Positions 1-64,000 of a DNA stretch of 64,000 nucleotides are shown here, piece after piece. The stretch covers positions 64,772,118-64,836,117 of the forward strand of contig CM049317.1 of the NCBI GenBank assembly GCA_026874595.1. Reading direction: 5' to 3'. This stretch comes from Sipunculus nudus. Its lineage: Eukaryota > Annelida > Sipuncula > Golfingiida > Sipunculidae. The notes beneath the pieces were generated by a model. It did no database searches and was not told the DNA's origin. It saw only the letters and a list, made by a program, of their open reading frames with translations. A program made the translations under genes and the position numbers. Position 1 is the stretch's first letter, and each line of letters begins with the position of its first letter.

Positions 1-93
1 CTTCCCGGATGGACCCGACATTTTTTTCGGTTCTTTCACATCAGGTTGACTGATTTGTTCTGTGGTCTCAGAACATACTATCTCTCCATCCAT
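1..93 (-). CDS. Possible first coding exon of a gene leaving the left edge (partial)
   Basis: On the minus strand an ATG at 93-91 opens a frame that stays open to base 1 (31 codons, starting M-D-G-E-I-V-C-S-E-T-T-E-Q and ending in a Lys/Pro/Ser/Gly-rich stretch). The start context is strong (A at -3, G at +4). A GC-rich block containing GCGCATGCGT lies upstream at about 165-178 and resembles an NRF1-type promoter site. No domain is recognisable. It could be the 5' end of a real gene or a chance frame; the run is too short to decide. Confidence 0.22.
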   Translation of the reverse strand, partial: MDGEIVCSETTEQISQPDVKEPKKMSGPSGK

Positions 94-1537
94 TTTCACT
101 TTCTATCTTGCAAAACTGGATCCGTGCACGCGACAGGAGTAATGAAAAAGCTCGTGTTACGCATGCGCCGAGGAAAGCATCAACTGTCCTTTGAATCAAC
201 GAACAATGTCAAATGTCGTTTTGGCTTATGTCAGGTGCTGTTCCAGCGTATAATTGTCCGAAGTGTGTTTTACTCCAAGAATGTAATCCCACGGACCATA
301 ATCCAAGGAAGTTCAAATCTTTTCTTCTGCGGAAGATACCGTAAAGTGATCTTTTTTATTTACCTTTTTTAATAGATCATCAGTTATGGTGTGAGCGTTA
401 CACAAGATTTTGACAGGCAGGCCGTGAACAAACTATATACAGGGTACCCACAGCTGAGGTCCCCAGCTGAGCAAAATAACTCTAGCAATATAGACATTAT
501 CATGTAAGAGGCAAGGCCAGCTCAAGTCAAGAACCAGCAATACAATAAGCAGTAATGTTTACGCGTACACCGTTAAATTAGATGCAGCCCGTCCCCTTAC
601 ATTACCAGGCACGCCTGGATCGGTCTTGCCGCGGAGGACCGCGTCGCTGTGCGATTGATGATATATGTATTAATGTATTGCATATTTTGGTTACGCGTTT
701 CGCTCATTCATATGTGACCTTCATTATCGTTATTAATAACCGCTTAACCGACGGCATACAAATTAACCGCGTTCAAACGGCGCTACCGAGTGTTTGGTGA
801 AATGCATAACACAAACAAACACACTCCGTACCTTAACACACACACGCACCTCCCCCCCCCCACACACACACACATACATGCGCATACACACATGCGCACA
901 CAAAAAGAATGTATCTCGTACGGTTAACTCCTGTTGTTGTCTACCTCTAAATGTTCATGTGAAGACAGAATCTCATTTGTTTTTCCCAGTCATGTCAATC
1001 AGTGTATATAAACTATACAAACTGTTATCGAATTGTCCTTAAGTATAAGCTTCATCATGAAGAAAAGCCGTTTATTTTAAAGAAAACGCATGAAATATTA
1101 ATTCAACTTCTTCGCAGGCAGAGTATGCCACATAAGGAGGTACGTCAGGCCTTTTGTTGAGCTGCATAATGACTTACACGCGTACATATATGCATATTGG
1201 ATATTGGAAATCGTGAATTGGCTGGCAAGGATGGACGATAGGGGCGCTAGTTGTAAGATTGCAGTTTATCTCTGGTGGTCAGTTACGACCTCCGCACTCG
1301 AGAGTATCGATATTAGCGATACCCTGTATTACAACAATCATAACGTTCCGATGAAGGTTCCTGTCGTTAACACTAAATAATTTCTATACTTGTCTTGCTG
1401 GTTTTGGCAAAAGTGTGAATATGTCATCCATAAAGGTTACATTATTCCTTTATAATACTGTATAACTCGATTTATCACCTGGTCCTTGATATAAAAACGT
1501 CAATGTTAAATTTTTCACCTTTAAATTCCTTCAATTT
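94..1537. other. No gene recognised; CA/C-rich simple repeats
   Basis: I see no supportable gene here. A C-tract followed by an imperfect (CA)n run lies at about 847-902. The short frames in this stretch have no domain features and no splice context. Confidence 0.5.
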
Positions 1538-1538
1538 A

Positions 1539-1539
1539 G

Positions 1540-1575
<36 letters not shown>

Positions 1576-1607
1576 GTAATAATAATAATAATTATTATTA
1601 TTATTAT
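1539..1607. repeat. (TAA)n/(TTA)n microsatellite, inverted halves
   Basis: A run of ATA/AAT triplets turns into ATT/TAT triplets around 1590, so the two halves can pair as a hairpin. Frames across it encode only poly-Ile/Asn/Tyr and are not genes. Confidence 0.9.
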
Positions 1608-1996
1608 ATATCGTCTTACGTTGTGTAACGTTAATGTTTGAACGCGCTTTGAAACTGGTCTGGAAAAAGGTACGTAAAAAAATCGATTTAAGGATTCTCG
1701 AAGTCGGATTAATTGCAACTCGCTCCTCTTCTGTGCTTATCATTCGTCAACAGGAGGCACGTCGGAGTAGGTGAAAAGTACGGTACATACGGAATTTTCG
1801 GATAACATACAGTAGGCCTACTCCCAGTCCTCCTAGAATTTCACTTAGTCTTATAATAAATGTATTTTTATTAATAATTCTACATTTCAATAGGTTATAC
1901 CCTGCAGAGATGATATTTTTTTTATTAATTCACCTGGTAAAACTTATATTGATAATTTGAATCAAAACATTAATATGCTTACTGAAATTAAAGTGT

Positions 1997-1997
<1 letters not shown>

Positions 1998-2038
<41 letters not shown>

Positions 2039-2179
2039 TATACATATATATATATATATTAATATATATATATATACGATATTTATTCTACATTTACTCG
2101 GTTATAATTGCTCAGATAAACCGACCATATTATACATATACATCATATTATATTATATTACATTATATTATATATATAT

Positions 2180-2231
<52 letters not shown>
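1998..2231. repeat. (TA)n microsatellites, two blocks
   Basis: Near-pure TA dinucleotide blocks at about 1998-2075 and 2170-2231, separated by AT-rich sequence. The frames across them are Tyr-Ile repeats and not coding. Confidence 0.9.
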
Positions 2232-2234
<3 letters not shown>

Positions 2235-2265
2235 TGTATGAGTAGCCATGCTGGTTCATTGTTTC

Positions 2266-2428
2266 ATGGATGGAAAGGGTATACACAGAAAAGTGGTTCA
2301 CTGCCAGTGGGATTCGAACCCACGATCTTCCGATTTCCGGTGCGGCAGCCGCACCGGAAATCGGAAGATCGTGGGTTCGAATCCCACTGGCAGTGAACCA
2401 CTTTTCTGTGTATACCCTTTCCATCCAT
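2266..2428. mobile_element. Perfect palindromic tRNA-like fold-back element
   Basis: Two 81-bp arms are exact reverse complements around a single central base at 2347. The termini are ATGGATGGAAAGGG and its complement. Each arm contains a tRNA B-box-like sequence (GGTTCGAATCCC in the right arm). TA repeats flank both sides. Diverged relatives with the same terminal ACACAGAAAAGT and tRNA-like core occur near 28392, 54269 and 47330. It reads as a fold-back/MITE-like insertion carrying a SINE-type tRNA core. A perfect palindrome could also come from a very recent inverted duplication or an assembly artefact. Confidence 0.75.

Positions 2429-2500
<72 letters not shown>
2429..2500. repeat. (TA)n microsatellite flanking the palindrome
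   Basis: A TA run with one TAA interruption starts immediately at the right end of the palindrome. Confidence 0.9.
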
Positions 2501-2507
<7 letters not shown>

Positions 2508-3065
2508 ATTCTGAAAGTTGTGTCTTTTTATGGTCCGAATCCTATTCATGCTAAAGACGGTCGTATCTTAAATTGCAAGAGGCTGCAGAACCACAGGCAA
2601 TTAAAAGCTCCTCAAACTTATACGATTATGGTTAGTCAATATGAATATCAATAGGACCCTGGACCAATATATTTCTTTTAAAAAGAAAGGAGCAAAATCT
2701 AAATGAGAGAGAGTCATACTGGTGCATTTTAAGTCTAGGTTCTAATCATAATAAGACTACGAAATAGTCCCACACTTTTTAAAAGAAGTTGTCTCCGACG
2801 GATAAAAACTAATTTCTAACACAACAATACGAAAACGAGCTGGAGACCTTTGCTCTTTTGAAGGTGGAACATGTCTGCTATTCTTTGCAAGCTTCCATTA
2901 TAATACAAAGCAATAAGGGCCTTGTTTAATGAGAAAATATAAAGAGGACACTCCACAGAATCCCCATTATTTGAAATAAGGAACCCTGTTAAAAACTTAT
3001 CCCGGACAATCGCGTCCTCGTAGAGGACTCCGACCCTCATGCCAGTTGCATATCTAATTGGGCTG

Positions 3066-3515
3066 TCCCACTTAGGCGACTCTACAGGCGACTACAGGCG
3101 ACCAGGCTGTCGCCTCATGGTCGCAGAAAACCAGGCGACAGGACCTCCGCTACGACAATAGTCTACGACAAGCTACAAATGGTTGGCGACTGTCTGACGA
3201 CAAGCTAGGACAAGCTGCCGACAACCGGCGACACAGTCGCCGCGACAAGGGACAATCACCCACGACAATCTACGACAACATCTACGACAACCCACGACTA
3301 CACTGGCGACAACCTACGACACAAGAATTCTTGCTACGTCCACCCGCGACAAGCTTCGACGATTCTCTACCATGTGCTTTGTGAGGAGACGGACACAAGG
3401 ATGGGCCATGTTTCAAGTCACAATAGCCCGCGACAACACACACGACAACCAGCGTCAACTGGCGACGGCCTACAACAGGACCTACGACAACCCGCGTCAG
3501 CTGGCGACAAAAAAA
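3066..3515. repeat. Degenerate CGACAA/GGCGAC-rich repeat block
   Basis: Dozens of short units related to CTACGACAA, GGCGAC and CGCGACAA fill the block. It begins right after GGGCTGTCCCACTTA at 3061-3075. Units near 3079-3125 occur in both orientations (GGCGACCAGGCTGTCGCC), giving local hairpins. Base composition differs sharply from the AT-rich surroundings, so it is probably a mobile or satellite insertion. A frame crossing it (3374-3586) has no domain features and is not called. Confidence 0.6.
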
Positions 3516-4985
3516 CTTTTCTTATCTTAAATGGGGAGCATTTATATGTAGATGTTAAAAAAAATGTGCATTTAAAACTTAAATAACCTTAAAATATTTA
3601 CACCCCAAACGGAAGTGTTAACCTTTTTATAACATTATGCCCACAGGTATTCTGTAGCTGTTTCAGGTATTATTCAAGGTTAAGTCAAATATCTGAAATC
3701 TATTGAAATATTTAAAGGGACCTGTTCACATACCAAGCATGTTAAATATTCTTTAAATATATGGTTCCTCCTCAGAATATTACGGTATCTGCCAAAGTTT
3801 CCTTCTAAAACCGTCTGTTCACTTCTATACACGTGTTTGAATAAGCGTGCATCGGGCGCCCTCAGTGTTTATAAACTTCAGCATAGCGCACGTGCCACCT
3901 GACGAATCAAGATTTTCAAGCTTCATTTTGTGCTTTCTCATTCATGTTTCTTCCTTTTGTTTGAGAGTTGTTGTGCATGCGCAACATCGCACCTCTGGTT
4001 GCTCAGTGTTGTTGTGGTAAACAAGTAAATGTGTGTACTCACACACAGAATCATAAAAAAGTATAAAACTGAAAATTTGTGAGTTAATACTTATTGCTTA
4101 TAATGTTATTAAAATTGATTATGTAACTTTTAAAATATAAATAAAATCAACAAGTATCACCCTTGCCCATACATTTTATATACAAACATGTAGAAAACAT
4201 TCTATATTTTTATAATATGTACATGTCTTTTCTCTCAACACCGAAGGGAAAATGGTCTAAGATAGTTAAACCACTCAAAAGAAGATAGCGTCAAACACTG
4301 AAGAAAACATTGCAAAAAAAAAAAAAAAACGGTTATTTTCCATCCGCCCGATATGTTCCGCACCTGCTTAAATGACGCAGCAGATGGGGCTTTATTTCCT
4401 TCTGTAAAAGATAAATACCAAATATTTTATAATTTATTGTTTACCCTTTTAACTGATGTCGTATCGTTCTTCTCCTGCTATATCATAATTAAGTGTGTCC
4501 CGTGGAATTCAAACGTTTTAAGGAGAAATGCTTTGTTGAAATGCTAGTATAATCTTTACATGGAAGGCGACATCCCCGAAATGGCCAAAATCTAATTGAT
4601 GACAAAATGAACTTGTTCAAGACTGCTTTGTATTTGTTATTTAACTGCTTTGGGCGTTGATGAATTACAGTTCTCCACTGTTGTGCTCACTCAGTTCCGA
4701 TATATTAAAAAACTACCTGACATTTCCAGATATTTTTTTTAGTCTTACTGGCTATACTAATGGAATTTCCGCATGTCTGCCTATTTACAAAACAATAATT
4801 AATAAGAAAGGTAGCATCGATGCGAATCATGCCCGGATGAGTAATTAAGCGCTTCTGTTTGAACTAGCTTATGTTGCTATGAAAACACTGTACACTGTAT
4901 ATTGAGTGTTTCACGAACTGGTATTATGCATCCGCACATTTAAAGCAGTGACATTGTTCTTGGGACGGACAATCCGGCAAGGACA
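3516..4985. other. Intergenic DNA upstream of gene A; no gene recognised
   Basis: AT-rich sequence with a poly-A run at about 4314-4329 and a GTGCATGCGCAAC site near 3973. No coding exon is supportable. The gene A promoter must lie toward the right end, but no single element identifies it. Confidence 0.4.
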
Positions 4986-7900
4986 ATGTTTTGGTTCCCT
5001 CGCGCATCTCTCGTCGGAATTACCATTTTGTGCATGTTACACCCAGGTATGTTTTTTATGGATTATCATATACAATAAGATTCAATCAGAAATATTATAA
5101 TTGATATGGGCGCTGGTTTCTTGATCTATATCGATACAAATGACGCTGAATACTTAGTGATTGCTCGTTATCGGCACAATATCGATATATAAATGATTAT
5201 TCCCTACTATGAAGATTTAAAGATTGTAATGGAAATTTTGTGAACCAGGCCAGTTAACGTAGAAAAATTAATTTATTTATACTAGTTCTGATCAGAGATA
5301 CCGATAATCGTGGCTTCAGTTACATTTTTATATTATGTGTGTAACTTTGTATGGGTATGTGTAAATTGATATTAAATATATATATGAAACTCTACATATA
5401 TGTATAGGCACTCGTTCGTTTAAATTTTACAGTTTATTCGTTGACATTTTATGGGCCTTTCGGACGAGTAAACAAGGGGTATCTTATTTCCGCCTTCACG
5501 AAAAGCTGGCCGGAAGCGCGTCAGATATGTAAGGACAAGGGTTTTTCTCTGGCAAAGATAGAAGACCGTGCGGAAAACGCTGACCTTCACCAACTTCTCA
5601 TGGAAGTAGTTGGGACTAACGCCGTCTGGCTCTCAGGAAATGACAAAGAAAAAGGTAAATGTTATATAGTTGTTAGCGGCACTCTGCCTTTTAAATACGG
5701 ATAAAGATAATGCTAATATGGCAGTGCGTGAGCATCTAATGTCATTTGTCTGAGGCTACGCCACAACAAACCAGTTTTGCTGTGAACCATTGATTAGGCC
5801 ATGGGGATACCTATCATAGTGAAATGATACCTATGCTAGTTCATGAAATGCTTCATTCCTCTTGGGCTTTAGTTCACTATAGCATTTTATAAAAAAAAAA
5901 AATATGTTTCTGTTAACCCTCGTGAATTTTACGTTTTATGTGCCCTGGAATCAGTCAAAGAACGCTTAATGGTGATATCCCAAATTAACCCCCGATTTTG
6001 AACCCTTTAATCTTCGAGTTTAGGGCTGCCTTACATTTGTGCACTTACATTCACCTACGATTATGAATTCCTTCAAACTTTAGAGTTGAGTGGCCGTTTT
6101 GCTTGTGCAACCTTACACTCAACCCTGATTATGAATTCATTATAACCTCAGAGATGAGTAGCTGTTATATTAACTACCCATGCCGTGGATTCTTCTCTTT
6201 GAGACGTATACTGTTGTTGGCTTTATATTCACGGGGTTAAAATTTTACGATTTTTCACATTTAAAGGGTTTCGAGAGGGTTCCATATTCCCGATCTTCAA
6301 ATATAAAAAGACACACAACCATTATTACGTGAATGAACTTTATCAGGCATTATGTTCACAAAATCTTAAAAAAAAGACATTTGGAAGATATGGTATCATT
6401 TGAAATATCAATCTTTCAAAATACATGATATATTTTTTCATAATGTAAGCTTTCCTTGGTTAAACTTTACCGAAGATGTTACCTCTTATTAACGAAGGTA
6501 TTATTTTCGCGATGATTCCTCTTTCCCATATATCACAATTTTAAAACACTCGCGAACAAGAAGATAACTACAGTAACGATGGACAAGCCAAGCTCCGACG
6601 AATCTGGAATCGTACCCTTGAGCGGTTGCATGGGGGTTGGTACAAAACTACTAATATAATCTCAACCGATTTAGTTCGTTAAAGGTGCCAAATCACTTAT
6701 AACTGAGTCTTACTTTTGAAATAAATTAGTACCTGCCAAAATAATGCAATAATGAAACCGATGACATACTCATGCATAAAAGTGTCAGAAAAAACATTGG
6801 AACGGGCGCAGTCACAGGCGTCAACAAAATACAGCGCGCTAGACTCCTTGCATCGTCTAGGCCACAACATCTGTCAATCAGGAGATGCCCTGACTGACTT
6901 GGCCGCAGAAATGTAATACATGTTCCTGTTGGCTGAAACATCGCATATTGCGGTGACTCATGCGTGGGGCTCCATACACGACCTCGTTTCTGCTGAGGCC
7001 CTTGGACCTATCGTACACATCTGTTGTGACAGGTTCTACAATTAATCTACATTCGGTCCATGGACCATAATTTCCGTCCAGCACAGATATACCAGAGGAT
7101 ATCGGGATTTGTCGCACATGCGCAAAATCGGCCCTCCATTCACGCGTCATTGTTAAGTTAACAGACACAAATGGACTCTTTTATACTAACACGCATAACC
7201 ATTATAAGGGGTTAAACAGCTCAAAGGAATGGACTGAGACTGTGTGCTGGGATGGACATGCCCTGTAACTATTGTATAAAGCTATATTGTGAAATAATAT
7301 GCATGATATTTCTCCTGATTATGTCCCTTTAAATATACAACCAACCTGTTTTAGAGTGCAGTATTATCTATGTAGTACGGCATGAGTTGTAATGTTGTTA
7401 TTATGAGTCTGTATTCGCAGGGTTGAGGAATATTTAGGCTTATTTCAATTGAAAATACTAAGAAAGGGTTTATATTACATCTGATTGGAAAACGTAAAAA
7501 AAAAAAAAAAAATGAAAAATTACCTTCTTTTTGCAGAATTTAAAGTGTTACATGTCACAATATTTTCAATACTGTCATGTACTCTAGATTTTGCTTCGAA
7601 ATAATCATTTACCACATTTTTTTCCTTTTGTTCCTTGCTTTGTAAAGCTCAATTCAAAAATGCTCCGGCATTCAGAGATGATATATATTTTAGATGTTGA
7701 GGCGACAGTTCTTGATTTAAAGACAGCCGTCCCTGTTGAACCAAATTGCCAAGCATAGTAATATACGTATATATCATTGACAGATTTTGTTAATATTGCT
7801 TTTAAACTCCAATATGAAGCAACCTAATATTTATATTAAATGATCACCGTAAATACAGTCAATTAATATTATAAACTTAAAACTTATTTGATAACCTTGT

Positions 7901-9284
7901 CTTCATACACTCAAGCGGGTTGTACAAGTCCATTTTTAGGGTTTACAGAAACAGGTGAACAATAAACGAATTTTGCACTTAATGTTACCGATGAATGCGA
8001 TGAATGCGGGCAATACCGAAAAAAAGTTCTTAATATTGTTATTAAACGGTGACTCATGGTATCAACAAAAACAGTATCAACTGTGTGATTCACTTTATTT
8101 ACACGCAGCACTATGAAATAAATCACATATGTACAACAAAAAGTATGTCGTTGCCGGACCTGGATAAATATGAAACACTGGTTACAAATAAATGTCACAT
8201 AATTAATCTTGAAAGGGCAGTATATACATTTGCATAGGTATGTAAGAAATAATTACTCATAAATCATGTTAATGAGAAATAGCAAAATGATGGACCATTT
8301 TTGCAAACATACCATGTCTGACCAACTGTGTTCTACAAAACGTCGTCAAGGTACAATTAATGTCAATATTGATGTCATATTTTTACCTATTCTTAGACGG
8401 ACATTGGTATTGGGATGATGGGACAGTGATGGAATGGACAAACTGGAAAAACGCTTCGTTCAAACGGTCGAACTATTCCGTGGACAATTACCGTGGTTGT
8501 CTTACATTCGTTAATTATACCGATGGAGTAACTAGTCAATGGGATGCTGAGGACTGCTCCATTGAAAAGATGTTCGTCTGTGAGATATCAGGTATGCTAA
8601 TATGAATGATATTTGCATCGGATTTACAAATGATTCGCTTCCAAACTCAGAGCGAACTTTCTTTATAAAGTACCTGCTTATTGTAGAATTACATTCATAA
8701 AATGTTTACATAATTCAGGAAGTCACATCAAATGTCTAGATTAGGATTTCATTTTTTCAATCAATACGTACTTGCTCGTGGCATATGGAAGTTATTATAA
8801 ACATACCTTAAACTTTTTTTTAAGTTTAAAACAAAATCTCCTATTCTTAGTATAAGAGATTCGGTGTCTCTGTTATACATCCAGCTAACAATGCTTGGAT
8901 GAATATAATAATAAAACTGGTATAGAGTGACTGCACTTTGTCAGACTAAATGTATCTCACGTTAAAGATTTTTTTTAGAGGATTTTTTTACATCAAGCAG
9001 TAAAATATTATGACTCCCCAGGTAAAAAGGAAGAAGACACCACGTCAGCAAAGGAGACCCTTTTGACACCACATCAAATGCCCATGTCAGAAATGGAATC
9101 TGCCACGTCAAAACAGGCAGTATCGGCATCACCACCGAAATCGCTGACATCAACACAGAAACTCCCGACGTCAGACAGCAAACCTAATCGTCAACACAAG
9201 AAACTGTCAGTGGCAGCGGGCGATCCTCCGAAAATGTGTTTTATTGTTTTAGAATCAGATGGGTACAAATTGATTTGTATGTGA
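4986..9284 (+). CDS. Gene A: secreted single-CTLD lectin-like protein, four exons, 246 aa
   Basis: Exons 4986-5046, 5433-5654, 8397-8591 and 9022-9284 join in frame, all introns GT-AG in phase 1. Exon 1 encodes a signal peptide (M-F-W-F-P-R then a hydrophobic core; likely cut after V-Y-S, about residue 23). Exons 2-3 (about residues 24-159) form a C-type lectin-like domain: Cys in R-Q-I-C, V-W-L-S-G-N-D in place of WIG, then G-H-W-Y-W-D-D-G and three further Cys ending F-V-C-E. The QPN seen in genes C and D is absent (N-A-S-F-K-R-S-N instead) and WND reads W-D-A, so Ca-dependent sugar binding is probably lost. Exon 4 is a Ser/Thr/Lys-rich stalk ending M-C-F-I-V-L-E-S-D-G-Y-K-L-I-C-M. No transmembrane segment, so it is predicted secreted. 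The start is set by the signal sequence and by agreement with C and D. Confidence 0.85.
5655..8396. other. Gene A intron 2 (2.7 kb), no inserted gene recognised
   Basis: Intron between the two CTLD exons. It contains poly-A runs (about 5890, 7497) and two overlapping minus-strand frames at 6726-7168 of unknown meaning. Confidence 0.7.
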
Positions 9285-9808
9285 AAACAAAAAGTAAGAT
9301 TAAAGTAAGGTGTGGTGAAAATTATTGACAAAGACCTTACATTCTGATTTTTTTCTAATTATTTTGAACAATGATGCGAAAAAAAATGTGAATGATATTT
9401 AGGCTTTACTTTCTAATAGAAACTGATGTTATAAGATTTGAATTTATACCATGCTATCCTTAACGGAAGCAAAGATAAGGTTAAGCAAGAGTAGAAACTG
9501 AATCCAGTTATAAAGATATTTAGAGAGAATTACCGTTACAAGGCCTTCAATAAGGGATTATAGCTTTCAATCGACATTAAAGTAGGCACATCAGAGTCTA
9601 TTAAAACCAAATATAAATCGGCCGAAATAACTATGTCTAATGTTGGCATGATGCAACATTCCTAAAAGTATTAGAAAACATTGGCATGGTGGATCCTGAT
9701 TTAAAAAACTAGAGAAACAGGTGTTGTAAAACTTTAAAAAATTAAATGTCCTTACAGCCCTGACCAATGACCTTACGGAACACATTTTTTTTGCTTTCCT
9801 TGAATTAA

Positions 9809-9814
9809 AATAAA
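9809..9814 (+). promoter_or_regulatory. Possible poly(A) signal downstream of gene A
   Basis: An AATAAA hexamer about 525 bases after the gene A stop codon, followed by a T-rich run. Position and strand fit, but the hexamer is common in DNA this AT-rich. Confidence 0.25.
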
Positions 9815-9986
9815 GTTTTTTTACATATCTGTTTCGGGGTCCGTTTTCCCTTATTTCATTTTATGAATCCTTGTTATCATCAGTGGGCTGCATCAGGTGA
9901 GTAATTATCAACATCAATTAGCGATACAATGTACATCTTATTGTTAAGTATAGGTATAGAATATTACCAAATCATAAACTATAAGA

Positions 9987-9988
<2 letters not shown>

Positions 9989-10026
<38 letters not shown>
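9989..10026. repeat. (TA)n microsatellite
   Basis: An uninterrupted AT dinucleotide run within gene-free sequence between gene A and orphan exon B. I see nothing else in 9815-10980. Confidence 0.9.
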
Positions 10027-10028
<2 letters not shown>

Positions 10029-10980
10029 CAATATATATACTTGGGCTGAATCGCCATGACACTTTAATTACTGACTTAGAAAGCAGGGCGACAGGGCTTC
10101 CTTGTTGAGTTATAAATAAATCATCTAATGTCTGCTCCTCGTAGCGGTGCGGGTATTACAAATGAGATGAGAAGCCTAATATAAATTTGATATGTTAAAT
10201 CATCTCAGCTACAGTGCGAAAGTACAAAACCAGTACAATTTCTTGCAACCTAAATTTGGAAGCACAGCTGAATTATTCAACATGATGTAGCCGAGTCAAT
10301 TCCATTCGAATGCGAGTTCTATCCACTCGAGTCCAAGCCCAAGAAATCGTGGGGTATTTCCTTTTGTGCTGGTCACGGACTCTATTTTTATGTATATACG
10401 CTTATCGTTTCTTACCTAGATATTCTTTCTACAGGTTTCCTTTTGATATGGTCAGTCCATGCACAAGGGGTTTTATCCTTGGCCAGCCGTCCCTCTGGTA
10501 TGCCACCCATTCCTTCTGGTTTCCCAGACCGGCCAAAACCTTCCTATGACTTTCTGGGACTAAACTCAGATATCGCAAGTCGGACGTTAGTATGGAATTA
10601 AACCCGGAAGTCGCATATCGGAATGTTAAATGAAAGCTAAAATTCTTTGAAAAAAAAAACACTATTATATTCACAAATATGTTCATAAAGTCTTTTTATA
10701 TGGGGTCTTTATCTACATTTTGGATCAAAAGGTTTATTGGGTCGAACACTGGGCCCCCCTAGCCATTGAAAATTAAATTTTATTAAAATCCAAACATGCC
10801 GGATATATTGGAAACCTTCATTTTTTTTTAAAATAAGGTGAGCTTTTTTATACCGTGGCGTAAAATTGCGGAGTACTAGTATCATCAGTTTTTCCGTAAG
10901 ATTAATAATGTGTGAAACATAATTTTGATAATACTACTTTTAAACGCATAAATGTACAACTGGTTTTCCCAACAGTGCTT

Positions 10981-11218
10981 TTATGCAATTTTGAAGCAGT
11001 ATTTGTGGCATATTAGTTCGTAGCCATCAGCTTTGGTCACAATGTAACAGTACTTTGGTTGTGGTACCGGAGAAGCGGTTGTTGGTGATGACGCAGTGTC
11101 CAGATCTGTCCTAGGAATTTTCCGTGCAGACGGAACAGCTGTCGCTTCTGACGTAGTCTCTTCCAGCGCTGAGGTAAACACATTGTTGGCTGTCGAAAAG
11201 GTTGACGGGTATGCTTAG
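10981..11218 (-). pseudogene. Orphan B: stalk/tail exon of a CTLD lectin gene
   Basis: The minus strand is open from 11217 to the stop at 10981. It encodes a Thr/Ser/Pro-rich stalk containing F-T-S-A-L-E-E-T-T, shared exactly with gene C, and the family tail K-Y-C-Y-I-V-T-K-A-D-G-Y-E-L-I-C, extended by H-K-Y-C-F-K-I-A. A possible acceptor (CGACAG) lies near 11195. No CTLD exons are found upstream on this strand before gene C, and no signal exon. It is most likely a truncated family member. It could alternatively serve as an alternative last exon of gene C, but gene C has its own intact tail. Confidence 0.6.
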
Positions 11219-11264
11219 GTCCTGTTAGTGCTACTTTTGCTTCATAAGCACGTACGATTTCCAT

Positions 11265-11723
11265 TGTGTTATTATTTTGGACATCTGTCTTTTTTAATTA
11301 CTGCTTGTTAAGAATAATAGAAAAAAATGAGCGTTTTTTAAGGAAAATGAGTGTACTTATTCTTTTACCTCAATTTTTTCCTCCTCTATATTACCTGCAT
11401 CTATCAACAGGTGGATATATTTTATTCTTCTAATTCTAATTCTGTGAGTTTTTTCCTCCCCTTTAGTCTTTCCCAGGTTTTTACTTTCTATGGTCCATTC
11501 CCTTTGACCTTTCAGTGAGCTTAACGTATTTTTCAAGGTTACATGACTCAAAAAGTGTGAATTCCATTTTAGATTTTAATGTATATTTTCTTTGAATCTG
11601 TCAAAGTTCCAGACAAATGAATATAAATGGCATCACAAAATCTTTTTCCGAACATTTGCATAGGTACCACCTTGAATTCATATGCGGAGAGATATGAGGT
11701 AGGTGATTCAGCATCTATGAGTT
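11265..11723. other. No gene recognised between orphan B and the tandem duplication
   Basis: AT-rich sequence. Short minus-strand frames at 11357-11551 and 11569-11763 show no recognisable domain. Confidence 0.4.
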
Positions 11724-12660
11724 TCCAGATAAACCATTTTACATGCAAAGTTGAAACTGTCACTGATATGTATGGTTAACAATGTAGGAGTTTAGTGACA
11801 AGTTTAGTAGCGATAACTTTCATATTAAAAAAAAAAATAATATGCACATAATAAAAATGTGTTGTCACACTTCTCAGCTCATATTTGAAAACTCAAGAAG
11901 GAACGACGTAATTTCTTTTCTCTTTAACAGAACTATATTTCTTCCCAAGCTTTTTGAGATGGATGAAAAATTAGATCAGCAGGAAAACCTAACAGTAGGG
12001 AATCGCTGGGTGGGTGAGGTTGGGGATATGCGGAGATCCGTGACTGGCGTCTTACAATTACAAGACGTCTAGTTATCTCCACAGATCAATAGATAGATAA
12101 CATTTGATTATAACATTTTCTCGTTTTTCTTATTATTCTGCCATTTTTTTAATCCTATCCATTGGTACCTACTCAGTTTGTGCTTAATGTTGTAGGATTA
12201 ATTTGACCCGGTTTCCGTGACCTCGACCACTTTTAATATAGGTTACGTTTCCAGATAGGAAGTTAAAATTTTATAGAGATGTGTCAGTTACAATATATGG
12301 GTGTCAAGTTTAGTAGCATTATCTTTAATAGTTGTTGAATAATATGCAAATTATGAACATGTGATGTCACCATGTTAGCTCATATTTAGAACTGATAAAG
12401 GAACGACGATATTCATTCCTGTTTTACTGAACTAAAATTCTTACCAATCTGTTAAAGATGATAAAAAGTTAGATCAGTGGAATAACCACCAGTGGGGAAA
12501 TCCGTGACTGTCATATGACAATTACAAAAGACTATTTTTTATTATTATTCTGTAACATTTGTTATTCGATTTCATGGATACATCCTCAGTATAAACATTA
12601 TTATGCTCCAGTAATTTGACTCGGTGTCATGAGATCGACCTATTTTTTTTAGGTCACTGG
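11724..12660. repeat. Diverged two-copy tandem duplication, units about 520 and 410 bp
   Basis: The unit starts TTTCCAGATA at about 11726 and again at 12248. Both copies share, in order, AAGTTTAGTAGC, TAATATGCA, AGCTCATATTT, AGGAACGACG, a T-T-A-G-A-T-C-A-G block, TCCGTGACTG and a GAC-TCGACC ending. They have drifted considerably and differ by indels. No coding content. Confidence 0.6.
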
Positions 12661-12809
12661 ACTAAAGAGCTATTACCAATTATATGTTTAATGTCATCTC
12701 CTAATCAATAACCGGTTTAGTGAAAGGATGAAAATTTCATGATTATATATAGTTGCAACTATTGCAACGGTCAAGTTGTTTTACCTATATTTATTTTTCA
12801 ATCATAATA

Positions 12810-14470
12810 TTATATCCACCTCATCGACTTAATTCAACAATTGACAAAATTTTAATGACATTATGACTTTATTACAGATACCATAACAGAGGATACATTT
12901 AGTGTAATGTACAAAAGGACATCTAAATAAACAATATTGCAACAAGTTTTATTGCAGGAATAAATGGTCCGGAAAGACAACACTTCCTGGTTGTGTTATT
13001 AATAATTCAACTTACGGTCTGTGTGCTTCTTTCTCTAGACACAATCTTGCCAGTGAAGTGAGAAGCCAGACGATTTATTTTTTTAGAACTTCCAAGTCGG
13101 AATATAATCAATAATAATCTATATTATAACTGACGACGTGCCAATCGGCTTTTGTCATTGAAGGCTTCTGTGACCATGCCTCGGAAATGTACGAGCTACT
13201 AAATTTAAGCGTGTCCTAGCGGGTTTCACGTTTAACATTGAATGAGCTTTTGCAGCGCCATCTATCAGAAATAATGGATACCTTGTATGGAGGTAATTCG
13301 CCAATGGATAATCTGATTATTGCAAGTCAGATTTTGGCATTAAGAGTATACCGCTTGTTATTATAATACAAATAAAAAACGCGACATGGCATTTCCCTGT
13401 TGAAACAAGACCAAATAACCGATGGTGTTGATTATTTGTGTCTGTACTTTCAAAGTCCGAATCATTGTCGAAGTGGAAGCCTCATGCATCAAAGTAAGAA
13501 CCCGGGTCTTTAAGGTCTGAGTCGACGCCCATCATCTTCGAGTTCGTGTCTAATAGAAAATATTTGTAACCTATGCTCAGGGCCTGTCCGAGCATGAGCA
13601 AAAAAACCGTGGTGTAATTGCTGTATGCATAATTTATAAGTTTGTAACATTTGAATTGATCAATCTTTATTTATTTCGCAAAAAAATATAATTTTTAATC
13701 AACACTAATGTCCTCAAATGCCTAAATCTATGTGTATATATAATTTATAAAGGATAACTTGAAGATAACCGTTTAATATTTTGATCAGAATCAAGTGAAA
13801 ATACAATTATTTGATTTTTTTATTACTGGTAATGAACTATACACTATATTAAGTATAATATATCAACTAATAAAACAGATATATTTACTTTACATGTTAG
13901 AATATTTGTAGAAGTTATATCTATACCTATATTCATTAACAAATGAATAATCCTATACATATGTTTTTTAGTAAGAGAGTAGTAATCCCAAAGGCCTCGC
14001 CCGGCAGGCATACACTGCACGAAAATCAATGAGTCTGCAACCAGGTTTGTCCTTGACAGAATGAAAATGTTACCTTTGAACAGACGCTCAGGGGACTGCG
14101 ATAGCCATGATCCAATCCTGTTCTACATGCAACCATGGTGTGTACCCAGGAGAATGCCTCAGTGTATCGACCAGAAGAGCTGTTACAAGAGACTGAGTGC
14201 GTGGTTGTAGAGAGGTCACACAAGGACGTTTGAGTGTTTATGTTGTTCGAGATAATACACGAAGATGCGCTGCTGATTGGGTTGTTGAAGATGATACAGG
14301 GTTATGTGAAAGTGTTTACGTTATTGTAGATGACAGAGGAGGATGTTTTGTTTATTGGAGCTGATGCAAGATTATGTGAAAGGGTACAAGTTGTTGGGGA
14401 TAAAAGAGGATTATTTTCAAGCTTTCAGATCTGACACAGGAAGATGTGTTGTTGTCTGGTGTGTAAGTGC
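12810..14470. repeat. Segmental duplicate: 3' flank of gene C, matched at 19140-22440
   Basis: From CCTCATCGACTTAATTCA (about 12816) onward this region matches the 3' flank of gene D from about 19149. Shared blocks include AACAGAGGATAC, TCTAAATAAACAATATTGCA, GTGAAGTGAGAAGCCA, TTTATAAxxTTGT and AAGTAAGAGAGTAG. It shows that genes C and D were duplicated together with several kb of flank. No gene recognised inside. Confidence 0.7.
14222..14460. repeat. 39-bp minisatellite downstream of gene C (degraded copy)
   Basis: About five degenerate units of the type GxGTTTxxGTTGTxGxxGATxATACAxGAxGATGT, ending in the CTTTCAGATCTGACAC block that also closes the gene D copy. Equivalent arrays lie 3' of D (21990-22440) and E (47458-47690). 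Confidence 0.65.
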
Positions 14471-14915
14471 CCTATCGGAGGTAATTTCTTGTCGAAGTTA
14501 TATGTGGATTCCCGTTCCATTCTCATTACGGGATGAATATAAGGACGACAGCCATACATGTACAATTAAAATGTGTGACTGTATCATGAGCATAATCGTT
14601 CAATTTTTGGTATTAACATAATCGATTTAGTAACACCATATGTCACTGACACATAGCCAAGTTTTGTCGATTATGCTGCCATACACTATTTAGTCTTGTC
14701 AGAAGTACATTTAAACTACAATGTCTTTGCCTCATCAGTTTAGACCACATCTAACCTGACAAATTAACAAAGTAGTTATAAAGATCACACTAATGAACGT
14801 CTTTTGGAATATAGTTGACAATAGTTTACATAACTTCCTTTAAAAATGATTGCCAATAAAAGATATTTTGAACAGTACATTTTTTGTACATATAAATCAT
14901 ATTGGAAATCTGTAT

Positions 14916-15563
14916 TTAACCACATTTCAGTTTGTAGCCTTCAGCTTTTGCCACAATGTAACAGTAGTTTGGTTGTGGTATGGGAGTAACGGTTGTTGGT
15001 AATGAGGCATGGTCGCTTTGGTCTGACGGAGTTTTCTGTGATGACGTAACAGCTGTAGCTCTTGACGTAGTCTCTTCCAACGCTGATGTAAACGTCGATC
15101 CATGATCATTCGCATATGTATTGCTCCTTTTCATATAAGTCCTCGTTCGTGTCTCTGCTGGTATATCTGTTGTATATGGAACATCTAAAAACATAATTGG
15201 GCTTGGATAAACATGCAATTTATCAAACTCTTCCGAAATATATTCGTTGAACGATAATTCGCTCTTTTCAGCATTCATGTAGCCGAGATAAGTTGCAATT
15301 TTGAAAAATGAAACACCTAAACCCTCTAATGAAGATACACAATCATATTAAAGTAAGTAACTCACCAGAGGTCTTTTGACAGATAAACAAGAACTCATAT
15401 GTACATGTTTCATCATTCCATTCAGAAGTTGATTCCCCTTGATGATTGAAGAAAAGGAGACAATGTTGATTATTGTTGTAGTTGTTTGGTTGTACAGGAC
15501 TCCTTTTCCTCCAGTTGAACCATACCATATCCGTTCCGTCATCCCACTTCCAATGTCCTTCTG

Positions 15564-15628
<65 letters not shown>

Positions 15629-18065
15629 AAGTTTTAAGCTCACAGACTGAAGATTCAAAGCCCTGGCAATTAAATAAACAACATTTCATCGGTGATATGT
15701 TATAACTGCTTATTACTATCCTTTTCTTTGGGTGTAAAAAAATAAAATTCTTTTTCGGTCAGTTTTCGGTATTATAGAAGTTAGCAACATTTTCTTTGTG
15801 GCCTTTTATTTTAAACGATGCATATGACTCATAGGGAGTGTTGATCTAAGTACAATCAAGCTTGAATTTGCTCTTGACAAACTGAAGAACATGTTCAGCT
15901 TTGATCTTTGGATCTAGACGGGTCACATACAGGAACACGAAGCGTTTCCGTGAAGACCAACGGCTGTTCTGAGAGGATGATTTACCAACAACAAAGTTCG
16001 TTCGGCGTTTTGTTCTCCTGACTTCTTTTGTCATCATTCTGTCCATCTGAAACTGCAACAGCTTCTTTATTGAACAGCGTTCCGTTCTACTAACTCTCAA
16101 AGATTACTTCAGTTTGTGGCTTAGAACGCTTTGGAGACAGCTCAGTAGATATTTCGTTTGGGTTAGATGTAGACCTTGTCTTTTCGATGAGTGTTTTCGT
16201 GAGTGTGAAAGCGGTTTACTCTCATTTGACGTAGATTCTACTACTCTTTTATATTTCGGAGTTAAGGTCTTAACATGAGTTGTTAATTGCAACAGTTGTT
16301 GCCGTATTTCGTTTATTTGTGCATGAATATCAGAAAAAAACAGTTTCATTAGTCAATTAACATTTAATCGAATTAATTTCTGTCATCATGTCCGGGACGT
16401 CGACTGAGTTCATATCCATTGGTGGTAAATGTAACAGATCAAGGCGTAGAATATTTTTTATTATTATGTATTTATTGTTATGTTATATTTATTTACAACA
16501 TTTTTGCATAATCATCCGGTGGTATATTATACTTCATTAAGTTTTATCTTATTACTTGCATTTATTTTTGTATTTGCTTTACATACCGGTGACCTAGCAA
16601 GGGACATCTAACGGGTCTGATGGTCGGGGTGGGAGAGACAACTCCCGGGCCGGACACAGCATTGGAAAATCATACCTCCCCCTCCCTCACAGAAGGAGAA
16701 GGGTTAGGTGTCCGGCTCGTGGCACATCCTCGACCGATTAATCAAACAAATTTAGAATTCGACCAGCGAATTGGATAGGGAATGCGATTGGAAATGGCGG
16801 ACTGTACCAAGGAGCTGTCACATTATCGTTACCCCAAAAAAAACCGGAGGAATGTGTACACAGGTAAAGGCATATATGAGTATATTGGAATGCGTATGTA
16901 GTAACCAGCGTACCTGTCTCGATATCATTTCCAGAGAGCCAGACTTCATTTATACCAGTTTCAGTCTGGGCTAAATTAAACACCCACGTGTTTTCCTCCA
17001 TATCAGTTATCTTCGCCAATGAAGTCCCTCTTGCAGCACACAACCGTTGTGCGTCTGGCCAACTTTTCATGATAGTTGATATGAAATACTCGCTGTTGCC
17101 TCGTGTAAATGGGCCTGTAAATTCCGATTCCATTCCTCCAACTAAAACAATGTATATACAAGGCTTTTATTTTAACATATTAAGATGTTATCGTTTGATT
17201 ACTTCAGAGGGTGGAGTGAAAGTTTGCATGAAATAGAATATTGCATTCTGCAAACTTCATTCATTATTTTAAGGTCATTTTGCTGAACTAATTTTCCATT
17301 CAATGTGCGTGGCTCACATGTTAATAAACGGTTGTCCGTTTGTCCTTTTCTTCTGTCATTTTCCTTTTCTATTTGATCATCTCTGATAAACTTGATAGCT
17401 AAAAATGAAAACTGTAGCGCTCACTGTAAATACTTCACACTGAGGTAATGTTGGAATTTATTATGCTAAGGTCTCTGAAATAACTCCACGTCACTATATT
17501 TAGTAATCTTATAATCTAACCATTTGCCTTGTTTGCTAAGAAAATGTTGGGGGAAATGGCGGGAAAAGTGACACCTCGTCAAAATCTCAGAACAACCCCC
17601 AATTTGAGACAAGCATGGCAATAAAAAATGTCATTCTGTTTACCTATCCACTACTTATCATGAAGCGTTTTTTTAAACAAAGAAAATTAATTTAACTCTT
17701 CAACAACATTTTATAATTATTAATGTACATTTAATTTAAATATAAAAAAGGATAACAATTATGTCAGATCAATGAAATGGTTGGACACGTAAAGTTTCTC
17801 GTTATGAGAAAATACTGAAAGATTATCAAGAAAAATATGACGAAAGTATGAACTTGTCGATGAAATTATCTCAAGATTTTAAAATATTGTTTAACCCCCA
17901 AATAAGTGTGGGAAAAGAAATTTTACTTTTTCCTCTATCCCTAAAATATGAGGGGTCGAGGTTCAGCTTGTAATAAAGTCCACGAATCTAACAATGAATG
18001 TCCAAGCACCTACCTCTTTGACATAGTATCAATATCACCAGGGTGATGAAGGAACACCCAGACAT
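14916..18065 (-). CDS. Gene C: secreted single-CTLD lectin with QPN and WND motifs, four exons, 247 aa
   Basis: Exons in transcript order: 18065-18014 (signal peptide M-S-G-C-S-F-I-T-L-V-I-L-I-L-C), 17141-16914, 15560-15366 and 15184-14916, all GT-AG, phase 1, joined in frame. Exons 2-3 form the CTLD: Q-R-L-C, V-W-L-S-G-N-D, then G-H-W-K-W-D-D-G, Q-P-N, Q-H-C, E-W-N-D, E-T-C and F-I-C. QPN is a hybrid of the mannose-type EPN and galactose-type QPD loops, and WND is the other Ca-binding strand, so Ca-dependent sugar binding is plausible; the sugar cannot be read off. Exon 4 is a Thr/Ser/Pro-rich stalk and the tail N-Y-C-Y-I-V-A-K-A-E-G-Y-K-L-K-C-G. No transmembrane helix. Intron 2 holds a (TA)n run at the acceptor and a retroelement fragment. 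The start is fixed by the signal peptide. Confidence 0.88.
15564..15625. repeat. (TA)n microsatellite abutting gene C exon 3 acceptor
   Basis: A 60-bp TA run begins 3 bases from the AG acceptor of exon 3, replacing the usual polypyrimidine tract. Length changes here could affect splicing. Confidence 0.9.
15846..16349 (-). pseudogene. Retroelement ORF1/gag-like fragment, frame-broken, inside gene C intron 2
   Basis: Two adjacent minus-strand frames (16349-16104 and 16100-15846) form one broken reading. The first has a coiled-coil-like start (I-H-A-Q-I-N-E-I-R-Q-Q-L-L-Q-L). The second, after a Lys/Arg/Ser-rich linker, has F-V-F-L-Y-V-T-R-L-D-P then V-L-Q-F-V-K-S-K-F. That layout resembles nucleic-acid-binding ORF1/gag-like proteins of invertebrate retroelements. 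No reverse transcriptase follows. The assignment is by resemblance only. Confidence 0.35.
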
Positions 18066-18690
18066 CCTGACGTTGAAGTGTCACACGGAGGCCTCAAACG
18101 TAAGTCAGGTACGCATCCTTCGTCCTTGAGCTACATGCTGAAATACCTGATTTTATGCAATTCCCCTGGCACCAATTCACGTTGATGTGGAACGGAATGC
18201 AGAGAATGGAAGTAATGGCTTGTACTGGAAGTGACGGATGATCAATCATGCATAAGCTTCAGGACGAATTAAGGTGAAATTTACAGTTTACGGATACATT
18301 GTTTTGAGTGTCTACAGATCACTGCATGAGCCTGTTTTAGTACAATGTATACTTTGGGTATTTTTATGCAAAGCAAATAACTGTATGTGACCGTTTCGTC
18401 CGCTTGTGTCAGCAGATTTCATCAGACTGCAGCACCACTACTGCTTGAGGGCTACAGAAATCCACTACAAGTATCAGACCAGTGCTTTGATTTGTCAGAC
18501 ATATTGATTTATCTTACTTGCTAGAGATTTGGTGCCTTATTGCACATGCTCCGGTGTTGTTTATCAGTAAGTAGTTGTTGCACTAAACAATGATATGCAC
18601 GTTTATATAGGTCTTGAGGAAGAAGTCAGTTTTACACATTTAATTTCATGTCTTGAAATATATCAGTAACATATTTTATGAACTTAAATT
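18066..18690. other. Upstream region of gene C; promoter not resolved
   Basis: Contains no coding exon. Transcription of gene C must start within or beyond it on the minus strand, but I cannot identify a TATA box or initiator with confidence. Confidence 0.4.
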
Positions 18691-18694
18691 CAAA

Positions 18695-18945
18695 ATGATA
18701 ATGGAGTGTTTCATCTGTTGCAGCAGACCGGTGGCACTACCTGTATTTTTTTTTAATTTTCGAAATTGTTTTCTTTTTTTTTTAGACCTTCAACTAAGCT
18801 CTGTTAACAGGTCACAAATTGTAACCGTTGGACCTAGAAGCTACTAACTTGACATCTTTTGAGGTCCATAAAAACTCTTTGGAAACCTGAAATTAAGTCA
18901 TGATCACCTATATTCTGCGAACTAGGGCCGAAAACAATTTCTATG
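18695..18945. repeat. Single diverged copy of the ~330-bp repeat found at 38950-39960
   Basis: Shares ATGGAGTGTTTCATC, GCAGACxGGTGGC, a T-rich run, TAACAGGxCACAAATxGTAACC and GGTCCATxAAAA with the tandem array at 39 kb, in the same orientation. This marks the unit as dispersed, not locus-specific. Confidence 0.65.
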
Positions 18946-19035
18946 GACCCAGTGAGTCAGATGGGGAACGAGTCTTATACATTTGTCTAAGATATACGTC
19001 CTCATACGTGCCTGCATATACTCATTTCCCGATGC

Positions 19036-19050
19036 GGGGGGGGGGGGGGG
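19036..19050. repeat. G-tract of 15
   Basis: Fifteen consecutive G on the plus strand in otherwise AT-rich DNA; prone to length error. Confidence 0.95.
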
Positions 19051-19734
19051 CTGTAACTGATGTATTAAAGTTTCAAAAAGTCTGATTGTTTTAATTTTAT
19101 TTTATTGTGTTAACTATATTTATAATGGAATCATTAAATATTTTCAACCTCATCGACTTAATTCAGCAAATGAAATTGCATGTTGACTTAACAAACGGAT
19201 ACCAAAACAGAGGATACTTTTAGTCTATTACACTTTTGGACAACAATGAGGATGATGTCTAAATAAACAATATTGCAGCAAGATGTATTGCAGGAATAAA
19301 TGGTACAGAAAGCACGTGCACCTCGTTACCTGGCTGTGTTATTAATAATTCAAAACAATTATCTGTATGCTCCATTTCTCAGTGGCGTACTTGCCAGTGA
19401 AGTGAGAAGCCACATGCGGTCGGTTATTTAGACCTTCAACGTCAGAATATGATCAATAAAAACCTGTATTATATAACTGACGACCTGCGAATCGACTTTT
19501 GTCACGGAAATTTAAGCATGCCCCGGAAATATTCAAGCTGCAAAGTGTGGACTAGTGGCTATCACGTATAACATCTAATGTACTTTTGCAGCGCAGTCTA
19601 TCAAACTATGCAGTTTGTGTTTCAAGTAAGGTAACTCGATCCTCGGAAAACCTGGATGTCGTAAGTCGGATGTCAGCATGAGGGAATACCGCTAGTTCTT
19701 GTAATACAGATCGGAAACGCGGCATGGTTTTTTC

Positions 19735-19813
19735 CAGTTTAAACAAGACCAATTAATCAACGGTGTTTCGCAGTTTAAACAAGGCCAATTAATCAACGGT
19801 GTTGATTAATTGG
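19735..19813. repeat. 36-bp tandem duplication ending in a hairpin
   Basis: CAGTTTAAACAAG(A/G)CC followed by AATTAATCAACGGTGTT occurs at 19735 and 19771. The second copy runs into GATTAATTGG, giving an inverted repeat of CCAATTAATC. Gene C's flank has a simpler version at about 13405-13435. Confidence 0.75.
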
Positions 19814-20422
19814 GTCTGCACTATCCACGTCTGAAGCATCTACCATCAACGTAAAGTCTTTAGGATTAGAGGCTGACATCTGACCACATTCTTATTAACT
19901 ATGCTAATTAACAAAGCATACAAAGTGATTGAAGGGGAGCCTTGAAGTCACATCTGATTCTTATTCCAAATGCTGAGGGCAGGTCCGAGCATAGGCAAGT
20001 AAACCATCACGTAATTCCTATATGCATAATTTATAAAATTGTTGCATTTCGATTAATTAATCTTTATTTATTTCGCCAAATATAATTCTTTTATCATTAC
20101 AATTAACCTTAAATGCTTTAATATTTGTATATATATTATTCATAAAGAATAACTTGAAGATAACCTCTCAGAATTTTGAATGGAATCAAGTAATAAAACA
20201 ATTATTTGAATATTATTTCTTTATTATTGATAATAAATTATACAATATAATTTATATCTGTATCTATATTCTTGAATACATATACATGAATGATCTTATA
20301 CATAAGATTTTTTAAAGTAAGAGAGTAGAGATTCCAAGAGCCTCAGCCAGCAGGCATGCATTTAACGAATATCAATGGGTGTGCAACCTGGTTGTCCTTC
20401 ACAGACTGAAAATGTTATCGGT

Positions 20423-21985
20423 TGATTCATTAGATCATATTGGTCAGTTCCGTATTTCTGCTTGCTTGTAACAATGTTTGTTGTCTGTCTGTCTCCAGTC
20501 TAAATTGACAGTTGTTGCAGCGATCTCTTTCAAACTTTCATGGTTATAGAAAACCAAAAGTCCCCGAAGCCTATTGATTTTTGTCAATATTGGGCACAGG
20601 TCAAGGTCAAGGTCATTAAAAACTTTGTAACAAATAGTCGTATCGACTTCACCTGTAGCTTATTTTAATCGTCATTCCAAGGCCTTTCCTCTGGTGTATA
20701 ACTGCCTCAAATTTGCTGTAACCATGGTTTCGCATTTCGGGAAAAACTCATGATATTTGAAAATAAGTTCTTATTTTTCAAACTTTGTCTGTTTTATAGC
20801 TACATATATCTAGCTTTTTTAGCATCAGTAGCATACAAGTAATGTTATTTGATTATTCTGAAGTCTCGCAATATCTCGTACAATATCTCGCCAAACGAGA
20901 TATTTCGGGATATCGCTTTTTAGTGATAGCCTAGATGCCACAAGACTGCAGGAATCATTTTGAAACTGATATATCTTATTCACGTACACCAATATCTCGA
21001 AAAATATTTTTCATTTTCCGGATATGGCTTCTAGGGGGCGCTGCACTTTAATTTCGCCAACATATTATTTTTAAGCCGTACCTCAATTACAGAAACTATT
21101 GCTTATTTTATTCCTCTGGGTCTTCTCCGTAACCTGAGTAAGTCATCTAGTCTTAGCTTTGCTTCACTTTGTCAGTATGTCTGTCTGTTTTTCAGTTTTC
21201 CTCAAATTCGCCAGCTTGCTGGTTCTTGCGTCTCACATAAAGTATTGTACAGACCACGGTTTTGCAGGAATCGTTTTGAAACTGGTACTTCTTATATCTT
21301 ATAGTAATACCTCAAAACATAATTTTCATTTTCCGGATATGGCCGCTTGGGAGCACTGCATCCAAACCTCCCCAACATATGATGATTTGCCCATATCTCC
21401 AAAACTATAAACCACAGTAACATAAAGTATAACTTATTTCCTTTCCCGGAGTCTCGATAACCTGGTGATCTGTTCTCAATCTTGAGTCACTTTGTCATAA
21501 TGTCTGTCTTTTGTCAGTTTTTCTCAATTTCGCCTGCCTGCTGGTTCTTGCGTCTTAAAAATAGCATCCTACAGGCCACAGTTTTGCAGAAATCCTTTTG
21601 AAATTGGTACATCTTATGTCTCATACGAATATCTCGAATCACTGTCAGTATGTCTGTCTGTTTGTCAGCTGTCTCAAATCGCCTGCTTGCTGGTTCATGC
21701 GTCTTACATATAACATTCTTCAGTCCTCAGTTTTGATGGAATCACTATGTGACTTACATATATCGTATTTCTTACAGATTTCTTTTAGTTCTTTGTGTAT
21801 TATTAAAATAGGTCAAAGGTCGTCAAAATTGTTTAATTTCTTATTTTCTTTATAACTTTGTTAATATTGATCCTATCTACACAAACTTTGGCTTATTTTC
21901 TTCCTCTTCCACGTTGCTCATTCATTTGACTAATTTTACGTCATTTCCTGCAAGCGTTCGACCTCTGGTCGTCTAGTTTGTAACA
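20423..21985. repeat. ~1.5-kb tandem-repeat block present in D's 3' flank, absent from C's
   Basis: Units contain GTATGTCTGTCTG, CAAATTCGCC, GCTTGCTGGTTC and TTTTGAAACTGGTA. Recognisable starts lie at about 21172, 21493 and 21644. The start of the block carries CAAGGTCAAGGTCATT. Aligning flanks, gene C's copy passes directly from TTTGTCCTTGACAGA-TGAAAATGTTA to CTTTGAACAGAC, so this block is an insertion specific to the D copy. No coding content seen. Confidence 0.6.
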
Positions 21986-21989
21986 GGGA

Positions 21990-22440
21990 CCTTGGAGTCT
22001 TTGAACAGACACTCAGACAACAGACAACTCAGGAGCAGCAGAGTTGATACAATTGTGCGGGTGGTTGGGTTGTACAGAAGTTACAGGATGCTGTATGTGT
22101 GTGTCTTGTTGGAGATGATACAGAATGATGTGTGGATTTTTGGATCGTTTAAGGTGACAGGGTAGGATATGCGGCTGTTTGGGTTATCGCAGATATTACA
22201 AGAGGATGTGACGGTGCGTGGGTTGTTTGAGATGATAGAGTAGGATATGCGGGTGCTTGGGTTGTCGGAGATGATATAGGAGGATGTGCCGGTGTTTGGG
22301 TTGTTAAATATGACAGAAGAGGATGTGCGGCAGTTTGCGTTATCGAAGATGAAACAGGATGATGTTCGGGTGTTTGACCTTTCAGATCTGACACGGTAAG
22401 ATGTGTTGTTTTTTTTGTTTGTAAATGCCCTAAGGAGGTA
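21990..22440. repeat. 39-bp minisatellite downstream of gene D
   Basis: About eight units of a GGATGTGxxGGTGTTTGGGT-type 39-bp repeat. Read on the minus strand (within 22081-22512) it is open and gives a 13-residue period such as N-P-N-T-G-T-S-S-Y-I-I-S-D. Openness follows from the unit being a multiple of three. No signal, splice or start evidence supports a protein. Confidence 0.75.
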
Positions 22441-22896
22441 ATTTTGTCCAAATGATCTTTGGAAATCCGTTCCATTTTTCATTTTATTAAGTAATATTAA
22501 GACGACTGCCATTCAAGTACATTAAAAAACTTTTGATCAGTATTAAGGGCATGATAGGTATTAAGAGCATTATCTTTAAATTATTGGAATTATCACTGCC
22601 AATGTAGTGTCATTATATGTCACTATAACTCATTTGGCTCGATTTTGCTGCTATACACTATTCGAACCTGTCAGAAGTAAATATAAACTACGTTTTGCCT
22701 AGTCAGTAGGAATACATGGTACCTAACAAATTAAATGTGTAGTTATAAAGATCACACGAGTGGGAAAACTTCATTATAGGAATAACATGTTTACAATAGT
22801 TGACAATACTTCCTTGACATATATCTAGCATAAATGAATATCTTTATCAGTACAGCGGTTTTTATTCTGTAGTGCACAAAGTCGTAAGTGGACAAT

Positions 22897-22902
22897 TTTA
22901 TT
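22897..22902 (-). promoter_or_regulatory. AATAAA overlapping gene D stop codon
   Basis: Minus strand reads TGAATAAA, so the hexamer begins on the last base of the stop codon. If used, the 3' UTR would be very short. A further signal downstream cannot be excluded. Confidence 0.4.
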
Positions 22903-25900
22903 CATTCGCATATTAGTTTGTAACCGTCAGATTTTGCCACCATGTAACAGTACTTTGGTTTTGGTACCGGAGAAGCGGTTGTTGGTGTTGACGCAGGGAT
23001 GCTTTGTTCTAACGTTTCTTTTGGATTTTTCTGCATTGACGCAACAGTTTTAGCTTCTGGCTGCGTTGAAGTGAACGCCGATTTATGATCATTTGCAAGT
23101 GTGTCGTTGCTTTGTCTATATGTAGTCCGTTGTATCTCTCCTTGTTTCGAAGTTGTATATTGAACATCTAAAACAAATGCGCTTGGATAAACAGGTAATT
23201 CATCAAACTCCTCCGAAATACATTCGTCGAGCTATAATTCGCTCGTATTACATTATAAGATAAATTGCAATTTTAAAAGATGGAAAACATGAACCTTATT
23301 ATGAGAGTTAATAGCAGGAAAAAGCTATTTACACATATTTAAATACCTCACTCACCAGAGGTCCTTTCGCAGATAAACAAGAACTCCACTGAACATGATT
23401 CGTCATTCCATTCATCAGTTGATTCCCCTTGATGGTTGAAGAAAAGGAGACAATCTTGATCATTTTTATAGTTGTTCGGTTGTATAGGACTCTCTTTCCT
23501 CCAGTTGAACCATTGCATATCCGTTCCGTCATCCCATACCCAATGCCCTTCTAATATTAAAAAAAATAGGAACTATTAAAAGATAACCTGGCATTTGTTT
23601 TACGAGGACAAATCTAAAACAGGCGTGGATTAATAAAGAGTGCCAGATGTGAAATAAGGATGAATATAAGGATGACTTCATTTGCAATCCATGTTTATAA
23701 AAAAGAGATATAAATCTTGTTTTGAAATATTGTGATAGTAAAGAGATTGGTCATTGAATTATCTGCGGTTTGTTATTAGCAAAAATACTATTAAAATGTA
23801 TACATCAAAATGATAATATCTCACTCATTTGAATTATTTCGTGAAAACCTTTAAGCAAAATGTAAACATGTTCTGTGATTAATATGTATAAACAATTGAA
23901 TAAAATGATTGGAAATTGTTATGATTGAATATGGATTATCATTTCACGGCATATAACAGTCATGCTGCCATGTGGTGGTAAAATACATCAGCTCGGACGT
24001 ACATTTAAAAAAAAAAACTTAAAGGAACCATGGTTTCTAATTCCATCCCATTCGTAGCGGGTTTACGTGTTCAAAGTTTTATAAGATTAAAATTGTCGCA
24101 TGAGCTTTTCAGGAGCACTTTCACGATATAAAAATGGTGAATTTGAAGTTATTCAACGGTTACAAAATATTTGTTATCAACATTCGTAAAACACAAGGTA
24201 CATATCAAGACAAGTTGAAAAAAACCAGAATAAGCCAGATCCCTACTTCAGTGAATTATTACCGTGGTTACCTGGTGACAAATGAATTGGTCAATATTTG
24301 CCAGCAATACATGCAGAAATTCAAAATACCACCATATGGACATTTTCATTTCAAGCATAACAGAAAGTAATTAAAGCTTTGAAAAGTGTATATGGATCTA
24401 TTTATAGGCACGTGCGGTAAACAGAAAAGTCTTAAATTTATTAAAGGAGAGTAATGCATAATATGTGCATAATTTTTAAAACAAATTCAGGTTTTAAGGA
24501 AAATTTTTAATTTCAAGTTCAACAGCAATTTAACCGAAGAAAAAAATCCATTGATATGAGGTTATCCATGTACCTGTATCAATATCGTTTCCTGAGATCC
24601 TCACTTCATTTGTGCGAACTTCAGTCTGGACTAAATTAAAAACCCACGTGTTTTCCTCCAAATTCTCCAACCTGGCCAATGACCATCCCTTCTCAGCACA
24701 AAACTGTTGTGCCTTAGTGTAGTTTGCCTTGAAGGTGGAAATATAATATTTGCTGTTGCCTCGAGTATAGGGCCCTATGACCTCCGTCGTCCCTCCTAGA
24801 AATAAATTAAAATAATTTCCTCAGTTGATTTTTCTGCATTCATTAGTTGTACATATTTCAAATATCGGGACGAAGTATTATGTTTCCTCTTCATTGCTTA
24901 AGGTTGTTCTATACAGGGTCAAAATTAAACGCGAGAAACTAACCAATAAAATTTGGAGCAATTTTGCATTTCCCTTACATGTTTTTCATTCACAGGATTC
25001 TATGCAATTGTAACTATAACAGTATTTCATTTGCCAGAGTAAGAGTTAATGTCATTAATAATCTATAAGTAATGGTGGTTGCTCCTGGAGCTCACCTGAA
25101 AATCTGGTCGGTCAGTCATAACAAATACAAAAGCTGACCCATTTGACCGCTCCTCTTGAAACCATAGATCGATTATCGCAAAAGGAACCGGTTGATTCTA
25201 TACACATCTTTATCATCCTGACCTTAGTATTGCCACATAATTGTTCTATTTGCACGTGAAAGCTCGACGGGTCACAACATTTAAATGTTGATTAAATGTA
25301 ACAGACAGCGAGTAGAAATATTAGTCAGGTAGAATAAATACTAAATAACTTAAAAGTTGTTGTCTCTCTAGAACATTACCTCAGTTTTAGTGAAACATTA
25401 CTATTTTACACTGAAAATAAAATGCAGCATATATGAGAATGACACAATTTGGTCACATCTATGACATTCTGCTTGATGGATATGTAGTAAATATGATATT
25501 TCAATATTCGCACAGGTTTATAAAAAGTTTTTCAACCTTCGCCCATGAGTTTCCCGACACACTCTTAAACATAATAATCTACGCTACTCTTAAAGGTCAC
25601 ACTAAGCAGGGTTGCCTAAATGACTGCATTCATTGGATTTTGATGTTATGCTATAGTACTCAGGGAATATTGTTACAACATAATACAATCCAGATTGTTT
25701 ACGTGCCAGTCACATTTCGAGTTATGCCTAATAATCTACAGCTTCGTTCGTTTCACGTTACTTGGCATCTCATCATCTGTATAATTGCCTCCGCCAGCAA
25801 GTTATGCGCTCATTCCTGCTTGTGTGTGTTTTTGTATGTGTTTATACAATATAATGTACGCAATCATGAACGCAATGTCATGAAATTTTCAGTGCATTTC

Positions 25901-27241
25901 GGGAATAGGCCAATAAACAATCAGTGTGGACCCGGCACATTATCCGGATTCGGAAACGTCATAAAGGAATATTCGCGAATGTACAGTCACGTATGCACTA
26001 GTAAATAAACCAAGTAATTTGAGCTGTATGACTGAATGCGAACAAAGATGGGCATCATCCACAATGGTTACCAATACATGTCGGAGGCATGAATTCCTTA
26101 TATTGCAGATTTCTAGTTTACTTTGTTACAGAACTCCTCTTTCGGCACGCACCAAAAATACTCATCTCAAATCACTGAGAAAATAAATAATAAATTTGAG
26201 TAAATTTGATCAAATATTGAAATATTTAGTTATATGGAAACCATATTGCGCTGCCTTATATACAAATCGCCATTTCGCGATAAACCGATATATCGATAAT
26301 ATCGGACACTGTTTTGATTTCCTTATCTTCAAAATATGTACGCTCTTTACACAGCACATTACCCATAGGCCAACTACCTATATCATAAGCGCTGTTTGTT
26401 ATGACCTTGTATCCTGAATCTCTACACCAGAGGGGAGCACTTTTTTTTGGTCCAATCAGATGTGCTAGAAGCAAAACGGTTTACCAGCCAAGCGAGGAAT
26501 GCACGAAGCCAATGTTGTTCATTTAGTTTTGAGTGACAGCTTATCGCCCCGGTGACCATTTGAACAGGGCAAAGGCTCAGAGGGAATTGCCCTAAACGTG
26601 GTTTCTGGGCGGAGCCTGATGCCTGTCGAGTGTTTGTTGACTTGCATGTGGTTGGCTGAATGTCACATCAGCAGTTTCTTAAGCAGACAGGCCCATGTGC
26701 TAAACCTGGTGTTTAAATACATCATAAACGGTCAAAGCAGGCAGCGTGAAAATCAGTAGCTTTTTTAGAAGCGCAAGATTTCCGCTGCCTCAGGAGCGTA
26801 CAAAATATGTAACTGTGATGGAAGCTTACATGGATACCTTCTTCAGGATTCTGAGAAACGTTTCCTTTTTTCCTGTTTACACAGTATTTGTTTCTATAAC
26901 CCGGTCCACAGGCGAGCTCTATATCCACGCGCGCCCCCATATAAGTAAAATGACCCTGCTATGGAAAAGAAAATTTTAATTCAACATATGGAACGGTGAT
27001 CAAAACAACCTTTGAAATTTAAAGGATTGTTCCTTTTAAGATTCCTCTGCGATCAACAGAATTAATATAGAACCTATTGATAACTTTTTATTTGTAAAAT
27101 AGCATATGGCAAACCTAAATCCTAAAGCCCCAGGCCTAAGTATTATTAAAATAATCTCCAAGGCTTACCTGTCTGACCAAATGATAATATCAACAGGGCG
27201 ACGAGAGACACATTATGGCATAGGGACAGATCATTTTCCAT
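22902..27241 (-). CDS. Gene D: secreted single-CTLD lectin with QPN and WND motifs, four exons, 251 aa
   Basis: Exons in transcript order: 27241-27169 (signal peptide, M-E-N-D-L-S-L-C-H-N then a Val/Leu/Ile-rich core), 24795-24574, 23550-23356, 23167-22902; GT-AG, phase 1 throughout. CTLD: Q-Q-F-C, G-H-W-V-W-D-D-G, Q-P-N, Q-D-C, E-W-N-D, E-S-C and F-I-C-E, so the Ca/sugar-site residues are kept. The WIG-equivalent reads V-R-I-S-G-N-D: Arg replaces the core Trp that is present as V-W in A, C and E. Exon 4 is a Thr/Ser/Gln-rich stalk with tail K-Y-C-Y-M-V-A-K-S-D-G-Y-K-L-I-C-E. The TGA stop overlaps an AATAAA poly(A) hexamer (minus strand, 22902-22897). Exons 2 and 3 match gene A lengths exactly (222 and 195). 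Closest relative in the window is pseudogene E. Confidence 0.88.
24796..27168. other. Gene D intron 1 (2.4 kb)
   Basis: Shares long diverged blocks with the matching intron of pseudogene E (about 50490-52948). A 191-codon plus-strand frame at 25433-26008 lies inside; it is not preserved in E and is treated as chance. Confidence 0.75.
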
Positions 27242-28199
27242 GTCGAGCTGTCCGCCTCTAATACAAGTTAGCTGTTCGTTTATTGTCCTTTCACTACTAA
27301 CTGAAATATCGACAGCAAATTATGCAGTCCCAGCACAATAAATGGAGGTATCGAATTTCTGTTTATTGATCCCAAGGGTTCACTTTTAAACATCAAAGCT
27401 TTACTGGGCGTCCTTTGAGAGAGTCACCTGTCTGCTTTTAGGAAATTAACATTTACACTTTATGGATAAGTTAGGCGACGCTTCATTCATAAATGATAAG
27501 GCTCTCAAAGCCACATGTTGAAAAACCAGAAAAAAACATGAATTACATTTGTGCGTATGAAGGCTAATAATTTGTTCAGTTGTTAAAGTTAATGGTTTAC
27601 CAGAGAGGTTGCTTTACAAAGTATAGCTCGGTCAGTACAGCTTGAGAAATATTCAAAGCGAATTTTTCATTCATTTTCTAAAGCGTGAACCCCTTAATGA
27701 TACATGCTCCAGGGCGCTCGTACAATATTAAACATTACAAAATAAAAGCATTATGATACAAAGGCAACTCTACGAATTGACGATTTGACGAAATCTTCTT
27801 GCAACGACAAAGCAAGACCACGGCTCATTGTCCCGATATTATGTCATGATCTCGTTATTATGTTAACCCGGCAACTTACTAGGGCTACATTATAATGAAT
27901 CCCTTAGATTCTAACTAGATTTTGCCATTTGGAATTTGAGGTACCGGCGGAGATTGAACTAGAGACTTTATGCAAGGTGGTCCAACGCCTCATCAATTAT
28001 TTAGTTGTCCTTTGAGCGCCTACCGTTCCCCCGTTCGTCTTTCATCGCTTCGACAATATGAACGAGTTTTGACATCTCCCAACGCCTTTAACCTGCTTGC
28101 TTATACAGTAGCTGTCTATCTGCTGATCAAGGTAGACATTGATCTATGAGACCTCGTGATTAAAAATGATAATCTAAAAGAGGTGATTAGTTATGTTGA

Positions 28200-28200
<1 letters not shown>
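27242..28200. other. Upstream region of gene D; no gene recognised
   Basis: Homologous to the region upstream of E from about 53022, broken there by a SINE. Nothing coding seen. The gene D promoter should lie near the left end. Confidence 0.45.
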
Positions 28201-28202
<2 letters not shown>

Positions 28203-28241
<39 letters not shown>

Positions 28242-28386
28242 CCCGTTTGTATATTCTTACATTCTTACTTTAAAATAGTGACGTAAGAGTATAACCTGCT
28301 ACACGTGTCAACAACAGCGGCTTTGCATAAAGCAGCGAAGTGCTTTCTTTTTAACAATTTATGTATATATATATATATATATATAT
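28203..28386. repeat. (TA)n microsatellites, two blocks
   Basis: TA runs at about 28203-28239 and 28362-28386. The second directly borders the tRNA-like element. Confidence 0.9.
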
Positions 28387-28391
28387 GAACT

Positions 28392-28680
28392 GTGAACACA
28401 CAGAAAAGTCGGTTCGGTGCCGATGGGAATCAAACCCATGACCTTTATCGCTTCCGATTGCCGATCGTCTGCTCTACCCACTAAGCTTCAACATTATACC
28501 ATATATAAACACCTCTCTACCCGTTCCCACTTACCAACTGACGAAGAAACCTGCTCTAACCACTGAGCTACCTCATGTCCCTGACCCCTTTGTGTATTTG
28601 AACACTACTATTGGAAACATCAAAATGGTGTCACAGTAATGACGTCAGGATGCCACTCTTTTGCTGTGTCTATCTTTTTT
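28392..28680 (-). mobile_element. tRNA-like element with short terminal inverted repeats
   Basis: Begins ACACACAGAAAAGT and ends CTTTTGCTGTGTC, imperfect inverted ends. Just inside the left end is a minus-strand tRNA-like core (B-box complement GGAATCAAACCC, A-box complement GCTCTACCCACTAAGC). Related copies: 54269-54460, the right part of one at about 57950-58106, and the palindrome at 2266-2428. Confidence 0.6.
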
Positions 28681-30203
28681 ATATATATAAAATCAAATAC
28701 TTAGTTGTGAAATATGTATTTCCGTACCACGTATACATTTCTCTTTTTAAGCAACTAAATTTTTCCTACACATTTGTTCCAAATTTTTTCCACAATAGCA
28801 GGAAGGGGTTGGAAGTGTTTAAGCCAGCAAATTAAGAGAGTGAATGAGCTAATTTGCATATAACAGCTTAGCAAGATGGTGTAGACACAGACGTTAAGAT
28901 GATCTTTGCGGATCACACTACCCACCTGATTAAGAAGCCTGACAAACAATTGCATCGGTGGTGACATCTAACTATAGCCATGTACACTACTTGTGTTATT
29001 CATTGATTAAGTAATAATGTGATGCACAATAGACAAGACAGTATTATTTTCAGGTTGATGCAGACCATTTGAGCTGATTATTATATACAAATGACAACAT
29101 ATTGAGCGACAATCTCGGTGTGTGAATTGTTCTTACTTTAGTTTTATACCATGAACCGGAACTCTTGGTCCGTCCATTTATTTAAAGCCTGTCATTAGGA
29201 TAATAAAAAAAATTGAGGCCCTGGATATTTAAAGTTGTAAAGATTACAATCTATTCATCATTTAAATATACTCATAATAGAAAAGTATATCCTTTTTAAT
29301 CAAATAAATGACTTAAAACAAATCATTTTGGAGGAAGAGACTGCAGTTCTCATAATTTAAAAGTACAAAAATGTTAAATGTTATGATTTCTTTCTTTTTT
29401 TATACCAATTATTCTCAACGTGTATCTTTTATTTTAACATGGGATCACAATAGATAATAATTCTTACATTTGCTCTATTTTCCAGACATACCTTTTTCAA
29501 TATGGTAGATCACAAATCATAGATCAAGTAAAACATATATAGTATCCAGAATACATAATCAACATTTTAAAGTGTACATTTCCATAAAATAAACTTCAAT
29601 ATAATAATTTTAAAACCAACAATTTAATTAACACCCTCCACATTACTATTATAAACCTTTAACTACCAGTTATTAGTTAACATCTGCAATAAATATACGT
29701 TTTACCATAACCATATATCTTATATAAATAAATATATATCATGAATCTGTTAATTATAAACATAATAAGAACAGCTGTTTGTTTAAATGTGTGTTTTGTA
29801 ACATGCTAGGAAAAATTTAATGAAACCATGATTATTCGCAATTAATTTACCCACCATATATCCCATAATACACTGTTTAATTATCGGACAAAGAAACATC
29901 ATTTGAGATAAATGCTGTCCTACATAAACATAAAGTAATCTGGTTTTGTCAGTGTAACCATTAACTTCGTTCTAAATGCGTTTATTCAGCTTTGTAATTA
30001 TTGCCATAATAGACTGGTTAATTAGATTATTTAACTGTGTTCGTTTTGTGCCAGTATTAATATTAAGGGAGCAAATCCCTAATACATAAAGGTTCAGGCT
30101 TTTGGTAAGGTTACTCGTCCTCGTGTAATCATACAGCACCCTGGAACCATACATTTTAACAGTCACAGGCATCAACATAATACCTCATTATGTACGGCAT
30201 ACA

Positions 30204-30264
30204 ATGAATGAAGCTGTAGTATTTCTGATGGGCGTTCTCTGTTTATGTCGAAATGAAGACGCAG
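30204..30264 (+). pseudogene. Orphan signal-peptide exon of a G-type CTLD receptor
   Basis: ATG at 30204 opens M-N-E-A-V-V-F-L-M-G-V-L-C-L-C-R-N-E-D-A and ends G|GTATGT (phase 1 donor), matching gene G exon 1. The exon itself is intact, unlike that of F, but has no downstream exons of its own. It could in principle splice to F's exon 2 at 43126, more than 12 kb away, bypassing F's broken first exon. Confidence 0.7.
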
Positions 30265-30556
30265 GTATGTTACTGATGTTAGTTATGTAACGCTAAAGAT
30301 GCAATTCCCATGTACGACCAATGATACATTACATTGAAGTCAGTTTTCATTTTAATGCATATATATCTCGCATTTTGACATTAACAGAAATAAAAAGTAA
30401 AAGATGATTCAGCTCAACATACATTTAAGCACAATTTGACTTACCTATGCCAACAGAAGCTTATAGCTGCCATACACTGTAAATATCATAGATATAGCAA
30501 ACATTTGTAATTATACAAGCAAGACTGGGTTCAGTGACAACCATTATATATATATA

Positions 30557-31569
30557 CAGTAGAGCGCCGTTTTTCCGAAAGCGTCGGGGGACAAGCTTTT
30601 TGTTCGTAAATACGAACATTCGGAAATGCGGACAAGGGTCTAGCAGCAAGTTCTTACTACAGCTAATGATAAACTTAATACCATTTTACCCGAGGGAGAC
30701 GGTGTTTCTTTTCGATCTTCGTAATCGACGACCAGACCATATAAAAGATATTGGATTTATTGCTGAGCATAATTGGCAAAGATCTGTCTGACCTTCTTTT
30801 AGGATACGTGCGTGCCCTTCTTACATCATATTCACCGAAGGGAAAGGTCAAATGAAAACGCCTTTGGTAAAGCTCTGTTAGTTTCTTTAATAACCATCTT
30901 TAATAGCCAGCATAACGCCGTCTGTTTTCTTTTCTTTGACTCTTTATCTCTGGTAAGTGACAGCAGGAGGATTGTGTTATAGTTGTGTTCTTCTTGACAG
31001 TAAAAGTAAATGATGAATAAGCTGAATAACAGCGAGTTTAAGTAGATGACACAAATGCTCTTGGGATTGAACTGCTCATTTGTATGGCCAGGCCCGCAGG
31101 CTGTTACCTCGTACCTCAACATGCTCGAGCTCAAGCGTTTAATGAATGATACCACACCAATGCTGATGCGAGTAAAGTGCTCAGTTATTTAGCCTGACAT
31201 CCTATCCCAGGCCGACGAACTATGCCTGCTTGAGTACAAACGAGATGTGGTTAATAACACACAAGTGCTCTTAGATAAACTGCTCAGTCGCTTGCTAGGG
31301 GTAGAGGGAGCTGAGCGTTTCGGGGCTAGCTGTAGTTTTCACACCTTTGCCCCGGCGACAAGATCGGCCCATAACTAATTAATTAGGGTCACCACTGGGC
31401 TTAATCACAAGACTGCAGACCTTGTGACTCGAAATTACAAATATTCATTTTAGGTATTTACATACTTGAAATATATTTCGGAAATACGAATAAATTTTCG
31501 GTTCCCCATTTTAATTTTCAGAGAAACGGATTTTCGGAAATTCGCATTCGGAAATACGGCGCTCTACTG
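30557..31569. mobile_element. Pogo-like nonautonomous DNA transposon, copy 1 (1013 bp)
   Basis: Ends CAGTAGAGCGCCG(T)TTTTCCGAA on the left and the inverted complement on the right (22 of 23 matching). TA lies on both sides, as expected for a Tc1/mariner/pogo-type TA target duplication. The termini resemble pogo/Tigger-type ends. Inside I see no transposase; frames such as the minus-strand one at 30832-31155 have no recognisable domain. Same element at the same site in F (41797-42798); absent from G. Confidence 0.75.

Positions 31570-31654
<85 letters not shown>
31570..31654. repeat. (TA)n microsatellite at the duplication breakpoint
   Basis: A long TA run, in which homology between this copy and the F locus ends. 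Confidence 0.9.
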
Positions 31655-31655
<1 letters not shown>

Positions 31656-31658
<3 letters not shown>

Positions 31659-33080
31659 GTGTGTGAGGGTGTTTTTGCAGAACCTACAAACTGAGGACAC
31701 GTATATGAAAACACACCAACAAAGTGAAGTCCTCTGACAAACTGAGGTCCTAATTAACACCCCGACCTCGGTTTGTCTTTTAATAAGAATGCCTGTCCCT
31801 GGCCCTGCACGATCTAAAATCGATACTGATGAAGGGGATAAGATGCCTTCCATTCACATTTTATCTGTGAGTGTTGTGTTAATGTGAACATTATTAAGAA
31901 AAATGTTGTTTTATGCGAGACCTCAGTTTGTAAAATGTCATACATTTGTGTGTGTGTTCTTGCCATTCGATGGCTAAACTGACCAAAGTTGAAGTCAGCA
32001 TCTCACACATTTGCTCATGCGCATTCGCTGTGCTTTAAGCCCACCCCTAATTCAACAGACGCTGCCGCTTGCACCACAGTAAGCGGTGTCACTTATCCTT
32101 TATAATTTACTTTTTAAAGTTTACATGTCCCATAGGTATTTTATGCCTTTTTTCTGCAGTCAGAGGCCAAACAGACTTTTAAAGCTGCATAGTTGAACGG
32201 GAAAGGGCTCTGAAATTGTCAACAAAAAGTAGATGACCGACGTGTCGACGAATGATTATTGACAAGATTTTTTTTTGGCCAATAGGAGGCCCGGGATTTC
32301 ACACGCCGCTTCCAACCCTTTCCACCTTTCAAATACAAAAAAAGTAGTTATCAAACATTTCTCAGTATTTCTCAAATTTTCGGCAGATACGGTGAATAAA
32401 AATTTCTTTGAGCACAAGCCAAAGTGACAACAAAAACCCGGACACGAAAAAAGATGCCGTCTTTTTAAGCCGAAAGAACTCGCATTCACAGAAGAGGTCA
32501 CGTGCACTGACCCGCATGGAAAGCTCAGCTCGGTAAGTCAATGTCATACTGTTTTTTAATTAATATATCCTCACCTTTTCACTAATATCTGGTCAAATTG
32601 GAGGCTAATAGATCCACATTTATGGACTCAAGTCAGGCATATAATTATTTTATCAGGGATTTCGATTACCCTTGTAAAGCCGGTTGTATATCGGTCTCGC
32701 CTTGAGCAATAATAGATCTATCCATTCTTGTCGAAGCATCTATCCAGGCCTGGTAATGTGGATAGGTCCTGTCCAGGACCCCTGCCCGCATGAATTTTCG
32801 TGATAATTGATTATAAAACTGTCTCGGGTATAGGGGGCTTAACTTCAGGGGGCCAAAACAAAAAGAGAACCCACAAATTTTATGCAGATCGACCGGACAA
32901 ATTTTGGTCCAATGGGTAATGGACACTCAACAAATGGTAGTTGGTATATATTATATAAAATTAGAATATAGGTACATGGTAAAACCCAGAAAAAAGTCTG
33001 AAGTACCCGATTTTCTACCCAGTCCTGAAGTCGTACATTACAGAATTTGTACACCTACAGGACACCGGGATGTATAGGTA
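31656..33080. other. No gene recognised
   Basis: Unique-looking sequence following the truncated duplicate. Frames on the minus strand at 32256-32547 and 32666-33054 lack domains, and their overlap in alternative frames argues against coding. Confidence 0.4.
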
Positions 33081-33085
33081 CAGGT

Positions 33086-33200
33086 AGTCCATACATGGAC
33101 CTCTATGTTCTATGATACTTCTGCTGTACGGACATCACGTGGTGTCCGTCCAGCAGAACTGCCAGAAGTATCATAGGACATAGAGGTCCATGTATGGACT
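33086..33200. mobile_element. Near-perfect fold-back (115-bp inverted repeat)
   Basis: The left 38 bases (from AGTCCATACATGGACCTC) and the right 38 bases are reverse complements with one mismatch. The centre, CGGACATCACGTGGTGTCCG, is itself almost palindromic. MITE or fold-back type. Confidence 0.75.
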
Positions 33201-34150
33201 AAGGTACATGCCTCTGTGCTACCCCTACTGGGTACTGTTAATCTGGCCAATTGAGGCGCTGCATGCCTGAATGGATGCAGGATGGAGCAGGTAATGTGTG
33301 TGAGATTAGTGCCAGCTGCAGAGCTTATCTAGTACTGAGTACACAGGGGCCATTTGGTTATACTTTGGCTATTACAGCATTAATGTATTGATAATGAAGT
33401 CATATATACCTATTTTGGATTAAATTTTAATTCAATAAATGGATTTTAATCTGTTGATTTGTTAGATAAATTATAATACCTTAATATAAATTTACTGACA
33501 TTGTTCATTTTAGTGTCATTAAAAACAAACAAAATAACATTTGATAAAATAAATATTTCAATTTTATTAATTAATTATATAAAAATAAATAGCCAAAGTT
33601 CTACATTATCTTTCACTGTTTCATGGTATAAAATTTGTTATGTATAGATAAAATATCCTGTCAGGTTTTTATTACAAGCAAGTAACTCTAATAAATTCCG
33701 AGACTTATCCCCTAATTTCAGCTGGTTACCAGGGATACATTAACACATAAAACTTAAAGTTGTTCCTCATGAATCTCAGCTTAATAACCACCACTTTGAA
33801 TTAGAAAAATTATATATACCAGTTTAACAAAGCATTTTTTTTCATTTTCTAAGTTCACATACTATTGTAATTTACTTATATTCTGTCCTACAACCGAAAT
33901 TACTGAAACCACAAATTAGGTTTACAGTTAACAAACTTTAATAGCTACAAAGGTATTCATGTGTATTGTAGACCAATTTTGTCAACAGAGATGATCATTT
34001 TTTTCACCTTCTTACATTTACCTGTAAACGTTTTAAAACCTATTTACTATGATATCCTTAGTTATAACAATTTTACTATATGGTACAGATGGCATATAGT
34101 ATCTAAAAAAAATGAATCATGTAATCTCCTATTGTAATCTACAACCTGCT
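33201..34150. other. No gene recognised; AT-rich intergenic DNA
   Basis: Nothing beyond ordinary AT-rich sequence. Confidence 0.5.
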
Positions 34151-34154
34151 GGGT

Positions 34155-34255
34155 GTAGGTTAAAATTGCTGAGGTAAAGATGGCCTAAGTAATAATGGCT
34201 GAGGTAAAAGTGGCTAAGGTACAAATGGCTGAGGTAAAAATCCATGGCTAAATAG
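34155..34255. repeat. ~15-bp minisatellite
   Basis: About six units of ATGGCTGAGGTAAAA with variants. On the minus strand the unit reads Y-L-S-H-[LFY], explaining a repetitive frame there. Confidence 0.75.
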
Positions 34256-36180
34256 TAAATAACAGGTATCAGCAATAAATTTTGATTTTTTAAATTTAAA
34301 ACATCACAATTCAGCTGCAAACATTGTGGTGGACACACATTTTAGATTGGACTTTTCAGACAAAGACATTTCGGCCAGGTTATTATTATAGGATTCCACA
34401 TAAAAGGGGGGTGATAATAGATTTTCATAAATTAATCATTTCAAAACTATACATCTTGTAACTGTCAGTGTATTAAATTACAACTTTTTAAAGCTCAGTA
34501 TTATAACTGTAACCAAGCATGTACACATGAAAAAAAAACACATGAAGGAAAACTAAGAGTTCATTAATAAAATTAATGCAGTCAATTTCAAATTAAAATA
34601 TGTAGTCTCATAAACATTTCAGTATAGCATAAGTTACCTTTGATATCTATTCCATTTTATTTTTTAAATGGGGTTCAAACAAAAGCTGCAATGATCAACA
34701 TTTATCTACTTTCTCACTAATCGCCTAGAACTCCAAATCTTTTCATGCATTACATGAAGGCAGCATGAACATATGTTTACAGTATAACTTATTCCAATCA
34801 TAAAGCTAATCAAGCATACAGTAACTCAGATGCTCCATCCAAGGGAATTATAGAACATTATGTATTGCAAAATGAACACAATAAATCAATAGTGTGTACA
34901 CTCAAAGTGCATTCACCCATATATACAACAAATAATTTTCTGTTACAAAGTATGATGGTAGGTATTTCAATGTACAACAAACTTTTAATGTAGATAATTT
35001 CAATATAATGAATTCCAAATTTAATCCTGCTACCCGTTAATTTCCATATAGCCATTTCTGCCATGGAAATTTTGAGCGAACCTGTGGGCTTATGCAATGG
35101 TGTGTCGTCCTCCGTCATCTGTATCTTAACCCATACTATCTTGAAAACAGCAGCATCTGGCATCACTTAATAACTACAGTTGTTTAGATGACTAATTTTT
35201 GCATAAAATTAAGTGATTTTTTAAAAGAATTTATAAGGGGTCGACAAACTTTTTTGAAATAAGACCCCATTGAACATTATTTAGTTCTCGAGTGGGCCCC
35301 TAAAACGGATTTTTAAAAAAATTATTTTTACTGAAATAGATACAAAATTTTATTCTGATTTTTTTAAGCTTAGCTGACTATAAGTGATCTGAGCTATAGT
35401 TGTGGCCCATTGTCCGTCGTCCGGATATCCCGCCGTAAGACTGTCACGTTTCGACACCATTGGACCTGTAAATCTGAAATTTGGCATACAGTTAGATGTC
35501 CCCTAAATCTCCTACCATGTCAAAAATTGGGTCAATAGGACTTCGTTCCTTTGAGATATTAATGAAAAAACTCATTTTTTATAGGAAATCTATTATCACA
35601 CTTCAGGACTGCCTAATATTAAAACCACTCATCTGGATTTCTCCATATTTACCATAAATATTCCTCTATATAGTTCCTATGTACATGCCAGAAATTAAGT
35701 CAGTATTTTTTAATTTAAAAAAGTTATGGGCCCAAACATAATTGACTTTGTAAAAAAATCAGGAAAGATATTTGGTCACTTAAGACCAAAATTTTTAAGT
35801 CAAACCTTTAATCCCAAATCTTCCAACTTGCACATTTTGCTGACCTGCATATAGGGGAAGAATCAGATTGATTTTTGGTTACAAGGTCAAATGTCAAGGT
35901 CTGAGGGAACATCTTTCCACATATATGTTTTCAGATGTTAATACCAGTTATTGTTTGAAATGTTGGTTTCAGTCTTGACTTCTATATGGCCCACCACAAA
36001 AGTAAGAACCCTTTTGATTCCGGGGGCATGTGGTCTAAGATCAAGGCTACAGGACCCTCTTCTTTAAAAAGGTTATGGATGTATTTTAAGCCAAATTTTA
36101 CAACCAAAACATTCCATCTTTCAGATATTGCTCACCTGTCAGTAGTGGAAAAAACTTAGGGATTTGGGCAGTCACATGGT
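34256..36180. other. No gene recognised; ordinary AT-rich DNA and possible dispersed repeat
   Basis: The segment from about 35385 (TGAGCTATAGTTGTGGCCCA, then a CGTCGTCCG stretch) has the look of a dispersed noncoding repeat, but no second copy lies in this window. Confidence 0.35.
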
Positions 36181-36189
36181 CAAAGGTCC

Positions 36190-37230
36190 AATTTACACAT
36201 TACCACTTGGTGAATTAGTACGACAGCATGGAATGAATTATCATTTTTATGCTGATGACAGTCAAATTTACGTATCATTTAAACCAGAATCAAAGGTTCC
36301 TATTTCTACCATTGAAAACATACTTGCATGACATAGGTGTTTGGATGTGTCAGAATCTGCTTAAACTCAATGCTGTTAAAACTGAGGTTCCGATTATCGG
36401 TACAAACCAGCAGAGGTAAAAAATTCAGTTGAAAACTCTTAACATATTTGACTCTGTAGTTGTGCCAACAGACAGTGCTAGAAACCTGGTGGTAGTGTTT
36501 GACCAAGGACTTTGTCTTGACAAGCATGTAAATAATATTTGTCGTTTGGCTTTTTACCACCTGCGTAATATAGCTAGGATAAAGAGTTTCCTAACTCAAG
36601 ATTCACTAATCACATTAATTCTTGCGTTCATCAGTTCAAGGATTGACTGTTCCAACTTTTTGCTATGTGGTCTTCCTAGCAAGTTACTGGACCGGCTACA
36701 GAGAGTGCAGAATGCAGCTGCTAGGCTTGAAGCTGGTGCCAAGAAGCGCGACCACATTACCCCAATACTTAAAGAACTCTATTGGCTCCCGGTGCGACAG
36801 CGCATTGATTTTAAAATTTTATTATTAGTATATAAAGCCATAAATGGTGAATCGCCTATTTACATTAGGAACCTCTTAACCTTTATGTTCCAGTCAGGCA
36901 GCTTAGGTCATCTGACCAAGGGCTTTTAGTGATCCCTAAAGCCCGAAGTGAGATGTGTCGTTTGAGAGCTTTCTCAGCTGTGGCACCAAGGTTGTGGAAT
37001 GAACTTCCGCACTCAATCAGAACTTCACCATCTTTAGCTTCTTTTAAAAAGAAATCTCAATACATACCTTTTTATATTAACTTTTGGTAGTTCTTAGAAA
37101 TTAGGGTTTTCTTTTAGGAATCTTTGCTTTAGTAGGAATCTACATTTTATGTTTAAGTAAAACTATGCTTTGTGTGTTGTAAAGTGCTTTTGATAACTAT
37201 TTTGTTGAATTAGCGCTATATAAATTAAAT
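36190..37230 (+). pseudogene. Non-LTR retrotransposon 3' end (reverse transcriptase C-terminal part), frame-broken
   Basis: Plus strand, read across several frames. Near 36240 is F-Y-A-D-D, the RT catalytic motif, in N-Y-H-F-Y-A-D-D-S-Q-I-Y. A stop follows at about 36329. The 36429-36929 frame then gives typical RT C-terminal sequence: D-R-L-Q-R-V-Q-N-A-A-A-R-L, then D-H-I-T-P-I-L-K-E-L-Y-W-L-P-V and K-I-L-L-L-V-Y-K-A-I-N-G. From 36930 another frame continues V-P-K-A-R-S-E-M-like to L-W-N-E-L-P. The 3' end GCGCTATATAAATTAAATATTATTATT matches CR1/L2-type tails. 5'-truncated and dead. Confidence 0.8.
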
Positions 37231-37279
37231 ATTATTATTCATTGTATTAATGGCTGATAACTCAAGTTTGAGTATTCAA

Positions 37280-37809
37280 CAGGCTTTGGTCAAGTACATG
37301 GTGTCTGTACTTCAGTACAAGAACAGGTACTTCAGCTTTTGACAAGTATTAGTACAAGTGCGGAAATTTTTAGGTGTACTTGAATACAAGTACAGGAATC
37401 TGTACTTAAGTACAAGTACAAGTACTTTATCATTTAAATAATTCAAATAAAGAAAAAGACACAAAATGTTCTGAATGTTCTTTTATTATGTATTCTAATC
37501 ATTTCAAGCACCAGGATTACAATATAAGCAGTTTATGACTGAGATCTAGCTGGCAACAAATTTCTATCAGTCTGTTATAGTGCTTAAGATATATATTCTA
37601 AAAACCACAAGCTTTCCTCATCCTGTGTTTATGGTTTGAAGATATGTTTCTTTTTTGTTTAAATCTTATACTTGACTAGTACTCTATTTTTTAAGTTCAT
37701 TTTTGGCAAGTATGAGTCTTTTAAAAGTGCAAAGTATAAGTACAAAGCAAGTACTTGGATATTTGTACTTAAGTACAATTACCAAGTACAAGTACTTGAC
37801 CCAAGCCTG
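37280..37809. mobile_element. Nonautonomous hAT-type DNA transposon, 530 bp, with 8-bp target duplication
   Basis: Left end CAGGCTTTGGTCAAGTAC and right end GTACTTGACCCAAGCCTG are inverted repeats (17 of 18 match). The 8-bp direct repeat GTATTCAA flanks the element exactly (37272-37279 and 37810-37817). CA...TG ends plus 8-bp duplications are hAT features. The subterminal regions are full of GTACTT/AAGTAC motifs. No transposase. Confidence 0.88.
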
Positions 37810-37817
37810 GTATTCAA

Positions 37818-38940
37818 GTAGGCTTCGATCAAACTGATCACTGGGCCCATATTTTGAAAAAGCTCATAAAGATATCCTTATAGACAAATTCAGCTTAGTG
37901 TTGAGACCCATGGGTCCCTAGTTAAATGTCAAAATTTGTTTTACATGGATTTATTGATGGAAAACTAATAATTTAACACAAAAGTTAGCATTTTTCCAGA
38001 CATTGCATCAGTTTTCCTCTTGTAATTACAATACTGTAAAACAAAATGATGACGCAAACCAAAAAACAGAGATTCAAAGTTAAACCATTCATTTGATTGA
38101 TTTATGATATAACATCATAAGTTTTTTTTTAATTATACTGTGTACCTGCCAATATTTATAATAAAATATCATTTTTCCAGCAAATAAAAGATTAAAAAAC
38201 ATGCATTTAATCATAGAGATACAGTGACATTGGACGCCATAGGGGATCCCAGTAATTACTCCATTCGATCTCCATGATTTAATAAATCCATAATAGGTAT
38301 ATAATGTGACTTCATTAACATTAGACTAATGACAAAGTATGACCATATGAGCAATGTGTACTAGATAACCTCTGTGGCTGGCACCAGTCTCAGATTACTA
38401 ATTACCCTGCTTCATCCAGCATCCATTCAGACATGCGGCCTCCTGATTGGCCAGACTAAGGAAAGCACAGTGTATGTTTATGGATAGCTAAAATAACCGT
38501 CAGCATATAACTGTGTGTGTGTCTGCGATACTCTTGGGAAATGATATTCTCGCAAGACCACTTAAGTAACAGTTACACAAAAGTACGTAAACTTTCTGCA
38601 GCCATAAAATGCTCAGCTTTCCCATTAAATTTGTGAGACTAACAATTTTTCGACATCAAATCAGTCTGATTTTCCTCTGACATGAAATGACATGTTAAAA
38701 CATGATTAACCATGTGAGGGTGTTTTTTTTTTCGGAGAAGACTTCAGTCCAGTATGGCTGCCACAGTTAAATTGTGGGGTGATCATTGGACCATGGGGAT
38801 TGATTTTAGCGGTTATTCTAATCCTTTATGTGCACACTCAGCTGATGTAAAAATAGCCTTTGTTCAACCGATCAAGATAGCTGAATCGTACACTAGTAAG
38901 GGATATACTGCTTTTCTCAGTGTTCAAATTACTGAGGTCA
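37818..38940. other. No gene recognised
   Basis: AT-rich sequence. Short plus-strand frames near 38754-39126 run into the tandem array and show no domain. Confidence 0.4.
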
Positions 38941-38944
38941 AATC

Positions 38945-39960
38945 ATAACCACTTGACCTGGAATCTTCTCACTTTACATCCAGAGAGGTCCATGAAAAGT
39001 CTTCTTGGAAACTTGAAATTAGGTCTCTGTTACCCATATTCTGCAAGCTATGGAGCTTGGAAGTACCCCCAGAATAATGAAAAATTTGATACGAAAGCTC
39101 AAATATCTAAACAACTAATGCAGTGATCACAATAATTCTTTGCATTGTTATTGATCATGGACTGTTTCATCAGTTTCTGCAGACTGGTGGGATCACCTGT
39201 ATTTTTTCGATTTTTTTTACAATTTTTTTTTCTCTACTTGAGACCTCAAAAGATGCTGTCATCTGTTTACAGGGCACAAATCGTGACCGCTGGACCTGGA
39301 ATCTTCTCACTTTACATCCAGAGAGGTCCATGGAAAGTCTTCTTTTGAAACCTGGAATTTGGTCACGGTTACCCATATTCTTCCAGTTACTGGGCTCCAA
39401 AGTACTCCCCGGAATAATGAAAAATTTGATACAAAAGCTCAAGTATCTGAAAAACTAAAGCATTGATCACCATAAAATTTGCATGGATATTAATCATGGA
39501 GTGTTTCATCAGTTTCTGCAGACTGGTGGCGCCACCTGTATTTTTTTTATTTTTATCAATTTTTTCTCTTTTTTTTAGACCTGCAATGAAACTGTCATCT
39601 GTTAACAGGGCACAAATCGTAACCGCTGGTCCTAGATTCCTCTAACTTGAAATCGAAGGAGGTTCATGAAAAGTCTCTGTGAAAACATGAAATTAGGTCT
39701 CTGTTACCAATATCCTTCGTAGTAAGTACCCCTCAGCATAATTAAAAATTTGATACAAAAGCTCAAGTATCTGAAAAACTTATGCAGTGATCTCTATGAT
39801 TCTTCGCAGGCATATTGATCATGGAGTGTTCCAACAGTTCCTGCAAACTGGTGGTGCCACCTATATTTTTTTCAAATTTTTAGGCATTTTTTCCATTTAT
39901 GAGACCTTCAAATGAAGTTGTCTTCTGTCCAAAAACCCACTTCTGTCCCACTGAAACCCA
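38945..39960. repeat. Tandem array, unit about 330 bp, roughly three copies
   Basis: Landmarks repeat at about 39124, 39464 and 39787 (TGATCxCx...ATxxATCATGGA) with TTTCATCAGTTTCTGCAGAC, a T-rich run, and CACAAATCGTxACCGCTGG between them. Periods are about 340 and 325 bp. A dispersed relative lies at 18695-18945. Confidence 0.8.
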
Positions 39961-41796
39961 TTCCTAAGGACTCTTCACCATATTCATAATTTGTTTGCAC
40001 TCTGGCAGTCATTTTGCTCATTGTTCAACACTCCTTGAATTCAGCTGAGCGTCTTGGCCCATGGGCCACTTGTTCACAATTATCTCTACATAAAACAAAC
40101 TTGGCAAACAAGTGGCCATTGTTTATCCTCCTTGGATATGAATATGAAGTACTTGCATTTGCAATTGCATCGGTGGTGACATCTTACTATAGCCATGTAC
40201 ACTACTTGTGTAATTCACTGATTAAGTATTAATGTGATGCACAATAGACAAGACAGTATTATTTTCAGGTTGATGCAGACCATTTGAGCTGATTATTATA
40301 TACAAATGACAGCATATTGAGAGACAATCTCGGTGTGTGAATTGTTCTTACTTTAGTTTAATACCATGAACCGGAACTCTTGGTCCGTCCGTTTATTTAA
40401 AGCCTGTCATTAGGATAATAAAAAAAAGTTGAGGCCCTGGATATTTAAAGTTGTAATGATAACAATCTATTCATCATTTAAATATACTCATAATAGAAAA
40501 GTATATCCTTTTTAATCAAATAAATGACTTAAAACAAATCATTTTGGAGGAAGAGACTGCAGTTCTCATAATTTAAAAGTACAAAAATGTTAAATGTTAT
40601 GATTTCTTTCTTTTTTTTATACCAATCATTCTCAACGGGTATCTTTTATTTTAACATGGGACCACAATAGATAATAATTCTTACATTTGCTCTATTTTCC
40701 AGACATACCTTTTTCAATATGGTGGATCACAAATCATAGATCAAGTAAACATATATAGTATCCAGAATACATACTCAACATTTTAAAGTGTACATTTCCA
40801 TAAAATAAACTTCATATTAAAATTTTTTAAATTAACATTTTAATTAACACCCTCCACATTACTATTATAAACCTTTAACTACCAGTTATTAGTTAACATC
40901 TGCAATAAATATACGTTTTACCATAACCATATCTCTTATATTAATAAATATTTATCATGAATCGGTTAATTATAAACATAATAAGAACAGCTATTTGTTT
41001 GAATGTGTGTTTTGTAACATGCTTGGAAAAATGAAATGAAACCATGATTATTCGCAATTAATTTACCCACCATATATCCCATAATACACTATTTAATTAT
41101 CGGACAAAGAAACATCATTTGAGATAAATGCTGTCCTACATAAACATAAAGTAATCGGGTTTTGTCAGTGTAACCATTAACTTCGTGCTTAATGCGTTTA
41201 TTCAGCTTTGTAATTATTGCCATAATAGACTGGTTAATTAGATTATTCAACTGTGTGTTTAGCTTCGTTTTGTGCAAGTATTAATATAAAGGGAGCAAAT
41301 CCCTAATACATAAAGGTTCAGGCTTTTGGTAAGGTTACTCGTCCTTGTGTAATCATACAGCACCCTGGAACCTTACATTTTAACAGTCACAGGCATCAAC
41401 ATAATATCTCTTTGTGTACGGCATACAATGAATGAAATTGTAGTATTTCTGATGGGCGTTCTCTGTTCTCTGTCGAAGTGAAGGCGCAGGTATGTTACTC
41501 ATGTTAGTTATGTAACGCTAAAGATCCAATTCCCATGTTCGACCAATGATACATTACACTGAAGTCAGTTTTCACTTTAATGCATATATATCTCGCATTT
41601 TGGCATTAACAGTAATAAAAAGTAAAAGATGATTCAGCTCAACATACATTTAAGCACAATTTGACTTACCTATGCCAACAGAAGCTTATACCCCATATAC
41701 ATACAGCTGCCATACACTGTAAATATCATAGATATAGCAAACATTTGTAATTATACAAGCAAGACTGGGTTCAGTGACAACCATTATATATATATA

Positions 41797-42795
41797 CAGT
41801 AGAGCGCCGTTTTTCCGAAAGCGTCGGGGGACAAGGTTTTTGTTCGTAAATACGAACATTCTGAAATGCGGACAAGGGTCTAGCAGCAAGTTCTTACTAC
41901 AGCTAAGGATTAACTTAATACCATTTTACCCGAGGAAGACGGCTTTTCTTTTCGATCTTCGTAATCGACGACCAGAACATATAAAAGATATTGGATTTAT
42001 TGCTGAGCATAATTGGCTAAGATCTGTCTGACCTTCTTTTAGGATACGTGAGTGCCCTTCTTACATCATATTCACCGAAGGGAAAGGTCAAATGAAAACG
42101 CCATTGGTGAAGCTCTGTTAGTTTCTTTAATAGCCATCTTTAATAGCCAGCATAAGGCCGTCCGTTTTCTTTTCTTTGACTCCATATCTCTGGTAAGTGA
42201 CAGCAGGACGATCGTGTGATAGTTGTGTTCTTCTTGACAGTAATAGTAAATGATGAATAAGCTGAATAACAGCGAGTTTAAGTAGATGACACAAATGCTC
42301 TTGGGATTGAACTGCTCATTGTATGGCCAGGCCCGCAGGCTGTGGCCTCGCACCTCAACATGCTCGAGCTCAGGCGTTTAATGAATGATACCACACCCAT
42401 GCTGATGCTCAGTTATTTGGCCTGACATCCTATCCCAGGCCGACGAACTATGCCTGCTTGAGTACAAACGAGATGTGGTTGATAACACACAAGTGCTCTT
42501 AGATAAACTGCTCAGTCGCTTGCTAGGGGTAGAGGGAGCTGAGCGTTTCGGGGCTAGCTGTAGTTTTCACACCTTTGCCCCGGCGACAAGATCGGCCCAT
42601 AACTAATTAATTAGGGTCACCACTGGGCTTAAACACAAGACTGCAGGCCTTGTGACTCGTAATTACAAATATTCATTTTAGGTATATACATACTTGAAAT
42701 ATATTTCGGAAATACGAATAAATTTTCGGTTCCCCATTTTAATTTTCAGAGAAACGAATTTTCGGAAATTCGGCATTCGGAAATACGGCGCTCTA

Positions 42796-42798
<3 letters not shown>
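41797..42798. mobile_element. Pogo-like nonautonomous DNA transposon, copy 2 (1002 bp)
   Basis: Same termini, TA flanks and insertion site as 30557-31569, with small indels. It lies in intron 1 of pseudogene F. Confidence 0.75.
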
Positions 42799-42857
<59 letters not shown>

Positions 42858-42893
42858 GTGTGTGTGAGAGGGTGTGTGTGTGTGTGTGTAGTG
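42799..42893. repeat. (TA)n then (GT)n microsatellite
   Basis: A TA run to about 42853, followed by GT repeats. Confidence 0.9.
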
Positions 42894-44499
42894 TATTGAT
42901 CACCCCGCATTGAATCAACATTCCTTACACGTACCGAGGAGGGTTCCCTGGATTATATATCAATTGATATCCGAAAAAGATACTCATTTGATAACAATAG
43001 AATAGAACCTTTTATTTTTTGCAGTCATTTATACATGTGTTAACAGAAAATAGTTTTCGATAATATTATAAATTTGTCCCTTAAACTCTGACTTTGAACT
43101 AACTATATATATATTTTTACGTCAGAACTGCCTTTGCAACATTTAACTAATAACATGACCAGAAGAGAAGCGGATGAATTTTGCAGTTCACGAAACGGAA
43201 CACTTCCTGGTGAGGTCAGCATGTCCTGGTTACAGAAACTGCAGATTCTGCATCCATTCAATCTATCCTACCAGGATTCTTTCATCTGGACAACTTTGAA
43301 TAGAATTCAGTTTGATGTGTGGAAAACAACATATGGGAAGTTTTCTGGTATGTGAACAAATATTCTTGCAAGAAACTTACCTCACGCTGAGATAGACCAA
43401 AGTATTGATATAATTTATAATCAGTAATACTAATTTATTCTACTTGACAAATTTCTCTCGCAGATACAAGCATTGATCAAGGAACACGTGAGGATAATAA
43501 CTGTGGTGCTTTCTGGATATCTAGCGCTGTCCACCATGGTATAAAGTTGCCTAACTGCCTTTCCCAACTTCATAATTACGTGTGCCATTATCCAGGTAAA
43601 ATTTGCCAAACATGTTCATTGTGTTAACAGAAACCGGTACAGGTGGCTATAACCTATTCTTAATGATTAACTGTGATGACTGAATTTATATTACCGAATC
43701 ATCAGTCTAACCTTTTCATCTGTAATGTTAAGGTCCGTTTCATTCATTTACCGCGAGACCCTAAATTCTGAACTAATATAAGATTTCAGAAGTATCGTTT
43801 ATGTAATAACTTTGAGACAAGATCGGATTTAAGACCGCTGCAAAGGAAATGTTTTAATTTTTCGATGATTTCTTTCTATGAAGGAAGACATTTATGCTCA
43901 TAGGTTATTCTTAATTAGATTATCACCGTTGGTCACATGGTATTCAGGTGTTTAGGAATTATATTTTCAGTTTGTAATAGGTGTCCGAATTGGAACTGTA
44001 TTATGATAGGAAAACAACGGTGCGTTAAACTTGAATTTGGAAATATCAACTGGTTCCCGGCCAGGGTAGAGTGCAACGAAAAAGGCGGTGATCTCTGGGT
44101 TCCCAAAGCCAGAGAAACTAAAGCAGTAAAAACACTGATGTCATCACAGTCATCACCTGTAAATGAAGCCTGGATAGGCTTGTACAAGGAAAATTGGGTT
44201 TACAAAATATCCTATAAAAGTAATTAATTCCAATGTTTACATGTGTTATAGATATCCATATATGAAATGTCTCATAAAGGAATAAAAAAATGTCAGACGG
44301 CTTAATTTTATAACGTAATTTTTATGGTTTCTTGGGAGTAGAACAAAAGAAAATGTAGGTTTTGTAAAATAAATAAACAAAGTAGGTCTTACTATACGTT
44401 GTATTGTGATGTAGACTGAGCTTGTCTGTTTACGTTGGTACTATTTTTTCTTTTACTTCTTACTTTTCTTTTTACTTTGGTTCTAATTCTTCTTTTACT

Positions 44500-44590
44500 T
44501 AATATAAATATAAATCTATTGAAAATATTAATCTTAAACGTGAGAGGTTTACCTCATATAATAGCAGGTTATAGCTTAAAAATTCCCTGA
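44500..44590 (+). pseudogene. Remnant of a non-LTR endonuclease start (in F)
   Basis: Reads L-L-K-I-L-I-L-N-V-R-G-L-P-H, like the I-L-T-L-N-V-R-G-F start of the endonuclease at 56687. Present at the same place in gene G (62240-62335), so the insertion predates the F/G duplication. Confidence 0.4.
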
Positions 44591-44909
44591 TACCCTTTTG
44601 TTTCGATACACTTGCATAAATTATCACATTTCTGGGAACTCTTTATGTGTAAATTACCAATAGTTATTTAAGACATTTGCTTTGTTAAAAAAAAAGTAAT
44701 ATTAACATTTTTTTCGAAGGTAACTTTTTCTTAATTTAAGATTTCGAGTCTTCATATGAAATAAAAGGAAAACATAGCAAATAAGCCTGCATGTCAGGCG
44801 TAGATATATGATCACTTTTATATATGAAAATATCAACTATATTTGCTAGACTATTTTTGGTAAGATTTGTTTCCCGTCTACTGCTTAGAGCTTAGTACGG
44901 TGATTACAG

Positions 44910-44972
44910 ATGTTTCCCGACCTGCGACAGTTTCGATGAGAACCCAGTCTTCATTTGTAGAATTGCTCAGAG
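44910..44972 (+). other. Possible stalk exon (63 bp) in F; donor lost in G
   Basis: Acceptor GATTACAG then 63 bases open in phase 1 (D-V-S-R-P-A-T-V-S-M-R-T-Q-S-S-F-V-E-L-L-R) then donor G|GTACCT. In gene G the same segment (62662-62724) ends G|ATACCT, with no GT. Length and phase allow skipping without a frameshift. Unproven. Confidence 0.3.
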
Positions 44973-46450
44973 GTACCTTCACATTTCCATTCATTTTATA
45001 TAATTTTGCATGCTAGGATTAACACACAAAAATTCATTGCATACATTTAGACCTCCTATGCTTTTTATAACTCGTAGGAACGTACCTGTTTTATATGTCT
45101 TGAAATTATCCAACAAATACTCAAACCGAATCCTGTAAGATGTGTATGTTCTGATAAAAATTCCATCCATACTGGTTATGCTGTCAGTGATCTTATTTTC
45201 ATCTTAAAATTAAGAGATGGCTATATTTTAATAACAAAATATACCTGATAGTTTCAATGTCACTTATCCTATTTTAATAGCGGTTTAAATGGTAGATGTG
45301 GTAAGTAAGTTTGTGTGGTATTTCACATTTTAGTACAGAACACATATACTACATTTTTGGAGCCGGTTCCGTGGTTTCGCTTCTCTTAGGCTTTCTGATT
45401 GGTGCCTTAAGTCAGAGAAAAAATGGAAAACCAATAAATCAGTAAGAATTTTCCCTAAATAATTTAAATTCTGATTGTGTACTCTATTTTATCGCTTATT
45501 CATACACCTGTGGAGTCATACGGTGAATATATAATTATTAACAGAATCATTTTCTTTACAAATGCAATTAATCTTGATTCAAACATTTCTAATATCGGAG
45601 TATATGGAATAATGCGTGATGTGATCCTTTTTTCTGGACTCTAATGTGTTCAATTATGGTAACTCAAGTATTTTAATATAACTTAACAAGGCGAGACGAC
45701 AAGATGAAAGAAGGGGACACAACACACACAGAGACTGCTCATACAAGCTTATTTACCGAGGCGAGCTATTATGCCGAAATCAAAAGTAATAAAAGAAACA
45801 TGGATCCATACCCTCAGAAGCAGAATGAAACAGATATTGGCGATGTCGGATTAAGATTTGATAATACTGCATCAGATGATCTACCGTTTCCTGCCCACTG
45901 TTACTATGCAGTAGCTCAAGCGGATCTACCCTCGACTGAACGAACCAGCGGTACTTATGAAGCTGTTTGGAATAGTTTCTCTCAGGTATAAGGAAATGCA
46001 TCAAACATCCACGCGAGGACGTATACCTTAAAACTATACGTTACAGGTTAAAAAAATAACTATTCAGAATCATGGACTAGTGTCTCTAAGAATTCAATGC
46101 ATACCAGCCCGAGTTGTGATATATATATACAGCTATGAAGTGGATGCATAATGCTGATTCCAGAAATGATATATTCCTGGTAAAACCTTTGTGTCATTTA
46201 TCATGCTCATATCCTTATCCAATATACCCGGAGAGTTTTTTTTTCAATTTTTTTCCCAAACTGCTCCATTATGATAAAAAAATGAGCATTCGTATCTAAC
46301 TCATAAGAATGGCAAACATGATGTGCGTTATATTAGAACCTGAATGATATGCCCTTTTGTATAAAATAAATGAGTTCTATATATTGTAAATAATGGTCAC
46401 GGTTTTTATAGAGTATTTCCAATATTTATTTTTTATATAATTTCTACATA

Positions 46451-47178
46451 TAGCCTTAGTAGTACGCTCATCACACCCTGTTTTTTTTACATTTATTTAT
46501 ATCGCTGTTTTGTATAGCAAGATTCAACAACGGGCCGCACAGGGCAAAGACGTAATCAGACTGAGGGGAGAGCGTGCTATTGTATTGTGCATAAAGCTCC
46601 AAATACCGATACTCTCGTGTATGCAGGCAGTAAACGACTGTCTGCTTGACACACTGCAGGTTAACAACCAGTGCCCCCTAGCGTCCAACCGGACCTACTC
46701 ATTTATTCAACACAGCTGTGTGTGCACTGTGCATAATATTTTTAATTGCCGATCATCATGATACTTATTAATTATCATATCTATTATGCCGTGTTAAAAA
46801 ACACATTACAGAAATTGCTGCATTCGATAGTACAGTTTGCATTAGAATTTAATCTTGAATCAACTGACTTGTCGAACGATATAAGGGAAATGTACACAGG
46901 GTATTTCAGTCATTGATAAACGTCAAATTTTGTTTCCTTGTATGTATGTACGTTCTGGTACCAAACAGTTTTAACCTTGTATTTATTCAATGATTATATA
47001 AATTAATTAGAGTCCATAGCATATATGATCCAACAAGGTGGGGAGAGTCAGTTTGGTACGTTGGGCTTCCAACTGCGCCAGCCAGTCGTTTATCACCTCC
47101 ATCTACACGAGAAACTTCATAAGTGATATCCCCTACTGTAAACATGCGACACTCGCTCTTGATTAACATTAAAATTCG
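46451..47178. other. No gene recognised
   Basis: A 60-codon minus-strand frame at 47169-46987 ends TGAATAAA and has mixed composition, but no recognisable domain. The plus-strand frame at 46510-46761 looks random. Confidence 0.35.
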
Positions 47179-47263
47179 TTATAAGTCAGTGTATTTATCA
47201 TTATAATACGAGATCCGAATACAAATTATTAATCCAAACGTTGTACTGATCATGATTTTTGTA

Positions 47264-47266
<3 letters not shown>

Positions 47267-47319
<53 letters not shown>
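47267..47319. repeat. (GA)n microsatellite
   Basis: A pure GA run next to a tRNA-like repeat remnant at about 47330-47430 (TCGGTTCACTTCGAATGGGAACC). Confidence 0.92.
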
Positions 47320-47321
<2 letters not shown>

Positions 47322-47329
47322 TGTACATT

Positions 47330-47432
47330 GGAACAGGAATGCACTGAAAATTCGGTTCACTTCGAATGGGAACCGAAAACAATAACTTCTGATTTCCTGT
47401 CTGATGCTCTTCCACTGAGCTATCATGTATAT
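47330..47432 (-). mobile_element. tRNA-like repeat remnant
   Basis: Contains CACTGAAAATTCGGTTCACTTCGAATGGGAACC and TGCTCTTCCACTGAGCTATCATGTAT, the complement of a tRNA-like A-box region. A degraded relative of the elements near 28392 and 54269. Confidence 0.45.
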
Positions 47433-47457
47433 CCAACGCCCTTATGACACAGAGAAA

Positions 47458-47690
47458 TGTGCGGGTTTTTGTGTTGTCTGAACTGATACAGGAAGGTGTG
47501 CGGGCGTTTTGATTGTTGAAGTGATACGAAATTATGTGAACGTGTATAAGTTTTTGGAGAGGATTCAGGAGGATTTTTGGGTGTTTAGATTTTGTTAGAA
47601 GACACAGGAGTATGCCCAGGTATTTGAGCTTTCAAAGCTGATATGGAAGTGTGCAGTTGTTTGGTGTGTATTTTCTCTGTCGGAAGTTAA
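47458..47690. repeat. 39-bp minisatellite downstream of pseudogene E
   Basis: Degraded units with GATACAGGA, GTGTTTxGxTTTT and a closing CTTTCAAAGCTGATA, matching the arrays 3' of C and D. Confidence 0.6.
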
Positions 47691-47699
47691 TTAAGCAAG

Positions 47700-47852
47700 T
47701 GATATATGTGAATTTCCGTTTCATATTTCATTGCTGAGTTGGTATCAAGACAAAAGCCTTTCATGTACAAGTAAAGTGATATATGTGAATTTCCGTTTCA
47801 TATTTCATTGCGGAGTTGGTATCAAGACAAAAGCCTTTCATGTACAATTAAA
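47700..47852. repeat. 77-bp direct tandem duplication
   Basis: GATATATGTGAATTTCCGTT starts at 47701 and again at 47778. The two copies differ at only two or three positions, so the duplication is young. C and D have one copy here. Confidence 0.9.
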
Positions 47853-48824
47853 ATATTACCTTTATCGGTTTTATAAGCATAATCGTTCCAATATTGGAAA
47901 TACAACTAGTGATTAAGTGTCACCATATGTCACTGTCACTAAAGCCCAGTTCGCCTGATGTTGCTGCCGTACAACATTCAATACTGTCAGAACTACATTT
48001 GAACTACAATGATTTCGCCTAGTCAGCTAGACCACATAGAACTTGACAAACGTAAGTGGTTATTAAGGTTACACGATTGGAGAAACTTCTTCTCGAATAA
48101 GATGATTGCAACAGTTTACAATACTTCTTTGAAGCATATCTGGCATTAAAGGATATTTTGAACAATACAGCTTTTTATATGGTGCATATTAAACAAAAAG
48201 CGAAAAGATTAATTTAGTCGCATATCATTTTGTATCCATCAGAGTTTGCCACAGCGTAGCAGTACATTGGTTGACGGACTGGAGAGACAGTTGTTGGTGG
48301 TGGCGCAGGGTCGCTTTTGTGTGACATAGGAATTTTGTGTGATGACGTAAATGCCGATTCATTCTTACTTGCATATGAAGTCGTTTGCATCTCTGCATGA
48401 ATTTTTATCTCAGTTGTATATTGAACATCTAATATATAATGCTCTTGAATAGAGTCCATCGACATACATTCGTTGAGAAAAAAATTCGCTTCATTAAGTA
48501 TCCGCGAAGCCGAGACAAATAGCAGTATTTTAATATGAGACACCTGAACCCTTTTAAGGAATCTTAAAGTAGGAAACTTTTATATATATACATATTTAAA
48601 TGACTAACTCACCAGGTGTCCTTTCACAGATGAACAAGAGTCCGTTTGAACATGTTCGACCATTCCATTCAGCAGTTTATTCCCCTTGATAATTGGAGAA
48701 AAGGAGAAAATGTTGATTATTTTTTAGGTTGTTTGGTTGTACAGGACTCTTTTTTTTTCTTCCGTTGAACCATACCACATCCGTTCCGTCATCCCAAACC
48801 CAAGTTCATCTGAATCACACACAC

Positions 48825-48827
<3 letters not shown>

Positions 48828-48873
<46 letters not shown>

Positions 48874-48990
48874 CCACCTGGCGAAGAAGCCTCTGTGCTT
48901 CGAAAACTCGTGTGTTAATAAAAAGTTAGTCTATCTAAAAGGCGTCATTCTTCATCTTTAACTGATGTATATATATATATATATATATAT
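48828..48990. repeat. (TA)n microsatellites, two blocks
   Basis: TA runs at about 48828-48866 and 48966-48990, the first just upstream of pseudogene E exon 3 as in gene C. The other long stretch of this locus, 48990-50269, is intron 2, with no gene seen. Confidence 0.9.
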
Positions 48991-51354
48991 TAAAAATGAA
49001 GACGTTTTATATAATTTAAAACCTGTGCATCAAATCTGACCTGCTAATTGTAGATTTGTCACACGGTCCCAGGCATTCTGTTGATTATAAACTCTCAATC
49101 AAACATACATATATAAACCGCATATCCACTAGGCATATCTCACTTGTAACCTGACGAAGGAGCTCTAAGTTTCCAAAACTAATAATTTCGAAAGAAAAAA
49201 AAAGTTAGTATACACTAAGGCGTCTTCACACACACATACATATATATATGTATATGCAGACTGATTGTATTTTTGTCATAATTGAAATATAACTTGCGGC
49301 TGACCATTACTGAAATCTGAATGATTTATCCCAGCTGACGGATATATATTTAAATGCCTAAAATAATACATAATAATGTGATGCTTATCAACATAAAAGC
49401 ACTGAAACCAACAGTGTAAAAGCATGGTATTTTAGGATTGTCCTTGGTGATCAAACGGAAAATATGCTGAAGAATGAAACAGTTTCACTCATTAAATACC
49501 GATATGAAAGGAATAACTTTACCCTATAGCAGGCCTGATCTTATATACTTGATAATACTGCTCGTAAATTCATTCATAATAACCTAGCAGTTTAAAAGAG
49601 GCGAGAATTTGTTTGATCCAATATAGTTAACTGTGCAAGCAAGAAGACTCCGTGGTTAATGATACATTTAATAAAAACAGCACGGTCTATAACATATTTT
49701 TAGCTTAAACCTGAAATTAAATCGCGTCGGATTGGGAATATTGGAGAATGAACTTGCAAATTACAAGGTGCATATATCAGCACATATCTTTCAGTTAAAA
49801 AAATATTTCATCTGTAACAGACGACCATATTACGAGGTACAAATATCATTCGTTTAAGTTTTCAAGAGATAGAAAACATTTCATCTATAATCTAAAAAGA
49901 CTGTGTACACAAAAATGGTTGAATGGCTATAAATGTTATTGTGTCATTTCAGTTAAGCAATACTTTACTTGCAACAGTCAAGTTTGACATGATTTAAAGT
50001 TTTATTCCAAAGACCACCTTATGGAAATTTTCAGTTCAGGTAAAACAGAATGTAATTAAAACATAGGGGAATGTTTATCGATTTATTTAATTGCATATGC
50101 GGTTAACAGAATTGTCTCAAATTCATGTTAGGAGAGTAATGCATAATTTGTGCAAGGAACAGTCTTGACCAAATACATATTTACAGATTCGAGTTTCAAG
50201 GGAAATTTTTATTTCGGGTTTAACCGAAAGAAGTTAAAAAAAACTTTTGATATGAGGTTATCTGTGTACCTGTCTCAATATCGTTTCCTGAGATCCACAC
50301 TTCATTTGTCCAAACTTCAGTCTGGACTAAATTAAAAATCTACGTGTTTTCTCCCATATTCTCCATCCTCGCTATACACCATCCTTTTTCAGCACAAAAT
50401 CTTAGTGCTTAGTAAAGGGTGTTTTGAAGATGGAAACATAATATAAGCTATTGCCTCGAGTATAAGCCCCCTTATCTCCTTCGTCCCTCCTAGGAAAAAT
50501 TAAAAATAATTTTCTCATTTGATTTTTTTTCTGCATATATTAGTTGAACATATTTCCAATATTGGAACGAAGTATTTTATTTCCTTTTTAGTGTTTAAGG
50601 TAATTTTATATGGGTAAAACTTAAATGCATGGAACGAAGCAATAAATTTTGAAGTTAATTTGCATCCTCTTTACATGTTTTTCATTCACAAAATTCTATG
50701 CAACTGTTACTATAATAGAATTTCATTTGCCAGAGTGAGACCTATAATCATTAAACACCGATAAGTAATTATATATACCTCTAAGTATAGTGCCTATCTT
50801 CTGGAGCTCACCTTAAAACCCAGTCGGTCAATCATGACACATACAAAGGCATGTAGGCTCAACTATACACTCTTAATTTTGGAACATGTTTAGATTGTAT
50901 AATCTGAGTATTTTTAAGCTCACTCATTAAACTTCTTTACATGAAACCATAGATCGATTGCCGCAAAAGGAACCAAGCGATTATATTCGCATCTTTGTCA
51001 TCCTGTCAGTGACTTAAGTATTGCCAAATAGTTGTTCTATTTGCGCGCAAAAAGCACAACGGGTCACAAAAGTTAAATGTTAATTAGCTGAGAGTGAGTG
51101 TATAAACATCAGTGAGGCAAAATAAATACTAAATAGCATCAAAGCTGCAGTTTTTTCTGTAGAACGTTACTATCAGTAATATTGAAAAAAATCATATTTT
51201 AAATGATGTAGCATAAATAAGAATGACACACTTTGGTTACATCTGTACCTTTCTGTTTGAAAGGTAAGCAGTATAATATTTCAGTGTTCGAATAAGTTTA
51301 AAAATTAATGCCCCCCCCCACCCCATTCTTGAATAAAAAATGGACGCCATAAAC

Positions 51355-51770
51355 GACTTCCGTGGCTCAGGGGTAGAGGACTCAAAAACGGGAGATCGTG
51401 AGTTTGAATCTAAGCCCAGGCGGTGAGATTTTTTCACAGTCGGTCCCCACCCAGGGTGAGCGTTCTGCAGGCTTAATAGGGAGACTGTGCCCAACATTCG
51501 TGTTTTACTCACAAACGAGTGCGTTTGTCGGGAGTTTCTCGGTGTTATGACCCAGCAACAGGGAAGACACACACCGAGGACCCGCAGGAGTGATACATCG
51601 AAACTCTTTGACACCAGGATAATAGAGTGTAAGCCCCTGTCACATAGTCCGAAAGCGGAACGGAAATCATATACATACCAACAGATATACATACCATACC
51701 TTGGCTAAGCAAGCATTAAAATGGAGGCGGTCACCTCCACCAAAAAAAATCTTTAAAAAAATCGACGCAA
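51355..51770 (+). mobile_element. tRNA-derived SINE, copy 1
   Basis: Starts CTTCCGTGGCTCAGGGGTAG (A-box-like), followed by GAGTTTGAATC (B-box-like), then a tRNA-unrelated body with CCCACCCAGGGTGAGCG, GCAGGCTTAAT and GTCACATAGTCCGAAAGCGG, and a tail GGAGGCGGTCACCTCCACCA followed by A-runs. It lies in intron 1 of pseudogene E. The body is shared in order with 53225-53641. Confidence 0.85.
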
Positions 51771-53224
51771 TTAGCTGAAAGCCATCTCAGACGGAGTGCC
51801 CGCATAGCTGAATTCACAGGCTTTGATGTTAGCCACTAGTAATCCAGGTTGGTCGATACAAAATAAAAAAAAAACAAGGTTATATTCGTGCCTGTCATAT
51901 TCCGAGTCCTGCTTTATGACCTACAGATACGTTCATGTCACGTTACTAGGCACCACTTATTCAGTCAACCCACAACATCTGTCTAATTGCCTCCGCCAAG
52001 TAGAATATGCGCTCATTCCCGTTCGTTTGTGTTAGTGAGTGTGTTTTTCACAACACTGGTACGCAATCAAGAATGGAATATCATAGAATTTTCATTTGCA
52101 TTTCGGGGAGGGGCTAATGAAGAATCAGTATAAATTAGGTACATTATCCGGATTCGGGAACCTTATGAAGGAATATTGACAAATGTAAATTCTTTTATTC
52201 ACTAATGAACCTAGGAATATGAGCGATATAAGTGAATTTAAACAAAGTTGGGGTATCATCCCATAATAAGGACCAATAAATGGCGGAGGCATGAATTCGG
52301 TAACATGCAGATTTCTGGTTGACCTTGTAAAAGAACTCCTCTGTAGGCACGCACCTGAAATACTAATTTAAACCCACTGAGATGTTTAAATTTATAACAG
52401 AAACCTTACTACAATTAAGCAATTTGAGTAAGTTTGACAACATGTCAAAATGGAAAGATAAATGGAAACCATATCACGATATGCAATATACAAATCGCCG
52501 TTTCGAGATAAACCGATAAATGGATAATATCAGGAACCTCTAAAGCTGTATTTTTTTACTTATCTCAAAAATATGTGACTGTGATGGACGTATATGGATA
52601 CATTATCCAGGATTCTGATAAAGGTTTCCTGTTTTTCTGTTTACACAGTATAAGTGTCTATAATCCGGTCCATAAGCTAGCTCTAGATCCACGTCCGTCC
52701 ATTTTAAGCACGAATGACCCTGCTGTGGAAAATGAATTTTAAATTAAACATCTAGGATGGTGATAAAAAATACCTTTGAAATTAAATGGATCATTCCTTT
52801 GGTAGTATCCTACGCTCAACAGCAGTCATTTAGAACCCGTTCCTAACTTTGTTTGTAAAGTCGTCAAAAGGTTGCATCCGAAGTAAGCGAAAAACTAAAA
52901 ACCTTAGGCACTAGGCGTAAGTATTATTAAGATAACTCCAAGACCTACCTGTCTGACCTAACAATAATATCACCAGGGCGACGAGAGACACATTATGACA
53001 TAGGGACAGATCATTTTCCATGTCGAGCTATCCGCCTCAAACACCAGTTAGCAGCTCGTTTATTGTCCTGTCACTACTAACTGAATTATCTACAGCAAAT
53101 TATGCAGTCCTAGCACAGTAAGTGAAGTTATCGAGTTTTTATTTATTATTCCTAAAGCTTAACTAGGCGTCGTTTAAGAGAGTCACCAGTCTGCTTTTAG
53201 GAATTTAGCATTTAAACTTTAAGA

Positions 53225-53641
53225 CCGGCTTCTGTGGCTCAGTGGTAGAGCGCAGGTCTCAAAGCTAGGAGATCGTTCGAATCTTAACCGAAGCGGTGAG
53301 ATTTTTTTCGGTCGGCCCATACCCAGGATGAGCGCTCTGCAGGCTTAATGGGAAGGTCGTGTCCAACGATCGTGTTTCACTGACAAACGAGTGCGCCTTT
53401 CGGGGGTTCCTCGTAGGTATGAACCAGCAATGGGGACGTTTAGGCAACCAGGGCCCGCAGGTGCAATAGTTATTGCAATAATCATTTTTATATACCAGGA
53501 TATAAAAACGAGAGGAAGCGTGTGATACTGCCCTGTCACGTAGTCCGAAACCGGAATGGAATTGTGTAGATGTACATACTTAGTTAAGTGAGCATTATAA
53601 TAAGGAGGCGGTTATCTCCACCAAAAACAATATAAAAAAAC
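53225..53641 (+). mobile_element. tRNA-derived SINE, copy 2, with empty site in gene D's flank
   Basis: Same architecture as copy 1, with a better A-box (TGGCTCAGTGGTAGAGCGC) and B-box (GATCGTTCGAATC). AAACTTTA directly repeats at both ends. The matching place upstream of gene D (about 27455-27465) reads straight through (ATTTACACTTTATGGATAAG), i.e. an unoccupied site, so the insertion postdates the D/E duplication. Confidence 0.85.
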
Positions 53642-54268
53642 TTTACGGATATGTTAGGCGACGCTCATTCATGATGGATAAGCAATCTCACTGCAATGTG
53701 TTGAAAAACAAGAAAAAAAAAACTGGTGATATTAATTACGTTTTGCTGTGATCGGCAATAATGTGTTCAGGTGTCAAAGTTAGCGCTTTAACAGAGAGAA
53801 TGCCAAGCAATATTTTGCTGTTTCAATAGAATTTCCGAAATAAACAAAGCGAATTTATCATATATTTTCTAAAGCGTAAACCCCATGATAATACACGCTC
53901 CGGGGCGCTCTTACAATAATAAACATTACAATATAAGATCATTATGTTACAACTTCAACTCTACTAACGAATGATTTGAAGAACTCTTATGAAGACAAAG
54001 CCAGACCCAAGCTTAATGTCCCGATATAATATCACTATGTCGCCTTTATATAAACCCGGTTACTTTCTTCAAAATATAAAACCAGCGGTTTCCCTGGCCT
54101 GAACAGATCTAGAACACAGGGAACAATTGGAGTATTTGGTAAACATAAAAATATATTGGGGAATTTTCTTGAGACTAAGGTGTAATATTTAGGAATGTTT
54201 CGAGAAAACCCCAAACATCAGAATACCAGGGATACGTTAGAAAGAATCTATGAGATTCTTACCAAGAA

Positions 54269-54460
54269 GACACAGAACAGTCGGTTCACTGGCGATGGGA
54301 ATCGAATCCATGACCTTTTGCTTACGTTTGCCGTTCGCCAGCTCTAACCACTGGCTAAACAGATCCCTGACCCCTGTCTGTATTTGCACAATTCTATAGG
54401 AAACAGCGAAGTGATATCACAGTAGTGACGTCATGCAGGATGCCACTCTTTCTCTGTGTC
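54269..54460 (-). mobile_element. tRNA-like element with terminal inverted repeats
   Basis: Ends GACACAG and CTGTGTC, with a tRNA-like core (GGGAATCGAATCC, CTCTAACCACTGGCTAA) read on the minus strand. The 3' third (GTGACGTCATGCAGGATGCC) is shared with the copies at 28392 and 57950. Confidence 0.6.
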
Positions 54461-54759
54461 TTTATCTTATATTTCTATAAAAGACATTTTAAGTTGTGAA
54501 ACATGCATTTCCGTACCACATGTAATTTTTTTTAAATCAACGCAATCCTCTTTTCAAGCATCTAAATAATTTCTACAAATTTGTTCCAAATATTTTCACA
54601 AAAGCGGGGAGGGGTTTTTAGTGTGCTTAGGCAGCAAATAAAATGGTGTCTGTCTCACTCTGCATGTCACAGCTTAGCAAGATACTGTAAACGCAGCAGT
54701 TCAGATGATCTTTGCGGATCAGACTATCTACCAGGTCAAGAATAGGCTTCCTTAATAAG

Positions 54760-55838
54760 CCCAGAAAATCATTGTAACGGTGGCGACATCTACCTATAGC
54801 AATGTACACGTCTTTGACTTGGTCAAGTGTTATTCAATGATTAAGTAATAATGTTATGCACAATGGACATGACACTATAATTTAAAGGTTGATGCAGACC
54901 ATCTGAGTTACTTATTGTATACAAATAACAACATATTGAGTGGCAATCTCGGTGTCTTGAACTGGTCTTACTGTAGTTTAATATCATGAACTGGGACTCC
55001 TGGTCCGTCTATTTATTAAAAGCCCATAAGAGGCCCTTGACATATTAAGTAAACAAGTGTACAATCTATTGTATCCTTGTTAATCTAATTGATGAATTCA
55101 AATCATTTTGGAGGAAGAGATTTTAAAATTACACAAATGTAAAATGTTATGATTGTTTTCTTATTTTTAGGAATTATTCTCAAAGTTGATTTTTTTATTT
55201 ATCAATATACAAAAAAATAATCCTAACGTTTGCTTTATTTTTGGACATACCTTTTTCAATATGGTGGATCACAAATTACAGATCAAGTAAAAACATTCAG
55301 TCTTAAGAATACATATTAAACATTTGAGATAGTACATATTCACCATGACAAATTTTATATATCTTTTAATTACCATTTTAATTAACACCCGACACATTAT
55401 TACTATGGTGGACCTATAACTACCAGTTATGAGTGTACTCCTACAATAAATGTACGTTTTACAATAACCATGTTTTATATATATATATATATATATATCA
55501 TGAATATGTTAATTATAAACATTATAAGAACAGCTGTCGAGTGTATGGCTTGAAACATGCTGGAAAATAATAAACATAGAAATATCATTTGAGGTAAATG
55601 CTGTTTTACATAAACATGATGTTTCCGGGTTCTGTCAGTGTTATAATTTACTTCGTTCTTAATCTGTTTATTCAGCTTTGTAACTATTACCTTTAAATAA
55701 TAGACCGGTTAAGTAGATTAATTAACTGTTTGTTTGGTTTAGTTGTGTGCCAACATTAATATAAAGGAAGCTGATCCCTTATACATTAAGGTTCAGACCT
55801 TTCGTTAGGTTATTTGTCCTTGTGTAGTCATACAGCAC
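54760..55838 (+). repeat. Segmental duplicate 4: upstream region of the G-type locus only
   Basis: Starts at the ACGGTGGCGACATCTACC block and carries the same order of landmarks as 28949-30140 (TTGATGCAGACC, CATATTGAG, TTTTGGAGGAAGAGA, ATATGGTGGATCACAAA), more diverged. It ends after GTAGTCATACAGCACCC, about 60 bp before where the signal exon would begin. No exon remains. Confidence 0.75.
55475..55499. repeat. (TA)n microsatellite
   Basis: A short TA run at the position where other copies carry TATAAATAAATATATATC. Confidence 0.85.
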
Positions 55839-55984
55839 CCTATTATTATAAGAATTATAGTATTAAGTATTATATGGATATCTGAGTGACTAACCTGCCT
55901 GATCAAAGTACAAGAAACATGGTACAAAAGATTAAATGAATGAAATTTAGAGACACTCCAGGGAATACAATGTGAGAGTTTATG

Positions 55985-56313
55985 GTTGCTAGACGGACTG
56001 AACGCAGGACATATAGAAAAACTAATGGAAAACGTGCATCGCACCGGACGGAAAAAAAAAACAAAGCAGTCATCGCCACATTATTGCCTTTTTCTATAGT
56101 CGCCCAATCCGGAATATGGTGTTTAAGAATGAGAAACCCGCATTTAACAAGGGACCAGTTCGCGTATTTGAGGATCTTACGGCCGCGGACTTCCAATTGA
56201 AAAGGCAGTCGAAAATACAAATGGACGAAGCTTACAATAATCACCTGAAGACACGGTTTTTAGCGGGGACGCCTTTATATAGACGACTCCAAAGTTCCAA
56301 TCCAGAACACTGA
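55985..56313 (+). pseudogene. L1/Tx1-like ORF1 fragment
   Basis: In one frame from about 55993: G-L-N-A-G-H-I-E-K-L-M-E-N-V-H-R-T-G, like the ORF1p signature I-E-x-A-H-R-x-G. After an A-run indel near 56050 the frame shifts to R-H-I-I-A-F-F-Y-S-R, then E-D-L-T-A-A-D-F and A-Y-N-N-H-L-K-T-R-F, stop at 56311. This is the usual order of an L1-type ORF1p RNA-binding domain. It is followed 370 bp later by the endonuclease. 5'-incomplete. Confidence 0.65.
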
Positions 56314-56686
56314 TTTAAATGGCACAGTTGAATAACACTTATGTGCACTCGGTAAACCCGGTCCACGCATAATAAACACAGTAGGACTTGTTTTATGTAA
56401 ATAGCCACTGCCGGGGCCCATACTGGACATGTGTGCCTTTTCTGCATGTTACACACGCAGCTTGCTAAGGTGTACTGGGGTGCAGAGTTTATTTGTATTT
56501 ATGTGAAGTGGTGTTATGTGAAACCCTGTTTGATTATCTAAATTATTTAGGTTACTTTGCTATAAAATACTTGTTTATAATACTAAGACTTTTACCTGAT
56601 TTCCCAAATAGAAAAAAATGTATTAATATACCTGGACAATTTAGACTGTTGTAAAGCGTATAGAAAAAAAGAGAATTTATATTCAT

Positions 56687-57390
56687 ATGTCAGATATAGT
56701 AATACTTACTTTAAATGTTAGAGGGTTTGCAAATTATAACAAAAGAACAGAGCTTTTTTATTGGTTAAATAACAGAACTGATCAGCTGATATTCCTACAA
56801 GAAACCCACAGTACCAAAATGGATGAAGCGTTATGGCGAGTTGAATGGGAGAAAAAATTGTTTTTGCTCACGGGAAATCAAATGCCAGAGGAGTATGTCT
56901 GTTAATTAAAAATTTTGTAGGAGCAGAAATTCATGAAACTATGGTAGATGAAAATGGACGTTTTATTGTATGCGATATAACGTTAGGGGATCATAGAGTA
57001 ACTTTGTCTGTCATATATGGTCAGAATAGTGATGATCCAATCTTCTTTAAAAATGTGATAGAAAAAATTAAGGGATTATTAAATGATTAATTAGTTATTA
57101 AATATTAATTTAGTTATGGACAACGAAAAAGATCAGTTTGGAAGTCAGAATATAACCCATACACATTCTAGAGCCATTTTAAAAGAATGGTGTAATGGGT
57201 TCGATATGATAGGTATTTGGAGGCATTATCATCACCAGGAAAGAGAAGTTACATGGAGCAGAAATAAACCCTATAATATTTAAAGTAGACTTGATTACTT
57301 TCTAGTTTCAAAATGTTCGTCATATTGTACAGAACAAGGACAGATTCAAAATAGTTATAAAAGCGATCAGTTTTCTGTCCAAATTACACA
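56687..57390 (+). pseudogene. Non-LTR (L1/Tx1-like) ORF2 endonuclease domain, frame-broken and truncated
   Basis: ATG at 56687 gives M-S-D-I-V-I-L-T-L-N-V-R-G, then I-F-L-Q-E-T-H-S, classic APE-type endonuclease motifs. A frameshift near 56870 continues in 56845-57090 with N-A-R-G-V-C-L-L-I and V-T-L-S-V-I-Y-G. A third frame from about 57110 gives D-N-E-K-D, T-W-S-R-N-K-P and S-R-L-D-Y-F-L-V-S, ending near S-D-Q-F-S-V. No reverse transcriptase follows: the element is cut off at about 57395. Confidence 0.8.
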
Positions 57391-57394
57391 TAAA

Positions 57395-57695
57395 CTAACA
57401 GTATCGTACGTGTACCCCGACCAATCACATTGTGCCCCCGAGGACAATAGGATCATTGTCAGTCTTTCACATGCCCCCCCCCGCCCCGAATCGCACAAAG
57501 CATAATCTCGTAATTTCGTAAAGTCTCGGATTTTCAAACCACGCCGTTTACTTCATTCTAACCATATTCACCTGATGATCGGGTCGCATCCCGTGAAACA
57601 GACTGTTTTGAATTTACAGTGTTGTTCTTCTTCATAGTTATACCGCTCTGGCCTAGTCTATAGGCCATAGAGCACTTTACATCGGAGGGTAACAC

Positions 57696-57770
<75 letters not shown>

Positions 57771-58104
57771 ACGCCTTTTTAATTTCGCAGAAATTCCTGA
57801 GTCGAGCGATGCACACTGTTGTGACAACGCCCACACAGGGTATTATGGTTAAAATCATACTTAATATCCAGTCAGAAAGAAAATGCACTGTTTCTTGCAT
57901 TACCTACTCTATACATTGTCATTACACTTTATATAAACACTTCTCTTCCCGTTCCCACTTACCACCTGATGAAGAAGCCTGCTCTAACCACTGACCCCTA
58001 ACAGATCCCTGACCCCTATGTGTATGTGTACACTACTAAAGGAATCAGCGAAGTGTTGTCACAGTAATGACGACAGGATGCCACTCTTTTTCTGTGTCTT
58101 CATG

Positions 58105-58157
<53 letters not shown>

Positions 58158-58440
58158 CAAATACTTATTTGTGAAATATGCTATTCCGTTCCATGTTTAC
58201 ATTTGCTTAAATCAAAGTAACCCTATACCTCTTTTTTAACAACTAAATCTTTTCTACACATTTTCACCTTAGCGGGGACCGGTTGGAAGTATGCTTAGCC
58301 AGCATATCAACATGGTGAATGAGCTAATCTGCATGTAACAGCTTAGCAAGATGGTGTACACGCAGTCTTCCAGATGATCTTTGCGGATCAGACTACCTAC
58401 CTAATTAAGAACAGGCTTCCTGACTAAGCCTAGAAAAAAT
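57395..58440. repeat. Simple repeats and a partial tRNA-like element
   Basis: (TA)n at 57701-57770 and 58105-58152. Between them, from about 57950, is the right part of the tRNA-like element, ending CTTTTTCTGTGTCT. No gene. Confidence 0.65.
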
Positions 58441-59012
58441 TGCAACGGTGGCGAAATCTACCTATAGCCATGTACATTACTTTGACTTGGCCAAATGTTA
58501 TTAAAAATCTGTCATCAGGATAATGAAAATAATGTAATCCCTGGACATATAAAGTTAAAAAGATTACAATTTATTCATCATTTAAATATACTTATAATAG
58601 ATAAGTATATCATTGTTAATCTAATAATGACTTAAAACAAATCATTTTTTGAGGAAGAGAGTGCAGTTCTCATAATTTAAAAAGTACACAAATGTAAAAT
58701 TTTTTACTAATTATTCTCAACGTGAATTTTTAATTAAACATTGGATCACAATGCATATCACTAAATTCTAACGTTTTTTCTCTTTTTTTGGACATACCCT
58801 TTTCAATATGGTGGATCACAAATCAGAGATAAAAAAATTAATTTAGTCTCAAGAATACATAATAAACATTTTTAGAGTGTACATTTTCATTAAAATATAC
58901 TTAAATATAACATTTTTTTAATAAACATCCACCACATTGCTATGATAAACCTTTAACTACTTGTTATGGGTTAACATCTGCAATAAATGTACGTTTTACC
59001 ATAACCATATAT

Positions 59013-59055
<43 letters not shown>

Positions 59056-59493
59056 TTAATCTGTTAATTATAAACATAACTGTTTATAACAAACAGCTGT
59101 CTGAATGTGTGTTGTGTAACATGCTGGGAGAATGAAACCATGATTATTAATAAATTTACCCACCAACTATCCCATAAAACACTATTTATCGGACCAAGAA
59201 ACATCATTCGAGGTAAATGCTGTCCTGCATAAACATATTTATCCGGGTTTTGTCAGTGTAACCATTAACCAATGTGTTTATTCAGCTTTGTAGTGATTGC
59301 AACAATACACTGGGGAATTAGTATAATTAATTGTGCGTTTGGCTTCATTTTGTGCCAGTATTAATATTAAGGAAGCAAATCCCTAATTTTGATTAGGTTA
59401 CTTGTCCATATGTAATCATACAGCTTCCCGAAACCTTACATTTTACCAGTCTCAGGCATCAAGACCTCTATGTGGACGGCATACAATCTCAGA

Positions 59494-59866
59494 ATGAATA
59501 GAAAAATGGAAGTATATCTGATGGGCGTTCTTTGTTTATGTCGAAATGAAGGCGCAGGTATGTTACTCATGTTAGTTATGTAACGCTTAAGATCCAATTC
59601 CCATGTACGACCAATGATAAATTATATTGAAGTCTGCAAAAATTTTTCACTATAATGCATACTTATCTAGCACTTTAACATTAACAGAAATATAAAGTAA
59701 AAGGTGACTCAGCTCAACTTGCATTTAAGCACAATTTGACTTACCTATGCCAACAGAAGCTTATACCCCCTAGTTACAACTGCTAACACTGCAAATATCA
59801 TACATACAGTAAACATTTGTAGTTATACAAGCAAGACCTGGTCCAGTGATAGCCATTATATACATG

Positions 59867-59927
<61 letters not shown>

Positions 59928-62900
59928 ATTGTATTGATCACCCTTGCATTGAATCAACATTCCTTACACGTACCGAGAACGGTACTTTGGTTTATATATC
60001 AATTGGCTACATACTGAGGCATTTCCTCGGAAAAAAGATACTCACTTGATAACAATAGAATAGAATTCGAACACCTTTTATTTTTCGAAGTCATTTATAC
60101 ATGTTTTAAAAGAACAGACTTTGAACTAACTATATGCATTTTTTACGTCAGAACCGCCTTTGCAACATTTAACTAATAAAATGACCAGAAGAGAAGCAGA
60201 TGAATTTTGCAGTTCACAAAACGGAACACTTCCTGGTGAGGTCAGCATGTCCTGGTTACAGAACCTTCAGATTCTGCATCCATTCAATCTATCCTACCAG
60301 GATTCTTACATCTGGACAGCTTTGAATAGAATTCAGTTTGAAGTATGGCAAACAACATATGGGAAGTTATCTGGTATGTGAACAAATATTCTTGCAAGAC
60401 ACTTACCTCACGCTGAGATACACCATACATATAAGAAGTATCAAAACATTACGTGATGCATTAATTTCTAGGGTTAAATCAATCATTGCGAACCACCGGT
60501 GGGATTAACTAGTAAAATTATCTCGTCCTTTGCAAAATATTGATATAATTTATAATCAGTAATACTAAAGTATCATACTCGACAAGTTTCTCTCGCAGAT
60601 ACAAGCATGGAACAAGGAACACGTGAGGATAAAAACTGTGGTGCGTTCAGGATATCTAACGCTGTCCAAAATGATATAAAGTCGCCTAACTGCCTCACCC
60701 AACTTCATAACTACATTTGCCATTATCCAGGTAAAATTTGCCAAACATGTTCATTGTGTAAACTGAAACCGCTAAAGGTGGCTATAACCAATTCTTAATG
60801 ATTAACTGTTATGACGGAATTTAGATGACCGAATTATGAAATTTTGCAGTTGGTTTCTACCTTTTTCTTCTGTAATGTTAAGGTCCGTTTCGTTCATTTA
60901 CCGCGAGACCCCAAATTCTGAACTAATATAAGATTTCAGAACTATCATTTATGAAATAACTTTGAGACAACATCGGATTTAAGACCACTGCAAGGGAATC
61001 GTTTTGATTTTTTGGTAATTTCTTTCTATGAAGGGAGACATTTGTCCTCATAGGTTATTCTTAATTAGATTATCACCGTTGGTCATATGGTATTATGGTG
61101 ATTAGGAATTATATTTTCAGTTTGTGATAGGTGTCCGAATTGGAACTGTATTATGATAGGAAAACAACCTTGCGTTAAACTTGAATTTGGAAATATCAAC
61201 TGGTTCCAGGCCAGGATAGAGTGCAAAGAAAAGGGTGGTGATCTCTGGGTTCCAAAAGCCAGAGAAACTAAACCAGTGAAAACACTGATGTCATCACAGT
61301 CATCACCTGTGAATGAAGCCTGGATAGGCTTGTACAAGGAAAATTGGGTTTACAAAATACCCTATAAAAGTAATAAATTTCAATGTTTACACGTGTTATA
61401 GATATCAATATATGATATTCCTCATAAAGGAATAAAAATTGTTGATAGAAATTATATAAAAAAATATGCCCATCTTCTCTCGGTTAGATTATTTCAATTA
61501 TCACATAAATATAACCATGGGAAAGAACACTAATTTTGCTAAAACGTGGACATGGTAATCAGTCGTGGGAATGGTTACACAACATGAGAAATGTTTATTG
61601 CATATTTAAGTAAGAAAGCAAATATAGAGGAATGAAGAATATGACGAAATGCAGCATTTTAGTAAAGTTACAATGTTAATTTGTCAACATTGCAGGAGAT
61701 CAGCGTGTTAAGGACTTTCGATTTACCGGTGATGCAGCAGGGGCTCAAGGGAATTGTGCTGTACTAAATCTGAACACTTTAACATGGAGCAGAATAGGCT
61801 GCAATGCAAGGGCTGCTGCACTGTGTTTAGTCTTTGACTCAAATAATACATCAGGTAAAACATGTTTTAACTGCGCATGCTTGCTAATTGTATTGTTATT
61901 CTGAAAATATAAATTACAAATACATGGCATACACAAATAAGACCTGCAATATATTAACACAGTAACATATAAGTGAATAAATAATATACCAGGACAAAAA
62001 GAATACATGTATGACACTTACGTAGAAAACCTTAAAAATGTCAGACGGCTTAATTTTATAATGTAATTTTTATGGTTTCTTGGGAGTAGAACAAAAGAAA
62101 AATGAAGGTTAAAATAAATAAACAAAGTTGGTCTTACTATACGTTGTATTATGATGTAGACTTAGCTTGTCTGTTTACGTTGGTACTATTTTTTCTTTTA
62201 CTTCTTACTTTTCTTTTTACTTTGGTTCCAATTCTTCTTTTACTTAATATAAATATAAATCTATTGAAAATATTAATCTTAAACGTGAGAGGTTTACCTC
62301 ATATAATAGCAGGTTATAGCTTAAAAATTCCCTGATACCCTTTTGTTTCGATACACTTGCATAAATTATCACATTTCTGGGAACTCTTTATGTGTAAATT
62401 ACCAATAGTTATTTAAGACATTTGCTTTGTTTAAAAAAAACCAGTAACATTAACATTTTTTTTCGACGGTAACTTTTTCTTAATTTAAGATTTCGAGTCT
62501 TCATATGAAATAAAAGGAAAACATAGCAAATATGCCTGCATGTCAGGCGTAGATATATGATCACTTTTATATATGACAAATATCAACTATATTTGGTAGA
62601 CTATTTTTGGTAAGATTTGTTTCCCGTCTACTGCTTATAGAGCTTAGTACGGTGATTACAGATGTTTCCCGACCTGCGACAGTTTCGATGAGAACCCAGT
62701 CTTCATTTGTAGAATTGCTCAGAGATACCTTCACATTTTCATTCATTTTATATAATTTTGCATGCTAGGATTAACACACAAAAATTCATTGCATACATTT
62801 AGACCTCCTATGCGTTTTATAACTCGTAGGAACGTACCTGTATATGTCTTGAAATTATCTAACAAATACTCAAGCCGAATCCTGTAAGATGTGTATGTTC

Positions 62901-63739
62901 TGATAAAAATTCCATCCATACTGGTTATGCTGTCAGTGATCTTATTTTCATCTTACAATTAAGAGATGGCTATTTTTTAATAACAAAATATACCTGATGG
63001 TTTCAATGCAACTTCTCCTATTTTAATAGCGGTTTAAATGGAAGACGTGGTTGGTAAGTTAGTGCGGTATTTCACATTTTTGTACAGAACACATATACTA
63101 CATTTTTGGAGCCGGTTCCGTGGTTTCGCTTCTCTTAGGCTTTCTGATTGGGGCCTTATGTCAGAGAAAAAATGGAAAACCAATAAATCAGTAAGAATTT
63201 TCCCTAAATATTTTAAATTCTGATTGTGTACTCTACTTTATCGCTTATTTATACACCTGTGGAGTCATACGGTGAATATATAATTATTAACAGAATCATT
63301 TTCTTTACAAATGCAATTATTCTTGATTCAGACATTTCTAATATCGGAGTATATGGAATAATGCGTGTGTGATCCTTTTTTCTGGACTCTAATGTGTTCA
63401 ATTATGGTAACTCAAGTATTTTAATATAACTTAACAAGGCGAGACGACAAGATGAGAGAAGGGGACACAACACACACAGAGACTGCTCATACAAGCTTAT
63501 TTACCGAGGCGAGCTATTATGCCGAAATCAACAGTAATAAAAGAAACATGGATGCATACCTTCAGAAGCAGAATGAAACAGATATTGGCGATGTCGGATT
63601 AAGATTTGATAATACTGCATCAGATGATCTACCGTTTCCTGCCCACTGTTACTATGCAGTAGCTCAAGCGGATGTACCCTCGACTGAACGAACCAGCGGT
63701 ACTTATGAAGCTGTTTGGAATAGTTTCTCTCAGGTATAA
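59494..63739 (+). CDS. Gene G: tandem-CTLD type I membrane receptor with ITIM-like tail, seven exons, 409 aa
   Basis: Exons 59494-59557, 60152-60373, 60599-60730, 61121-61369, 61696-61854, 63088-63190 and 63439-63739 join in one frame, all GT-AG, phase 1 except the last intron (phase 2). Residues 1-22: signal peptide (V-Y-L-M-G-V-L-C-L-C); a second in-frame ATG at 59506 could be the true start. About 23-139: degenerate CTLD (R-R-E-A-D-E-F-C, K-N-C-G-A-F, P-N-C, Y-I-C). About 140-275: second CTLD with a canonical W-I-G (A-W-I-G-L-Y-K-E), G-N-C, W-S-R-I-G-C, A-L-C. Neither has EPN/QPD or WND, so Ca/sugar binding is doubtful and protein ligands are likelier. About 278-300: one transmembrane helix (G-A-G-S-V-V-S-L-L-L-G-F-L-I-G-A-L) then Q-R-K. 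The 105-residue tail holds S-Y-Y-A-E-I (ITIM-like), C-Y-Y-A-V-A and T-Y-E-A-V. Confidence 0.83.
62240..62335 (+). pseudogene. Remnant of a non-LTR endonuclease start (in gene G intron 5)
   Basis: Same L-I-L-N-V-R-G-L reading as at 44500-44590, in the intron between the second CTLD and the transmembrane exon. Confidence 0.4.
63512..63529 (+). other. ITIM-like motif S-Y-Y-A-E-I in gene G tail
   Basis: Fits the consensus [SILV]-x-Y-x-x-[ILV] with the second Tyr as the phospho-acceptor. It lies about 20 residues after the last transmembrane exon and is identical in pseudogene F. Such motifs recruit SH2-domain phosphatases in known receptors; function here is inferred. Confidence 0.5.
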
Positions 63740-64000
63740 GGAAATGCATCAAACATCCACGCGAGGACGTAAACCTTAAAATTATACGTTACAGGTTAAA
63801 AAAACTATTCAGAATCATGGACTAGTGTCTCTACGAATTTATGCATACCAGCCCGAGTTGTGATATATATACAGCTATGAAGTGGATGCATAATACTGAT
63901 TCCAGAAATGATATATTCCTGGTAAAACCTTTGTGTCATTTGTCATGCTCATATCCTTATCAAATATACCCGGAGAGTTTTTTTTTCAATTTTTTCCCAA

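Follow-up and report, generated by a model that had tools for sequence, protein, structure and literature searches.

The window analysed here, a stretch of 64,000 nucleotides of Sipunculus nudus DNA, contains within a lectin gene cluster a gene, named R2 (59494-63739, plus strand), that looks like a real animal gene for a cell-surface receptor. Read from the sequence alone, R2 would encode two C-type lectin-like domains (CTLDs), a transmembrane helix and a cytoplasmic tail with tyrosine motifs; the observation is sound and the receptor architecture well founded. The reading we prefer, although we consider it an even call, is that R2 is a type I cell-surface receptor with phosphotyrosine signalling of some kind; surface location, phosphorylation, SH2 binding and an immune role are all predicted in it.

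The R2 gene and its predicted domains

The gene model comprises seven exons:

59494..59557, plus strand: exon 1, start codon and putative signal peptide (joined frame, hydropathy)
60152..60373, plus strand: exon 2, first part of CTLD1 (joined frame, Pfam)
60599..60730, plus strand: exon 3, last part of CTLD1 (joined frame, Pfam)
61121..61369, plus strand: exon 4, first part of CTLD2, with extra N-terminal cysteines (joined frame, Pfam, structure-sequence match)
61696..61854, plus strand: exon 5, last part of CTLD2 (joined frame, Pfam)
63088..63190, plus strand: exon 6, transmembrane helix and stop-transfer residues (joined frame, hydropathy, hydrophobic-exon scan)
63439..63739, plus strand: exon 7, cytoplasmic tail and stop codon (joined frame)

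GT donors and AG acceptors border all seven exons. The joined exons form 1230 bases encoding 409 residues and a stop, the final codon being the only stop; none of 20,000 random sets of equal-length pieces taken from the window gave an open join. The clean seven-exon frame proposed in an earlier sequence-only reading is thus confirmed. Introns 1 to 5 are in phase 1, which is frequent around extracellular modules, and the last intron is in phase 2. A second in-frame ATG lies upstream of exon 1, at 59470.

As judged by hydropathy only, the N-terminus has a short hydrophobic core of about 11 residues (EVYLMGVLCLC), which makes the putative signal peptide plausible, not proven. The highest 19-residue hydropathy window of the protein covers residues 281-299 (mean 2.23) and is directly followed by the basic stop-transfer sequence CQRKNGK, in agreement with the transmembrane helix proposed earlier. 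A stretch of intron 5 (62166-62313) is more hydrophobic than exon 6; it was rejected as a transmembrane exon and read as a LINE remnant. Reading frames that we take to be LINE endonuclease-like (ILxLNVRG) are present at 56645-57283 and 62255-62320 (plus strand), and the second of them, in intron 5, mimics a transmembrane exon in the hydropathy scan. Another frame (36420-36926, plus strand) resembles a non-LTR reverse transcriptase in its C-terminal region; its first 150 residues had no match in NCBIfam. No Rfam match at gathering scores was obtained in the whole window.

Pfam detected only Lectin_C in the R2 protein (E = 8.2e-13), in two stretches. Taken separately, CTLD1 (matched residues 31-137) scored 25.4 bits and CTLD2 (matched residues 165-266) 35.8 bits, both above the gathering cut-off of 22.6 bits (residue numbers are converted from the split pieces); the two CTLDs of the sequence-only reading were therefore recovered by profile search. 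NCBIfam gave a weak polycystin match (E = 1.5e-5, 21.6 bits for a cut-off of 1861), which we take to reflect a CTLD common to polycystin-1 and R2. In a sequence search of solved structures, CTLD2 matched C-type lectin-like domains, the best being Reg IV (E = 0.0015). CTLD1 alone matched no CTLD in this search, the two matches at E up to 10 being unrelated proteins; its assignment therefore depends on the Pfam score and on the cysteine pattern, a point that counts against the signalling receptor. Each domain contains four canonical cysteines (C41, C109, C127, C136 and C174, C243, C258, C266), whose pairing is predicted, and extra N-terminal cysteines such as those of exon 4 are typical of long-form CTLDs.

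The description of both CTLDs as degenerate proved accurate: direct reading found neither EPN/QPN/QPD-type nor WND sugar-binding motifs in either domain, whereas the neighbouring single-CTLD genes G_B and G_C retain QPN and WND. An alignment of five domains (the two of R2 and those of G_A, G_B and G_C) has no more than five invariant columns, with a poor fit in the C-terminal half of each R2 domain; motif absence was therefore judged by reading rather than from alignment columns. Because the canonical motifs are missing, calcium-dependent sugar binding by R2 appears unlikely, and the ligand is more likely a protein or a calcium-independent glycan.

Tyrosine motifs in the cytoplasmic tail

The R2 tail has 109 residues and six tyrosines, three of them in YxxPhi motifs (tail motif scan):

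63512..63529, plus strand: SYYAEI (Y337), YxxPhi and sole match to the strict ITIM consensus
63644..63661, plus strand: HCYYAV (Y381), YxxPhi, not a strict ITIM
63698..63715, plus strand: GTYEAV (Y399), YxxPhi, neither a strict ITIM nor an ITSM

The motifs S-Y-Y-A-E-I, C-Y-Y-A-V-A and T-Y-E-A-V noted previously are all present, but the last two are not strict ITIMs: the consensus scored, [SIVL]xYxx[IVL], was matched at one of the six tyrosines. When the tail was shuffled 100,000 times, 10.9% of the shuffles contained one or more strict ITIMs, 5.3% three or more YxxPhi, and 1.7% both features. The term ITIM-type tail is thus accurate only in part, there being one strict ITIM among three YxxPhi, and chance produces a strict ITIM in 11% of shuffles. 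No match to the ITSM consensus, TxYxx[VI], was found in the tail. An ITAM reads YxxL/I-x(6-12)-YxxL/I; the YxxPhi motifs are spaced by 40 residues (first to second) and 14 residues (second to third), therefore the tail contains no ITAM. The one Pfam match of the tail was to stem cell factor, weak and below cut-off (E = 0.2). The tail fits both phosphotyrosine signalling and AP-2 sorting, and is suggestive, not diagnostic.

Phosphotyrosine signalling is favoured by the open seven-exon frame, by the scores of both CTLDs, by the transmembrane segment with its basic stop-transfer sequence, and by the joint occurrence of three YxxPhi and a strict ITIM. Under this hypothesis, the two tandem CTLDs would bind a protein or a non-canonical glycan without calcium, and the single helix would anchor R2 in the membrane. 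A Src-type kinase would phosphorylate Y337, Y381 and Y399, and the phosphorylated tyrosines would recruit SH2 proteins and change cell behaviour, by inhibition or by activation. The main rival, which we hold to be doubtful, is an endocytic or scavenger receptor in which the three motifs would be AP-2 sorting signals and phosphorylation unnecessary. All three motifs fit YxxPhi, and type I receptors with tandem CTLDs are known to act in endocytosis, but SYYAEI also fits the strict ITIM consensus and would thus suit SH2 ligands as well.

Two more specific readings are both cases of phosphotyrosine signalling, and our confidence in them overlaps with that given to signalling as a whole. SYYAEI could act as an ITIM, recruit an SHP-type phosphatase and damp blood-cell activation; its match to the consensus and the two further YxxV motifs in the tail point this way, but a single strict ITIM arises by chance in 11% of shuffles and pYAEI would also suit Src-family SH2 domains, and we regard an inhibitory R2 as unlikely. 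Furthermore, the oyster counterparts are reported as activating: according to the parts of the articles available, CgCLec-HTM and CgCLec-TM1 are transmembrane CTLD receptors with a hemITAM in the tail that bind Syk and drive ERK and IL-17 (PMC13027682, PMC12842671). These receptors support tyrosine signalling by R2 in general. An activating receptor like CgCLec-HTM, with the tail tyrosines forming a Syk-binding hemITAM or atypical ITAM, would account for the C-terminal helix topology and tyrosine tail that R2 shares with CgCLec-HTM as partly accessible reviews describe it. We nevertheless judge such a receptor improbable, as the YxxPhi spacing is unfit for an ITAM and the comparison is by description only.

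Broken copies of R2 and neighbouring lectin genes

Two partial copies of R2 are present in the window:

41428..45991, plus strand: R1, a broken R2 paralogue (BLAST, alignment)
30204..30264, plus strand: R0, a lone exon 1 copy with an open frame (similarity search)

R1 contains copies of exons 1, 2, 3, 4, 6 and 7. Its exon 1 has a frameshift, not found in R0, that leads into a stop. Its exon 5 is gone, about 598 bases being deleted there, and a short A-rich match is seen by reading at both deletion ends. No further receptor exons were found near R0. R0 lies in the first copy of a 2.7-kb segmental duplication (28947-31624 and 40162-42853, 95% identical) that carries the receptor 5' flank and exon 1. 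Relative to R2, intron 1 of R1 has an insertion of about 1.0 kb (41797-42798) that starts with CAGTAGAGCGCCG and ends in its inverted complement. It is like a DNA transposon with terminal inverted repeats, and we take it to resemble pogo/Tigger elements.

In 150-column windows with gaps excluded, the stretch between the 5' flank and exon 4 is 83-95% identical in R1 and R2, and the stretch that begins in intron 5 and runs into the 3' flank 94-100% (exon 6, 98.1%; exon 7, 98.3%). With gaps counted, as BLAST does, the 5' pieces are 79-90% identical and the 3' block, which extends to the window end, is 96.4% identical. The step in identity coincides with the R1 deletion. We infer that R1 acquired a younger 3' half resembling that of R2 by recombination and is thus a mosaic; an unmerged haplotype in the assembly may also lie behind the two copies.

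The selection test used exons 2, 3, 4, 6 and 7, exon 1 being dropped for its frameshift and exon 5 being absent from R1. By the NG86 method dN was 0.044 and dS 0.069, from 33.5 nonsynonymous changes in 790 sites and 13.5 synonymous changes in 203 sites, so that purifying selection between R1 and R2 was not significant (Fisher p = 0.14), as expected if R1 is decaying. Exon 3 is the most divergent (dN 0.12); among the longer exons with any synonymous change, the lowest dN/dS is that of exon 4 (0.036/0.137). R1 retains all three YxxPhi motifs, which at 98% nucleotide identity is little informative, and all five differences in exon 7 are nonsynonymous. The state of R1, the sole tailed paralogue, the lack of a purifying signal and the exon 7 differences count against a signalling receptor. 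The first two of these also favour the idea that R2 itself is silent or decaying, one more copy in a cluster that turns over, its open frame merely unbroken so far. The single exon of R0 and the stops in the neighbouring gene G_D point the same way, but R2 has all seven exons intact, together with their splice sites and its eight canonical CTLD cysteines, and we find this explanation quite improbable.

When pieces of the window were used as search seeds, at least four single-CTLD genes and one orphan exon came up; they are listed with five sites of a shared tail signature:

About 4986-9284, plus strand: G_A, single-CTLD gene (Lectin_C 50.2 bits)
About 18065-14916, minus strand: G_B, single-CTLD gene (Lectin_C 69.3 bits)
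Exons within 24820-22902, minus strand: G_C, single-CTLD gene (similarity only)
Within 50539-48214, minus strand: G_D, single-CTLD gene (similarity only)
Within 11214-10984, minus strand: orphan tail exon (similarity)
9237-9278, plus strand: tail signature
14922-14963, minus strand: tail signature
22908-22949, minus strand: tail signature
48220-48261, minus strand: tail signature
11008-11049, minus strand: tail signature

The CTLD exon of G_D carries in-frame stops. The hydrophobic-exon scan that recovers exon 6 of R2 gave no candidate AG..GT exon between CTLD and tail in any of G_A, G_B, G_C and G_D. The sequence-only reading had placed R2 next to secreted lectins, and the lack of a transmembrane exon makes this a fair description of the intact neighbours, which would be secreted. 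The five tail exons share the signature C-[YF]-[IMA]-V-x-x-[SA]-[DE]-G-Y-[KE]-[LM]-[IK]-C, preceded by a poorly conserved Ser/Thr-rich sequence; four of them stop one residue past it and the orphan exon continues. A relation between these tails and that of R2, considered because R2 has CYYAVAQAD, was not supported by local alignment: the score was reached by 106 (G_A), 307 (G_B), 43 (G_C) and 127 (G_D) of 1000 shuffles, in a test that covered these four tails. Just downstream of G_C, an open minus-strand frame with Pro/Thr/Ser-rich repeats (22084-22512) contains a tandem repeat (22113-22376) with a 78-base (39-base) unit.

These features would also suit an invertebrate cluster resembling the NK-receptor loci of vertebrates, in which receptors are made from CTLDs that have lost sugar binding, helix and tail halves are homogenised by sequence exchange while ligand halves diverge, and signalling runs through a true ITIM, the solution having arisen independently in the form of a type I protein with tandem CTLDs; we hold this to be very improbable.

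Relatives of R2 and comparison with known receptors

The full R2 protein matched nothing at E up to 1 among 5.8 billion proteins (1594 candidates shared words), and for the CTLD part of G_B (3 candidates) there was no match at E up to 1e-5; six R2 peptide patterns had no match in viral contigs. The searched collections are taken to be poor in animal sequences, therefore missing relatives say little on novelty. The signalling reading is weakened by the fact that these searches returned no relative with which to gauge conservation of the tail motifs.

NKG2A, Ly49, DCIR and MICL combine a CTLD with an ITIM tail; they are mostly type II proteins with a single CTLD and an N-terminal ITIM, and their SHP binding is demonstrated. 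The parallel drawn earlier with such vertebrate receptors holds for the pairing of a CTLD with an ITIM-like tail, a likeness of layout only, since R2 would be type I with two CTLDs. The mannose-receptor family has in common with R2 the type I orientation predicted for it, tandem CTLDs and a tyrosine-based motif in the tail, which in that family is an uptake signal. Its members differ by their eight or ten CTLDs and by cysteine-rich and fibronectin II domains; in R2 Pfam sees Lectin_C alone, in two CTLDs. The CD94/NKR-P1-related receptor of the tunicate Botryllus is, judging by the title of the report, a blood-cell receptor of the CTLD kind in an invertebrate. It is a type II protein with one CTLD, unlike R2.

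The few signalling CTLD receptors described in molluscs are activating according to the available parts of the literature; if expressed and phosphorylated, R2 would join them as a receptor with two CTLDs and an ITIM-like tail. A real inhibitory partner, if this were true, would suggest that an animal can evolve its own activating and inhibitory lectin-like receptors although it lacks NK cells. The mosaic, broken R1 beside R2 shows how such a cluster turns over.

Bivalve repertoires of C-type lectins are highly expanded, according to the part of the source available (PMC10140915). In the accessible portions of the articles, CgCLec-HTM of Crassostrea gigas has one CTLD with QPS/WHD motifs (PMC12842671, PMC13027682), and ScCTL-1 of Sinonovacula constricta has four CTLDs (d1-d4) and a C-terminal transmembrane helix (PMC12842671). 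Compared by these descriptions only, CgCLec-HTM resembles R2 in its extracellular CTLD, its helix near the C-terminus and the tyrosine motif in its tail, but has one CTLD and a hemITAM where R2 has two motif-less CTLDs, one ITIM-like motif and two YxxV. ScCTL-1 is similar to R2 in having several CTLDs and a C-terminal transmembrane domain, and differs by its four CTLDs and by a description that, as far as available, mentions no tyrosine tail. In the titles and opening abstract lines of the literature matches listed, no mollusc two-CTLD receptor with an ITIM is described. In conclusion, R2 fits the known kind of mollusc CTLD receptors, from whose descriptions it is set apart by its two motif-less CTLDs and its ITIM-like tail.
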